Shown here: one piece after another, positions 1 to 64,000 of the stretch
Numbering within the stretch: position 1 is the first letter of the stretch
Layout: the number at the start of each line of letters is the position of its first letter
DNA from: Bryoerythrophyllum caledonicum
Taxonomy: Eukaryota; Streptophyta; Bryopsida; Pottiales; Pottiaceae
Direction of reading: 5' to 3'
Length of the DNA: 64,000 nucleotides
NCBI GenBank assembly: GCA_963971425.1
Contig: OZ020516.1
Location: 16,294,593 to 16,358,592 of the forward strand
Translations under genes and position numbers: made by a program
Notes under the pieces: generated by a model
Told to the model about the DNA's origin: nothing
Database searches by the model: none
The model's input: the letters and a program-made list of their open reading frames with translations, nothing else

Positions 1-656
1 CAAGGGTACACCCAGAATCTGTACTCAATCGCTCACCAGAAACTGAACGTAAGTCGAGACATACGGAATGGCCTACTACCTTTCTCAACACATCACCCGT
101 GACTATCACACTCCAATAAATGCAACAGACGCGGCAACAGCAATTCAACAAGCCCAAACCGGCCATTAGCTTATCAAACCCTAACTTGAACCAGACCTCC
201 TACACATCTGTCAAACCACAGCTTCTACTCCACACCTACTCATCTTCCACAACGTAAACGCTCGGAACCCTACCATACTACGTCGTAGAAAACAAGGGCA
301 CGTCTCGGGAGATCACAGTCGCGGACAGAAAGCGGTAGAGTATTCGAGTCTACGTCGCCTTCGCAGCGCCTCGACCGACACCATCGGACTCCTCAGCACC
401 AGGACCGCCTCCGACTCAAGAGCGGCTCATCTAAGTTAAGGGACTAAGCGAAAGAGATGGATCGCTCTTCGTGACTCTGCCGACTCTCCGACAAACTTGA
501 CACACTGGAAAAGTACGTGTAGCTTCCAGGAGAGCGAAAAAAAGTCTTTGCCGACTGTTGCTGCATTGGATGAAAGACTGAGCGTTGGTTCGACGACATC
601 CACACAAAGTTTACACTCTATATGTGTTAGAGGTCGGGGAGCGGAAAAATCAGTAC
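1..656. other. Unassigned leading segment
   Basis: I see no gene here. The longest reading frames are short, overlap on both strands and have no recognisable domain. The segment ends at a triplet-repeat tail that belongs to a SINE-like copy. Confidence 0.4.
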
Positions 657-810
657 CAATAGTAGTAGTAGTAGTAGTAAGAACTCCGGCCTTCTTAGAA
701 GGTCGGCGTGAATGAAGTGTCTGTTCGTTCCATTCACTATATCGATGCCCAGAAGACAAGGATAAGTGGGTGGGAACTACTTCCCCCTTTCGAGGGTAGA
801 CACTATGGAA
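657..810 (-). repeat. SINE-like retroposon copy A with (ACT)n tail
   Basis: Read on the minus strand, this starts near a GTGTCTACCCTCG motif, passes a CAGACACTTCATTCACGCC block and a short GC-rich hairpin, and ends in an (ACT)n tail at about 659-680. The same order of blocks occurs at 14,748-14,884, and its 3' part at 16,497-16,570. That makes it a dispersed short retroposon. I could not place clear pol III A and B boxes, so the SINE label rests on size, tail and target duplication at copy C. Identity to the other copies is imperfect, so this copy is old. Confidence 0.55.
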
Positions 811-929
811 AGTAGTGAGTGACCAAGGAAAGGAAAAGTATTTCTTTTGAAGGCGAGGTTAGAGAGAGGGATGCAAAGGATTAATTAATTGATTGAAAGT
901 AATAAAAATGGTTTGTTTGTTTGTTTTTA

Positions 930-957
930 TGTTTTTTTTTTTTTTTTTTTTTTTTCT
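930..957 (-). repeat. Oligo(T) tract, poly(A) of a minus-strand retroposon
   Basis: A run of about 25 T on the plus strand follows a GTTTGTTT-rich stretch. On the minus strand it is a poly(A) tail. It may be the 3' end of a minus-strand retroposed sequence that includes the ORF at 1080-1754, or of the LINE further upstream on that strand. The sequence alone does not decide. Confidence 0.4.
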
Positions 958-1079
958 AATACAAAAATAAAGCTTGAAGAAAAAGAAATTCAACTGAAGC
1001 TCAAAGGCTAATTGTACCAGTAAACTAAGTATTTTAGAGAATATAGGGATTGATGTTTGGTGATAAAGCTAAGAACAAG

Positions 1080-1754
1080 TTAGGGGAGGTGTAAGAATCT
1101 AAGCGTTCTCTGCATCATGTCTCCGACTTGGGCCAACAGCTGTTCTTCTGATAATTCTTTCGGATGTCCAAGAAGCCAGCGATTATGACCCCAATGTGTT
1201 GCGCCCTCCTTGGGTGGTATCGGATTGGCGATTAGGCCCCATAGTTGGTATTGATTGGGGCCTTCATATGTTGCTTCAAAGTAATGAATTGGTCCTTCAG
1301 CCTCGGTTCTTCCGACCCACAGAAATTGGCTCAATACTCGTGCTTGACCTCGAATGAGATCTCCAATGAATCTCACTTGAGCTCTATTAGCGGCAGAAGG
1401 CTCGGGTCTCTCTGGTATGCGAGTAGGCAAAGGGGGATAAATCGGAGGTCCTGGACAAAGAGGGGCTCTACCAGGACACCCAAAGTTCAGAGGGCCTTTG
1501 AGTCGGGGTCTTTGGGAAGGTGGTTCTAAAACTAAGTCAGTGGTCAGTGGACATATGCGGTGTCTACTCTGAGGAGAGGGTGGTTGTGTGAGAGAAAGAT
1601 TGTGATCTGGGAGATCAGAAAATGAGAGCTCTTGCTCGGCATGTGTAGTTTGAGATACTATCATCGGTTGGGAAGCCGTGTTAGCAGAAGGTTGAGTATT
1701 GACTTCTACAGTGTTGTCAGAGCTCGAGGAGCGATACCATATGGTGTTAGACAT
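1080..1754 (-). CDS. Unassigned proline-rich 224-aa ORF
   Basis: An uninterrupted reading frame of 224 codons starts at the first ATG (MSNTIWYRSS). I do not recognise the product. The first half is low-complexity, rich in Ser, Thr, Gln and Pro (for example PLCPGPPIYPPLPTRIPERP around residues 95-115). The second half (about residues 120-224) looks folded, with aromatic and charged residues (FLWVGR, HYFEATYEGPNQY, WGHNRWLLGHP). A TATA-like element lies about 80 bases upstream of the ATG on the same strand. The LINE copy 1 stop codon is about 400 bases upstream, and an oligo(A) tract on this strand lies about 120 bases downstream. It could be a host gene, a retrocopy or a retrotransposon accessory ORF. 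No similar ORF sits after LINE copy 2, which argues against it being part of the LINE. Confidence 0.45.
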   Translation of the reverse strand: MSNTIWYRSSSSDNTVEVNTQPSANTASQPMIVSQTTHAEQELSFSDLPDHNLSLTQPPSPQSRHRICPLTTDLVLEPPSQRPRLKGPLNFGCPGRAPLCPGPPIYPPLPTRIPERPEPSAANRAQVRFIGDLIRGQARVLSQFLWVGRTEAEGPIHYFEATYEGPNQYQLWGLIANPIPPKEGATHWGHNRWLLGHPKELSEEQLLAQVGDMMQRTLRFLHLP

Positions 1755-1832
1755 GGTGGTATGCGGCGTACAAGGTGATGGGTGCTACTGATGTGGTTGG
1801 GAGTAGAGATGGATGGGTTTTCAGGGGCGTCT

Positions 1833-1843
1833 TTTTTATATGG
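1833..1843 (-). promoter_or_regulatory. TATA-like box upstream of the 1080-1754 ORF
   Basis: Minus-strand sequence CATATAAAAAAG sits about 80 bases before the ATG at 1754, so a start site about 30 bases downstream would leave a 5' leader of about 50 bases. Position and sequence fit a plant TATA box, but AT-rich matches are common in this window. Confidence 0.3.
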
Positions 1844-2163
1844 AAGTGTTGGTGGTTAGATGGATCTTTTGAGACTGTTCCCAAATCATTTTGCTTATCA
1901 GAGTGAGACAAGTGTCACTATATGTGTGGACCGTTTGTTATTTTGTTTTGGGTATTAGTTGTGTGACGGTGGTTTTGTCTCTATATACATAGTGTAGTAG
2001 GCATGAATCTCGTGTTGATTATTTTAGCCATAAAGTGGTTGTCAAGTGAGCATTGTCCGTGTTGTGCTTTAAAATCATGATTGTTTGTCATTTAGTGAGG
2101 TATTATTAATAGGAACATTAGCTAATAGTAAGATGGTGTTGGGGAGGAGTTTGATGTGAGTGA

Positions 2164-2907
2164 TTATGGGGGGTCATGGGTTGTGGGTATTGGTTGGTTA
2201 TTTTCAATGCGTCTTTTGTGTAATAATATAGACATGGCATGGTGGGTGGCGATGGTGTTAATATTTTTTAATGTGTGTTTAATGTTGGTGATTGGGAGTT
2301 TGAATCTTTCTGCAAGTATTGTTATTGGTGGGGTATGTGATGTCGCTCTAGCTCCAGCTGTAACAATGATGATAGGATCAACTTTCCAGCCATGGCTAAT
2401 TATACTATCAATTAGTGGTTGGTATATAATGATTTTGTTTAGAGTTGTTTGAGTTGAAAATCTGTCATTGCAGTATGCAAATTCAATAAATTGTATTGTT
2501 AAATTTGGGTTTATAATAGTAGGGGGGGTGGCATTTAGTTGGAGGCCTCGAACACAAAGTATGTCAGGCCTAAATCGAGCGTTACAATGACATCTGGGAA
2601 GGAGGCATGTGCATGGAAGGAGCCATGAGGGAACGGTATTTTCCGGTGGGCTATTGTTGTAGGTGCATGCGTTCATGAGCGTGTAGCAGCGGGATTTATT
2701 GGAGGAAATTAACATTTTTCGAATTTCCCATACAGCTTTGTTATGGCATTTTGTAATTAGGGCGTGGATGTAGGGGTGGTGACATTTCAACAAGAGATGA
2801 TGCCATGTGTCAGGATCAGTGGAGTTACATATGGAGCACGTTATATTGGGAAATCTTATATGTCCAAAGAATAATTGATTTCGGGCGTTTCCCATATATT
2901 GTCCAGT
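2164..2907 (-). pseudogene. LINE copy 1 ORF2, C-terminal zinc-finger-like segment
   Basis: The frame reads GNARNQLFFGHIRFPN, then Cys-x2-Cys, then STDPDTWHHLLLKC and HNKAVWEIRK. The CxxC...H...C spacing resembles the zinc-binding tail (zf-RVT type) found after RT or RNase H in many plant LINEs. Copy 2 keeps MGNARKQLFFG, TDPDTWLHVLLKC and HNKAVWEIRKL at 15,060-16,082, so the segment is a conserved part of the element. It continues for about 150 residues past the finger to the stop at 2164. A frame change separates it from RNase H near 2,900. Likely role by family: RNA or target DNA binding during target-primed reverse transcription. Confidence 0.7.
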
Positions 2908-3640
2908 TCAGAATTTAATGAGACATGTAGTTTGGGCGTCACTGATGGTTGAATCGTTCCAAAAGTCAGTTGAGAGTTTTGTATCGATGTCAGTGTTATT
3001 AAGCCATTTTTCTATGTTGGGAAATTGTGTTGCTATAACTACTAAATTGTGAATTCTATCATATTTCAGTAAATATTTATCTAGAAATCGTATTGGTCCA
3101 TTGTCTGGGGAATTTGTCATGTTAGGCCATTGGTCTTGGTGATAATAGTATGGGGTGGGATGTGCAAATTCATGTGGTTTGGAAGCATGTTTATAAGGTT
3201 TGTTAGCGCCCTCTTTAGCCAATTGGTCGGCTTGTTCATTGCCTATTATATTGGAGTGGGCTCTAACTTTAAGTAATATGGTGGGGTGTGTTCTTTTGAG
3301 GAGGAGATGAACTATGGAAGTTAAGAGGGTTCGGTCCGGATGGTTAGTATGAGATGTTGGATGTTTGATGTGGGTATTGAGAAGATAAAAGATATTAAGG
3401 CAATCTGTAAAGATATATGCTGGTTCATTTGGGAATTGTTTCAGAATAATTTTTAAAGTTTTATGAAGAGCCATCATTTCTGCTCTTAGAATGTTTTGCA
3501 GGCCAGGTAATCGTTTGGAAATGTTTAAGTTCTTTGTACAGTTGTGGATACCATATCCGGCAGCTTCGTTTTGCCTTATGTCAGGACTAGTTTCAATTGG
3601 TTTTGTGAATGAGCCATCCGTGTAGTAACAATAATTTGGG
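2908..3640 (-). pseudogene. LINE copy 1 ORF2, RNase H domain
   Basis: Conceptual translation gives the four acidic positions of RNase HI in order: YYTDGSF (Asp, about 3,605-3,625), ILRAEMMALHK (Glu, about 3,470-3,490), YIFTDCLN (Asp, about 3,405) and GNEQADQLA (Asp, about 3,220). The region between TDGS and RAEMM reads through GYGIHNC, as in cellular RNase H. The domain removes the RNA template during reverse transcription. It lies downstream of RT, as in RNase H-bearing LINEs. The domain itself looks catalytically complete in sequence, although neighbouring parts of ORF2 are broken. Confidence 0.8.
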
Positions 3641-5790
3641 TTGAATTTCAGAGGAGGGTTGGTGTTGTATTGTGGGTGAGGTGGGAGAAGATGAGTATGA
3701 TTACAAGGATAGGTGGGATAAGGGAGGGTTGACCAAAGTTTACTCTGATTGATTTTGGGTTGGATTGGGGCTGGTGGGGCTGGATTAGTGTAGATATAGT
3801 CAATGCCTAGTGTTTGTGTTGTGGTGTGGATTATAGCTAGTTGTTTTGTAGTACAGATAATATTGTTGTTGTGATGTATACAGATGATTTGTAAGCTAGA
3901 TGGTTCGATGACTTTTTTATTAGATGTATTGCTAAGAGTGGGTTTGGTATATGTGATGGTATCTGCATCAAAGAGTGTAATGATGTGTGTATCAAGAAAT
4001 GGTCATGTATATGGTGTAGGATTTTTGTACCAATTTATGTCTGGTGCAATTATGAAAGTTATATTGTTTGGATGTTGTTGTGCAGCTAATCTGGCCCAGT
4101 GTATAGCTTGTTGAACATCTTGATTGGTATGTGGATGTGCAAGTCCTATACCATGCCATTTGGAGTCAAATGCTTTTCCTAGCAAACCAAAGACTTTATC
4201 TCGGTCGAAAGGTGAAAAAAATTTGTCTAGAGTTGTAGGGCAGGTTATTGGTGATGAAAAATATGTGTGTTGTATGTCAAATATCTGTGTTAGAGAGGAT
4301 TTCAGTAGGTAAAGTATATTGCGCCGAGCGATGGGGGATTTTGTTAAAGAGTTGAGGTTTGTATCTTTGGTATAGCCAGATTATTTTAGTTTCAAAGGGT
4401 TGTGTACCTGGAGTGAGGTCAATAATATTGTGTTTAGATTGTTGGTATTGTGTCCATAACCATTTCAATCTTGTGGTGGGTATGGTGGTAAGGTGATGTC
4501 CATTGTGTTCATATAGGTGAGTTTTTTCGTTTTGGACTATTATTGTGGGTGTGGAGATGTTAATATCTTTTTCTGGGTTACATTTGTGGTAATAATTGAG
4601 AGGAGTGGGATGTTTGTTGGTGGGTGGACATATCGGGTGTCAGTGGTTTGTATTTGGGGGTGGTGGACCGCTACTTTATTGGCATAGTGGTTATATTGTT
4701 GTTGTTGGAAGTATTGGATAAGAAGTGAGATGTTATGGTTAATCACGATTGTGTTATTCCATGGAAATAGATGGCGTTGTGGTTGCCATTTCATATATTG
4801 GATGTTGTTATTGAGTATCCATTGACAGAGAAATGTTTCATCATTTTTTACAATGTTATGTATATCGGTATATTTCCGCGTGCGATGGTTGATAATTTTG
4901 AAAATAGGATATGTAGAAGGGTTTTTAGTTATCTGTGAGGGAGGACGTGTAAGATTAGTGTTATTATGGATCAATGGGGGGTCAGGGGTTGTTGTGATTT
5001 GCGTTGTGGTATTGTTGTTTATGATAATATATATGTGTTTTAGTGTACGGGGTGGGTAATGTAGGGTGCATAGTAGAGGACATTGTTCGGTACATGTGGG
5101 TTGATAGAATAATTGCGTGGCAATGTGAAGTGCTGTTTTAATTTGTCTTGTGGGGGTGCTATAAAATTGTTTGAAATCACTGTGGTCCATTAATTGTGTG
5201 CCATTAGGCAGAATAATCTGTTGGAGTTTTGTAATGTTATATGAATGAAGTTTTTGTAGTAATTTGTTGGATAGTACGGTATTTAAGTTAGGTAATTGTT
5301 CAGTTTCCGTGGTCTAGTTTTGTTCGAGTGGTGATGGTTTTAGTAAGAATTGTTCAAGAGTGCTACGAAGATGGATGCCCGCATAGGATTTTAGTAAGAA
5401 TATAGTGCGGGTGATGGGAGAGCGGATACAATCTGATTTTTTTAGACGTGTTAGGAGTTGAGATCCGCCGTATTTAGCAAGAATGAATTTTAGCAAACCA
5501 TTATATATAATTCCAAGTTTTCCTGTGTCATTTAGTGCTTTAAGTAATTGGTCACCTATACATCGGAAATATGCATTTTTTAGTGAGAAGGCATTCATTC
5601 CATATAAATTTGTTGGAAGTTGGGTAATAATATTTGACATGCATTTGGGAAGACCACATATGGTTTTATGAAGTGCAATGATTTTCTTGTCAAGTTTTTT
5701 AATAGCCGGCATCGAATAAGGTACTGAATAAAAGTTGTATGCTATGCCTGCTTGTATTACAGTGTCAGCCATGTGGATTTTTTGTTTCAT
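3641..5790 (-). pseudogene. LINE copy 1 ORF2, RT-to-RNase H linker with an unassigned conserved block
   Basis: Several short frames (5,790-5,314; 5,190-4,540; 4,468-4,277; 4,185-4,003) are the frameshifted remains of one reading frame. The first holds the post-RT thumb-like segment (AIKKLDKKIIALHKTICGLP, KCMSNIITQLP, FSLKNAYFRCIGDQL), matched at 18,439-18,756. The last holds a block reading QQAIHWARLAAQQHP, ITFIIAPDINWYKNP and then THIITLFDADTIT. Copy 2 has the equivalent at 16,599-17,102 (QQALHWARLAAK, LIITPDKNWYQNP, HIIALFEADSITYEEP). Conservation between two decayed copies suggests a real domain. I do not recognise the family. Confidence 0.6.
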
Positions 5791-5812
5791 TGTACATGGG
5801 CATGTTATAAGG

Positions 5813-8515
5813 TCATTGCATTGTTTGATTAATTTGGTAGTGGTGGTATGTATTTGTATTTCCTATTTTAAAGAAGCTACAAGCTGAATTCCAAGGTTCG
5901 TTTTGGTGTAAAATGGGTATGGTTTGTCCTCGAAAATTGATATTTGGTGCTTGTAAATGGGTTTTGAATGTAGTTGGGTTCATTTTTGATTTGTTAGGGC
6001 TACCTGTAAGTGCGCACTTGCATACGCCTAGCTCCATGCCGGTCCATTGACAAAATCTATCTATTTTATCAAGTTGAATTTGTATGGATTGTAGTTGGGC
6101 GGTTAGAACCACTAGGTCATCAGCATATGCAGCAGAGTTAATGTTGATGTTAGGTGTTCGGAAAGTATAGCCATTATCACCACGTTGCAGCCATCTTAGT
6201 AATGGTTCAAGGAAAGTAATGAAAAGGTATGGACTTAGTGTGTCTCCTTGTATAGTTCCCCGTTGAATGGGAATTAGACGGGTTTGTCCAAAATGTTCGC
6301 CTATATATGTAGTAGTGGATTTTGAGTATATATCACCAATAAGAGCAATTGCATCTAAAGGGAATCCTAAATCTTGCATGATGGCAAGTAGACGGGCATG
6401 GTCAATAGATCCAAAAGCGTTTTTAAAATCTATATACAGAATGTAGATGTCATGATTTGTAAATTTGGCATCTTCGAGGGCGGAAATTACAGTTTGTAGT
6501 TGTCTGGTTGTTCCTCTTTCTACTCTAAAACCCTCTTGACTGTCGTGAAGAATGCGGTGTTTTTCACCGTAAGTAGATAAGATGGATGTTAATGTACTCG
6601 TAAAGAGTTTATATATGGTATTTGCTAGTGCAATTGGCTGGTGGTTTGAGAGATAAGAAGGATCACCTTTTTTATATAGTAGAATTGTTAGACTAGTTTT
6701 CCATGAGGTTGGAATTTGTTTTTGCTTGTAGCAATGTTTGAAAAATGTTAATAGTAGAGTATGAAAGCGGTGAGGGAGGTTTTTGAGAATGTCATTAGGG
6801 ATTTTGTCTGGGCCTGGAGCTTTGTTGTTACCTAGATTTTTTAAGCATAACTCATAAAGTTCTTGGTCAAAGTATTTGTAGAAGGAAGTTTGTTGTTCTC
6901 CACGTTTTTCTAATATAAAGCCATCTAAGTCATGCCAGGGATATTGTCGTACTCCACATGTACAAGTGGATGGATGTTGTGGTTGATAATAACAAGTTGG
7001 GACAATAGGATAATTGTTTGTAGTTTGTTGTAAATATATCTCGTTTGCAATTTCTTCAGGGTTTGTGATAATATTGTTGTATCTATCAGTTATACAATTC
7101 ATTGGACAAGAGATGTTATCTTTGAATACTCTTTTGTTTATCTTTTTTGGGCTTGTTTCGTATAGTTTTCGGTATTTAGATATTGCTTTTTTGACACAAT
7201 CTCTGGAATATTTAGTGGTGATTTTTCTAGCTAGTTGATTTGCATTTTTTGCAATTGTCGCTAAATTTTGGAGCCAATCTTCATGTGGTATAGAATTTGC
7301 GGGAGGTGGTGGTATTTGAATATGAGGATGATTTTGGATTATATTTATGATAGAGTGGTTTCTCCAGTTACTATTGTTATTAACTATGTAGATTGTTTTC
7401 CATATGATGTGATATGTAGAGAGATGCTTTTTCCATTGTCTAGATAGTTTTTGAGGGAGGAATCCACCTTGTTTAGCAGTTCGATCAGTGAGATGGGGTA
7501 AAGGTGATGTAGAGCATGTTTTTTCAAGAGTATTAGACAAGTTAAAGATAAGTGTATCTAAAGTTGTGCATGCAAAGTGCCATTGTGTTTGTGTTAACTG
7601 AGGATTAATGTCTAGTATGTTAATAAGGTTTTCAATGATGAGTGAGTTTTCTTCTGTGAATTGAGATTGAAATAGTGAAATATTAACTTCAGGGATAGGA
7701 TTGAGATGTCTTTTAGGATATGTTTTTATTATGGTAGGTGGTCTAGATATAAGTGTGTTTGGTGGTACGTATAGCTGGATGGGGTAGTGGTCTGAATTAA
7801 GGTTTAGGGTGGTATCAGTAGTTGATGTCATGTTTTGTTGGATAGACGTGTTCATGTAGAATCCGTCAATGAGGCTAGTGGTAGAGTAATTGAGGCCACC
7901 TTGTCTTGAATAAGATGTGTTTGTGGGAATGTAGGTGAGATTGATATTTGTGGTGAATAATTTCCATTGTATATCTTCAGTTGTTGGATTGGTGTGTATG
8001 TTGTCTATTGTACGACCAATGAGGGCAATATCTCTGTTAAAGTCACCACATAGTAGGTGTATATGATTTTGGTGGCTGTTAACAGTGTTTGAAATAGTGT
8101 CTTTGATAGAGTTAATGAGTTCGAGGTCTTCAGAGTGTGTAGGCATGTATATGTTGAGGATTAACCAAGGTTGTAATGGTTGATTTGAAATTCGTATTAT
8201 TTGAAGGTATGGTGAAATTGAGGCTGGCGTTGGGATCTTTGAGATGTTACCAGGAAATGTATATTTATTATGTATCATGGTGAGAAGGCCTCCTCTAGCG
8301 GCAGTATATGGAATTCTACGTTGAATACATCTTGTAAGCGCATGTGTATTATTAAAAATGAGCTTATAGTTTGGAAACAAGTTTTGAATATATTTAGTAG
8401 ATTTCTTGGTGGTTAGTTTTGTTTCTTGGATATTTATAATAGCAGGGGTGATTAATGAATTAAGAAGCATATTTTGAATGTTTGGGAGAGAAGTGTTGAG
8501 GTGAGAAGTATTCTA
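5813..8515 (-). pseudogene. LINE copy 1 ORF2, AP-endonuclease and reverse transcriptase
   Basis: The open stretch 5,813-8,470 encodes 885 residues. Endonuclease motifs: INIQETKL near the N-terminus, LLCGDFNRDIALIG, GGLNYSTTSLIDGFY and LNSDHYPIQ (the terminal SDH of APE-type endonucleases). Reverse transcriptase motifs: NNKAPGPDKIPN, SWKTSLTILLYKKGDPS, QEGFRVERGTTRQL, ILYIDFKNAFGSIDH, GTIQGDTLSPYLF and the catalytic box AAYADDLVVL. The endonuclease start is cut off by an in-frame TAG at 8,513-8,515, where copy 2 has Trp in ITWNASS. A frameshift ends this frame at 5,813. Function by family: nicking the target and priming cDNA synthesis from the 3' end. Confidence 0.88.
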
Positions 8516-9547
8516 GGTAATGATGTAGGTTTGTGGACTATCAGTTAGTGTGGGTTGTGATGTGGGCGCAATAGGAGGAGGGGGAGGGGAGGGATGTGAA
8601 TATTCTTGTATAGGTTCAAAAATGCGGTAAGTTTCAACTAACAGTTGTTCAGGTAAATAAGGAAATCTACCTTTAAGGTGCTCAAGTGTAGGAGTTGGAG
8701 TTACAGTGTGGAAAAATTCATATAATTCTTTATGGATTGAGGGTTTATTGGTGAGGATGTGAGTGTAGTCATTTTGAAAGTTTGTATAAGGATGTGATAT
8801 GTGAATATGTCTCTCAGGGGGATTGTCGAGTGAGGTCAATTTTTGCAAGAGTGTTGTTGTTCAATTTAATGTGGATGTTATATTATTTAAATTTGAAAGG
8901 ATATTATTGCAATTTTCTATTGATGGATGTATGGTGATGACGATAGCATATAAAATATAAGGAGCTATGTATTGGTTTAAGCTATTTATATAGTTGTTTA
9001 GATAAGGAAGTTGACGACTTTGTTCATTGTGTTGGTCATGATTTGGGTTAAGGAAAGGTGCAAAAGATTGTGCTAGATGTTGATATTCAAGGTGTAACTT
9101 AATGGTACTAGGAATAAAATATGTTTTTGCTTGCCGTTTATGTAGTGTTGGATGTGCTTTGAGGAGATTAGGCATCGGGCCTAGGTTTTGTTCAATGTCT
9201 CCACATCTATGAAGGAAGGTTGATGTGTCGAATGTGTATTGTAAGGTATATATTTTAAGTATATAGGGATTGTTTGTGTTATGTATTGAGCTGTTTGTTT
9301 TGTTCTTTTTCTTTTGTGTTGTTTGTGTTTTGTTTTTGTCTTTTGGTGTAATGTAGAGATATATTGTATTTTTTTGTTTGTTTTTAAGAGTTTTGTTTTG
9401 TTCGTATTGATTTTTTGGTGTAGTATTTAAATAGATCATAATAAAGGAGTAATATTTGTTTGTCTTTTGAAGTTTTATATATTTTTTGAATTTTTTAACA
9501 TAAGTATAATACAATACTATATAATATACCACCGCGGTGGTGGACAT
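8516..9547 (-). pseudogene. LINE copy 1 ORF2, N-terminal region with 2A-like motif
   Basis: ORF2 starts at ATG 9,547 (MSTTAVVYYIV), two bases after the ORF1 stop. A basic, Lys/Asn/Thr-rich leader of about 115 residues runs into GDIEQNLGP (9,176-9,202) and then MPNLLKAHPTLHKRQAKTYF. The motif matches the 2A consensus D-[VI]-E-x-N-P-G-P except that Leu replaces the first Pro. Copy 2 has the intact form. Downstream, an in-frame TGA at 8,861-8,863 replaces a Trp kept in copy 2, and the frame then continues through PPERHIHISHPYTNF and FPYLPEQLLVETYR to the endonuclease. The region between 2A and endonuclease has no domain I recognise but is conserved between copies. Confidence 0.75.
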
Positions 9548-9552
9548 AACTA
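9528..9552 (-). promoter_or_regulatory. Stop/start coupling site and 14-bp palindrome between ORF1 and ORF2
   Basis: On the minus strand the ORF1 stop TAG (9,552-9,550) is followed by TT and then the ORF2 ATG (9,547). Four bases after the ATG lies the perfect palindrome ACCACCGCGGTGGT (9,528-9,541), which could fold in RNA. A stop next to a start with nearby structure is how some LINEs (for example SART1) reinitiate translation of ORF2. That it works so here is inference. Confidence 0.5.
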
Positions 9553-11242
9553 GTTTGTCATGTCCATTTGTTTCTCCATGATGGACAAACTACAATGAGA
9601 TGTCTCTCCTTCCTTGGACGCCTCTACCTCCCGTTCAAACGCCTCCGCTTCATGATTCTCAAGAAGTTGAATGAGATTCATCCGGAGTGTGCTCATCTCT
9701 CCTCGCAATGTTCGGGCAGATATCGTTTGGACATTGTCAACATATTGGCGTGCCTCCTCAACAATTTTTTTGCTTCATTACTGCCATCTCCCATCGAACT
9801 TTGACAATGGTGTGGTCGGTACCGCGCTTCACTTCACTTTGAACCATTCGTTGTAATTCTTCTCTTGAAAATCCAATCTTGGGAGCGTTTTCGAGTGCAA
9901 TCACCGCGTTGGCTAGTGTGGAATTTACATCGGTAAAACCCCATTTGGTGACGAGTTCAGTGGACGGTGCGCTAGTTCCATTCAAACTTTTGGGATGGGG
10001 AGTAAACTCAACATAATTGCCTAGAATTTTTCCGCTTGTATTGACATGTTCCTTGTAAACCGCGGGGTTAAGACAGTGAATGTTGCAAATTCCAACATGT
10101 TTGTCATGCTCCATCTTGAAGAACACATCCTTCACATTCTCCTTGCCAAAGTACGCCTCAAGACTCTTCTCTAAGTCTTCTACGTTTTTTATCTTGTTTA
10201 AATTTTTTGCTATAAGAAGTAATGCATTCTTTTTAGCCTTGTCCTCGTCACTCATTTTTCCTTTGGTTGCAAAGTATGAAGTAAAGATTTCGTGGTTGAG
10301 TGCAACTTTGTATTCTTCGATTTTTTGAGCTTGTTCAGGAGAGGGGGTTTTCACCCATGCAAATTCCAGATCTACCCGTTTATGCACATCGGTAATTTCA
10401 TAGTCAAATCCCCTTGCAAAACCCTCGCGGACTATTTCTTCGTGGAGTTTATACCAGTGTTGATTGACAAGATTAGGACCTGATATTTTGACGGAGAGAA
10501 GGTTTGCAAAAGCCAAAGAGTCATAACTCTTACAAACCTTTCCTCGGTTCGGAATTCCTTCCGCAAGAGTTAAAATGAATGGGCGGGTGCCACGAAGAAG
10601 ACCTACCCCATCTACCTCCGGATTTTTGAGATGAATCTTAATAGTGCCACTCCATCTATTGGTTTTGTGGTAACACATGATGGCTAATGGTTCATCCAAA
10701 ATTTCCCCAAGTTCAATTCCCATGTCATTTAATCGTTCTCGTACCATCTTTTAGACAACATCTTTTGTCCACACTTCCAAGTCTCTTAGTTGGAAAGAGA
10801 CTGCAACATGATAATCAAGGGCAAAACCATTATTATCGACTTCAACTTCACTCGGAAATTGTTTTAGATTGAAATGATGACCTTCTTTCCCGTCTATTAT
10901 TTTAGACGGCCATTCTTCTTGAGAAACGTAGGGAAAAGAGGGAAGAGCTTCTACTCTCTCTTTTGCCTCTTTCTTATTCAAACCCATCGCCACAAGTTCA
11001 TTGATGGTGTGAATTGGTTCTTTTGGACTCTCACTTCTCATGGCTATAGTGTTTAGAGTGTTAAACCCCAACCAATATGGAGGTTGGGGCAAACTGGTTG
11101 CCCGGACCTTCTTTTGATTTTGGGACGACGTAACAACACCATAAGACTTTTTTTTTGTAGACACCGTGCCACAAACACTCTCTTCTACTACTTCCATGAA
11201 TTCAATTGCCCTAGAGGTTGAGGCGGCATGAGCATGAGACAT
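9550..11242 (-). pseudogene. LINE copy 1 ORF1 (nucleic-acid-binding-like, with C-terminal coiled coil)
   Basis: The frame starts at ATG 11,242 (MSHAHAASTSRAIEFMEVVE), runs to an in-frame TAA at 10,751-10,753 and continues in the same frame to 9,758. There an A-rich run (AAGCAAAAAAATTG) shifts the frame into VEEARQYVDNVQTISAR and on to the TAG at 9,550. A block near the C-terminus (VFFKMEHDKHVGICNIHCLN, GKILGNYVEFTPHP, KSLNG) is paralleled in copy 2 (IWFHKEVNNRHNGSVNVHCT, MMGGNYVEYAPHRQNLNG), so this is a family-wide ORF1. The end is heptad-like and acidic, suggesting a coiled coil. By position it should be the RNA-binding particle protein of the LINE. I do not recognise the fold with certainty. 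The stop and frameshift make it a pseudogene. Confidence 0.7.
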
Positions 11243-12171
11243 TCTACAATGACAAATGATAATGATGTCATAACAATTGGCTAAGAAGATGTATGTCGTT
11301 TTTCTTCTCTTAACCTTGATATCTTTCCCTTCCCACAACTTACTTTGTGGGCCTCTTGGGTTTAAGATATTCAAGAAGAAGATCCTAATAAATTGGACTT
11401 TACTATGTGGTTTTAAACACATACAAATCAAATACAAGAAATATAGGCAAATTTGATGGTTTTTAATATGCCTTTGAAGAAAATAGAACCATACACTCAT
11501 ATTAGAGATAATATTAGAGTGGTCACTATTTTGTAAAAGTATTTTAAGATTATTAAAAGAAGAGCATAATGTGAGAGTAAGTTTATATATATCTATCCTA
11601 TAATTCCAAGTGCAAATTTTAACAATTAGACAAAAATATTGACATATTTGTACACACTTGTGGAAGGTGCCAAAGAAATGGTCACCTTCTCGAAAGACGT
11701 TTGTTTTTATTATTAAGCAAGAGGGTAATACTTGTGGAAGGTTTGCAAAATAAACCTCATTGATTTGAAAATAATAAGACGAGGTGTATAGAGGAGAAGT
11801 ACTTGACGAGGTTGGAATTCGACGCTGGCCGTACTGCCTGGATGTGTTGTTTGGTGTGGAACTTGCTGGTGCAGAACTGGAACAGGTTCTGGGGCGAATT
11901 GGAGTAGGGTCCCACCTCAACCTGCGCCCTCGTGCTGGCCGCTGATTCTCTAGTCTTGCTCGTTGCGGGTTTAGGGTTACTATTGGGACAATGAACGCCT
12001 TGTGTTCAGTATTCGCAACGGGAAGGAGCTACGGAGGACGCGGGGCGCGCTATGGATGTTGCCTTCGTTGCTGTAATCTCCTTCTTCTCTGATTTGTATT
12101 GCCGCGTAGTGTTTCAACTGCAACGCACCGAGCAGTTGTTCTTCTGCTAGGGTTTGTGGTGGTTTAATGTG
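11243..12171. other. 5' flank of LINE copy 1, unassigned
   Basis: The 11,243-11,800 part is AT-rich and may be the LINE 5' untranslated region, since the minus-strand frame stays open to 11,920 without recognisable domains. From about 11,810 the base composition rises to GC-rich sequence. I see no supported gene. Confidence 0.35.
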
Positions 12172-12312
12172 GGTTGTATCGGCTGTGTACTGGGTTGCTT
12201 CGGCTGCGCAGTGGGTTGTGTCGGCTGCGCCGTGCGTTGCGTAGTCTGTGCAGTAGGTTGTGTCTTCTACACTATGGGCTGTGTTGTCTATGCTATGGGC
12301 TGCGTCGTCGGC
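12172..12312 (+). repeat. Minisatellite of about 21-bp units
   Basis: About six to seven imperfect tandem units follow the pattern TGGGTTGYGTCGGCTGCGCAG, diverging towards the right end (TGGGCTGTGTTGTCTATGCTA). The unit length is a multiple of three, so both plus-strand frames across it are open and cysteine- or leucine-rich. That is a by-product, not evidence of a gene. Confidence 0.65.
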
Positions 12313-14747
12313 GCGCCATGTCTAGTGTGTTTGAGTGGGTGTACTGGCAGGGTTTGGTGACGAGGAACTTCCTCTCTTTTCTACAGCGTTGGTTGCTAAG
12401 AATACTAATGGAAGGTGATGTAGGAGATAAACAAGTATAGTATCAGGGAGCAGTCTACTAATTGAGGGCGGCAATGACTCTCCGCTATGTGCTCTCACCG
12501 TCACTCGGATAAGTCTACAGTTGATGTGTGATAGGGTGTGATAGATAGCTAGTAAGAATCGTAAGTACGATGTGTCCTTTGGTTGTCGATGTTGAGTCTT
12601 ATAGCAAAGGTTGGGTGTTGGGGTATCTAGAGGTGGGCGAGTAATCCATGTTGATCTGTGCTCGTGGTGTGCGCCAAATCTGGAGAAGGTTTGCGTAGAT
12701 CTGTTGACTTTGCATGTAGATCTGGAGCTTGCTTGCCTGGGCCTTGAGGTTGCTTGTGCGTGTAGTGTGCTGCATGATTTGGTGGTGCACGATTCGATGG
12801 AGAACCTGCGGTCATCATCGTGGGAGATTTTGTTTGAATCATGATGGGAGGCGTTGCTTGCGGCGATTGGCGACTTGGTGTTGGAGGTCGTGGTGGCACG
12901 AGGTGTGATTCGACCGCGGACACGGTAAGTATGGCTGAATTTGTCTGCGTGGTGGAGTTCGTCGTCTTGCATTTTGTTGTGTCCGTCGGGGGTTGGTGGA
13001 TCTGCGATTACGGATAAGATTAGCGATAGTAGGGGTATGGTGCAAAGGTTTACCTGGTAGATTGCTGAGTTGGTGTTGGATAGGAGGTTGCGTGTTTTGA
13101 CAATGTCTTTTGCTGATCCAGATGCGGTATGAGCTTGTGGTCCATTGTCATATTTGGTAGAGATCAGGATGTGCGATTCGGTGGAGATCGGGAGGTCAGC
13201 TGTGGAGATGTTGTGCTGGTCCACGTGAGAGGTGCTGCTCAATTTGTCCAATCTGAGGTAGGCTCGAGCTTGGAGTAGATGCTGGTCACAGCTGGAGTTT
13301 TGTCCATAGTTGGATTCGCTAAGGTGTGAGGTGTTGTCATTTTGGACATTGTTGCTCATGGCAAGGGTTGTTTTTTCTGCACACTTGGACCACTTGCATG
13401 TGGCTGGAGGTAAGGTGTGAGAAATCAAAGTTATGGTAAAAATTTTTACCTTGCATAGTGTTTGGTTGGTGAGGGTCGATGAGCTGCTTGCGTTGACTTG
13501 TTGTGGCATTGAGTCGTGTCGATCAGGGTGATGTTTGTGGCTGTTGGTAGTCGATTGGTGGTGATGGTGGTGATGGTGTGTATTCTGCATGTAAGTTTGT
13601 AATTGATAAATTAAAATTTTTGATGGGGGGTTTAGGTTGCTTACCTTGAGTGTTGGAGCAGTGTTGTCGAGCAGTGGATGCTCCGTGCGGCGTTGGTGGC
13701 CCTCCTTTGAAGTTGCAGGGTGTTCCTCTTTGTTGTGAGTCAAAGAACTAGGTGATCAAGGTCTTCCTTCAAGTCCAGGACTCTCCGTATGATAGCGTTT
13801 CTGTAAGCCTGTTTTGGAGAAAGCATTTGGTGGTGAAGAACCATCGTATGTAGTTGTGCCATCTTGGTTCGTTAACCTTGTTTCGAGTTCCATCCAGTCC
13901 CTCGAGCAGTTTGCATTTCCAACATCTCCAGCAGCTTGTATTTCCAGCTTCTCCAGTATCTTCAGCAATTTGTATTCCAGCAGCTTGAAGTTGATTAAAC
14001 CTGCAACGACATTTTGTAAATGATGTATTCACCAGCAGCTTGTAATTGCAGTCCTTCGGGGAAGCTTCAGCAGTATGTGTGATCTTGGATGTGGCCTGGA
14101 AGTGAAAGTGTTGTCATCTTGACCTCTGGTAATTTGTGTGCATTTCTTCGTACGCAGTGCGAATAGTCTATATATAGGATGGTAATCTGTGTGTGTGCGC
14201 TTAATGGGTGGTGTGGGTGCTAAGTGGGTGATATGCTGTGATGGGCTATTCTCTACTTGTGATGGTATGTAGTGTGTAGTTCTAAACATTGGTGGCTACT
14301 AGGATTGTGAGAGAGACTAAGGGGATGTGTAGGGGAATGCAACAGACTTTCTTGTACTAAATCTTTGCTTTGCATGACCACATCAAAGATGTCACTAAAT
14401 CTGGATGCCATCACTTTGGGTCCCATGCTCAGATGCCTACTATCCAAATCTATTGACAAAATTTAAGTGCACATAACAAAGTGAGATATAGTGTCCTCAA
14501 GTTCTGTCCAACACAAAGCATTCATCATTCCTACATAAATTGCAAGTTTGAGTCATAAGTGAGGACCGCAGCAGTGCCCAACTCACATGCTGCTCCTAAT
14601 CCTTCAACTTGCAATAAAACTCCCCAGTCTCTCCTCACCTAACTTCACGGAGCTCCCTCAGGCGACATCTTTTCCCTCCCTCAAGGAACACAATAAGGTA
14701 ATCAATACCACATTTAGAATTCTAACACATAACACCAATAGAATTTT
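12313..14747. other. Unassigned inter-LINE segment with a long low-complexity minus-strand frame
   Basis: A 473-codon minus-strand frame (12,322-13,743) is rich in His, Ser and Thr, including a run of seven His near residue 60 that comes from CAC/CAT repeats. Its composition is simple, it overlaps frames on the other strand and it holds no domain. Further frames at 13,756-14,289 are short. I see repeated CAGCAGCTTGTAxTT words near 13,930-14,045. This is probably non-coding or a worn-out element. Confidence 0.3.
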
Positions 14748-14884
14748 GAAGAAGAAGAAGAACGCCGGCCCGGAGGGACTGGCATGAATAAAGTGTCTGT
14801 TCGCACCACCACTAAGACCATGCCCACCAGGCAAGGAATTAGTAGTACGGGGCTACTTCCCCCTCTCGAGGGTAGACACTATGT
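14748..14884 (-). repeat. SINE-like retroposon copy B with (TTC)n tail
   Basis: Minus-strand order: GTGTCTACCCTCGAGAGGG, a middle block ending CAGACACTTTATTCATGCC, a GC-rich hairpin (GCCAGTCCCTCCGGGCCGGC) and a (TTC)n tail at 14,748-14,762. Its blocks match copy A. It lies about 175 bases past the 3' end of LINE copy 2's last reading frame, in flanking sequence. Confidence 0.6.
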
Positions 14885-15059
14885 AACAAGTAACCATAGA
14901 GATGAAAAACCAAAACAAGGAAAGCCACAATCAAAGCAAGGGAGCGGGGAGAGAAGAAAAGGAAAGGAAGGGGAAAGAAAGGAGAGACAATGAAGGGGGG
15001 GAGGGATTGGGCGGGTGGAGGAGGGGAGATGAGTGGGGCAGTGGGAGGGTTAGGGTGTT

Positions 15060-16174
15060 TTACGGCGTGTCTTGTGGTTTGGGGAGGGTTTGGTTATTCT
15101 CAATTTTTCGTTTATGTAATAGTATGGACATAGCATGTTGAATTGCGATGGTGTTTATATTATTGAAGGAATGTTTAATTGTGTTCATGGGGATTTTGAA
15201 GGTTTCTTCAAGGGTGTTCATGGGTGGGATATAGATTGTGGCGCGGGCACTAGCCGTGATGACTATGAGGAGGTCGATTTTCCATCCGAGGTTTCTTATG
15301 TCTTCGATGAGGGGTTCATATTTGTTTGTTTTGTTTTCTATCGTTTCTGGTGAGAATTTGTCGTTACAATACGTGAATTCAATAAATTGAATGGTATAGT
15401 TTGGATCAATGTGGGTGGGTGGCGGGTCGTTGTGTGGTAGGCCTTTTACACAAAGTATGTCAGGTTTGAATCTAGCATTGCAGTGACATCGTTGGGTTGT
15501 ACATGTACATGGGAGTAGCCAAGGTGGGACCGTATTTTCTTGTGGGTTGTTATTGAAATTACCGGCATTCATGAGTATGAAACATCGGGATTTGTTATGT
15601 GAAGTGATAAGTTTTCGGATTTCCCATACAGCTTTGTTGTGTCTTTTAACGATGAGGGAGTGTATGTGGTGGTTTTGGCATTTGAGTAGAACATGTAGCC
15701 ATGTGTCGGGGTCTGTAGAGGTACATATGGATGGAAAGCGTTCTATTCCGAAGAAGAGTTGTTTACGGGCATTCCCCATATAATGACCGGTGCGGAATTT
15801 GATAAGGCATGTGATTTGTGAATCGGTAATGGTAGGATTTTTCCAGAAATTTGTAGACAATTCATTGTCTATGTTAATATTGCTGGTCCATTTTTCTATG
15901 TTAGGGAAATTTTCTGAGATCGTGTCAATGTCGTTATATGTGTCTTGTTTTTTGAGATATTTTCCTAAAAATCGGACCGGGCCTTTGTCCGGGGTGTCAT
16001 CTTTGGAGGGCCAATCTTCTTTTTGGAAGTAGTATGGGGTGGCATGTGCATGCTCATGTGGGTCTTTGGCATTTTTATGCAATTTTTCTCTTCCTTCTTT
16101 GGCTAGTTTGTCGGCTTGTTCATTTCCTTCTATATTAGTGTGGGCTCTAACTTTATGGAGTGTAGTAGGTTGTG
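15060..16174 (-). pseudogene. LINE copy 2 ORF2, RNase H end and C-terminal zinc-like tail
   Basis: A continuous 340-codon frame (15,060-16,082) contains LIKFRTGHYMGNARKQLFFG, TDPDTWLHVLLKCQNHHIHS and RHNKAVWEIRKLIT, matching copy 1. It ends PKPQDTP at 15,060. The RNase H end lies just upstream, where minus-strand translation of about 16,090-16,160 reads RAHTNIEGNEQADKLAKEGR, with the last catalytic Asp. A small frame change separates it from the rest of RNase H. It is better preserved than the copy 1 tail. Confidence 0.75.
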
Positions 16175-16640
16175 TTCAATTTTGAAGCATTTGTACCATG
16201 GACATGAGTGTTACTTTGTCGGGGTGGCTATTGTGGAGAGTGGGGTGTGTTATTTGTGTGTTTAGTAGATATAGGACATTGATGCAATCCGTAAAAATGT
16301 GTGCAGGTTCGTTGGCATATTTTATGTTGATGATTTGGAGTGTTTTATGTATGGCCATCATCTCTGCTCTGAGGATGTTTTGGAGTCCATGGAGTCTTTT
16401 GGCTAATTTAATTTCTTTGTTGGAATTATATATGCCATATCCGGCTTTTTCTCTCTGCCAGTGTCCAGGGCTACTTTCTATTGGTTCTTTGAAGGAGTGG
16501 AATGAATGGACACTTTATCCACGCCGGCTCCCTTCGGGTGCCGGCGTTCTTCTTCTTCTTCTTTGAAGGATCCATCCGTGTAGTAACTATGTACAGGGTC
16601 ATATTTTGGGTGTGTATGTGTGGTAATCAGGGAGAGGGGG
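16175..16640 (-). pseudogene. LINE copy 2 ORF2, RNase H domain split by a SINE-like insertion
   Basis: RNase H motifs are visible as TDGS (about 16,570-16,585), NILRAEMMAIHKT (about 16,350-16,375) and HIFTDCINVLYLLNT (about 16,290). A 74-bp SINE-like insertion with a 12-bp target duplication interrupts the frame just after the first Asp motif. The copy 1 equivalent is uninterrupted at about 3,600. The domain is therefore dead in this copy, independently of the EnSpm insertion. Confidence 0.75.
16497..16570 (+). repeat. SINE-like retroposon copy C, 5'-truncated, with 12-bp TSD
   Basis: The insertion reads GGACACTTTATCC, hairpin GCCGGCTCCCTTCGGGTGCC, then a (TTC)n tail. The 12-bp TTCTTTGAAGGA occurs at 16,485-16,496 and 16,559-16,570. 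Comparison with LINE copy 1 shows that only one copy of the flank is present without the insertion. Tail plus target duplication indicate LINE-type retroposition of a 5'-truncated transcript. Confidence 0.7.
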
Positions 16641-17102
16641 GTTTGTCACAGAGTAATTTAATGTGTTGTTATTGTATTCTAGTTTAGACCATTTTTTGCT
16701 ACGATTTAGTGGAGTTTGGGAGGGTGTGGTCGAGGCAATGTTTGTGTATATTCGATTTATGTTCAAATTTTTGGCTATGGATGTGAGTGTGGTGAGTTGT
16801 TCTGGGGTTTCCATTATTTTGTTTTGGTGATGGATACATAGTATTTGTACTGTAGCTTGTTCAAGCCTAGGTTTATTTTGTTCGGGTGGGATAGTGGGTT
16901 CTTCATATGTTATTGAGTCCGCTTCAAATAGTGCAATGATGTGTGCGTTAGGGAAGGGGCCCGAATGTGGGTTAGGATTTTGATACCAGTTTTTGTCAGG
17001 GGTTATGATTAGGGTGGAGGTGTGAGTTGGTTCATGTTTGGCCGCAAGGCGGGCCCAATGTAGTGCTTGTTGTGTTTCTTCTTCATTGTGGGGGTGGGCC
17101 AT
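16599..17102 (-). pseudogene. LINE copy 2 ORF2, unassigned conserved block between RT and RNase H
   Basis: A 167-codon frame holds TQQALHWARLAAKHEP, LIITPDKNWYQNPNPHSGPF, HIIALFEADSITYEEPTIPP and VQILCIHHQNKIMETPEQL. Copy 1 has matching blocks at about 3,760-4,185. The pattern of invariant aromatic and acidic residues (NWYxNP, FxADxITY) looks like an enzyme or binding domain rather than a spacer. I do not recognise it. Confidence 0.55.
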
Positions 17103-18438
17103 ACCATTGCCTATCCATTTGTGATCACTAGATAAAGTTTTACCTAGTGATCCGAATATTTTATCTCTTCCAAAGGGGGAGTAAAATTTGTTGAGTTTGG
17201 TGAGGCATGTGACAGGGGAAGAGAAGTATGAGTGTTGGATGTTGAATGTTGAGATTAATGAGTTTAGTATAGGTATGGATAGTGTATTTTGTGTAAGTGT
17301 AAAGGGGTTATTTTTTGGTATTCTATATTTGTATCTTTGGTATAGCCATATGACTTCGGTTTTGAATGGTTGGATTGTTGGTTCAATGTTTGTAGGGGTT
17401 TGTAGTTTAGTGTTGTATTGATTCCATAACCATGTGAGTCTAGTGATTGGGATGGTAAAGAAGTGTCGTCTATCTTCTTCGTATAAGTGTGCTTGGTCTT
17501 TGTCAATTTTAATTGTGTTAGATGAGGTGAGAATGTCGTTTTCGGGGTTACATTCCGTTGTATAAATGTTTAGTAGGGGGATTATTGTGGGTGGGGTGAC
17601 GGACCTTGTGTCTTGGGGTTGATTTGTGGGTGGTGAGCTTGGATAATTTTGGTGTAGGATTTGTGTTAAATTCTTTGATAATATTGTGTCAGTTTACTTG
17701 TATTATGTGTAATGGTATTTTGGTTGTATCTTGGGAAGAGGTTTCTTTGGGGGAGCCATTTGTTGTAGGTGTAGTTATTGTGAGTCCATTGGCATAGGTA
17801 TCTAGTGTAGTTGTTTTCAATTTGGTTTCTATCTTTTTTTTTTTGTATTCGTGGTGTATGATGTTGTTAATGGGATATGTGGTGGGGTTTTTAAGGATGT
17901 GGTTTGGGGGGAGGGGGTGGTGTGGGTGGGAGTGGGGAGGGTGTATCGGTTGTGGGGGGGTATTTCTTGGGATGATGTCGTTGTTTATAGTGATGGGTGG
18001 GTCTTTAAGTGTGTGAGAGTATATATGTGTATTGGTATGGGTATTGGGTGGAGGGGGGTATATTGGGTGGCAAAAGAATTGTCGTGCGATTTTGAGGGCA
18101 CTTTAAATTAGTTTTGATGGGGTGAAGTGGTAGGTTTTGAATTCTTCATTGTTCATGATGTGTGTTCCGTTAGGTAGGGAGATTTGTTTTAGTTCGTAGA
18201 TATTTTTTTATAGGAGTTTTTGTAATAACTTTTGAGATAATTGTGTGTTGAGTGTATTATGGTTTTGTGTTTCGAGAGTCCATGCTTTTTCTAGTGTTGT
18301 TGGTTCTATAAGAAAGTTGGAGAGATTACTTTTTAAGTGGACTTTTGCTACATGTTTTAATAAGAAGAAGGTACGTGTAATTGGTGATCTTGTGCAATTC
18401 GTCTTTTTTATTCTAGGTATGTTTTCGGCCCCCCCATA
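17103..18438 (-). pseudogene. LINE copy 2 ORF2, heavily decayed linker
   Basis: Only fragments match copy 1, for example IWLYQRYKY near 17,330 opposite IIWLYQRYKP in copy 1. Repeated frameshifts leave no frame longer than about 80 codons on the coding strand. The open plus-strand frames here are shadows of a T/G-rich strand. Confidence 0.5.
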
Positions 18439-19583
18439 TTAGGCAAGGATGTAGTGTGTTAGGCCCCTATATATTGTTCCCAGTCTACCACAATCATTTA
18501 GAGCATTCTGTAGTTGTTCTCCTATGCATATGAGGTATGCGTTCTTTAGCGAAAAAGCTTCAAGTCCAAAGAGATTGTGCAGTAATTGGGTTATTATGTT
18601 AGACATACATTTTGGCATGCCACATACGTTTTTTTGTGTGGCAGTAAATTTTTTGTCCAATTTTTTTATGGCGGGCATGGAGTATGGTACCACGTAGAAG
18701 CTGTATGCCACGCCCGGTCTTAGAACTGTGTCGATCATTTTTATTTTTTGTTTCATAGTAGCCGGACAAGCTACTAGTTCTTTGCATTGTTTGAGTAATT
18801 TTTTGGTGGTGGCATGGATTTGGGTTTTCCATTTTAGGGAGGGCTTATTCCTGAATATATATATGGTTCGTTTTGGTGTAGTACGGATATTGGTTGGTTT
18901 CGGCAGTTAATGTTAGAGGTTTGTATTAGGGCTTTGAATGCGGTGGGGTTTGTTTTTGATCTATTTGGGCATCCAGTGACGGCACATTTTGGGACACCTA
19001 CATCCATACCTGTCCATTTGCAGTACCTGTCTATTTTGTTAAGTTGTATCTTTATGGCGTTGGTTGTGTTGGTTATAGCCGCAAGGTCGTCCGCGTATGC
19101 TGTAGAGTTGATGGTGGTTTGTGATGTCCCGAATGTGTATCCATTGTTGCCTCTATCTAGCCATCTAAGTAGTGGTTCTAGAAATATAATGATTAAATAT
19201 GTGCTTAGGGTATCTCCTTGTATTGTTCCCCTTTGGATGGCTATGGGTTTAGTTTTACCAAAGTATTCTCCTATATAGGAGGTTGAGGATTTGGAGTATA
19301 TATTTCCCACTAGTGCGGTGGCGTCTTTGGGATATCCAAGGTCCGTCATTATGGCTAAAAGTCTAGCGTGGTCAATGGAGCCGAAGGCATTTTTAAAGTC
19401 AACATATAGTATAAATATGTCTTGGTTTGTAAATCGTGCATCTTCTAATGCATCTATTATTGTTTGGATTTGTCTAGCGATGCTTTTTTCTGCACGGAAC
19501 CCCTCTTGGCTATCATGCAGTATTTTATGTTTTTTGCCATATGATGATAATATTGATGTGAATGTGCTCGTAAATAGTTTATT
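18439..19583 (-). pseudogene. LINE copy 2 ORF2, C-terminal half of reverse transcriptase
   Basis: Frame 18,834 to 19,583 contains KLFTSTFTSILSSYGKKHK, SQEGFRAEKS, ILYVDFKNAFGSIDHARLLA, GTIQGDTLSTYLI and the catalytic STAYADDLAAI. Frame 18,439-18,756 carries the thumb-like VVPYSMPAIKKLDKKF and KCMSNIITQLL. The first 20 or so codons of the open frame at its 5' end (above 19,583) are EnSpm sequence, not LINE. YADD is intact, but the protein is cut by the transposon and by frameshifts. Confidence 0.85.
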
Positions 19584-19609
19584 CACTATAAGAAACCCGT
19601 GTTTTTTGT
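19584..19609 (+). repeat. Left terminal inverted repeat of the outer EnSpm element
   Basis: Begins CACTATAAGAAACCCGTG and is identical for 26 bp to the reverse complement of 59,723-59,748. Beyond this both ends pass into ACGTCC/ATGTCTCC, the start of the subterminal repeats. The terminal CACTA is the hallmark of the superfamily. Confidence 0.95.
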
Positions 19610-21300
19610 CACGTCCTGAATCATGTCCCAGGAGACATGTAGACATCCGAATTTACATCCCTCTGACGTACCAACGCGTGTAACACGCTATAACGCGTGG
19701 GGACATCACCAAAAACGCGAGGACATTCCTACGACAGGGACGATTTTCGGAGATTTTGGGAGGCTGGAAATGGTGCCAACTGGGCGCCACGTAGACGACA
19801 CCTAAGCGGCAAGATGACGGGCAGTGCCACATGGCCGGGAAATTCATCCTCTCCATTGGTGACGTGGCATCTGACGTGGCATGTGACGTGGACCCACGTG
19901 GCCTCTGATGTGGACCCGAGAAAGAGTGACGTGGCGTGCCACGTCAGCAGAGATTTGCGTCGTTTTTTTTTCAGATTCATGTTTGCTGGGACGTCATTGG
20001 GAACATGGCTGCGTTTTACAAAACGTCCCAGATTGACGTGGAGATGTCGACGTGGATGTCTACAGCGACGCGTACTTGCTGTGGATGTTCGTTTTGTCGA
20101 ACATTGCCATGTTGCACAGGACATGTCCATAGACATGACCAAGTTCTGAGGTACGTTGCTTATCCATGTACGTGGTTATAGAAGGTGTCATCGCGGATGT
20201 CTCATAAAATTTATGCGTGTCTGACGTGACATCTCCTGAGACATGGTATTGTTCACGGCGTGTATTTGATGATGTTTTGGAGGATACGAGACGTGTTGTA
20301 GAAGACACGAGTACTGTCTATGTGGACGTCGTTGTGAACGCGCGGATGTCTATATGTTGACGTCATAATGTTCTTTAGGACGTCTCTGAAAACATCTACT
20401 TCAAATTTATGGATGTTATGAAATACGTCGTCGTGACCCTACAATAGTCCCTGAAAACATCTGTGCGTCATGTGTGACGTGTTACCAAGACATCAACGAC
20501 GACATGTAGACGTCGCGAAAGACATCCACTCGCCATGTCATAGGTGTTACTGAAGACATCATCACGTAGATCGAGACGTGCGAGAATACATCCGCACGTC
20601 TATCTGATCCGAGAAAGAGACTGAACCCTTGAAAAGTAGACGTCTCATAAAACATCCCCATGTCGCTAAAGAAGTGCGTTCAAAGACATCATCATGATCA
20701 CCCAAACGTCCTAGAGAACATCCTATTGTCACGTTGGACGTCCTAGATGGACATCATGCATATCACATAGCCGTCCCACAAAACATTGCCTTGTCATAGA
20801 ACAATTGTTATGAAAGACATCACCATGTTCACGTAGACATCCAGAAAAACATGACCACGTTACGTCCAACGCGTTAAATGAACATGAACCTCATCACAGA
20901 GCCGATGTAGGTAACATCCCCTTGTCACGTAAGAATAATTCTGCAGAACGTCATCGTGATGACGCAGACGTCTACGCTAACATTCTAACGTCATGTCTAA
21001 CAGGGGGCATGAACATCGTCCTCAACACATACTCGTCGCAGAGAACATCCTCATGTCAATAAACAATTGTCATAAAAAACATCATCATGATTACATAGTC
21101 GTCCGGGATAACATTTCCACGCCATGGACAATGTCTTCCAGGGAACATCGAAGCATATACGTAGACGTCCCACGTAGCATACTAACGTGACCATGCATAC
21201 ATTCACTAGGATATCGCGGGCGTCCCCCCAGACATCCCCGTGTCATAATCTAGATGTCATACAATACGTCTCTTCTAACATTCAGGTAACCACGTCTTCC
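19610..21300 (+). repeat. Left subterminal repeat array of the outer EnSpm element
   Basis: Dozens of short motifs built on GACGTC, with GACATC, GATGTC, ACGTGG and ACATCC variants, occur in both orientations about every 15-40 bases (for example GTAGACGTC, AAAACATCC, GGACGTCC). In this superfamily such arrays bind the TnpA-type protein and are needed for transposition. Frames that are open across the array on both strands are artefacts of the repeat. The array continues more thinly to about 23.6 kb and inside the introns of the TnpA-like gene. Confidence 0.85.
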
Positions 21301-21859
21301 ACTGGCTCCAATGTCTTCGCAGCCTGTCGATGCTCCCATGTGTGCATCATTAATTTCCATGCTTGTCCATTGCTCCACCTATTCAACATGCCAACAATGC
21401 CTTCGGTTAAACTAGTGATAGAGTAGTATACATTATTGCATTAGTTACCAATCGCAGGACCATCATAAGATACATGGTCCAATCGTGCATGCACACATAT
21501 CCTTGATCATGAACTATTTTGACGTTCTGGAGGACTGACACTTTGGTATACATGCTACAATATGGGCCAAGACGTCCGCATAGATGTTCTACCAGACGTC
21601 GTACGCTGGCATGGAAACGTCCACGTGTTTCCACGGACGTCTTCAGAGACATCTGCAATAACGTCCTTCTTGTCCGCCTGCTTTAATCCAACTTCGACTT
21701 GTAACAGTCATCAAGATTTCAGAACTTCTAAGGTTTCGAAGAAGTCACTCACCCATTTCTTTGCAGGCCCCGTATGTCATTTATTCCTGACCGCCTCTGC
21801 TCTTGTTGAAGTCCCTACATGTACTTGTGAAATGTCAGCGAACTATACTTATGCAATGT

Positions 21860-24800
21860 CTAGGTATATTGTGGATAATACAGTTTCTGACACTCTCTCA
21901 TTGAAAAATGTACATTACTACCCACCGCATAGTTCCAAAAAGAAATATGCCTACATACAAGTCCAAATATGGAGTAGGTGTACATATTTCCAACCTTCTG
22001 AAGCGGCTTCCCCTGTTTGGACCTTTCGGCTGCCTTTGTTGCATCAACCTTTGTCACTTTGGACGCTCCCGTTGACTTCTGCGTGTCGCTCTTCCCCGGT
22101 TTTGACAATCCTACAGGCTTAGGTGTCTTTGACAATGCCTTTAGCATGTTACCTGGTTGCATTCTACGTCGTTCAGTTCCCGCAGACCCCCCCGGTGTTT
22201 CCATGTCATCCTGCACCTTGAATTCATCACAAGTTCAAAAATTTGTCAAAGCATCAACACTAGCCCTGCTATATGTAGAACAAAGAAGTTTACAAGCCCA
22301 TGTACACCCATGTTATCAACTTCATAGTAAATATGACATAGACAAGATTTGAGATATGAATGGCTTACAGTTCGTAGTGATTACCTAGACGATAACAGCA
22401 CATATATTGATCAAAATTAAACACAGCTAAATTATCACGACAACGTCGCTTGAAACATTGCTATGTTCCTAGACATATCCAACAACATCCACACAGACGC
22501 GAAGATGTTACCAAAAATGTCCACGCGTTTCCTACATGCTAGTCCAGATGTCCTGTACAATGTGATGACGTCTGAAGTTCCTCTAAGCACATCCTCGATC
22601 ACTTTACCTGCTGGGAAGGCTCTACAGACATCGGCGTATCTATGATTGCGTAAACATCATCCTCTTGAGCCTTGTCGCCTTCGTTCGGTGCTTGTGTGAA
22701 GCCAAGTGTATCTTCCCCCTCCCCGGTGCCCTCTCCTTTTGCGGCCTCAATAGAAGGGTCACCCCCTACATCCTGTCCAACCACCATTCCAACATCCTCG
22801 TGGCTGCTCCGATGTGAGACGCCAGAGTTAGCATGGATTGGCGAGGTAGGGCGCGTTGTCTCTGTGATGAGCGTGGGCGGTGGAGGTTCCTGCAAAGCCA
22901 CAAAATGGACACGCTCTAGGGGATCCGTGGATTGGGTCAGTGTTGAGTCCGCGTGCGATGTCTTCCGGGCCAAGAGCTCCCGAAACATGGCCTCCATGCC
23001 CTGTGTGGAGTCTTCAATCTTCGACTCCAGTCGCTTGTTCGAGGACTCAATCATCGCCTCCAGACGCTCGTTTGTCGCATCCATTTGTCCCTCCAACTCA
23101 ACCAAGCGGCTCTGCAAGTCTTCGAGGTCATCCTCCGCAGTACCACCTGCGCTCTCCTTGTCTTCCTGAATCCGTTCTTCGATCTCGTCTATGATCTCAG
23201 ACTCCGAGGGTTCTCGATTATGGCAAAGAGTCTCGCAGGAGGTCAAACAAAACATCGTTAGAACATGAGAAGTCAATGATAAACAACAACAACGGACCTG
23301 TACACTCAAACTCTACGACGGTCAAGACCCACTGTGGACAGACATCCGCGTTTCCCAAGACATGCATAGACGTCCTATGCAACATCCTTCACAACGACGA
23401 AGACATGTAGACGTTGTCCGAGACGTGTAGACGTCCTCCAAAACGTCCAAGGATGTCTTGACGTTATGGAAGACGTCCACGCGTTATCGAAGACGTCCAT
23501 AGACGTCTTCAGCAATGTCCCAGGCCAAACGTATAGCTTCGAATATGATTGTACAGGACATCTTCTTTGACAACATGTCGTTCTTTATAAGTAAATAAGA
23601 CAATCCAAAGCCCAACATACAGCAAAATAAAGGTGCCAAGAAGGAATTTATCATACCAGTTTTACTACAGCCGCCTCACGAAGTGAAGCCATTTTAGACT
23701 TGGACTTTGATCCCTTCCCCTTCGAGACTTTTCGCATTTTCTTTGTTGTTAGACGTGACTCCTCAGTGGCCCTCTTCTGCATGAGCCTGTTCCACTGGGC
23801 ATCGGTAACTTCAGGTGGTTTGCGCTCCTTGTTGTCGATCATCCGGTTGAGGCGAAAACGGCGGTTGATCAAAATCTTGTTCACCCTAATGCGAATGAAC
23901 TCGGGTTCGATGTTCTTCCTTTCCCCCTTCACCACCCAACCTGCAAAAACAAAAAATCATGAATGCACCGCGGTCAGTCGTCTCAAAAAACTAGAAGTAC
24001 AAGTCATCCAGATTGAGACGGTCAATCTTACAATTGCAAATGACCATGCACACTAAACAATATGTGGACAAGGCCAGCAGTGAGACAGGGTTGGACGTCC
24101 TTGGATCTCCTACATCCAAGACACATTAAGATATCATCAAAGGACGGCACAACAGTGCTGAGAACAACTTCGATCTCAAGAGACGCAACCTGCAAAGCTA
24201 AAATCCAAGAGAGACCGCAACACTTTCAATATGAAGATCATATAGAAATACCGACATCGAAGACAAAATCCTCCCAAAGGCAGGCGAAGCAAAGGAGTTG
24301 GAAGACCAACATCAGACAACAGAAATCAGACAGTACACATGGTACAACAAGGATGAGAAGAAGTGAAATGCAACCAGCACAGCATTGCAATGGAGGCGAC
24401 CTAGTCTCAAAGCACGGAGATTCAATTCATGTCAGGTACAGGCTGCAAGGCGAATGCAGCGTGATCCACAGCAGTCACCGAAAACAACTCCATGTCAAGA
24501 ACAGACTGCAAGGTGACCGAAATTATAATGAGCCTTAAAATCTGAGGTACTTTGACAGGGAATGACTGAGAGAGCAATACGCGAAGTAAGCATTCTAAAC
24601 AAATCAGGATTCAATGTTACACATATAAAGCATTCCTTTACCTTGCCACAGGCGCTTGAGAAATCGCTCCTTGGTTGCCTCATCCTGCTCAGCAAAGTTG
24701 TAACAGGGATCCAAGTTCGTAGCCAGGGCCCGCAAATCCGCCTGGAAGGCCCCCACTAACGCACCGTAAGGCTCACCTTTCTCATCAACTGTGATGGGCT

Positions 24801-27700
24801 TTTTCTCCAGGATCTTCTCGCGACCCACCGAGGCGTGCCTGTTGCTATGGCGAGGCGGTGTTGTGTCATGAAATATGTCCTCGTCTTCCACCTCCTCATC
24901 ATCTGGATCTTGTTCCTCCTCTTCGTCATCTTCGTCTTCATACCCTCTGCTGTGCAAAAGAAACCCTTGCCTATTTAAATGTTAAAAGCCCCAAGCACGT
25001 CCATTGTAGGGCGTCACGGACGTCCACAACGACGTCACGTGTAACATTATTGTGTCCTCACTGACGTCCCCGCCTGTGTCAGCGTTACAAAAGAATAATA
25101 TACAAGATCCTCACAGTTCCACTACCTTTATCCACGAGTCTTCAAAATAGAAATTCATACAGACGCCTCAGACTTCACATTGAATTCCAGTACGTACTCG
25201 AAATTGAAGATTAAAATTTACTTCATACAAAGCGTACAAAGTGGAATACAACACACAACATAAAAGGCAATAAATAACTCCAAACATTACCGACTTTGCA
25301 TTTTAAAATATTGAAATTACAAACAAGGTAAGCAACAACGACCCTTAAACCGACTGCTTTAACTATGTCATACGTTGTAAGACATCGCCGTGACTACTAG
25401 GACGTCTGCAGAGACGTCTGCATATCCTCCACCGCGTCGCCGGGGACGTCAAAAAACAAACTTCTACTTGTCAGTAAGGACTTCGGAATCAATGAATTTA
25501 AGTTCCATTGTGCAATAAAAAGCGAGAAACTGACCGGAAGTCGCGCTGCATCTCCAGCGCTTTCATCCGTAGTGTGGCCTTCTCTTTCGCTGTCAAAGCT
25601 GCTCGTGTGTCCTGGGCCCTGCCTTTCCCTTTAGAGCTACCACGCACATCAAGCTTCTGCTTTGTTCGCCGCTCAAGAACTTCTTGTGGAGCTCCATCAT
25701 CCCCATCACTTGACGGACTGTCCAGTTGCGTTGGAGGCGACTGGTTGCGCTTCTTCATTTTCCCGTGCGACTTTGGCATCCTGACCCGACGAGGTGGCCA
25801 CTCCACGAAGGCTTCCCCCTCCTTCTGCAGCAACCATCGCACACCAACAACAGAACAAGTCAACGACCGAGAGAAGAACACACAAATTGAATACAACATC
25901 CTAAACGTCTCCAATAATGATGAAACATCACTGTGGACATGCGAACGTCTCCAACAGTGCAGTAACATCCCATAATAATGAGAACATAATCAGCAAGCAT
26001 CATTACTAGTTGTAGTAAAGGATATGAGAGCACGGTCTGTCTTCCACGCCGAAGTGAAATAAAAAAAAATACTAGTACCAGCCTATACATTCGTAGACAA
26101 CGCTGAACGCAGGATAACCAACTCTCATTCTTAAGGCGGTGGGTAGAACTTCAACAAGAAAAAAATTGCTCACAGATTTTTCACATATACACTAACCACA
26201 TAATCACTCCATAACACATACGCAGTCAAGAAAATTGAATGCCCAATCAGCAAGTTCGGAGATCATCCATAAACAGCACAAGGCTTGTCTTTGACAAACA
26301 AAAAACACTAAAATCAACGAGGGTGATTTCCTGGTGATTTCCCAAACCACACCGATATTACCACCGAAACCCTCCTAACGTCGCCAACAACGCTAAGACG
26401 TCCTGCAAGACATGTTAACGTCTCCAACAGCGCAGTCACATCACAAAGAACAGGTACACATCTTCAAGAGCTTCCGGGCCCAACCTAAAACATGAAGACG
26501 TCTTAGAATACAGCAAATGAATATTTCAACCCAAACCGAGAAACATCCAATTTCGCTTAGCGTTATCGACAACAGGACCGCAACCCGGTGGACGTCTCCA
26601 ACAACGTGAAGACATCGCGCGGGACATGCTGACGTCTTCGACAGCGTGATAAAATTAACCTAAAGTAACACACATGTTCAACAGCGACCTTGCGTAGGCT
26701 GAAACACGAAGACGTTTCCTAGAGCGCCAAAGGCGAGACACCTGAAAGCCATGTAAACAACTGTCCGTGCTAAGGGTCAACAGACCCTGGACAACGTCAA
26801 CAGAGCACTCCCAGCTGTGGGCATTACCTCGGCCGACCTCCACTTTGCTCCACATCGAAATTGAAATAGACACAAGTGAAACTTTGGACAATCACAGCAC
26901 GCACAACCCCACATATCCAGACATCGACATCATGGGCTTACAAAACGTGAACCCAAAACAGACGTACCTCTTAGAAGCTCCACATCATGCACAGAGACCA
27001 CCAAAAAAAGATACTAATCTAAATTGCAGCAATTTCAACAGGATGTAAAGCGAAAGCAAAGCACGAATCAAACCCCGTTGTCACGGTGCCGAAGGTGCGG
27101 CTTCCAACTATAGTCTACAAGAATCTCCGCGCGGCCCTTCCCACGTCCAATTCCTCTCACGTCCCTCACCCGAAGTGACTCCTTCCTACAAGGTGATCTG
27201 CGGTCCTTGGCTGCACCTCCATGCAGGAAAGTGGAGCCCAAAGGTGATTCGTCGCCCCGCCCAACGCAGGCAAGTCCTCCGCCGTCGCTGGGAGTAATAC
27301 CCTCGAAGGGGGCCTATACCCGTGCAGTCTTCTACAAAGCACGTGTCGGAACGGAAGAACTGAGAACGCCGCCAAGATTTATTGTGTTTCCTAGGGTTTG
27401 CAGTGCTGTGGAGGTGGTCCATACCTTTTGCGATGTGGGGTTTGGTGTTGTCGGTGGAGCTGATTCCACTGCCTCCACGGCCTTGCTCAAGCGCTCGCTC
27501 CTCCTCACTTGAGTCGATGGAATTTGGCGTTTCTCCCTCATGTTTGCAGTTGTGGGAGACACCCTTGCAATTTGCTCTACAAAATTGTTGAAGACCTGAA
27601 GAGCGGCCTCAGTGACGTCGGACTCTCGAACCTCTGCTGGTATGGTGTCTCTCACTACGAAAACCCTAGGTTGCACTGCAAAGTGTCTACTAACTGCCAC
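21860..27700 (-). CDS. TnpA/Transposase_24-like protein of the outer EnSpm element (multi-exon)
   Basis: Exons inferred from frame and GT/AG sites: 27,700-27,425; 25,831-25,536; 24,946-24,643 (last base 24,642); 23,940-23,657; 23,231-22,608; 22,210-21,860. Joined exons read without stops. Exon 3 has an acidic stretch and ends ATKERFLKRLWQ. Exon 4 continues GWVVKGERKNIEPEFIRIRV and has FRLNRMIDNKERKPPEVTDA with QWNRLMQKR, the run typical of plant En/Spm Transposase_24 proteins. Exon 5 starts TLCHNREPSESEIIDEIEER followed by a coiled coil (LQSRLVELEGQMDATNERLE). Exon 6 is basic and Lys-rich. The likely role is binding the subterminal repeats and pairing the ends with the TNP2 transposase. Exon 1 (RRSERLSKAVEAVES) is the least certain. 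The gene is divergent from the transposase gene. Confidence 0.68.
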
Positions 27701-28800
27701 GTTCGAATTACATCACTCATGTGAAATGCACCACAATAGGGTTTCCAAAGACTCCATCCCAATGTCCTACACGCACCTTCGTTGTCCTCTTCTGTCTGTA
27801 CAATATTCATTGCACTACGTTAGACACGTGGACTAGTAATGAGTGCAGGCCGTCCCAACAAATGCGCGGCCATAAAACATCCCCGTGGACATCCCCACGT
27901 TTCTAGAGATGTCCGTGGAGACATCTCAAATGACATTCTTACGAACGCTGTAACGTCCACAAGAACATCTCTGTAGACGTAACGTGTAATATGAGAATGT
28001 CCCATGCGTTCTGTAAAGTCAACTAGGTCCGTTTGTGTACGAGAGCACCCTAGAAGAATCCATAAATTGTTGAAGAAGTTATAAAATGTATATATGTATT
28101 GTCATTTCTGTGTGAATTACGTACAGTTGGACATGTGTGCGCTATCCGAATTAGTTAATCTGCAGGAGTTCTATGTTGCCTTCATCTTTGAGCATACTGC
28201 ACTTAAATTAGGAAATGACATCCACACGTTCTCTGAGACGTCTAAGCGTTAACCGGGACGTCATAGAGAACGTCAACGTGGACGACTTAAAATTCTGTTC
28301 AGCGTCGTTAAGACAAGAGTCTTGCTTTTGAAGAGCCGAATACTGACATTATTCTGTGATGACAGGGATCCTCTCACGGCGGAACAAAGACCAAGTCAAC
28401 ACACTCTTCAGCGGTCACTGCCCTATTTGGGTGAGTACATAAACAGAACTTCCCTAACTACATAATTTTTCATACCATGCATCAGTATGTGTCCAATACC
28501 AACTTCTGTGACACCCGATGAGCTACATACCATGAAGATATACATGACTTCAATACCATTCTCCTCGTTTGTGTATTGATAGTGCTCTGTAAAACTATAG
28601 ACACTTGATTCCTAGTAAGTGTTCATAAACAATGTGCGTTATATGCAGACGTCTTGGTGGATGTCTTCGTTGATGTCTCTGCAGACATCTATAGAGACGT
28701 CAGTGAGTTCTCTGAAACGTTGTCAATGGTAAATCCGACGTCTGTAACCCCCTAGACATAGACGTGTACATGCACATCATGTTTATTGTGCTACAATTAC
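23300..28800. repeat. Interspersed GACGTC-family motifs in introns and the divergent promoter region
   Basis: Outside the exons, words such as GACGTCC, GACATC and CACGTAGACGTC recur at about 23,340-23,530, 25,000-25,100, 25,380-25,450, 26,390-26,720, 27,830-28,010, 28,210-28,280 and 28,640-28,770. They extend the subterminal family into the element interior. The cluster between the two divergent genes could let the TnpA-like protein regulate both promoters. That is inference from the known autoregulation in maize Spm. Confidence 0.6.
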
Positions 28801-28830
28801 AGGGTCATTGAGCCGTGTCGCTGCATCCCC

Positions 28831-29178
28831 ATGGCGTTGCATGAGGAGGCAGGGTCAGATGTCGAATCTGTGGGAGAGTGCGATCATCCGTATGAACCAT
28901 ATCCTTTCGAAGATTACAATGTACAGCATGTCGCGTCCTTGCAGCGGCTAGTGCTTCTACATAGCGAACACATGTATTTATACGAGCGTGGATTGATGAA
29001 CAATCAGGATTTCTTGGCTGAGACCGTGGATGATGTATACCACAAGAACATGTTCAGCATGTCATGGTTCTACGAGGATTGTTATCCCTTTGACACTTGG
29101 GAGGATGATTACGACCACTGGCTGTACGATCAAGTCTTTTTTGCTATGATCGATGGAGATGATGTACTGGCATCTTAG
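28831..29178 (+). CDS. Unassigned small acidic ORF in the outer EnSpm element
   Basis: A frame of 116 codons from the ATG at 28,831 (MALHEEAGSDVESVGECDHP), open upstream to 28,786. The product is strongly acidic and aromatic (EPYPFEDYNV, WFYEDCYPFDTWEDDYDHW). It has no domain I recognise. It sits about 760 bases before the transposase start on the same strand, between the two divergent genes. It could be an upstream exon, a separate short gene or chance. Its even composition and length make chance less likely. Confidence 0.4.
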   Translation: MALHEEAGSDVESVGECDHPYEPYPFEDYNVQHVASLQRLVLLHSEHMYLYERGLMNNQDFLAETVDDVYHKNMFSMSWFYEDCYPFDTWEDDYDHWLYDQVFFAMIDGDDVLAS

Positions 29179-29938
29179 AGGCCTCTATACTGAAGCCGGG
29201 TTCTTGGACCTATTATGTAATAAGGATGACGTTCTTTATAGACGTCTGAGTGGTAGACGCGGATGTCATTAGTAATGTTATGATGTTTCTCTGTTTATGA
29301 GGATGTCCAACTCAACGTGATGATGTTTACTACTTCATGGGTGAACGTTCGCTTTAGAGGCTTCGGTAACAGGGAGTGAAGCCATCATTGACTATGTAAA
29401 CACTTGCGAATATGTAATGTACACATTAATGACCGTTCTTCCTCCCATCCTCATTCAAAAATTCAGTTCTGTTCACTTCCGATCATTGAATGTAACGTAT
29501 CCCATCTCCTTTGTCGAAACATGAATCATCATTATGTTTTCATTGCAGAGCATGTTGCAAGTGCAGTTGGGAGCTTCTTGATTTGGAATGCGTGAATATG
29601 TCGAGCCGTCGATGGACACTTCATTTGTACTGAAGTAGTGACATTAAATAAACAACGCCATCTTCACATGCCCGGCCATCGACTACAGGCAAAAGAAGCA
29701 GTGGTGAGTGACGTACACTGGGCTGGGCGTTGGGACGTCCGATGGAATGTCCATAGGGATGCCTGTCTAAACGTCACTCCGTTCTCGAAGACATGGTCAT
29801 AGACATTGTGAAGGACATGATGACAAATCATACCACCACCTGTATAGTTAACTCCTAATATAATAGGTGATTTCACATTAGGTATGAGTTTTGAACAACA
29901 TCTCTGACATTGTATATGTGTTGCTAGCCACGTGAACC

Positions 29939-32900
29939 ATGCGTACGGGCAGGCGTTGCAGCGGCGCAAGAGTCCGGATCGATGACGACGGCCATACACT
30001 GCGTCACATCCCTCTTGTTGATCTCATACTACAAACAGAGCTACGAGTGGCAACGGAGCAGAATATAGTGTCATACCGCTGCCCTTGCCGAAATTGTCAC
30101 GGCGGTCAGCGCAGACGTATAAACGTCATTCGAGAGCACCACACGAGAGTTGGTAGACATCCTTATTTATCGTTTTCCATGATAGGTGGGGATCCTCCCG
30201 CTGGATATCCAGAGGACTTTATCTGGGTCCAGGACATTGCATATGACGATGACGTTGTAGAGCAGGCACCAAACATTGGCGCTTCTGATGTCCTGCAGGA
30301 CATCGCCGACGACATCTCCGGACGTAATCATGTTACAGAGGACGTTACTGCATTGGATGAGAATCACGACGTCCAGCGCCAGGTCATGGAGGCCCTCGAT
30401 CGTGGTGATGCACTGCATAGGGATGCAGAGGGGCAGCAACACTTGGAAGAGGACGACGACATTGATAGCGATACGGTGGATGGCCTCCAGCAATTGTATG
30501 AGGAAGCCACGACACCGCTGTATGCGGGATCCAGAACCAGCGTTGTTTCCGCTACAATCGTCATCATGAACATGTGTGTTGTTTTTGGGGTGAGCAACAC
30601 GTTCACGAGAGAGTTGCTGCGGTATTTGGCAGAGGATTTGCTCCCTGTAGGCAACAAGCTGCCCAATAGTCATTACGCCGCATCGAAGACCATTCGAAGG
30701 TTTGGATTGAACTACAACAACATCCATGCATGTCCTGATGGTTGTGTCCTCTATGAAGATGAACATGCGGAGTTGCAGACATGCCCAAAGTGTTCCAAGT
30801 CCCGATGGTTGGAGGGCACTAACTCCATCCCAGCGAAGGTGATTAGGCACTTCCCTCTCATTCCCCGCTTGAAACGGATGTGGCGATCACCAGAAATTGC
30901 GGGGATGTTGACAGGTCACACAAAGCACGTTAGTGACAACGGCGTGATGCGATCCGTGATTGACAGCCCATCATGGAAACACATCAACACGGACGTCGCG
31001 TTTGACGGCTTCGGACGTGAGGACCGCAACATGCGTCTTGCTTTAGCACTGGATGGTGTCAATCCTTTCAAGTTGAGCAACACAAATTGGTCTACGTGGC
31101 CAGTGCTGGTCTTAATCTACAATTTGGAGCCTTGGTTTGTGACGAAGAAGTTCTTCATATCCATGTGCATATTGATATCGGGGAAGCGTTCCCCAACTGC
31201 AACAAACATCGACGTGTTTGTGCGCCCGCTGTTGAAGGAGCTACACCAACTTTGGCGAGGAGTCGCCACACAGGATTTTACCCAACCCGTGGGGTCTCGA
31301 CGCTTCAATCTACGTGGATTGTTGATGTGGACCATTTCGGATTTCCCTGCATACGGCCTAATCTCAGGCCTATGCTGTAAGGGATATAAAGGATGTCCTG
31401 AATGTGGCCCGGAGACAGATGCACGGATGGTGAAGACAGGGGATATGCGTCCCGACCGTACGACACGAGGTTCGAAGATAGTGTATGGAGGAGCACGTCG
31501 GTACCTTGCTCGTCACCATCCGTACCGTAGGAACACTAGGTTCAATGGGAAGCGTGAGAACCGGACAGCGCCTCGAACCATGTCAGGTGCAGACGTCATC
31601 CATTACGCAGCGTGGCGGCAGTCATACTTAGATCTTGGTGGCAAGGAAGGATCTCCAAGTGACCCTGTGCACTACACGGGAGTCAAACGTCTTAGCGCAT
31701 TCTTTGAACTTCCGTACTGGCAGGTGAACACTTCGTATATGCTGGGTGTTGGAACAAATACCGGATGCATTGTGTCAATGTTGCTGTCATGGTAGACGTC
31801 GCAGCATTACTTGTGATGTCTATGTCGTTATGGAAGATGTTCTTGCAGACATACTTCAGGACATCCTCAGCAGCAGAGGGATGTTTCTAGAACCGCGTGG
31901 CAGTGTTCTTAGAAACGCACATGAAATATTACAAATCTAATCAACATGCATGGTTCATTCTAACAGCATCTCAAGGTTCGACACGTACTGGACGTCATGC
32001 ATTGCGAGAAGAATCTATGCGAGAACATTCTGAAGACATTGTTTGGAATGAACGATAGCCCAGGAAGTCGTCAAGATGTGGAGGACTTGAACATACGTGA
32101 GGAGATATGGCTGCAGCCTCCCCGACGCCGAGGTGACGAATACTACATGCCGCAGACACCGTACATACTTAAGCCTGAGGAGAAGCGAGAGTTTGTGCAC
32201 ATTGTTTCCAGCATCCGCACTCCCACAAACTACGTGGGCGCAATTCACAAGCGGCTGCAGGACGGAAAGCTGCAATACATGAAGACACACGACTATCATG
32301 TCCTCATGCAACAGGTATGGATACTACTCTTAAATTACCTTCAGTCAGAATACACTTATTTGTAATAGCTATAGTGCATTGCATGGGAACTGTGAATGTC
32401 TGTTTTTGAGGATTCTCTTGTATGGACCCTTTCCTGTAAGCCACGTCTTGCAAAACATGTGGACGTTGAATTGGACACAAACAAATGTTCTGCAAGACAC
32501 GATGATGTTTTCTATGACATTTCAATGTTTGGCCAGACAATGCTGATGTTTGTCGAAACATGCGCAGCGTAGGAGCCCAGAGGTGATCGCAGCCATGATT
32601 ATTTCCACCTTCTTGTGTTTTCGTTTTGAGAAGTCGAACATGATGATTGTACTACCTTTTGTAGATTCTCCCGGTGGCTGTTCGGAACTTGCTGGACGTA
32701 GAGGTGCACGTAGCTATCATCAAAATGTGTAGAGTCTTCCAGCGTATATGTGAGAAAGAGGTACGGGAAGACGCCCTCGATGCTCTCATGCGGGACGTGG
32801 TAATCGCAACATGTGTGTTGGAGAAGGAGTTTCCGCCCACATTCCTGAACGTGATGGCTCATCTTCCCGTGCATCTCGTGGAACAACTGTTCATATGCAG

Positions 32901-34348
32901 ACCGGTGCATTGCAGGTGGATGTATCCAATTGAGAGATACATGAAGACACTGAAAGATTACGTACGGACGTATGCACATCTAGAAGGGAGTATAGCAGAA
33001 GGCTATAGGTTAGAGGACACACTTGGGTTCTGTACAGAGTACATGCAGCGGCATACAGCAACAACCCACCGTGTATGGGACCCGAACGAGGACGCCAATA
33101 TGAACGACGAGATATTGAAGCTGAATGAATACACGAAGCGAAGAATGTCCGATGAGGTCCGCGGCTATGCACACGCATTCGTAATTGACAACGCACCTTG
33201 TTTGGAGCGGTGGCGAGAGTGAGTACCTCTCTAAGCACTTTCTGATGTTCTTCTTGACATCATTCATATGCATCAAAATAGGGGACACGTGAACGTTACA
33301 TGCCTGTCCATGCTGACATTGTACATAACATTGTAGAATTTTGGAGGATGTACAAATGATGGACGTGCACATGTCATTTGCAACGTCCACGTGAACAGGC
33401 GGATGTCACTGGAGACGTCTTAGGGGATAAATCCCAACGTCACAGGTGCACTACATGATTACCGTACATGATTGATGTCTAAGAACAGAGGTGGATGTGC
33501 TGTTTAGGGAATACATCACAGCGAAGGGACGCAGATGGGAAGAGCGAGAGGCATTTCGAGTACTGTCACGACGTCGTCGACCTTCTAGACCGGTGACATA
33601 CCCACCCGATCTGAGTGATTTGCCAAGCTTTGCTGATTGGCTGAAGGCGCGGGTGCAGGCAGCAGAGCAGACTGGAGTTCTCTTGGACCAGGACGTGATA
33701 CAATATTCATGTCCGCCGGAGCGTTATGCAACCTCCCACCGACAAATGTATGCATTTGGGATGCATTTGCGTGTTAGGACTTCCGAAAGAGGCCTTGTAA
33801 CTCGGGACTCCTGTGTGGTGGCCACCTATACACAACAATTGCGTTGGGGGATTCGCAATGGGAGGCCCATTGACCATACTGCCGAGTATGTCGGGTACAT
33901 CGAGGAGATACTGGAATTGGATTACCGCAATCACTGTACGACGATGTTGCTATGCGAGTGGGTTAAAGCGTCACGGGATGTGCGAGTTCCTAGCATTGAA
34001 CGTGACAAGTACGGATTCAGTGTGGCAAACTTCAACCACATGGACAACAGAGTACATGCGGATTCCTTTGCATTCCCCTTGCATTGTCAGCAGGTGTTTT
34101 TCTGCGATGGCCCTACGAGACTCGGGTGGAAGATTGTTTGCAGAACAGAAGTTAGAGGGAGGCGAAACACACCCCATCATCAGCATCTAGTAGCCAATGC
34201 TATCACTGTTGGTGACGACGAGGACTTCCAGGGCTTGCAACCGCCGATTTTGGAAACGGATCCAATTTGGAGAGCTGCTACGACGGGAGGGAGTTATGTC
34301 GTAACCGGAACAGAAACCAACAACCAAGTTGAGATTGAGGAGGAGTAG
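29939..34348 (+). CDS. TNP2-family transposase of the outer EnSpm element (four exons)
   Basis: Exons 29,939-31,723; 31,967-32,314; 32,665-33,218; 33,484-34,348, joined by GT/AG introns, give about 1,183 residues without a stop. Domains in order: N-terminal transposase-associated Cys cluster (YRCPCRNCHGGQ, near residue 50); TNP2 core (PLYAGSRTSVVSATIVIMNM, HACPDGCVLYEDEH, TCPKC, LALALDGVNPF, MWTISDFPAYG, CCKGYKGCPECG, PYRRNTRFNGKR); LDVMHCEKNLCENI across the first intron; DUF4218 (ILPVAVRNLLDVEVH, FPPTFLNVMAHLPVHLVEQL, EGSIAEGY); and DUF4216 (GYIEEILELDYRN, QQVFFCDGPTRLGWKIV). The Asp in ALDGVNPF, the Asp in ISDFPAYG and the Glu in MHCEKN are candidate catalytic residues. The last acceptor is approximate. 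All domains are present, so the gene may still be coding. Confidence 0.85.
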
Positions 34349-34386
34349 TGATTTTTGGACATTTTGCTCGTAGTACCGTACTTTAC

Positions 34387-34389
34387 TGC
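34387..34389. other. 3-bp target-site duplication (left) of the inner element
   Basis: TGC here equals TGC at 58,361-58,363, immediately outside the CACAAC... inverted repeats. A 3-bp duplication is the rule for EnSpm/CACTA elements. Confidence 0.85.
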
Positions 34390-34411
34390 CACAACTACAA
34401 CCCCCGTACTT
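34390..34411 (+). repeat. Left terminal inverted repeat of the inner EnSpm-type element
   Basis: CACAACTACAACCCCCGTAC plus two more bases match the reverse complement of 58,339-58,360 perfectly. Similarity continues weakly past it (TGGGAATTGT against GGGGAGTAGT). Confidence 0.9.
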
Positions 34412-37123
34412 TGGGAATTGTGGTGGGAGTTGTGATCTCAGATCCTAGGATACCTCCCCTGTCGACCTTCCCGCTCGTCACTAGATTATCAGGTCACTTC
34501 TTACATTTCGAACCCTTTCATTTACCCTCAAGGTAGTTCGTCCATGGAATTCCCTATTCTATAGTGGACACCGCGTGCATGAAGCTGATTTTTCCTTCAT
34601 AAAGACATAAAATGATAGAAATGCGTTGGATGCATTACTGCTGCATCTTTGGGATTTGTCGACTGCTAATAGCCGTGGTCCATAATGGCGAATACATGTC
34701 TCATTGTCTATGGCTTATTTTGTACTGCACTAAATCCCTCATATTGGTGTAGGGTTAATTTATGATTAATTAAGTTTAATTAAAGGTTTAATTTAGGGTT
34801 AATTTAGGATTAATTCATGTTTAGGTAACAAATACGATATGATTTATTTATTTTTAATTCAATTTGGCCTCGATGTAATGTCTGTACATGGGCGTCGGCC
34901 TGATATTATTAACAACTAGTGGGGTACCCGTATCCTCCGTACACATCATTTTGTTCCGCTGGCCTTGATATTCAGGAGACGTTCTTTATGAATTTCAAGT
35001 TCAAGCTCCCATTCTTATCACTTAGCCTGGGGTTCTCCACTACGGCTATCATGGGGCTCACTTCCACTTATCTTAAGTTTTATTAGATTCCCAAATTTTT
35101 TAAGTTCCGTATAAAATATACATTGTGAACCATGTGTATATTGATGAGAGCCGCCTTACATTGGAATTAAACAATGTTCCATGCAACCTTTATTGCACGA
35201 TTCATAAAAGGATAAAAACCATTATGATATTCCCCCTATTTTTACAATATTTTGTTTATACTACAAATAAGCTTGTAATATTTGTCAATGTTGGCTCTAA
35301 TTTTAGTTTGAGCTTACCCAAACACCATGATGATTCAACCAATATGGCTATTATCCATTATTATTTAACCATATCATTGGTAGTAACACTAGATGTTGCG
35401 TCTTCTAACCAGTGTTTCAATGTTTTTATAATTTATCTCTAAAACCAATATGTGGACAATGTCAGCACATATCATATTTTATTAAACATGCTTACGTACT
35501 ATGATTTACATGTTTTAATATTCATGCATAAACATCAATCTATTTAACCCCTACATGGAAAAAGACCCCATGTGAGTTTTTGCAAATCTTGGCCACGTTC
35601 CCATGGTTGCAATTCATATTTTCAATTCTTGAAATTCGATAGAGAGATGCAAAAACAAAGGAAGTACATGGGAGTATATGATTTTTTCTCATTTGACCTA
35701 TCAGAAATTTTTATGCCATCTTATCCCTAAATTTTCAACAGTTTCATGAGCGGATTCTTCAAGATTTGAAAAGGTTCCTACGATGTCAATTTAGAAAATT
35801 ATTTTTTATTGTATATGAACATTACAAAAATCTTTTTGCGAATACAATTTTTTTCTAAATCAAACATTCCATGCAAAAGTTATGCCATCTTCAAGCAAAA
35901 CTTCGTAAGCCCAGCCATATCATTCATCTACTAAAAAAAATTCTAGGACACTCAATTTAATGTGAGATTTTCAATACTAGTAGATAATATTATTTCCTTC
36001 CATATAATAAAAAAAAATCTTCTCTTCAGTTCAAAATAGCATGCTAATCCAAGTCAAATATATTTCAATTTTCAAATATTTTCACACATTATTGGGAAGG
36101 TACCAAAAAACTTCTTTTCTACATATGAACTATAGATTTTATTTTTTTATTTTTTTATTTTTTTCTACTATAAGATGTTCTGCAAATATTCTAGCTAAAA
36201 CCATTTAGATTCGTCTTCTAAAAGATATTTAGTTCACAAACAAAGATAACGTGAATTAGCAATTCTTGAACGGGCCACTCCTTGCATAATTGTTTTAAAT
36301 ATTCCACACCCCTTTCAACTTCTAAAAATTAAGGAACTAATATCATGCTCAACATGATAGTATGAAATTTAGATCTTCTGTAGTTCAAAAATTTCACACT
36401 ACATGAAGTTAAAGTCTACTAATCCAAGGAATAAATGAACCATTTCTCTACTTCAAATACTATTATCTATGAATCCATGTGGTGAAAGTATATGAAATTT
36501 AGTGAGTATGTCACTTAATAAGTGTTAATTCAGATCCTATAGTTCAGACTAAAAATTTGAGTATTTATTGCTTATTCCACTAAAATTATTAAATTTGAAG
36601 TATTTTCCTTGGAATTTATAAAAAAAATTAAGTGGTTAAGGAAAAAACTCTTAAGTGTGGATTGGAAATTTCCTACAACTTTTGATGCAACATTGTAGTA
36701 AATTTGTAATTTTGAGTACTATATTGAAGATTATTCAACTAACATCTTTCATTTGAAAGTCATTTCAATATCTTAAAATTATCATTTTCAAATACAATAT
36801 CATACATGTAGGATATTCTGGACACCAGTTCCACCTTACAAATTGAAGTTCCATGTCTTAATCACATTTACGAAAGGTAAAATACAAAAGACATATTACA
36901 TCATGTGATAAATGCAACGCATCTCTTCCCTACAACAAAATATATTAAGCTTACAAACATTTGTGTGATAAAAGAAGATCCAAAATATAATTGATAAAAG
37001 TTCTATCTACAGATTCTACAAATTTTATTTTCAAGATATTTCTTCATATTTCCTGTCACCTGCACATTCACAAAATAGCATGAGATCAAAGTTTCTAAAG
37101 CATTTATATTCAATGTAAATTAA
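34412..37123. other. AT-rich interior of the inner element without a recognised gene
   Basis: No supported gene. At 34,741-34,825 there is a cluster of GGTTAATTTA/GATTAATTAA words. The one open frame of about 100 codons (35,125-35,442) is hydrophobic and without a domain. Confidence 0.4.
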
Positions 37124-37330
37124 TTATCTAAACTTTAAATATAGATGACACACAAAATGGAATCCAAGTTCATACACATCTACTTTAATAAAGAGTTTAC
37201 AAAGCGATATTGTACCTTGATGGTCTTCCTGCTCTTCACAGGTCCTTGGAAACCAGTCCAACACTTGGTAACTTTGGATGAGCTTCCGAAGTGGACTCAA
37301 ATTTTTGTAGTTTTTCAATTACAATTTCGT

Positions 37331-38612
37331 TTAAGCCTTTAACTCTTCCATTAATGTTTTTACCATTTTTTTTTCCACCATCAAATTTCGAATTCTACCA
37401 ACTAAAGTTTCACTAATTTGGACACTACTTCCAATTCTACTAAAATTTGCAGAAAATTCCGAGGGAACAGTTCCATGAAAGTCTTTATTAGCCCTCCATA
37501 TTAATTCGACTATCCCATCACAACGTCCAAAATCTATACTACATTTATAAGATGGTAGTATAAACTCACCCCCTACTGACGTAAAACCATCTAGATAAGT
37601 TGCTAAATTTCCATTATTTTTAAAAATCGGTGCAAAAATCCCAAAAGCATATGAACTTTTATCATTATCTTTATGCATTCGATTATCAAACTTATCAATA
37701 GTAAAAACCAGATTATTTACAAAAGGTGACTCTGACTCTAAATCGTGAAATTCACAATCTGAAAAATCAGGGATATTATTTTCTTTAGCCTCCTTTAACA
37801 TTACTTCGGATAAAGAGGGTGCAAGTGATTTAAATCTTTTTAAATAAAAAGAGGAAATCCACTTTAATACGTTCTTCTGATCCTCTTCCCATTTTTGAAT
37901 CCATGATGGTGTTTGCTGCATGAAGGAACTAGGACTGTACCTTCCTAGTGTTTTACCTTTCTCCATTCCTGTAAAAAAATATATCTAAATCAAATCATTT
38001 GAAAATTAAAACAAATTAATATTAAAACTTATACAAACTATAAAAAATAGAATAACTTAGATATACTTACCTCCTCTCCATCCTATGGAGAACATCTGTC
38101 CATGGAATTTTGCAGAGTTAATTTTGATTTCAGCAGCTCCATCTTTTAGATCCAATAATTTTTTTGTTAACTCATTAAATTCATGTTTAAATTCTTCCGA
38201 CATAGAATTAAATGAATTAAACTTGGCTACCATTATAATATCATCATTATCTTTGTCGAAAACTAGAACTTTATTTTGATATAATGAAGTATATTCCTCA
38301 GGAACAATTTCCATAAACTCCCCTTCGAAGTTTTTATCATCTCGCTTTTTCACAACCAAATATGGTTTATCTACATCATAACAGAAAAAAGAGTTAATCA
38401 AAGTATAAGAAATAATATATATATACATATATTTTTTAAATAAATAAAGGAAAATAACAAACCTGGAATGTTTTCGTGAAATTTTGTAATTGCTCTTTTA
38501 TTTCTTTTCCTGGTGTAGGCCTTTGCACCTTTCTTGTTCTTTTCTTTACTCACAGTAAGAATAACCAGGAAAACATCTGATAGAATAATCATAATCATTA
38601 TCACCATTTTTA
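37331..38612 (-). CDS. TET/JBP-like 2OG-Fe(II) dioxygenase (predicted, spliced)
   Basis: Three exons on the minus strand: about 38,612-38,463, 38,370-38,071 and 37,968-37,331. The junctions restore frame (NIP/DKPYLVVKKR and FSIGWRGG/MEKGKTLGRY) with GT/AG borders. The last exon shows the dioxygenase core: FDNRMHKDNDKSSYAFGIF carries the Fe-binding His-x-Asp; GGEFILPSYKCSIDFGRCDG leads to VELIWRANKDFHGTVPSEF, which carries the distal His; and FSRIGSSVQIS supplies the Arg expected to bind 2-oxoglutarate. The N-terminal GWRGGMEKGKTLGRYSP block is also characteristic of the Tet-like 2OG-Fe(II) oxygenase family known from fungi. Such enzymes oxidise 5-methylcytosine or related bases. A further upstream exon is likely, since an acceptor precedes the first exon. 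All key residues are present, so it may be active. Alternative: a relative acting on another substrate. Confidence 0.72.
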
Positions 38613-38639
38613 CGAAATCTGCAAAATAAATCAAAATAT

Positions 38640-39452
38640 TTATAAGATATTAAATTAGAATATAGGATTTGAATAGAACATTATAATTTCTATGTTTAAA
38701 ATGTTATTTATTTTAAGTCTTTTAAATGAATGTTTTGATAAGTCATGAAAGATATCGCCCGATGTTAATTTCAGCAGGCCAATATCCTTCTAGACGATTT
38801 ATCATAACTTTCATTCATGAGACTAAACAAAAATAAATTATTAGGATGATGAGTTTACATACACATGGAAGTGCATTTATCCCAAATTAAAGTGTAATTA
38901 CCAAAATCCCGCAAAGAATACTCATAGATGTACAAACTTGGTTGTATCTAAGCTATCCAGTTACTATCAAACCTTAAAACTAATTTCCATTTTCGTACCT
39001 GAGTTGAAATGCGAGATAGGAGCCCTCATATTACAAGCAGCTAAAAGGCATGACAACCAACTCTCAAATGGGCCCCACATACTGGAACCACCTTTACTGG
39101 AAGTGCTGAATTTGATCTCGGAACTAGTGCACTTCAGGAACTGCATCCGTTTGCAGAGCCTTCAGAATAGTATATGGATAAATTCTCCACTTCTATAGCA
39201 AAGAGCACCCTGCATTCGTTACTCTTCAAGGTCTTGGTTGACATGCCTGAACTATTCTACTCCACCTGACTGTTGTGCCCAAGCGCTAGAGATCAATTGA
39301 TAGGCCTGTAAATGATGCACTATTTCGTCATGTGATTGTAGGCCTTAGTGTGATCATAGGTTAACATCAAAGAATAGTGGACAAAATAACCAGAGATCAC
39401 GTAATAACTAGGGATCCTTTCAATTAGATGAAATAACCTAGGATCATTTCTT
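38640..39452. other. Spacer upstream of the dioxygenase gene
   Basis: AT-rich sequence with no clear exon. A missing 5' exon and promoter of the minus-strand dioxygenase gene could lie here, but I could not identify them. Confidence 0.3.
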
Positions 39453-41245
39453 CTAAAGAGTTATCTTCATTTTCTTGCGCCCTAGGCCGGAGTCCCATCC
39501 AGATGAGAAAGACAGAGGAAGCTTGTTGTCAGCGGAGAACAACATGCCACCCGAAGTGCCAACCTTTCCACTCTTGGGCAACCCTACGAATGCACGACTG
39601 CCTACGGAAGTGGTCCTGGGCACACCACTCTGCAATGATATAGGCGCCTTTTCCTTCACATCCACGGCCTTCTCGGATTGTGCATCTTCCGCCTCAGCTC
39701 TTTACACCGGATGTTGCGTCTCAGCCTGCAGAGGTGAGAGGAAAACAAATCAAAGTCTATCCATCTGATGTGGAAGAAATTCTCCATGGCGTGTACAAGG
39801 TTAATGACTTGGGGAAAGAAAAGCCGATTACAGAAATAACCGCATGCTCGGAAAAATGAACCACCCGACCTCTACAAAACAAATTCAGAAGGAGTTTGTT
39901 GACTAAGAAAAAAAGTGTGAAGACATTATTGATTACTAGGAGACTAGAGATTTAGCTCTTTACACCAAAGGAGCAGGAACTGTAACTTCAGCAGTGGTTG
40001 TCTACTCAGTAACTCTGGACTGAGGGGTGGTCGTCTTCTCAGGAGCTGTAGGTTCAGCGGTGGTGGTCTTCTCGGGCACAGGATTCAGTGGTGGTGGTCT
40101 TCTCGGGCACTGGATTCAATGGTAGTCGTCTTCTCAAGAGCTGCAGGTTCAACGGTGGTCGTCTTGTCGGGCACTGCAGCTATCCAAATTCCAAATCGTA
40201 AGTACTGTTTCAAATTCAGAACATGGTTGATAAACATGTACAGAAATTATCATATTCAGGGGGAGACACACTAAGTATATACACAAGGTTTTTATCAGAA
40301 TTAAATATATTGGTACTACTCATTCCATGAGTAAGTGCACGTATCACTTCAAATTCAAGTCTCGTAATTCATACGTGATCTGCATGTTTGTCTCCCGAAC
40401 TCAAGGTATCAAAGATGGAATCTACATCGACACCTGCCTTTGTAGTGACATGCCCAACTCTCTAGTTGACTCGCTACATACTTCGTTCGGCCTCACCAAG
40501 ATTCATATTTACTAATAGCAACTCCCAGACTGGTGGTTCAATATGATAATAAGATATGATCTCCCCCTTATAGATACTGTCCAAGGAGAGACGACACACA
40601 CATGTATACTTCATATAATATTTTACACTGTGAAAGGATACGATCTTGCAGTTGATAAGATAATCACTTCACAAACAATCTAGAGATCAAGCTTAAAACA
40701 ACTGACTCTGTAGATCATACTATGCTTTGATTCCATATATTATTGAAACGTGCATGTTGCAAGAGTGCTTACATGATATCAAAGTACGCACAACCTCGTC
40801 CTTTGCTACATCAAGGGCGGCCTCATCGCGATTGTTCCGCACAAGTGGTTCAGCACCTGTAACTCATCCGGATTCCAACTTGTAAGAGCTCAAAATCCCG
40901 ATTTTGTCACTGGAAAGTGCCTCTCGTCTACTCATGAGAGACTCATGAACCTGAACTCCAACGTGACGTAAATGAACTTCCCGAACAAGGAAACCTCCAG
41001 ATTTTAGCAATAGCTCTACCACCTTGACGTGTCCTGACTTCGCAGCTCAAAGCAGTGCCGTATCTCCTTGCTTCAAGAAGAAGAAAAGGCAAAATGAGCA
41101 CGAGGAGCAAGCAAAAAAAACAGATCAATAAACAAGAATAATGAGAACATAGATGGAGTGGAAAGCCATTCGACCTAAAAATTATCTTCCACTCACCTTG
41201 GTGCGCGTATTGACAGGCGCTCCACTGCGAATTCAAATCTGATCT
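39453..41245 (-). pseudogene. Captured ankyrin-repeat gene fragment, broken
   Basis: Minus-strand exons are visible. About 41,245-41,200 ends SGAPVNTRTK before GTGAGT. About 41,070-40,940 reads QGDTALL-stop-AAKSGHVKVVELLLKSGG, which is the ankyrin consensus with one in-frame TGA. About 40,845-40,765 reads AEPLVRNNRDEAALDVAKDE. About 40,177-39,950 is a minisatellite coding for repeated PEKTTTAEPA-like units with frameshifts. 39,725-39,453 reads SEKAVDVKEKAPISL to the C-terminus WDSGLGRKKMKITL after another in-frame stop. Ankyrin proteins mediate protein binding. The stops and shifts show this is a dead fragment, probably a host gene picked up by the inner transposon. An independent insertion cannot be excluded. 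Confidence 0.65.
39950..40180 (-). repeat. Coding minisatellite in the ankyrin fragment
   Basis: About six imperfect units of roughly 30-39 bp with the plus-strand core GGTGGTCGTCTTCTCGGGCAC alternate with GCAGGTTCA-type spacers. On the minus strand the units encode Glu-Lys-Thr-Thr-Thr-rich repeats. Length changes between units cause frameshifts. Confidence 0.6.
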
Positions 41246-42056
41246 TAACTAGCTCCAAATTCTCACTTCCGAATTCTTCTCTCCCTCAGAAACTCAACCT
41301 CCTCCCCAAGCTCCGGCGCCTCTCTAGTTTGTTTTAGTGCTCTTGAACCCTGATCTCCAACGCCCAAGTCACAATGTACAAATTCTAAACTCTCTCCCGG
41401 CAGCTCTCCAACGTCTAGGTTCCCATACATCCGCCCCGAATGGAAGCTCCCTCCTTAAAACCAGTACGACGCAGGCACAAAAACCTGAAACACTAAACTC
41501 CTTCCCTGCGTCGTGTAAAACTTTACTGCATGAGTTCGTGCTCACGATGCATGTCGTAGACAGGAAAAAAAAACATACACAAAACTCCCTTCAAAAAAAG
41601 TTCTTGAGCTCAGAGAAGAGATCGAGCACCCAGACTCGCATTCCAAGCCCTGACACAAGCCGCGAGGCAGCCCGCTGCTCCGGTCTCCGCTCCGCACCAA
41701 CCCCAACGTACTTCCTCTCCTTCTTTTTCTAGATATTGATATTCCTGTATTTTTTGTGCCAGAGCTGTTCCTGGGAAACCCGCAATTTCCAGTAAATAGA
41801 AATTCTATCCACCTTAGTTAAGCCTCGAAGTCAATAGCCGTGTCATCGGTAGTACTATCAAACGTGCGCTCCAAAATTGCCAACCCACGGTAATCACCAA
41901 TGTGATGACCGCCGAAAGCGACAACATATTTAATCAACTTCAGATTCTAAACATAGAAGCACGCGGTTCAGTCTTGTTGCATTTTCATTGACTTTTTGCA
42001 ATATTGGACGATGAGAAGTTTATTCCTTCGTATCATCAAAATTTAGGTTATTCTCG
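41246..42056. other. Interval between the ankyrin fragment and MITE A
   Basis: An open plus-strand frame of 131 codons (41,337-41,732) is Ser/Thr/Pro-rich and without a domain. The stretch could be the 5' flank of the captured ankyrin gene. Nothing else is recognisable. Confidence 0.3.
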
Positions 42057-42994
42057 TTAATTCCTGAAGGACCACGACGTGCATCCGGAGAATATCCGAA
42101 GAGTGAGGGGAATGAGGTTGACAGGTGAGAGTGAGGGCGTTACGACGTGCATCAAAGGAGAAATCGACCAGATTGTGGTCGATCTGACTCTGGTCAGGCT
42201 CTCAGTTACTAAATTTAGATCGTACGAAGTTGCAACTTTTTGTAGGTTGTAGAGTTTTCCCATACCTTTCCAATGACACCATTCATGCTTCAAAATTCCT
42301 CATACTTCAGGAGATATTCATGGTCAAAGTTTGAAAACACTGTTAGGGCATGCTTAAATCTGCCCAAAACTGCGGTATATGCTCATTCATTCTCAAAATC
42401 TGCCCAAAATCAATTAGATCGCAGTAACTTCAAAAATTCACCAGAAATTGAGATTTTACTTTTTTTCTAATTTTGTTTTTCGTACATGTAAAAGAGGTAG
42501 TAAAGCATGATCTCACCGTTTGGATTTCCAATCCAATAATTTTTTACATGCCTTGTTAATTGTTGAAAATGGGCATTTGTATTTGTATTTCAGCATACCT
42601 CCATGTGAAAAATTAAGCATTTCTTTAGGTTTTATAGATCCTATGAGGGTAAAAATTATCTGGACATATTCCTTACTCACATAGGAACAAGAATTTGAAG
42701 AGCCTCGTGTCTAATTTCCTTTCAAAAATGGTTTTTTTGGCCCCCAAAACATTAGTTTTCCATTCTACAACAAGGAAAAAATCTTTTTTTTCAACTTTGA
42801 ACATTACGATCTCACAAATGGTGAGGAATTTGATTCTAAGATTCGGTATGCATGTACATGTACAAGTTAGGTACTAGATCTTTTGGTTACGTACTTCAAA
42901 AATTGTCAAAAATTGAAAATTTACATCTTGCATCAAAAGAGGGTAGTTTTGAGGGTTTTTGGTTGTTTTGAGGCCACTCACCTTTAGGGGTTAA
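42057..42994. mobile_element. MITE A: TTAA target, CCCCTAAAGG termini
   Basis: TTAA flanks both ends (42,057-42,060 and 42,991-42,994). Left terminus TTCCTGAAGGACCACGAC and right terminus, reverse complemented, CCCCTAAAGG. The element is 930 bp, non-coding and AT-rich, and shares its ends with MITEs B and C. The interior diverges from theirs, so it is either older or a different subfamily. Confidence 0.6.
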
Positions 42995-43184
42995 GGGGAT
43001 CAGGCCGAGACGACCGCAGGTGCGGTACAGTAGTTTGCCTCGGGAGCAGAGCGTGGAAGGAGTCGGTGCGGAGAGAGTCAGCCTCGAGGCCAGTTGGTGG
43101 TTCGGTAAATTTAATGATTACTGTTGTGGTACTTAATGATTTGAACGCACTAAACCTTTTACATTTTATGAAGATTTTTACTAA

Positions 43185-44048
43185 GGCCCTCTTTACACTA
43201 GAGGCGAGAAGCCGTAGAGAAAACCTCACAAGGGCCATGGCTCATCCTTGAGAAGCCAACCTTTGAACTTGACGGCCTTTGGATATAGTGTAAAGTGAGA
43301 AGGGACCACAAAATAAAGTGCTCATTTTTTTAATATGATTTTTTTTTATTAAACTTGCTGTCAACCACCAATACAAAAAGATGACATCATGCACTCACCA
43401 GTGGAGGGCTATAAGGTCATGAAACAGACGACATCCTGTGATAGACATGAAGATGGTAATTTTATTATTTTTTAAGTTTTTTCTTTTGAGCACAAACCAA
43501 ACAAAGTTTGATTGCAAGGAGACCAAGAACAAAAACAGAGCCGGCAATGCAAGAGGCAGAAGAGGGCTCCCACAGATGCTCCCACAGATGCCAGAGGTGC
43601 CCATTCTAGCAAGTCTGCAATCGCAATCAACTCTGGAAACCTACATCATTTCTCGAATCAGCCTGGAAACCACCAATTCCTGACAATGCTACTGTACAGC
43701 TATTTTCAAAACATTCTTCAATACCCAAAGATAGAAATGGCCGTTCTGAAATATTCATAAAAAATAAAAATGATTGGCTGTGAGAATTTTGGCCAAATGG
43801 CCTCCCGGATTTTACGTCAGGCCCACCTCTTGAGATGGGCTTGACTAAAAATCTGGGGGCCGTGAAAAATGTGCCTTTTTGCTGCCACAAAGGACAAAAG
43901 TGTTGTCCATGTCATTTTCTCCTCTTTCGTCGCTTGGGCTGAAAAAATCGGGTGTAAAGTCACATTCTTTGGTCTTCTCGGTTTCTACGCCTCCCATTGG
44001 CTGAAATTTCTCTCCTTACGGCCTCTCGCCTCTAGTGTAAAGAGGCCC
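43185..44048. mobile_element. Tourist-like (PIF/Harbinger) MITE, 864 bp
   Basis: Inverted termini GGCCCTCTTTACACTAGAGG (left) and GGGCCTCTTTACACTAGAGG (right, reverse complement) extend for about 30 bp with few mismatches. TAA lies directly outside both ends (43,182-43,184 and 44,049-44,051). A TAA/TTA duplication with GGSCCT termini is diagnostic of PIF/Harbinger-type MITEs. No transposase is encoded. The open frame at 43,627-43,890 is a shadow. Confidence 0.8.
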
Positions 44049-44103
44049 TAAAAGTACAACTATCAATACTATGTAAAGAGAGTGATCGTTGTCAACATGG
44101 TTG

Positions 44104-45023
44104 TTAACCCCTGAAGGACCACGACCACTTTCGCTCTAAAACCAGTCCAAAATTGCCACTGCCAAAAAGAGACATGAAAATCACATTTTAAAGTGATTTT
44201 TCGGATTTCCAACCATAAGATCTAAAAACAGACTTCTACATAAACATGCCATTGAATTTTGGTTGCAATCCACTACACGGACTGATAGATTTTAGTGTTT
44301 AAAGTCAAAACAATGGTTAATTTCTCCCTTGCGTTGAGTAGATCAGGAGACTTTGACTTCACTTTGTATCAAATTTTTGCATTGTACAAGGACTAAATCT
44401 TTAAACATTGTCTTAAGCATGATGTTATATCCCAACACACCAATTCTTAGAGGTAAAAAAGGGGTGTAGCATATTCAAAACAACTGTGCAAGGAGTGGAG
44501 GTTCAACAATTGCCATTTCACGTTTTTTTTTTGTGAACTACGTTTGTATTTGAATGATAATCCAAATGGTGAATAAGAAGGTTTTCACCACATATTGTTG
44601 TTGAAAAAGTAAAAAGTGAAAAATATAAAGATCTCTAGGTTTTATGTAGAAAAGATGAATTTTTTTTCTCCCATTGCCTGACAATGTGTGAGAATGTTTG
44701 ACTTGGAATAAAATGCCTTTTTACACTAAAGACAAGATTTTTTTTGAAAATTTCCAAAGAAGGAAATATTCTTTATATGTGTGAAAAATCTCAATGTCAA
44801 TATAAACTTTTGTAAAAAAAATTGGAGGTGCCGGGAGTCCCCACTTTTGGCTTTAAGTGGTACTAACTTTCAAACCAGAAATCCAAAAAATAAAATAAAA
44901 ATATCTCCACAAAGCTCTTATCATAGAATAAAAAATTCAGAGACAAAGGATTTTTTTCGAATTTTAGGAACTTACCCAAAATAAGAAATCCCCCCGAAGG
45001 AGATTTGGTCCTTTAGAGGTTAA
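44104..45023. mobile_element. MITE B: TTAA target, CCCCTGAAGGACCA termini
   Basis: TTAA at 44,104-44,107 and 45,020-45,023 flanks a 912-bp element. Left end CCCCTGAAGGACCACGACC; right end, reverse complemented, CCTCTAAAGGACCAAATC. Its interior aligns along its length with MITE C (shared words GGTGTAGCATATTCAAAAC and TGTGCAAGGAGTGGAGGTTC). It is non-coding. Outside the TTAA the flanks differ, which supports TTAA as the target duplication. Confidence 0.72.
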
Positions 45024-45062
45024 ATGGGATCCGTCAGGATATCCACTCTTTCCGCCCATACC

Positions 45063-46415
45063 CATTACATGTATAGTACCCTCACACAAGTATACGTGCA
45101 TTTTGCTTTTACAGTTTCCACACTACATTGCTACCAACTTTGGCACCGTCCTGAGGGCTAAACATTTGTCAATTTACCATGAAATTTTTGGCACAAGATC
45201 ACTTCTATGTTGAAAACATGTGCGCAAAATTTCAAGGCCAAAACATTTATACAAAAAAAGATATCCAAGATTTATCAACATGGGGTAGCTGTAAGAAAAG
45301 TTTCATAGCTGCCAACTTTGACACCCTTCCAAGGATTGAAAGAATTTTTTTGGCCCATGTAATTTTTAGCATGAGATGACCTCTATGTTGATTACATGTG
45401 TGAAAAATTTCAAGTCCAAAAGATCCACACAATGAAAACTACATCAAAAGCTAGCAAAATGTGTAGTTGTGAGAAACATTTCACTCCTAGCCAACTTTGA
45501 CACACTCCCAAGGATTGGATTTTTAGGTATTTTCCCATGAATTTTTTTGACATGAGACAATCTCTATGTTGATCACATGCGTGCCAAATTTGAAGGCCAA
45601 AATATCTACATATCAAAAGATTTTTGAAATCTACCAACATGTATAGTTGTGAGAAACATTTCACTCCTGCCAACTTTGACACCCTCCTCTGGATTCAATT
45701 TTTTATTTTTCCAAATGATAGTCTCGTCATATGAACATATCTATGTTGGTTATACATGTGCTTCATTTCAAGTCCGAAAGACCCACAAAAGAAAAGAAAC
45801 AAATCTAAATCTACCAACATGTGTAGTTGTGAGAAACAATCAGCGAAACCATTTCACTATTGTCAACTTTGGCACCCTCCCTAGGTCGGAAAAATTGTTA
45901 ATTGACCATGAATTTTTGGCACAAGATCACATTCATGTTGATAACATGTGTGCCAAAAATCAAGGCCAGAAGATGAATACAAGAAACCATCTTTAAAATC
46001 TACCAAAATATGTAGCTACGAGAAACAATTTTGAACATCCTTTTTTCTATTCATCATGTGGCCTTGGAATTTGGCACACTTATTATAAACATAGAGGTGG
46101 TGTCATGCTAAAATTCCATGGGCAAAAAAAATTCTTTCAATCCTTGGGAGGGTGTCAAAGTTGGTTAGTTGTGAATGGTTCACAACTACACATCTTGGTA
46201 GATTTTTAATATCTTTTTTTGTATTCATCTTCTGGCCTTGAAATTTGGCACACATGTTGTCAACATAAAGGTGATCTTGTGCAAAAAATGTCATGGTAAA
46301 TTGACAATTTTTCAGCCCTCAGGAGGGTGCCAAAGTTGGCAGCAGTGTAGTGTGGAAACATACAAAATCAAAAAAGTACGTATATTTGTGTGAGGGTATT
46401 GTACATTACATATAC
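45063..46415. repeat. Array of about 179-bp units ending in an inverted repeat
   Basis: The word CCAACTTTG (once TCAACTTTG) recurs at 45,134, 45,312, 45,491, 45,670 and 45,863: five direct units 178-193 bp apart. Two inverted units follow, with CAAAGTTGG at 46,156 and 46,331. Outer arms are inverted over about 330 bp, including TACCCTCACACAAGTATACG near 45,075 and its inverse near 46,385. The structure resembles a foldback element or a MITE with amplified internal repeats, inverted about 46,030. Frames inside it are artefacts. No protein domain is present. Confidence 0.75.
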
Positions 46416-48590
46416 AATCTCTGTTGATCTCCATGTTTTCATCTTGTGAAATTAGCATATGAAACCCTTACATTATTTCATTCTTATATAACCCTCATGT
46501 CATATCTATGACATCAATGACATTGGGTAAGGTTTTTAAGTTTATATAGCCCCTAAAGGACCAACTATACCCAAAGGGCACACATAGGATTTTGGGCATG
46601 TACCTAAATTTTTTCATTATCTCAAGAATTTAAAATCCAAGCTTTAGAAGACTTTTCAAATATATGTAAAAGTCTTATTATTTATTTTAAAAACTAATTT
46701 AGGTCCTACATCATCTAAAAACAAATCCAAACAATCTCCTTTCATGGTTCTTTATTGCAAGGTTCAAGAAAATGGAATTTATGAAACATTAATATTGAAG
46801 AAAATTGGTATTGAACAAAGTATGCATGTCATGATTTGTTTTTTTCAAATATTCCAAATGAGGTTTAAAAAAATACAAATGGTGCATTACCTTTTTGGAT
46901 TAATTCAAGTTCTAAACATAACTGGTAAGATATCTATGTGGAGAATAATTTATCTACCTATATAATAGGCGATAGGCTATCCGTCCGCCGCTCCCGGCCA
47001 CGTGACCTATGGAATTGCCATTTGAATCAAATGTACCTGTTGAATTGAATGTGAACTTTGAAAGAATCCTCCATATGTGTCATTTTGAGGAATCCTTTAA
47101 AATGCCCTTTGGAGGAATCTTTAATAGTGCCCTTTGGAGGAATCCTTTATAGTGACATTTTATTCAAATTTGGCTTATTGAGTTTTAAAATTATATATGT
47201 ATCAAAAATAGAAAAATAAAACCATAATTTCCAACATATTGAAACTACACAATATACTACCTCGGGTACATAAAATAAATGATAGTTATCTAAAGACAAT
47301 AACACGTATATGAAATAAATAATGGGTATTTAAAGTGAATAGTAGGTATATATAGTACATAATGCATATATAATGGGTGAATTTTATTTTTGCATTTACA
47401 TTTTTGCATTTACATACTTGAGTTCATGTGAACTTTTTACTACACAAATTAGACAAGTAGGACCATTTTTTCCAACAGGTTTTACTACATTTTTACACTT
47501 GATGTAAAATGTATAGATTTTGAAAGGTGATTATGGCCAAAAATGCATGGAGGACCTTATAACAATAAGTAGATGGGAGATATCCATCCTTTGTTCAAAT
47601 AAATCAAAAACTACTTTGGAAAATGATTTTTCATCTACAAAGAGTTGGCGCATTGAAGAAATTAAAAGGAAAAGACAAGATGATATTGGCAAAAAGCAGG
47701 AAGAAAATTAAAAAAACAACTTACATAGATGGTACATGTTTTATCTAGAATAGTTGCTTTTGAGTTTGACCTTATATTTGGACAACAATTGTTGTCAAGG
47801 TATATTTTATTTTAGTTTTTATTTTTATTTTTATATAGACATCTTTTGAGATTTCTTTTACACACTCGTCTAATATGCAAAAAACATTTCATTTCTATTA
47901 ATGGGGTCAATTATTGTCCAGACAAAAAAACAATGTTCTAAAGTTTCATACTAATATTTTTTTCAAATTATGTGTTATTTTTCATATTTCATTTTTAAAA
48001 TGATTGTATTGAAAATATTTAATACCAACTTCATGTTGTCTTTTTACAATATGATCTCAAGAAGGATTGAAACAATATTGATTTTATGTCAATATTGATA
48101 TGGAATGCGATTTATGACCCATATGGAATCAATATGACCATAAGAAACATATATTTCTGATATATTCTACATATGAACAAAATTGCCTTCTATTTTCCTC
48201 ATGTACTTTTGGTAAATAAATTTTGAACAACCAAATCGAATTTTTTTTGTAGTATAAAAATTATAAAGTAGAACCTACAGTAAGCACATAGATGTGTTGT
48301 TACCTAGTCTAATGTCAGCATCAACAAGCCTTATGTGGTAATTGAAAAAAAGGCAAGCAAATAATTAAGAGGTTTGAAACAAATCAATGATAGCATGGTT
48401 GTGTGTGCTAACAACATGTATATTGTATTCATGTTAAATTTTTACCACACAAACTAGACAAGTAGGGGCTTTTTTCCCAACAACTCTTACCGTACTACAT
48501 TTGGACATTTGATGCAAAAGATATAAATTTTTGTAGTTCAACGGAGCCCATAATGTTACATGTCCATGGGGACCATTAGATATTGTGGTT
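46416..48590. other. AT-rich interior with fragmentary repeat ends
   Basis: GCCCCTAAAGGACCAACTAT at about 46,542 looks like a lone left terminus of the TTAA MITE family without a partner. Around 47,085-47,155 a word of the type TGCCCTTTGGAGGAATCC is repeated three to four times. I see no gene. Confidence 0.4.
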
Positions 48591-49280
48591 TCCATTGGCT
48601 AGCATAAACTTTCTTGGTGGTGAAGTTCACCGGTGGTCTTCACCTTATGAAGTTGGCCGGTGGACTTCACCGTTGGGTGTTTACACTACTAACCGGTCAA
48701 GACTTCTTCATGCATTACTTTATTCTTTTTTTGTCTTGTCCAACATCCACCGCTCCCCTCAAATAACCATGTCTTGGCCGAGACTTCTTGATCGGCCGGT
48801 GGAGTTCTGCACCATAGTGTAAAACCCCCCTAAGATTATACTCGGGGCCAATTCCCCCATATGTAAAGCCCTTGGAGCCAAGAAGTCGGCCGACTTAATA
48901 AATGTAGAGAATTTCAACCATAAATGAAGAGAAGACGAGGCCAGTAGAGCCGTTCAGATTTCTCTAAATCCAACGGGTCTGATTTGTTGAAAAATATTAT
49001 ATATTTTTTTTTAAAAGTTTTTTTTATTGAAATCTGACAATGGCCCCTAGGCCAAGAATTGGCCTTCTGTTCTTGGTGCACCCAAGTCACCATGCTCACG
49101 CCATGCTCGGGCCATGTCAGATCATTGTTTTTTAGAATAAAAAATTCTGACAACCAAGTTGGCCTGGCCTCTAGGTGTAAAGGGCTTTGGGCCAATTTTA
49201 GCCTCTCCGCCAATCCGAAGTGAGGATTTCAGGCCTCTTACACAACGAATTGGCCCGGCCTCTAAGTGTAAAACAACCCT
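48591..49280. repeat. Cluster of degenerate Tourist-like termini
   Basis: Several terminus-like words related to the MITE at 43,185 occur: GTGTTTACACTACTAACCGG (about 48,677), ATAGTGTAAAACCCCCCTAA (about 48,813), GGCCTCTAGGTGTAAAGGGC (about 49,167) and GGCCTCTAAGTGTAAAACAA (about 49,248). They suggest overlapping or nested remains of PIF/Harbinger-type MITEs. I could not pair them into one element with matching duplications. Confidence 0.4.
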
Positions 49281-49423
49281 TAGTTTCAAGGCTCAGCTAA
49301 GGCTCTAGACTCAAGATTCCGTGTTTGATTTTTTTTAGCCTCTCCTACTGCCAGCTACTAACTGGCATTTCCAATCCAACCTCATTTGCCAATTTGCTAA
49401 AACTACATGTAGTTTCGCCTATT

Positions 49424-50375
49424 TTAACCCCTAAGGTACTGTGACAATTTTACACCAAAAACACTTCAAAATTGTTGGATTCTAGTGCAATGAACAAAGA
49501 AGGAAACCAAAACTTCGATTTCTAGTTCTGACCGTAGGATCTCAATAAAGACTTATTGAGTAACATACTCACAAAATTTCATAAAGTTTGACCGCATGGA
49601 TTGAAAGATTATAGTGTTTGAAGTCAAGCAAATGGTTCATTTTCTTCCCTGCGTTCAGTGGATCAGCAGACTTTGACTTCACTTGCTGTCAAATTTTTGC
49701 ACTACACAAGGTCAAAATCCATTACCATCTTGTTAAGCATGATGTTAGTTCCTTGTACACCAATTTTTAGAGGTAGAGGACGGGTGTAGCATATTCAAAA
49801 CAGCTGTGCAAGGAGTGGAGGTTCAAAATTTGTTAATTCACACTTTATTTTTTTGTGAACTTAATATGTTTTAGATTGATAATACGCATGGTCAATAAGA
49901 AGGTCTACACCACATATTGTTGTGGAAAAAATAAAAAGTGAAAAATATAAAGATGTCTAGGTTTTATGTGGAAAAGAAGAAGTTTTTTTGGTACCTTGCC
50001 CGACAATGTGTGACAATGGGTGAAAATAATTGACTTGGGTTGGTATGCTATTTTTCACTAAAGACAAGAGATTTTCTTTGACAATATGAAAGGAGACAAT
50101 ATGACTTGCAAGTATTGAAAATCTCACATTCAATAGAGTGTCGTAGCAAAAGTTTTTGGAGGTGCCTGAGGTGCCCACTCTCCCCATTTGAAACTCAATA
50201 CCCTATAACTTTTTCATCAAATGTCCAATATAGGAAAAAATTGTTTTCCCACTAAGGTCTTGGTAATGCCTTTTTATAGAAAAAATTCAAAGAGGAATGT
50301 TGGAAATTGACACCATAGGAACTTGACGGAACTTTCAAAAAGCCCATTTTTGACACTTGGTCCTTTAGGGGTTAA
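49424..50375. mobile_element. MITE C: TTAA target, CCCCTAAGG termini
   Basis: TTAA at 49,424-49,427 and 50,372-50,375 encloses 944 bp. Left end CCCCTAAGGTACTGTGAC; right end, reverse complemented, CCCCTAAAGGACCAAGTG. Interior homology with MITE B includes GTGTAGCATATTCAAAACAG and GTGCAAGGAGTGGAGGTTCA. Non-coding. Confidence 0.72.
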
Positions 50376-51975
50376 TTGAATTAAATGGAGTCAAATGTCA
50401 TGATCATCTATTTTGCAATTTCAGATGTGAATAATGAATTGTGGAATTGACATTGACTTGGTGAAATGGCATCAAACTAAGCCACACTAAATTTGGTGCA
50501 GTGTGACTGCACAATGAGAAACTGTCACAGAAGACCACGTTTCAAGGAACGCAATTTGAGCTGGTAGTCGAGATGGGGTATTGTGTAATTGCAACATAGG
50601 CCCGCTCGAGGTTACACTCTTAGGGTCCAACGAACTCCACCCTTGATTATCCTCTGTTCTACTAGTGTAGCACCTCTAGCGCATGGTATTTTATGCTTCA
50701 TGTCTGTATTGTCTTATTGATAACTTATTATCCTTTCTATTGAACGTATCCTACTGCGGTTCTTATTAGGGTTTCTTCCATTGCCAATACTTATCACTTG
50801 CCGCAACACAGACGAGCATACTTACTCAACTGTCTTGTTGGATTCTGTACAAATCATTTCTTAGAGTGAGTGACTTCAGGATAATATTCTGGGAAGATTT
50901 ATGATTTCTAACCTTGACAGTTTGCACTGACCATTTCCGAATTGCAACCTTACTAATTCCTCGTACGTTCTTTTCTCAACTCCCGCTGCTGTTTACTTAT
51001 TATTTTGGCTTATTTTTGTCTTTGCTTAGACGGTTAAAAGGACACACCGATTTTGGAATTCTTTACACTAAAATTTATCACATGTTATTACACATGCTTT
51101 TCTTGCACAAAACCTAAACCACACCTAGGTCCTATATAACTTGTCGCCCCAGCTATCCAACCACCTCAAAATTGTTCAATTAAGGTTTAAGGTTTAATTG
51201 GGAAAAAGCAGAGAGGTTCTTGCAAAATAAACCTAAGCGAGTACAATATAGAGCACTACGTTGAGAGGTAGTACTCATGAATTCACTATGTAGATTCTAG
51301 AGAGTTTCATGATCAAAACTGCACAAATTAAACTATGTATTTGGAATGTGCTCTCATAGAAATGGTGATTGTGAAATACGTACAAGTTATGCGGAGTCCT
51401 TTTGAATTTTAGAATTCCCGAAGCCATCAGTAATCATAAGTTCATAACGCCCTCTCCTTGTTTTCTAGATAAGACCTCTATTTTTTCTATTTCCAACTTT
51501 GTAAATATCTTTAGTAAATAATTCCCTTCAACTACATACCAGCGATAGTTGGTTCAATATTTGTATGTAAATGAGCTTTGCGTCTACTGTTATTTATCAT
51601 ACAATATCATATTGTCCTGTTTAGTTTTTGTCACTTTCAGATTGGCTCGTATGTCTTCCACACAACCGAAAAGATCAGTACCTCATTCCATTATCCTATA
51701 CTATAACCTGTGATACAATATTCATTCCTTGTTCCTTTACAATTTTACATTTAGTCAGCTTCATCAACGACATCCTCTTCACCCTTATTCAGAGGTACGC
51801 ATCACTACACCCATATTTTGCAGCATTAGTAATCACTGTATACAAAATAACCTATATGGTAATCCAACGTGATTTTTGCCACCTTCAACTACTCATTACA
51901 TACTAATTGTCATGGCAACTACTTCCCATGTGTATGTATAGAATCGTTTCTAACTATACCATCACATTTTTTGGT
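50376..51975. other. 5' flank of the inner transposase gene
   Basis: No supported gene. Open frames of under 95 codons have no domain. The promoter and leader of the inner transposase should lie in its last part. Confidence 0.35.
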
Positions 51976-54900
51976 ATGCGGGCTATTAGCCATGGCGGAG
52001 GATCTTTTGTTGCCCTTGACGGACCCGTGTCGAATCCAGAGAAGACGGAGAGAATATGGGCTAGGGAGATGTGTTTAGCCATTGAAGAACAACTCCGCGA
52101 AGATCCATCACAACGTCGAGGGCTCAAAATATCTTGTCCTTGTCGGCTCTGCAATAGAGGTGCTCGAACTGGCAAATGTCCGGAGACTGTCTTGGGGCAC
52201 ATTGATGAAATTAGAGGTTGGGGACGACACCCTTCATGCTACGGCTCCATTCCAGTTACGTTCTGACCTTCTCTCACTCTTCTGCACCTTACCGCTTGTA
52301 TACTCTTCTTTTATTGCACTAGATTTTAATTCATATTATTATGATAGTCGTATACTCTTTATCAACAGTGCAGACTGGGAACGCTTATTTATAGAGCACT
52401 TCAAATAGTTTGCATAGCATTTCAAGAAGTACATACGGATTCAATTGAAATTTAAGTTTTAAATTTTTTCTCTGCAGGGCTTTCCCACTAATGACTCTGA
52501 CAATGAGTGGGATCAACATATCCTTAGGACATATGGAGAACTGGGTGCCTCTCACGACTATGGGCGCACTGCACAAATTGCAGAGGAGGACGATTATATT
52601 ATACAATGCGTGAATAACACCTTCGCAACGTATGATGATTTGTTTTCAGAAGATTTCAACGAGTCCCAGTCAAATCGAACGACAAACGGTGAAGGACAGT
52701 CGAATCCTCCTACACATGGTGAAAGACCCTCAGAGTCGCAACCTCCAAGACACGGTGAAGCCAAAAGCCCGCAGGCGAGGGGATTACGGGTGCCAATGCC
52801 TAGTGCAAGCGGGCCTCCATTGCCTCATGTCGAAAATTCAACAACAACTGGAAGTGGGATGCCCAATGCCACTACATCGCCAATGATAGATGAAGGGAAC
52901 TCCATAGACGATGACGACGATGATTTATATGAATATGCCTCGGATGACGTTCCGGTCAACTTCATGGATGAAAATGATGAAGACAACAACAATACAAACA
53001 CACCATATCCTCCTGGGGGTGAAGAGGTTTTGCTTGACTATGCCAGTACGCCACTCTACCTTAACTCTAAAATCTCGGTCTTAACAGCCGTGATTTTGAT
53101 ATTGAATCGCATGCGTATGTACGGTGCATCAACTGGATTGATAAACGAAATTTTTATCCTCTTAGGCAAGGTCATTTTGCCTGAGAGGAACGGCCTACCT
53201 ATTTCAGAATACGAAGCTTCTAAAATGATCAAAAAGCTAGGGTTGAATTATGATTCTATCGATGTTTGTCCAAATAAGTGCATTTTGTTCAGGGGGCGTC
53301 AGTACAAACATTTAGATAGTTGCCCGAAATGCGGTGCAGCCAGGAAAAAGAGATCAGGAAAAAGTTTAGTTTCTAGAAGAGTGCTACGATATTTTCCGTT
53401 GACTCCTAGAATCGTGCAGCTATTTCTCAGTCCAATACCAGCAGCTGCGATACTCTATGCGGCTTTGCACAAGAGCATTGATGGAAAAATGAGGAGTGTC
53501 GCTGACTCATTAGCTTGGGATCATGTTGACAACAAGTTTCCAGATTTTGCGGCTGAACCACGAAATCTACGATTAGCGTTAGCTACTGATGGGATTAATC
53601 CTTTTTCTGAGAAGCGCAGTACCTATGCAGTTTGGCCGGTAATCTCATTAAACCTCAATTTTGCCCCGTGGCTAACCTTTAAAAAGTATTTTGTTCTATT
53701 GTCGATGATTATTCCTGGGCCAAAAGCAGTCACGGGAGAAAAATTTGATATGTACTTAGAACCCTTGCTCGATGAGCTACAAAAACTATGGGCACAAGGT
53801 GTTCGCCTTAGAGATGCTTCTAGAGATCTGGCTGAATCAATTGCTATTGTGAAGGCCATGTTGCTATTCACTATCCATGACTACCCTGCGTACGGGATTG
53901 TTGTTGGGCTTGTTACGAAGGGGTATCCGGGATGTGTTTGTTGCGGGCCAAACAACATATCCCACAGATCAAGGACATTAAAGAAGAATGTATGGGACAA
54001 CCAACACAGGCTGTACTTACCACCACTACATTGGATGCGAGAGGAAGAGAATCTTTTTCGGGGTAGGAAGGAGACTCGACGCGCAAAGCCCCGTTTGACT
54101 GGAGCGCAGTCAAAACGTGCAGGACAAGAGCGGAAGAACTATCTCCTGGAAGGAGGAGTTGACGGGGGGGTACTAGACCCGCGTCGCCAACATGGAGTTT
54201 ATAGAGTTTCGGCCCTTTACTCTCTGCCATATTGGGAGGTCAGACATCTTTCACAATTTCTTGAATTTCTAAGTCACAACCTTTTCTATCAACTACAAAA
54301 CTTGGTAGGTATCTATATTAGTACTTAAAATGACTCCTAGTTCATTTTCTCAAATTCATATGGATCGACAACAGTGTAGATCCATGTCATTGCTTTGATC
54401 AAAATCATTTGTAAAGTCATGTTAGTATGCATGTTTTCCCAGTACTATTCGTTTCTTGCTGCAGGTAGAATAATGGATTTTATACCATTCCAGTTTAGTT
54501 TTGGTATTTATTGTTAATTTTTTACATCTTATTTACATCTATTGATGTAATTAGTGTAATTAATTTAATTCAAATCTGCTGAGTTCAACAGTGTAAAGAC
54601 TTTGATTTGTTGCAGGAATTGCTAATAAGGCATTCGCTTGACGCTATGCACGTGGAGAAGAACGTCTCTGCAAGCATCCTTGGTTTTGTACTCGGTGAAA
54701 AAGACACTATTGGAATACGACGGGACATGCACGAGATTGGAGCTTCAAGTAGTCCAACTGTACCACTGAATCCCCGCTTCCAACATACGCCGCATTTGCA
54801 TCTCCAGCCCATGGGAACAACGGGTACGTATTTTAAACCGCATGCCCCCTATAGTTTAACAGTGGCTGATCACGGGAGATTCATCAATCTAATATCCGGT

Positions 54901-55823
54901 GTGAGGACGCCAACACATTATGCTGGTCCGCTAGGAAAACATATTGGGAAAAAGAGGCTTGGGGGACTAAAAAGCCACGATTATCACGTCCTCATCCAAC
55001 AAATCATTCCAGCAACCATACGGAAGTTCCTACACCCAGCTGCAAGAGATGCTATTATACGCGTTGGTAATGTGTTCAAGCGCATATGTGCAAAGGTCAT
55101 TAGAAGAGATGAGGTGGATGATCTCTTCACTTACACAGCAGAAACGCTTTGTTTGCTTGAGATCTGGTTTCCACCAGGGTTTTTTGATATCATGCCCCAC
55201 CTCATGATACACCTTGTTGAAGAAATAAAACTCCTTGGTCCTGTCCATAGCAGGTGGTGTTATGGAGTAGAGAGATATTTGTACATCCTTAAGCGGTCTG
55301 TTCGTAATAGATTTCGCCCTGAAGCCTGTATGGCAACAGGATATGTGATGGACGAGGCCTTGAGTTATGTGACGGATTACACTGAGCTATCCCCTTACCT
55401 TAGAAGACAAATTTGGGATGTTGAAGAGGATGTAAAGGTATCGGGCGAAAAACTCGAGGGAGGCATGAAGAAAATAAGACTAAATGAACACGAACGTCGA
55501 GTAATACATAACTATGTATTATGGAACTCCACACCGTCTGAAGAGTTAAGAAGGTACCATGTCGTAACTCTTGTATTTCCACTAAGAATCTAGTTTGTCT
55601 ATGATGTATGATTTGGTAAATTTTACCCAATGTGCTATTTATTGTGGCACTCAACATATGTTTGTTTTCGTTCAAAATATCTTACTACTCTGATATAATA
55701 AGTAGTTGTTCAATGCATGTGATATTTGTACCATGCAGTGTACATAGTCGCAGAGGTTATTTTATATGTTCCAGAACTTATATGCAATGGTCATGTTATG
55801 GCAGGCAGTTCATGGAATCATGA
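51976..55823 (+). CDS. TNP2-family transposase of the inner EnSpm-type element (four exons)
   Basis: Exons 51,976-52,254; 52,478-54,238; 54,616-55,553; 55,739-55,823, with GT/AG borders, give about 1,020 residues without a stop. Order: N-terminal Cys cluster ISCPCRLCNRGARTGKCPE; Asp/Glu-rich linker (about residues 200-250); TNP2 core with TPLYLNSKISVLTAVILILN, DVCPNKCILFRG, SCPKCG, LALATDGINPFSEK, FTIHDYPAYGIVVG and GYPGCVCCGPN; LDAMHVEKNVSASILGF; DUF4218 (PATIRKFLHPAARDAIIRVG, FPPGFFDIMPHLMIHLVEEI, VRNRFRPEACMATGYVM). The same D...D...E pattern is visible as in the outer transposase, but many positions differ, so the two are separate lineages. No DUF4216 region is found. The last exon is the weakest call. 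The start is the first ATG of the open frame ahead of the Cys cluster. Confidence 0.83.
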
Positions 55824-55879
55824 GTCATTTTTTGTATTGTTTGTTCTATTCTGTAATTACTATTTTCAAAAATGTGGAG

Positions 55880-56221
55880 AAGGCACCTCGGTCGAGACGC
55901 CTAATTGATCAAGACAACAATGATGGCATGTCAGATGATGCAGAGCACGTGTTTTGTGCAATAGGAAGTTCTAGTCGGCCTCAAACCGGAGCACAAAATG
56001 AGCGTGAGTCGGATGAATATAGACGTACATATCACGTAGATGAAACGATTCAAACTACCGGCCTTAACATTCCAGAGTACAACGTGGAAGCAACTCTTCG
56101 AAACACAGAAGCTGCGGATGACCTGCTTGCGTGGTTGGACGTCAAGTATGAGGATGATGATGACAACAGTGCGGAAGACAGGGAAGTAGAAGGAGTTCCC
56201 AAATTACCGGAAGAGCAATGA
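55880..56221 (+). CDS. Acidic C-terminal-like ORF after the inner transposase
   Basis: From about 55,880 the frame reads EKAPRSRRLIDQDNNDGMSD, then TTGLNIPEYNVEATLRNTEA, and ends in the acidic tail DDDDNSAEDREVEGVPKLPE. It follows the transposase by under 100 bases on the same strand. It could be an alternative last exon of the transposase or a separate short product. No domain is recognised. Confidence 0.4.
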   Translation, partial: KAPRSRRLIDQDNNDGMSDDAEHVFCAIGSSSRPQTGAQNERESDEYRRTYHVDETIQTTGLNIPEYNVEATLRNTEAADDLLAWLDVKYEDDDDNSAEDREVEGVPKLPEEQ

Positions 56222-56795
56222 AGGTGAATCATTCAAGCCTTCCTGAAGCTTTTCGTTCTGAGGTGTTTCAGAGATATGTGTTATGAATGCAAGGATTTTT
56301 AGTACGGGCTGAGTTGTATAGCAAGTCATTGTAAAAAAATAGATAGGTAATGACAGCAAAAAAAAGGGAGGAGATGTGTGTATATTGAGGAAAAAATTGA
56401 AAAAAATTAGGTAACGGACGCTTATCTATGATAATGTGACTCAATGTTGGTAGAGAGTGTAGGGGCAGTGTGCCAATGCCGGTGTGATATGTGGTTGCTG
56501 TGGATAGAGAGTACGAGGCAGAAGCTTGAAAACCTCAATTGTGGTGAGTTCACATAGCCTCGTGGAAAAGAAGATGAGGGATGACTTCTACATGGGGAAA
56601 ACAGAGTGGAAAATTCACAAAGCCATGGTGGAGAAGAAGATCTTCTTCACTTTGGCCATAGTAGACAGGATAGACCACGAATCACTAGTATGACTTGTAG
56701 TAATTCTTGTTATTAGTGAATGATGTGTGGAAGTGGTACTGCCGCTTTTGATGTCGTACTAAGAATATCAATAGTGAAATTGGATTGTTATGCAG

Positions 56796-57119
56796 GAGCT
56801 ACCTCGCATGTTTTTGAATAATCATGCTGAGGACATCTTCCAATATACTTCTATGGTGATGGATGAGGAAGGTGGATCGGAGTGGTCCTTGAATTTTGAT
56901 GTAGTTCTTGGTGACACATATGAGGGCGCGAAGACGAGCTGCGATGGATGGGGACTCTTCTTCTCCGAGTTGGACTTGAAGTCCAAGGACTTTCTGTTGT
57001 TTGAGATGATGGAGAGTGATGTCTTTCTCGTCAATTACTATGCTTGCAACGTGGGGCTAGAAGCATATTACGTTGCGAGATCTGCAACATCGATTGACAA
57101 ATTTTACAATTATCATTGA
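56796..57119 (+). pseudogene. B3 DNA-binding domain fragment
   Basis: An exon preceded by TTATGCAG encodes about 107 residues. ELPRMFLNNHAEDIFQYTSM, then GSEWSLNFDVVLG, then GWGLFFSELDLKSKDFLLFE and MMESDVFLVNYY follow the order of a plant B3 domain (IP..F at the start, the W..F....L..GD.L.FE core, then F.V). Downstream, broken frames contain LFGREVKVV and CVQMTRWVDFYLDIDFTMGD (about 57,340-57,470), which look like a second, decayed B3 unit. B3 proteins are plant transcription factors, and REM-type ones often have several B3 domains. Within the inner element it may be a captured host fragment, or the remnant of an element-encoded DNA-binding partner, since no TnpA-like gene is seen in this element. 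Confidence 0.6.
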
Positions 57120-57499
57120 TGACAGCAGGGGCTTCAAAAAAGTTGTCTATAAAAGTCACACTGGCAATTATGTAAGTGTGAAAATGGTACGTTGCATCTA
57201 ATGTTTTTTTTTCCAACTTAAATGAATGTGGTATTAGTAATTGAGCTTAGAAAAACCTATGTGCAGGATATACCAACAGCTTTTTGGCGACATAATTAGG
57301 TGGAGAATTTTAATCAAATTTGGTATTTGTTGGACAGGCCTCTATTTGGGAGAGAGGTCAAGGTAGTGAAGTAAGATAAAAGCAACTGCCAAACAACATG
57401 TGTGCAAATGACGAGATGGGTTGATTTTTACTTGGATATTGATTTCACAATGGGGGACGAGCTTATCTTCTCCATGACAACAATTCACATTCAAGGTAA

Positions 57500-58338
57500 A
57501 GATTGTAGCATGGGCCTGAGTTTAGTTGCTTAGTTTTGGTAAAAATAGTGAAGGAAAGAACAATTTTTTTTGCACAAACAATACACACAATTGTATTTGC
57601 AGTTGTTTAGTTCAAGGCCGTATCACAGGACAAGGTCCATTTTAGGACAGCTGAGTTGTATGGCCCACTGCACCTACATTTTTTGAACATATTACATGTT
57701 GCAAATTCAAGCGACGTTTCTTATTTGTATGCTCTACAATGTAGTCCAATTTCAAGCTGCGGAATCATGTAGTCATGTTGTTAGCTGTTAAACTTAGCAG
57801 AGTGTGTAGTGTTTGGAATGGTATGTGTTCATAGAGAGCAAATATCCTACTGATAATGTTGTTATATCCAATTGAATATAATGTTTTAACAGAACTTCAT
57901 GATGTGGATTGCCTAAGTCATACATCTAATTTTGAAAATCCGAACAAGTCTATAATGCACTCCATTCATTAATTTACAGATTACAATTAAGGTCCATCAA
58001 CAGTAACTACCAGCCTATTACCCACAATAGCAATCCCTTTAACCGTCGTTCATTTAGGGAATATGTCTTAGAAAACACTCTGAAAGACAGCCACATGGCT
58101 GACACAGATAAATGCCATGAGGAATGCAATTTTTTTAATCCGGCAAAGCACAACAACGGCAAAGTATGAGCATCTGTTTCTACCTAGGTCGCATTTCATT
58201 GGTTCCCTTCGATGACCAGAGGAACACCTAGCATTGGGGAAGGAACAACGACTTTTGATTGGTTCCAAGCACTACCAACGTTGGGAAGTTGGTAGCTGGT
58301 GGGGGAGGTTTCCCAGGGTACATGACAAACTACTCCCC
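57500..58338. other. Right subterminal interior of the inner element
   Basis: No supported gene. AT-rich to about 58,050, then mixed composition to the terminal repeat. GACGTC-type motifs are absent, unlike the outer element. Confidence 0.35.
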
Positions 58339-58360
58339 AAGTACGGGGGTTGTAGTTGTG
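58339..58360 (-). repeat. Right terminal inverted repeat of the inner EnSpm-type element
   Basis: Reverse complement starts CACAACTACAACCCCCGTAC and matches the left end for 22 bp. TGC follows directly at 58,361-58,363, completing the duplication. Confidence 0.9.
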
Positions 58361-58374
58361 TGCCCCCTTCATCT

Positions 58375-59735
58375 ATCCGCCGGGACATCCCGGCGGACGT
58401 GTATGCTGACATTACTATGTATCGGAGGACATTTTACATGTTTTTGCTGACGGCCTCTCACGTCCTCTACCGTGTCATAGTCAATGTCTGTGCCAAGACG
58501 CCATGCTGCATCATGAATGTTATGGTAGATGTTTTCAGGGACGTCTTCGTGGACATCCCTGAAAACATTCTTCGAGACACGGGCCGCATTGTTGCGGATG
58601 TCACCGCGGACATGTCAGTAACAACATGCAAATGTCTAAGGGGATGTCGTACAACATGTTCGGACTGCTGCCAACAGCCACATCATACGAGTCACAGGTG
58701 ACATCCACTGAAACATGACCGCATATGGATGTCCCTTTTGATGTTTCTGGTGATGTCTCCGAGGATGACTACGGAGACACCCAGGTGGGACGTCTCGTAA
58801 AACATCTTCCAGAATTTCTGCAAAGACATCGTCGCGTTTCTGCAACGTTCTCAAGGACATCCCGGAGGATGTCTTTAGAGACAGTGACGTCACTGAAGAC
58901 ATATGGAGTTGGATGTCTCAAGTGACGTGGACCTGAACACAGAATGACGTGTGAGGTTCGTCGACGTGGAATAGTGCTTGCCATGTAGATGAAGAGCTGT
59001 AAACTACAAAATATATAATATGTCCACACAGGTATTGCCACTTAGAACTTTGCAAATTCCTTTTTTTTAAAATTCTGGATTTTGTAGAAAAAATATACTT
59101 TAATATTATATGAAGTTATAATTTTTTTTAATATTTTAATATACAGTATTGAATTTAGTATGTCAGGTTATATTACAGAATAATCAATTTAAATAATATA
59201 TTATTATAATATTAATTTTTAATTTTTTTTAAATTTCTAAAAAGTAAATTTTATTATTAAAAAGGTTTATATGAAGTAGACAAATCAAAATGATTATAAT
59301 CAGAATATTCTTTTTATTTTAAAATCAAAAAAATTAGTTTCCAAAAAATAAAAAATAAAAAAAATTTAAAGGGTGGTGCCTTTTTTGTTCTCCTCCTCCA
59401 CACTGCTGCCCGTCTTGTTGTTTTTTTACTGTTGGGCAGCTTTCTATCTTGCACAGTAGTAACTTTCACGTTTTTACCTCAGATGAAACGATAGTCTGCT
59501 GCCAGCGTGGTAGTTTCGCATCACCCAGGATGTCCTCGGTGACGTCCTCGGAGACGGACACGTTGCCGGAAACATCGTCGCATCTCCTGTTTCACACGCG
59601 TGTTTCGGTACCCTCCCACCTCTACTGTTCATTATTGACGCGTGGACATCCTCACGTTCGGAGGGACATTACTGGCTAACACCAAGACATCAACAAAACA
59701 TGTTGACATGAATGGAGACATAACAAAAAACACGG
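58375..59735 (-). repeat. Right subterminal repeats of the outer EnSpm element
   Basis: GATGTC, GACGTC, GGACATC and ACATCC words are dense at 58,375-58,930 and again at 59,520-59,735, largely in the opposite orientation to the left array. Between them (about 59,040-59,390) lies an AT-rich spacer with no motif, which may be a small unrelated insertion. Frames at 58,234-58,925 are repeat artefacts. Confidence 0.8.
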
Positions 59736-59748
59736 GTTTCTTATAGTG
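59723..59748 (-). repeat. Right terminal inverted repeat of the outer EnSpm element
   Basis: Ends GGGTTTCTTATAGTG at 59,748, the exact inverse of the left end over 26 bp. LINE copy 2 sequence resumes at 59,749. Confidence 0.95.
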
Positions 59749-60629
59749 ATAGATGGTATTGGCTAATGCAATGGGTCTATGGTTCAGTAGCAAAGATGGC
59801 TCTCTTTTTTTGTATAGTATAATTGTTGCACTTGTTTTCCATGAAGCAGGGATTTGTTTTTGTTTATGCAGTGGGAGAAGAAGAGGTTTAGTAGTTTGTG
59901 GAACCTTGGGGGCATATTTTTTAGTATAGAGTTCGGTATGCGGTCCGGTCCGGGGGCCTTATTATTTCCTAGGTTACGTAGGCAAGTGTCATATGTAGCT
60001 TGATTAAAGTATGTGTGTAGTGGGGTTTCCGGGTCTCGTCTTGTTTCTAATGTGAATCCATCTAGGTCATGCCATGGATATTGTTGTACTGGGCATGTGC
60101 ATGTAGTGCAGTGGTCCGGTTGATAGTTGCATGTGTTTACCGTAGGTGTGTTGTTTTTTGTTTGTTGGTTAAATATTTCGTTTGCAATGTCTTTTGGGTT
60201 AGTTAGTATATTGTTATATTGGTCGGTGATGCAGTCTAATGGTGGGGACTCCATAGTTTTGAATATTCTTCTGTTTATTTTCTTGGGGCTAGTTTCGTAT
60301 AGTTGTCTATATTTGGATATGGCTTTTCGAATGTTTTCTTGGGTATGTTTGGTGGTGATTTTTCGGGCTTGTATGTTGGCATTTTTTGCAATTAATGCTA
60401 TGTTATTTATCCATGTGTCGTGAGGTAGGTGTAGGGGAGGTGGGTTAGGGATTTGTATGTGTTGAAGGTTTTGGAGTTCGTTGAGGATAGGGTGGTTTCG
60501 CCATTGGGGGTTGTTATTTGCGGTTCTTATGGTTTTTTGTATAGTGTGGTTAATGGTTAGATGTTGTTTCCATGTTTTAGATAATTTCCGGGGTAAATAT
60601 CCACCTTGTTGTAATGTTCGATTTGTCAT
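59749..60629 (-). pseudogene. LINE copy 2 ORF2, N-terminal part of reverse transcriptase
   Basis: The frame reads LQQGGYLPRKLSKTWKQHL, RQLYETSPKKINRRIFK, QYPWHDLDGFTLETRRDP and LRNLGNNKAPGPDRIPNSIL, parallel to copy 1. It shifts frame near KQIPASWKT/KSLLHGKQVQQ at about 59,850, so the stretch to the insertion point is read in another frame (LNHRPIALANTIY). The join with 19,583 restores the copy 1 order. Confidence 0.82.
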
Positions 60630-60855
60630 TTGTGGTATGGGTTGGGCTTTGCAGGTTTGTTCAATTGTATTGGATATGTTGTTGATGAGGTTATCTAGAG
60701 TGTGACAGACTTCTTGCCATTGTGTTTGGAAAAGATGGTTATTAGATTCTAATTCGTTTATTAGGGAGTCAATGTGTAGTGAGTTTTCTTTGAAGAATTT
60801 TGTGTTGAATAATTCTATGTTGTTTTGTGGGATGGGGTTGAGGATACGTATTTGG

Positions 60856-61761
60856 TCATTGTTTGTGTTGATTGGTGTACGGTTTATAAATGTGTTGTTT
60901 GGGATGTGGAGGTTGTATAGGTGAGTGATCGGAGTTCAGATGAATGTTATTATTTGTTGTGGAAGTAAATGTGGTATGGTTAGTTGCACGGACGTAGAAT
61001 CCATCAATTAGGCTCCAATTATTATAATTGTATCCTCCTTGTCTAGAGTATGTAGTGTTTGTGGGAATATAATTAAAGTTTAGGTTTTCTGTAAATTGTT
61101 TCCATTGTAGGTCTATTATTTGTGGTGGTGTGTGTTGGTTTTCGTATTGTCTACCTATGAGGGCAACGTCCTTGTTGAAATCACCACATAAAATGTGGTT
61201 GTGGTTGGGGTTGTTGGGAATATGGGTGGTGATGTTAGTTTTGATGTCCTCGGTGAGTCTGATGTCTTCGGGATAGGATGGCATATATATGTGGTGGATT
61301 AGCCATGATTGTTGTGGATGATTGGAGATTTCCATAATTTGGAGGTATGGGGATATGTTCATCGTGGTGGGAAATTTTTTGGCATTGCCTGGAAAGGCGT
61401 ATTTTTTGTGCATGAGGGTGAAGAGGCCCTCTTGGCCCGGTATATATGGTCTTCTTTGTTGTATGCATCGTGTTAGGGCATGTGTATTATTGAAAATAAG
61501 TTTGTAGTCGGGAAATAGTCTTTGTATGTATTTTGTGGATTTTGTGGCCGATATTTTTGTTTCTTGTATAACTATGAGTGCCGGTGGTGTGTTAGTGTGT
61601 ATAATTATGTTTTGTAGGTTTGGTAGCACGATATTTATGGATGAGGCGTTCCATGTTATTATGCTTGTGTTGTTGTTGTTCGTATGTGGGTTATGATATT
61701 GTGGTGGGATGTGGTTTGGTGGTGGGGTGGATGAGTGTATTCCAGAAGGGGGTTTAGGCAT
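60856..61761 (-). pseudogene. LINE copy 2 ORF2, AP-type endonuclease
   Basis: Contains SIITWNASSINIVLPNLQNI, ALIVIQETKISATKSTKYIQ, ILCGDFNKDVALIGRQ, TYSRQGGYNYNNWSLIDGFY and LNSDHSPIQ, covering the metal-binding Glu, Asp and His motifs of APE endonucleases. The N-terminus here is intact where copy 1 has a stop in place of the Trp. A frame change after SDHSPIQ separates it from RT. Confidence 0.85.
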
Positions 61762-62306
61762 TTTAGTGCCTCATTTATGATAGTGTTAGGGAGGTAGGGA
61801 AACTTTTGTTTTAATATGTCATTTGTTGGGGGTGTATTTTGGTTGTGTATAAAATCATATAGTTCTTTGTTTATCAATGTGTTGTGGGTTATGATGTTTA
61901 AATTAGTTTCAAGAAATGTTGTGTGAGGATGTGGGGTACTAATGTGTCTTTTGGGGGGGTTTTGTAGATTATGTAGAGTGTGAAGGAATATATTGGTCCA
62001 TTGGGTTATGTTTTGATTTTGTGTGTTTAGGAGTTGATTGCAGAGGTCTATGTTGGGGTGTACAATGATGGCTAGGGCATATAAAATGTGGGATGGAGAA
62101 TATTCGTTGTGTTGGTTTATATATATGGCGATATGTGGGTATGTGTTATTATGTTGTTGATGTGATATATGTGTGGTTTTGAAAAGGGGGGCAAATTTTT
62201 GGGCGATGTGTTCGTGTTCGGGTTGTAGTTTTATGGTATTTGGTATGAAATATATTTTGGCATTCTTTTTGTGCAAAGTGGGATGTCTTTTTAATACGTT
62301 CGGCAT
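61659..62306 (-). pseudogene. LINE copy 2 ORF2, conserved region following the 2A-like motif
   Basis: The frame opens MPNVLKRHPTLHKKNAKIYF directly after the 2A-like Gly-Pro and continues through HIAQKFAPLF, HILYALAIIVHPNIDLCNQL, PPKRHISTPHPHTTFLETNL and FPYLPNTIINEALKCLNPLL. It overlaps the endonuclease frame at its end by a frameshift. Copy 1 shows the same blocks. No family is recognised. It lies where some LINEs carry an ORF1-like or zinc-finger segment. Confidence 0.65.
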
Positions 62307-62336
62307 GGGTCCTGGGTTAGTCTCTATGTCCCTTCC
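62307..62336 (-). other. 2A-like ribosome-skipping motif (intact) in LINE copy 2
   Basis: Minus-strand translation is GRDIETNPGP followed by Met. This fits the 2A consensus D-[VI]-E-x-N-P-G-P fully. It is preceded by hydrophobic residues (YYKILILI), as in active 2A peptides. The motif is known from viruses and from some non-LTR retrotransposons, where the ribosome skips the Gly-Pro bond. Here it would separate a basic leader from the ORF2 polyprotein. Confidence 0.75.
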
Positions 62337-63130
62337 AATTAATATTAGTATTTTGTAGTAGATGGATTTTTTGTTTTGTTTTAGAATTTTTTGGTTTTGT
62401 ATGTGGCTTTGGTATTTTATTTTGTGCTTTTCTTGTTTGAATGTTATTTTTTGGTGGTTTCTTATGGTCTTGGAGTTGTGTTTTTTTGGGAGTTTTCACG
62501 GGTCTTTGTACAGAGGGTTTGTTGTATTTGTATTCGTAAGTATGGCGAATGTAGGGATATTAGATGTATAACGGGTTTTTGGTGTTTTTGTTTTTATTTC
62601 TTTGTTAATGTGTGGGATTGTGTTTTTTCTTGTGGTTATGATGATGATTTTTTTGTTTTTATTTGTGTTTGAATTGTTGTGTAGTTTTATGTTTGTGTTT
62701 GTATTTTTGTGTTGTTTTTTGTTTATATTATGGTGCGACTTTTTGTTTGTATTTGTTTGTTTTTCTGATGTTTTGTATATGGATGTATGTATGTGTGCTT
62801 TTATGTATAAGTATTTGTATGTATATGGTTTTTGTATTTTGTATTTGTATTGAGTAGAGTGTCTAATACAATTGTATACCATGTATGTGTTGTTGGGGGG
62901 TTTGTTGGTATCTCTTTTAGTTACAATGCTATTGGTAGTGGGTGTTTTTTTTGTGTGTATATATTTGTATAGATTTTGTTGTATGTGTTGAAGGGTGGTT
63001 TTTTGGTGGTTTTTTGTTGGGGTATGTATTTTTGATGTACGAGATTTTTGTATTTGTAAATACATGAGTTTTTTGTGTTTTGTATTTGTATTGAGTAGAG
63101 TGTCTAATACAATTGTATACCATGTATGTA
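62337..63130 (-). pseudogene. LINE copy 2 ORF2 leader, Lys/Asn/Thr-rich, with a tandem duplication
   Basis: Two minus-strand frames (63,065-62,496 and 62,499-62,317) encode highly basic, low-complexity protein (many Lys, Thr, Asn, Ile, Tyr), equivalent to the 115-residue leader in copy 1. A segment of about 50 bp with the core AGAGTGTCTAATACAATTGT occurs at about 62,834-62,890 and 63,084-63,130, about 250 bp apart, so part of the leader is duplicated and longer than in copy 1. Confidence 0.5.
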
Positions 63131-63368
63131 TTGGTATTTCTATGTGTGTACCTAATGTAAATGGTACTGTAGTAGGTTTTACTATACTGTAGTCTACAGT
63201 AGAGGTGGAAGTAGATATATAGTAGAGTAGAGGTATGGTGGTATAGAGGTATTAGTGGTAGTATGGTTGAAGAAGTAGTGCGGTAGTAGTCTATACTATG
63301 TTGTATTCTATAGTAGAGTAGAAATATGAGGAAAGATCTACGTTGTAGTGCCTTGAGATCTTTGGAGT
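63131..63368. other. Spacer between LINE copy 2 ORF1 and ORF2 leader
   Basis: Rich in TAGTA/TACTA words with imperfect short palindromes (for example CTGTAGTCTACAG near 63,190). No gene. In copy 1 the same boundary is only two bases, so this is inserted or expanded sequence. Confidence 0.4.
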
Positions 63369-64000
63369 CTACGGGTTTGGCTGTGGGTTCTCTAGTCTTG
63401 GTTTCTTCATGCGACTATTGACGTCCTTCAACGATGAGAGAACAAGGGTCAAGTTGTCCTCAAGGTTTAGTAATTTTTCTGCCAATTCTTCATGCCTCTG
63501 ATCAACATAGTATCTAGTTTCTTGATGTAGTTTTTTGTTGCTCTCTTCCACCGCTTTCTCCACAATGTCTACAATGTCTGCCTTGGAGATGTTATTGGAG
63601 GATCCTTCTTATAGTTTGAAGGTTTCCACCGTATTAACAATGGCGGTGTTTATATCCCCGAAGCCAAAGGATTTGATCAATTCTTCGGATGGAGGTTCCA
63701 CTCCATTTAGGTTTTGACGATGTGGGGCATATTCTACATAGTTTCCCCCCATCATAAGAGTTTTGCCCACAAATTGTTTATAAACAATTGGGTTGGTGCA
63801 GTGCACATTTACACTCCCATTGTGGCGGTTGTTAACTTCTTTGTGAAACCAAATGGTGTTCACATTGGTAACTCCCATAATCTTATGAATCTCACCGCTA
63901 ACATCCGTGGTGCTCATGCGTAGGGGGAGCGGGGATAGAGCCAACGTCAATGCGTCTTTTTTAGCCTTAGCCTCTTGTGTATTGCTCCCGGCGGGTTTGG
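63369..64000 (-). pseudogene. LINE copy 2 ORF1, partial
   Basis: Frames 63,950-63,609 and 63,563-63,369 match the C-terminal part of copy 1 ORF1: TIWFHKEVNNRHNGSVNVHC, GNYVEYAPHRQNLNGVEPPS, KSFGFGDINTAIVNTVE, then the heptad-like AVEESNKKLHQETRYYVDQR and HEELAEKLLNLEDNLTLVLS. In-frame stops lie near 63,609. The 5' part is outside the window. Likely the RNA-binding, self-associating ORF1 product by position. Confidence 0.65.

Follow-up and report, generated by a model that had tools for sequence, protein, structure and literature searches.

A TET-like dioxygenase gene as a very likely cargo of mobile EnSpm/CACTA transposons in a plant genome

The 64,000-nucleotide stretch of DNA analyzed here, which we call the window, raises the question of whether a gene for a TET/JBP-like DNA dioxygenase can travel as part of a plant transposon and, if so, what it might do there. 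By its sequence, the gene resembles those for the enzymes with which animals and fungi remove DNA methylation. The gene occupies three exons on the minus strand:

38463..38607, minus strand: TET-like gene, exon 1; open frame with a GT donor; 48 codons plus 1 base
38071..38370, minus strand: TET-like gene, exon 2; in-frame AG..GTAAGT borders; ends in GWRGG
37331..37968, minus strand: TET-like gene, exon 3; catalytic core with HKD, the distal H, and the R; matches PF20515 by itself at 7.1e-45

The initial annotation joined three minus-strand exons into one protein, and this model holds, as two GT..AG introns (92 and 102 bp) connect them in frame to yield a product of 360 residues. The gene start, formerly placed at 38612, is corrected to the ATG at 38607. 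Exon 1 is supported because stretches of 37 to 57 amino acids are matched at 38 to 43% identity upstream of diverged TET copies. Compared with the sister-subfamily copies L001, L006, and L010, the window gene differs by 3 to 6% in its exons and by 8 to 15% in its introns. Its C-terminal tail after VEKK is in a different frame from that of L003, L001, and L011, and the catalytic core is open. This out-of-frame tail at the end of exon 3 is common to the window copy and L010, and either it arose twice independently or it stems from the assembly. A chance open reading frame is ruled out by the PF20515 match, the conserved introns, and the dN/dS values given below.

The spliced protein matches the Pfam family of Tet-like 2OG-Fe(II) oxygenases (PF20515) over residues 111 to 318 at 1.5e-52, and its score of 179.2 bits lies far over the curated cut-off of 27; the profile search thus bears out the family assignment. 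The HxD, distal His, and Arg motifs quoted earlier are present as well, and the corresponding residues of exon 3 (H98, D100, H164, and R177) are invariant in all 15 sequences of an alignment, A1, in which the window exon 3 is joined by two relatives from the database and by twelve other loci of this genome, picked for their open frames. We take the HxD...H residues to be the Fe(II) facial triad and the arginine to bind 2OG. Protein database searches returned 0 to 3 relatives each. A profile search of the PDB with A1 gave five matches, none of them significant, and the sole 2OG-oxygenase among these is the algal TET homolog CMD1 of Chlamydomonas (PDB 7cy4), a weak likeness (E=1.2, rank 4, behind three heparinase chains at 0.2) that spans profile positions 130 to 184. 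A single-sequence PDB search with the TET-like protein matched no 2OG-oxygenase. CMD1 makes 5gmC using vitamin C (PMC12730594).

The TET-like gene lies within a transposon with the following features:

34390..58360, no strand: inner EnSpm/CACTA-type element, 23,971 bp; identical 22-bp TIRs, TSD TGC/TGC; both ends also in the copy on contig C9
34390..34411, plus strand: left TIR of the inner element, 22 bp; seen again at C3:29230331 with one base changed
58339..58360, minus strand: right TIR of the inner element, 22 bp, identical to the left TIR
52463..55593, plus strand: TNP2_B transposase of the inner element; PF02992 5.8e-60, PF13960 1.4e-33; parts are Transposase_21 (52463-54328) and DUF4218 (PF13960; 54583-55593)
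56778..57119, plus strand: tentative B3-like DNA-binding exon; PF02362 4.9e-06

Here the earlier description of the element stands: the 22-bp TIRs and the perfect 3-bp TSD are found at 34390/58360 with TGC on both sides, a TNP2 transposase lies between them, and the 5'-CAC..GTG-3' form of the TIRs together with the TSD and TNP2 upholds the EnSpm/CACTA-type identity. The terminal sequence CACAACTACAACCCCCGTACTT stands at 34390 and at 58360, its first 22 bp being identical at both ends. TNP2_B is encoded on the plus strand, opposite to the TET-like gene. The B3-like exon scores 26.8 bits, below the curated PF02362 cut-off of 30.1; it is identical in the C9 copy, and no further tblastn match at E≤1 was found among the fetched loci. 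Tentatively, and judged by its sequence, it agrees with a plant host and might aim something at the inner element. The inner element also contains three copies, one of them inverted, of an AT-rich repeat of ~0.9 kb (35709-36639, 44104-45026, and 49424-50378) that are 68 to 88% alike and that occur near other TET loci too. In addition, 33-nt inverted ends (94%) at 43184-43216 and 44017-44049 enclose 866 bp, and this stretch (43184-44049) is probably a small nested element.

The inner element is itself nested inside a second transposon with its own TNP2, which was overlooked in the initial annotation:

19584..59748, no strand: outer canonical CACTA, 40,165 bp; identical inverted ends, 26 bp from CAC
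19584..19609, plus strand: left TIR of the outer CACTA, 26 bp
59723..59748, minus strand: right TIR of the outer CACTA, 26 bp
29936..34348, plus strand: TNP2_A transposase of the outer CACTA; PF02992 1.8e-60, PF13960 9.6e-33, PF13952 1.1e-05

Perfect inverted stretches of 27 bp extend over 19583-19609 and 59723-59749, and their CAC-starting part, CACTATAAGAAACCCGTGTTTTTTGT, stands at 19584 and 59748. GACGT words are dense from ~19 to 34 kb of the window and again at 58 kb. TNP2_A comprises Transposase_21, DUF4218, and DUF4216 parts, the last of which (PF13952) scores 26.4 bits, below its cut-off of 30.6. The inner element starts 41 bp past the stop codon of the last TNP2_A frame. Being the nearer of the two transposases, TNP2_A was considered as the TET element's own, but its position beyond the inner TIRs, and the presence of a separate transposase (TNP2_B) between them, assign it to the outer CACTA.

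This composite recurs elsewhere in the genome. The unit 19580-59749 is found on C9 at 98.7 to 98.8% identity, with the inner element aligned at the same place and ~1.06 kb of TNP2_B absent, and a partial copy on C14 shares 19584-43350 with the window, which lies on C3, and then diverges. At the outer left end, each of the three copies has flanking DNA of its own. The TSD of the outer CACTA is a perfect AGT/AGT on C9 and ATT/ATA, with one mismatch, in the window copy. Given these copies, their different flanks, and the C9 TSD, we conclude that a CACTA element of ~40 kb bearing the TET-like gene has moved. The left border of the inner element is also joined to different DNA at C3:29230331, where one TIR base is changed, the adjoining TNP2_A-type transposase is 79% identical, and a TET copy inside is 83 to 92% identical. 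A clean second insertion of the inner element at this position (C3:29.23 Mb) was rejected, since the left border alone is clean; the right side either has been rearranged or represents a further copy of the CACTA around it, and no TNP2_B turned up in the portion of the locus that was read. Overall, we regard it as very likely that the TET-like gene is cargo of a mobile EnSpm/CACTA element.

The host is almost certainly a plant. The genome contains 49 exon-level matches to WRKY (PF03106), a domain that to our knowledge has only few copies outside plants, and these matches, together with an excess of C>T changes at CG and CHG described below, support the plant host proposed for the TET-bearing element. 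Fungal contamination is ruled out, as the window is part of a 38-Mb contig in a 437-Mb genome with WRKY genes, and because PF20515 matches are spread across contigs C1-C4, C6-C12, C14, and C15.

To place the window gene among its relatives, we draw on a PF20515 profile search of the genome, which gave 120 exon-level matches, all 120 over the family cut-off; merging matches within 5 kb yielded 101 loci. The same profile had no match in 14 control genomes of unstated kind. At least 150 TNP2 genes are present (150 of 420 candidates were scored), and with the same 150 scored, a TNP2 is found no more than 20 kb away from 21 of the 101 TET loci, the other 80 having no listed TNP2 within that distance. 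On 11 contigs of known length, 19 of 87 TET loci are near a TNP2, against 1.2 on average and never more than 5 in 1000 random placements; this test leaves out the 14 other loci, places points evenly regardless of transposon clustering, and counts five TET-TNP2 pairs that are copies of one arrangement. The spacings fall into recurrent groups: five pairs at ~5.9 kb on opposite strands, which is the window type (C3, C9, C7, and two on C14); five at 4.9 to 7.3 kb on the same strand (group 2); five at 10.1 to 10.4 kb on opposite strands (group 3); and three at 10.1 to 10.9 kb on the same strand (group 4). At the two group 2 loci read, a TNP2_B-like transposase is 56 to 57% identical to that of the window and the TET-like gene ~63% identical in exon 3, and at the one group 3 locus read, a TNP2_A-like transposase is 71% and the TET-like gene ~40% identical. 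As far as these few loci show, there seem to be two EnSpm lineages in which the TET-like gene and the transposase diverged jointly. In group 2, the copies diverge from one another ~265 bp upstream of where the TET-like gene starts, a pattern suggestive of an exchange of the TET module between element backbones.

The boundaries of the other TET-bearing families are partly defined. In the g5 family (group 3), the terminus on the TNP2 side is real, with flanks that differ at C1:1025543 and C2:9394173. Candidate ends on the TET side (C1:988177, C2:9431433, and C4:26989699) were rejected, as the outer flanks are identical in the three copies and the repeated unit therefore goes on beyond them. The g5 end pair on C1 has no TSD (AAT/TGA), and no end was found in three of eight end windows for this family. 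A stretch of 25 kb read for the g2 TET family (C3:35.06 Mb) yielded no pair of TIRs. Three TET copies with identical profile scores lie within ~153 kb on C14 (C14:19136727, 19167932, and 19289336), pointing to local duplication.

The TET-like copies vary in their state of preservation. Between families and subfamilies, exon-3 cores give dN/dS of 0.11 to 0.25 at dS of 0.15 to 1.9, values of dS above ~1.5 being near saturation, and by these sequence comparisons the PF20515 loci of diverged families are under purifying selection. Among close pairs, which are too recent for a test of selection, three have a dS of 0 and the others range in dN/dS from 0.04 to 1.26 (1.26 for L008-L009 and 1.00 for L002-L019). 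The exon-3 match is free of stops in 21 of the 30 best-scoring loci and interrupted by a stop in the other nine. Because of these stops and the out-of-frame tail of the window copy, many TET copies are probably dead; intact copies exist.

Plants silence transposons through CG and CHG methylation, and methylation of this plant type leaves its trace as a surplus of C>T changes at both CG and CHG. The three composite copies align over 23,746 sites, among which there are 363 singletons, each polarized by the state that the other two copies share. C>T changes per available site amount to 4.3% at CG (82), 4.4% at CHG (68), and 1.0% at CHH (68), such that they are four times commoner at CG and CHG than at CHH, and A>G changes in the same copies to 0.4%. 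The element therefore appears to be methylated by its host, and the putative TET substrate, 5mC, to be present on it. As the element has clearly been mutated by methylation, any protection against it is incomplete at best.

What the gene does for the element can be approached from these observations. We consider it rather probable that it is working cargo of plant EnSpm/CACTA transposons, with the predicted TET/JBP-type dioxygenase oxidizing the 5mC of the element, and we place anti-silencing by such oxidation, as the function under selection, just on the probable side; the substrate 5mC, the action on the element, and the benefit to transposition are all presumptive. Under this model, an Fe(II)/2-oxoglutarate dioxygenase would oxidize 5-methylcytosine on the transposon's own DNA, after which either MET1/CMT3-type maintenance would fail following replication or repair would excise the oxidized bases, and expression of the transposase gene and binding of the ends could escape CG/CHG silencing. 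A TET domain is able to demethylate a CACTA element in a plant, since the human TET1 catalytic domain, when targeted to Arabidopsis CACTA1, erased methylation in each of the three sequence contexts and altered the expression of the element, and methylation came back once the TET1 transgene was lost (PMC5834696).

Against anti-silencing cargo stands the possibility that the TET-like gene is a passenger, captured once or a few times and copied along with no role in transposition. Purifying selection between diverged families (dN/dS as above), catalytic residues kept throughout the aligned sequences, and, at the few loci read, the lasting association of TET with TNP2 across diverged families all argue against a passenger; the exon-3 stops in nine of the 30 best loci, the outer TIRs of the composite, on which an inner cargo can ride passively, and the parting of one TET family upstream of the gene, which suggests a module swap between backbones, argue for it. 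We judge it unlikely, with enough weight to be kept in mind. A different chemistry on DNA or RNA, such as oxidation of thymine or 6mA or addition of a vitamin-C-derived group as by CMD1, might mark or protect the transposon rather than demethylate it. Such activities are reported for TET/JBP relatives (PMC12730594), and CMD1 is the sole 2OG-oxygenase among the PDB profile matches, at a score short of significance; the CG/CHG footprint, however, identifies 5mC as a base present on the element, and we consider another chemistry quite improbable.

It is also conceivable that these genes form a host family that serves the plant and lies near transposons by chance or was domesticated later, as the 80 loci with no listed TNP2 nearby would allow. 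The window gene, however, lies inside two nested TIR-bounded elements, the composite occurs at three places, TET-TNP2 spacings recur, and 19 of 87 TET loci lie near a TNP2 where 1.2 would be expected, so that a host family seems very improbable to us. Returning to cargo that counters silencing, a wider interpretation, which we offer as speculative and with somewhat less than even confidence, is that plants have enzymatic 5mC oxidation as a property of their transposons: CACTA-type elements of this lineage would bear a TET-type eraser that counters CG/CHG silencing and would let it diversify and spread, perhaps with a DNA-binding factor encoded by the element (the B3-like exon next to TNP2_B) to direct it, and its products could feed the disputed oxidized cytosines reported from some plants.

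TnpA, a protein of the maize CACTA element Spm/En, is a DNA-binding protein and no oxygenase. It has been connected with the activation of the element that encodes it and with loss of methylation there, a precedent for a CACTA protein that accompanies demethylation of its element (PMC10398659). VANC of the Arabidopsis VANDAL elements is another element-encoded plant anti-silencing factor; it would be a functional likeness only if the proposed mechanism holds, as VANC counters the silencing of MULE elements in a sequence-specific manner (PMC10398659 and PMC13317346), whereas PF20515 is a catalytic dioxygenase family. The closest parallels are fungal. Kojima 2025 describes complete transposons with TET/JBP genes, EnSpm included, in three fungal lineages, and the fungal TET-bearing EnSpm elements, like those described here, have 5'-CAC..GTG-3' ends, a 3-bp TSD, and a transposase together with a TET/JBP dioxygenase; TET genes have been exchanged between these elements, as is suggested here too (PMC12730594). 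The present elements differ in their plant host and in their TNP2 transposases with DUF4218. The HxE hallmark of fungal PE-type TET proteins (same source) is absent in A1, where HxD is found throughout. The KDZ (Kyakuja/Dileera/Zisupton) TET transposons of basidiomycetes likewise represent a transposon-linked TET/JBP expansion (PMC12730594), but they belong to another transposase superfamily and another host. Large EnSpm elements with accessory genes have been described in red algae, and giant EnSpm elements in Ectocarpus (PMC12477816).

The claim that a TET gene in a CACTA-type element would be a new combination accordingly stands in part. TET plus EnSpm is not new, because it is published for fungi (PMC12730594); what is new here is the plant host and the scale, ~101 PF20515 loci. 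A 2024 paper describes TET homologs in plants as unidentified (PMC11233409), and a review from 2026 on how plant transposons capture genes contains neither TET nor dioxygenase as a whole word (PMC13317346). Among the matches listed in a search of open-access titles and abstract starts, with subscription papers and preprints outside its scope, none reports a plant TET gene. The finding is real, stronger in scale and mobility than earlier stated but weaker because fungi have the same combination. If it is true, a selected, transposon-borne TET-like family of ~100 loci would allow a direct molecular test of whether oxidized methylcytosine in plants is made by enzymes and whether transposons bring along catalytic erasers that act on their own silencing, and the fungal alliance of transposons and TET would exist in, or have been transferred to, another kingdom.

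Several other features were observed in the window, an Rfam search of which gave no match. A LINE-like element on the minus strand (61659-62495 and 60856-61770) has RDIETNPGP, presumably a 2A-like motif, upstream of the endonuclease domain in its ORF, and a second LINE-like copy on the minus strand (2164-9589) has a degenerate GDIEQNLGP. Finally, CACTATAAGAAACCCGTGTT has 878 ends per strand genome-wide with up to 2 mismatches (control counts, 2 and 0), and among the 100 places listed, many form plus/minus pairs ~2.3 kb apart that look like a non-autonomous CACTA family.
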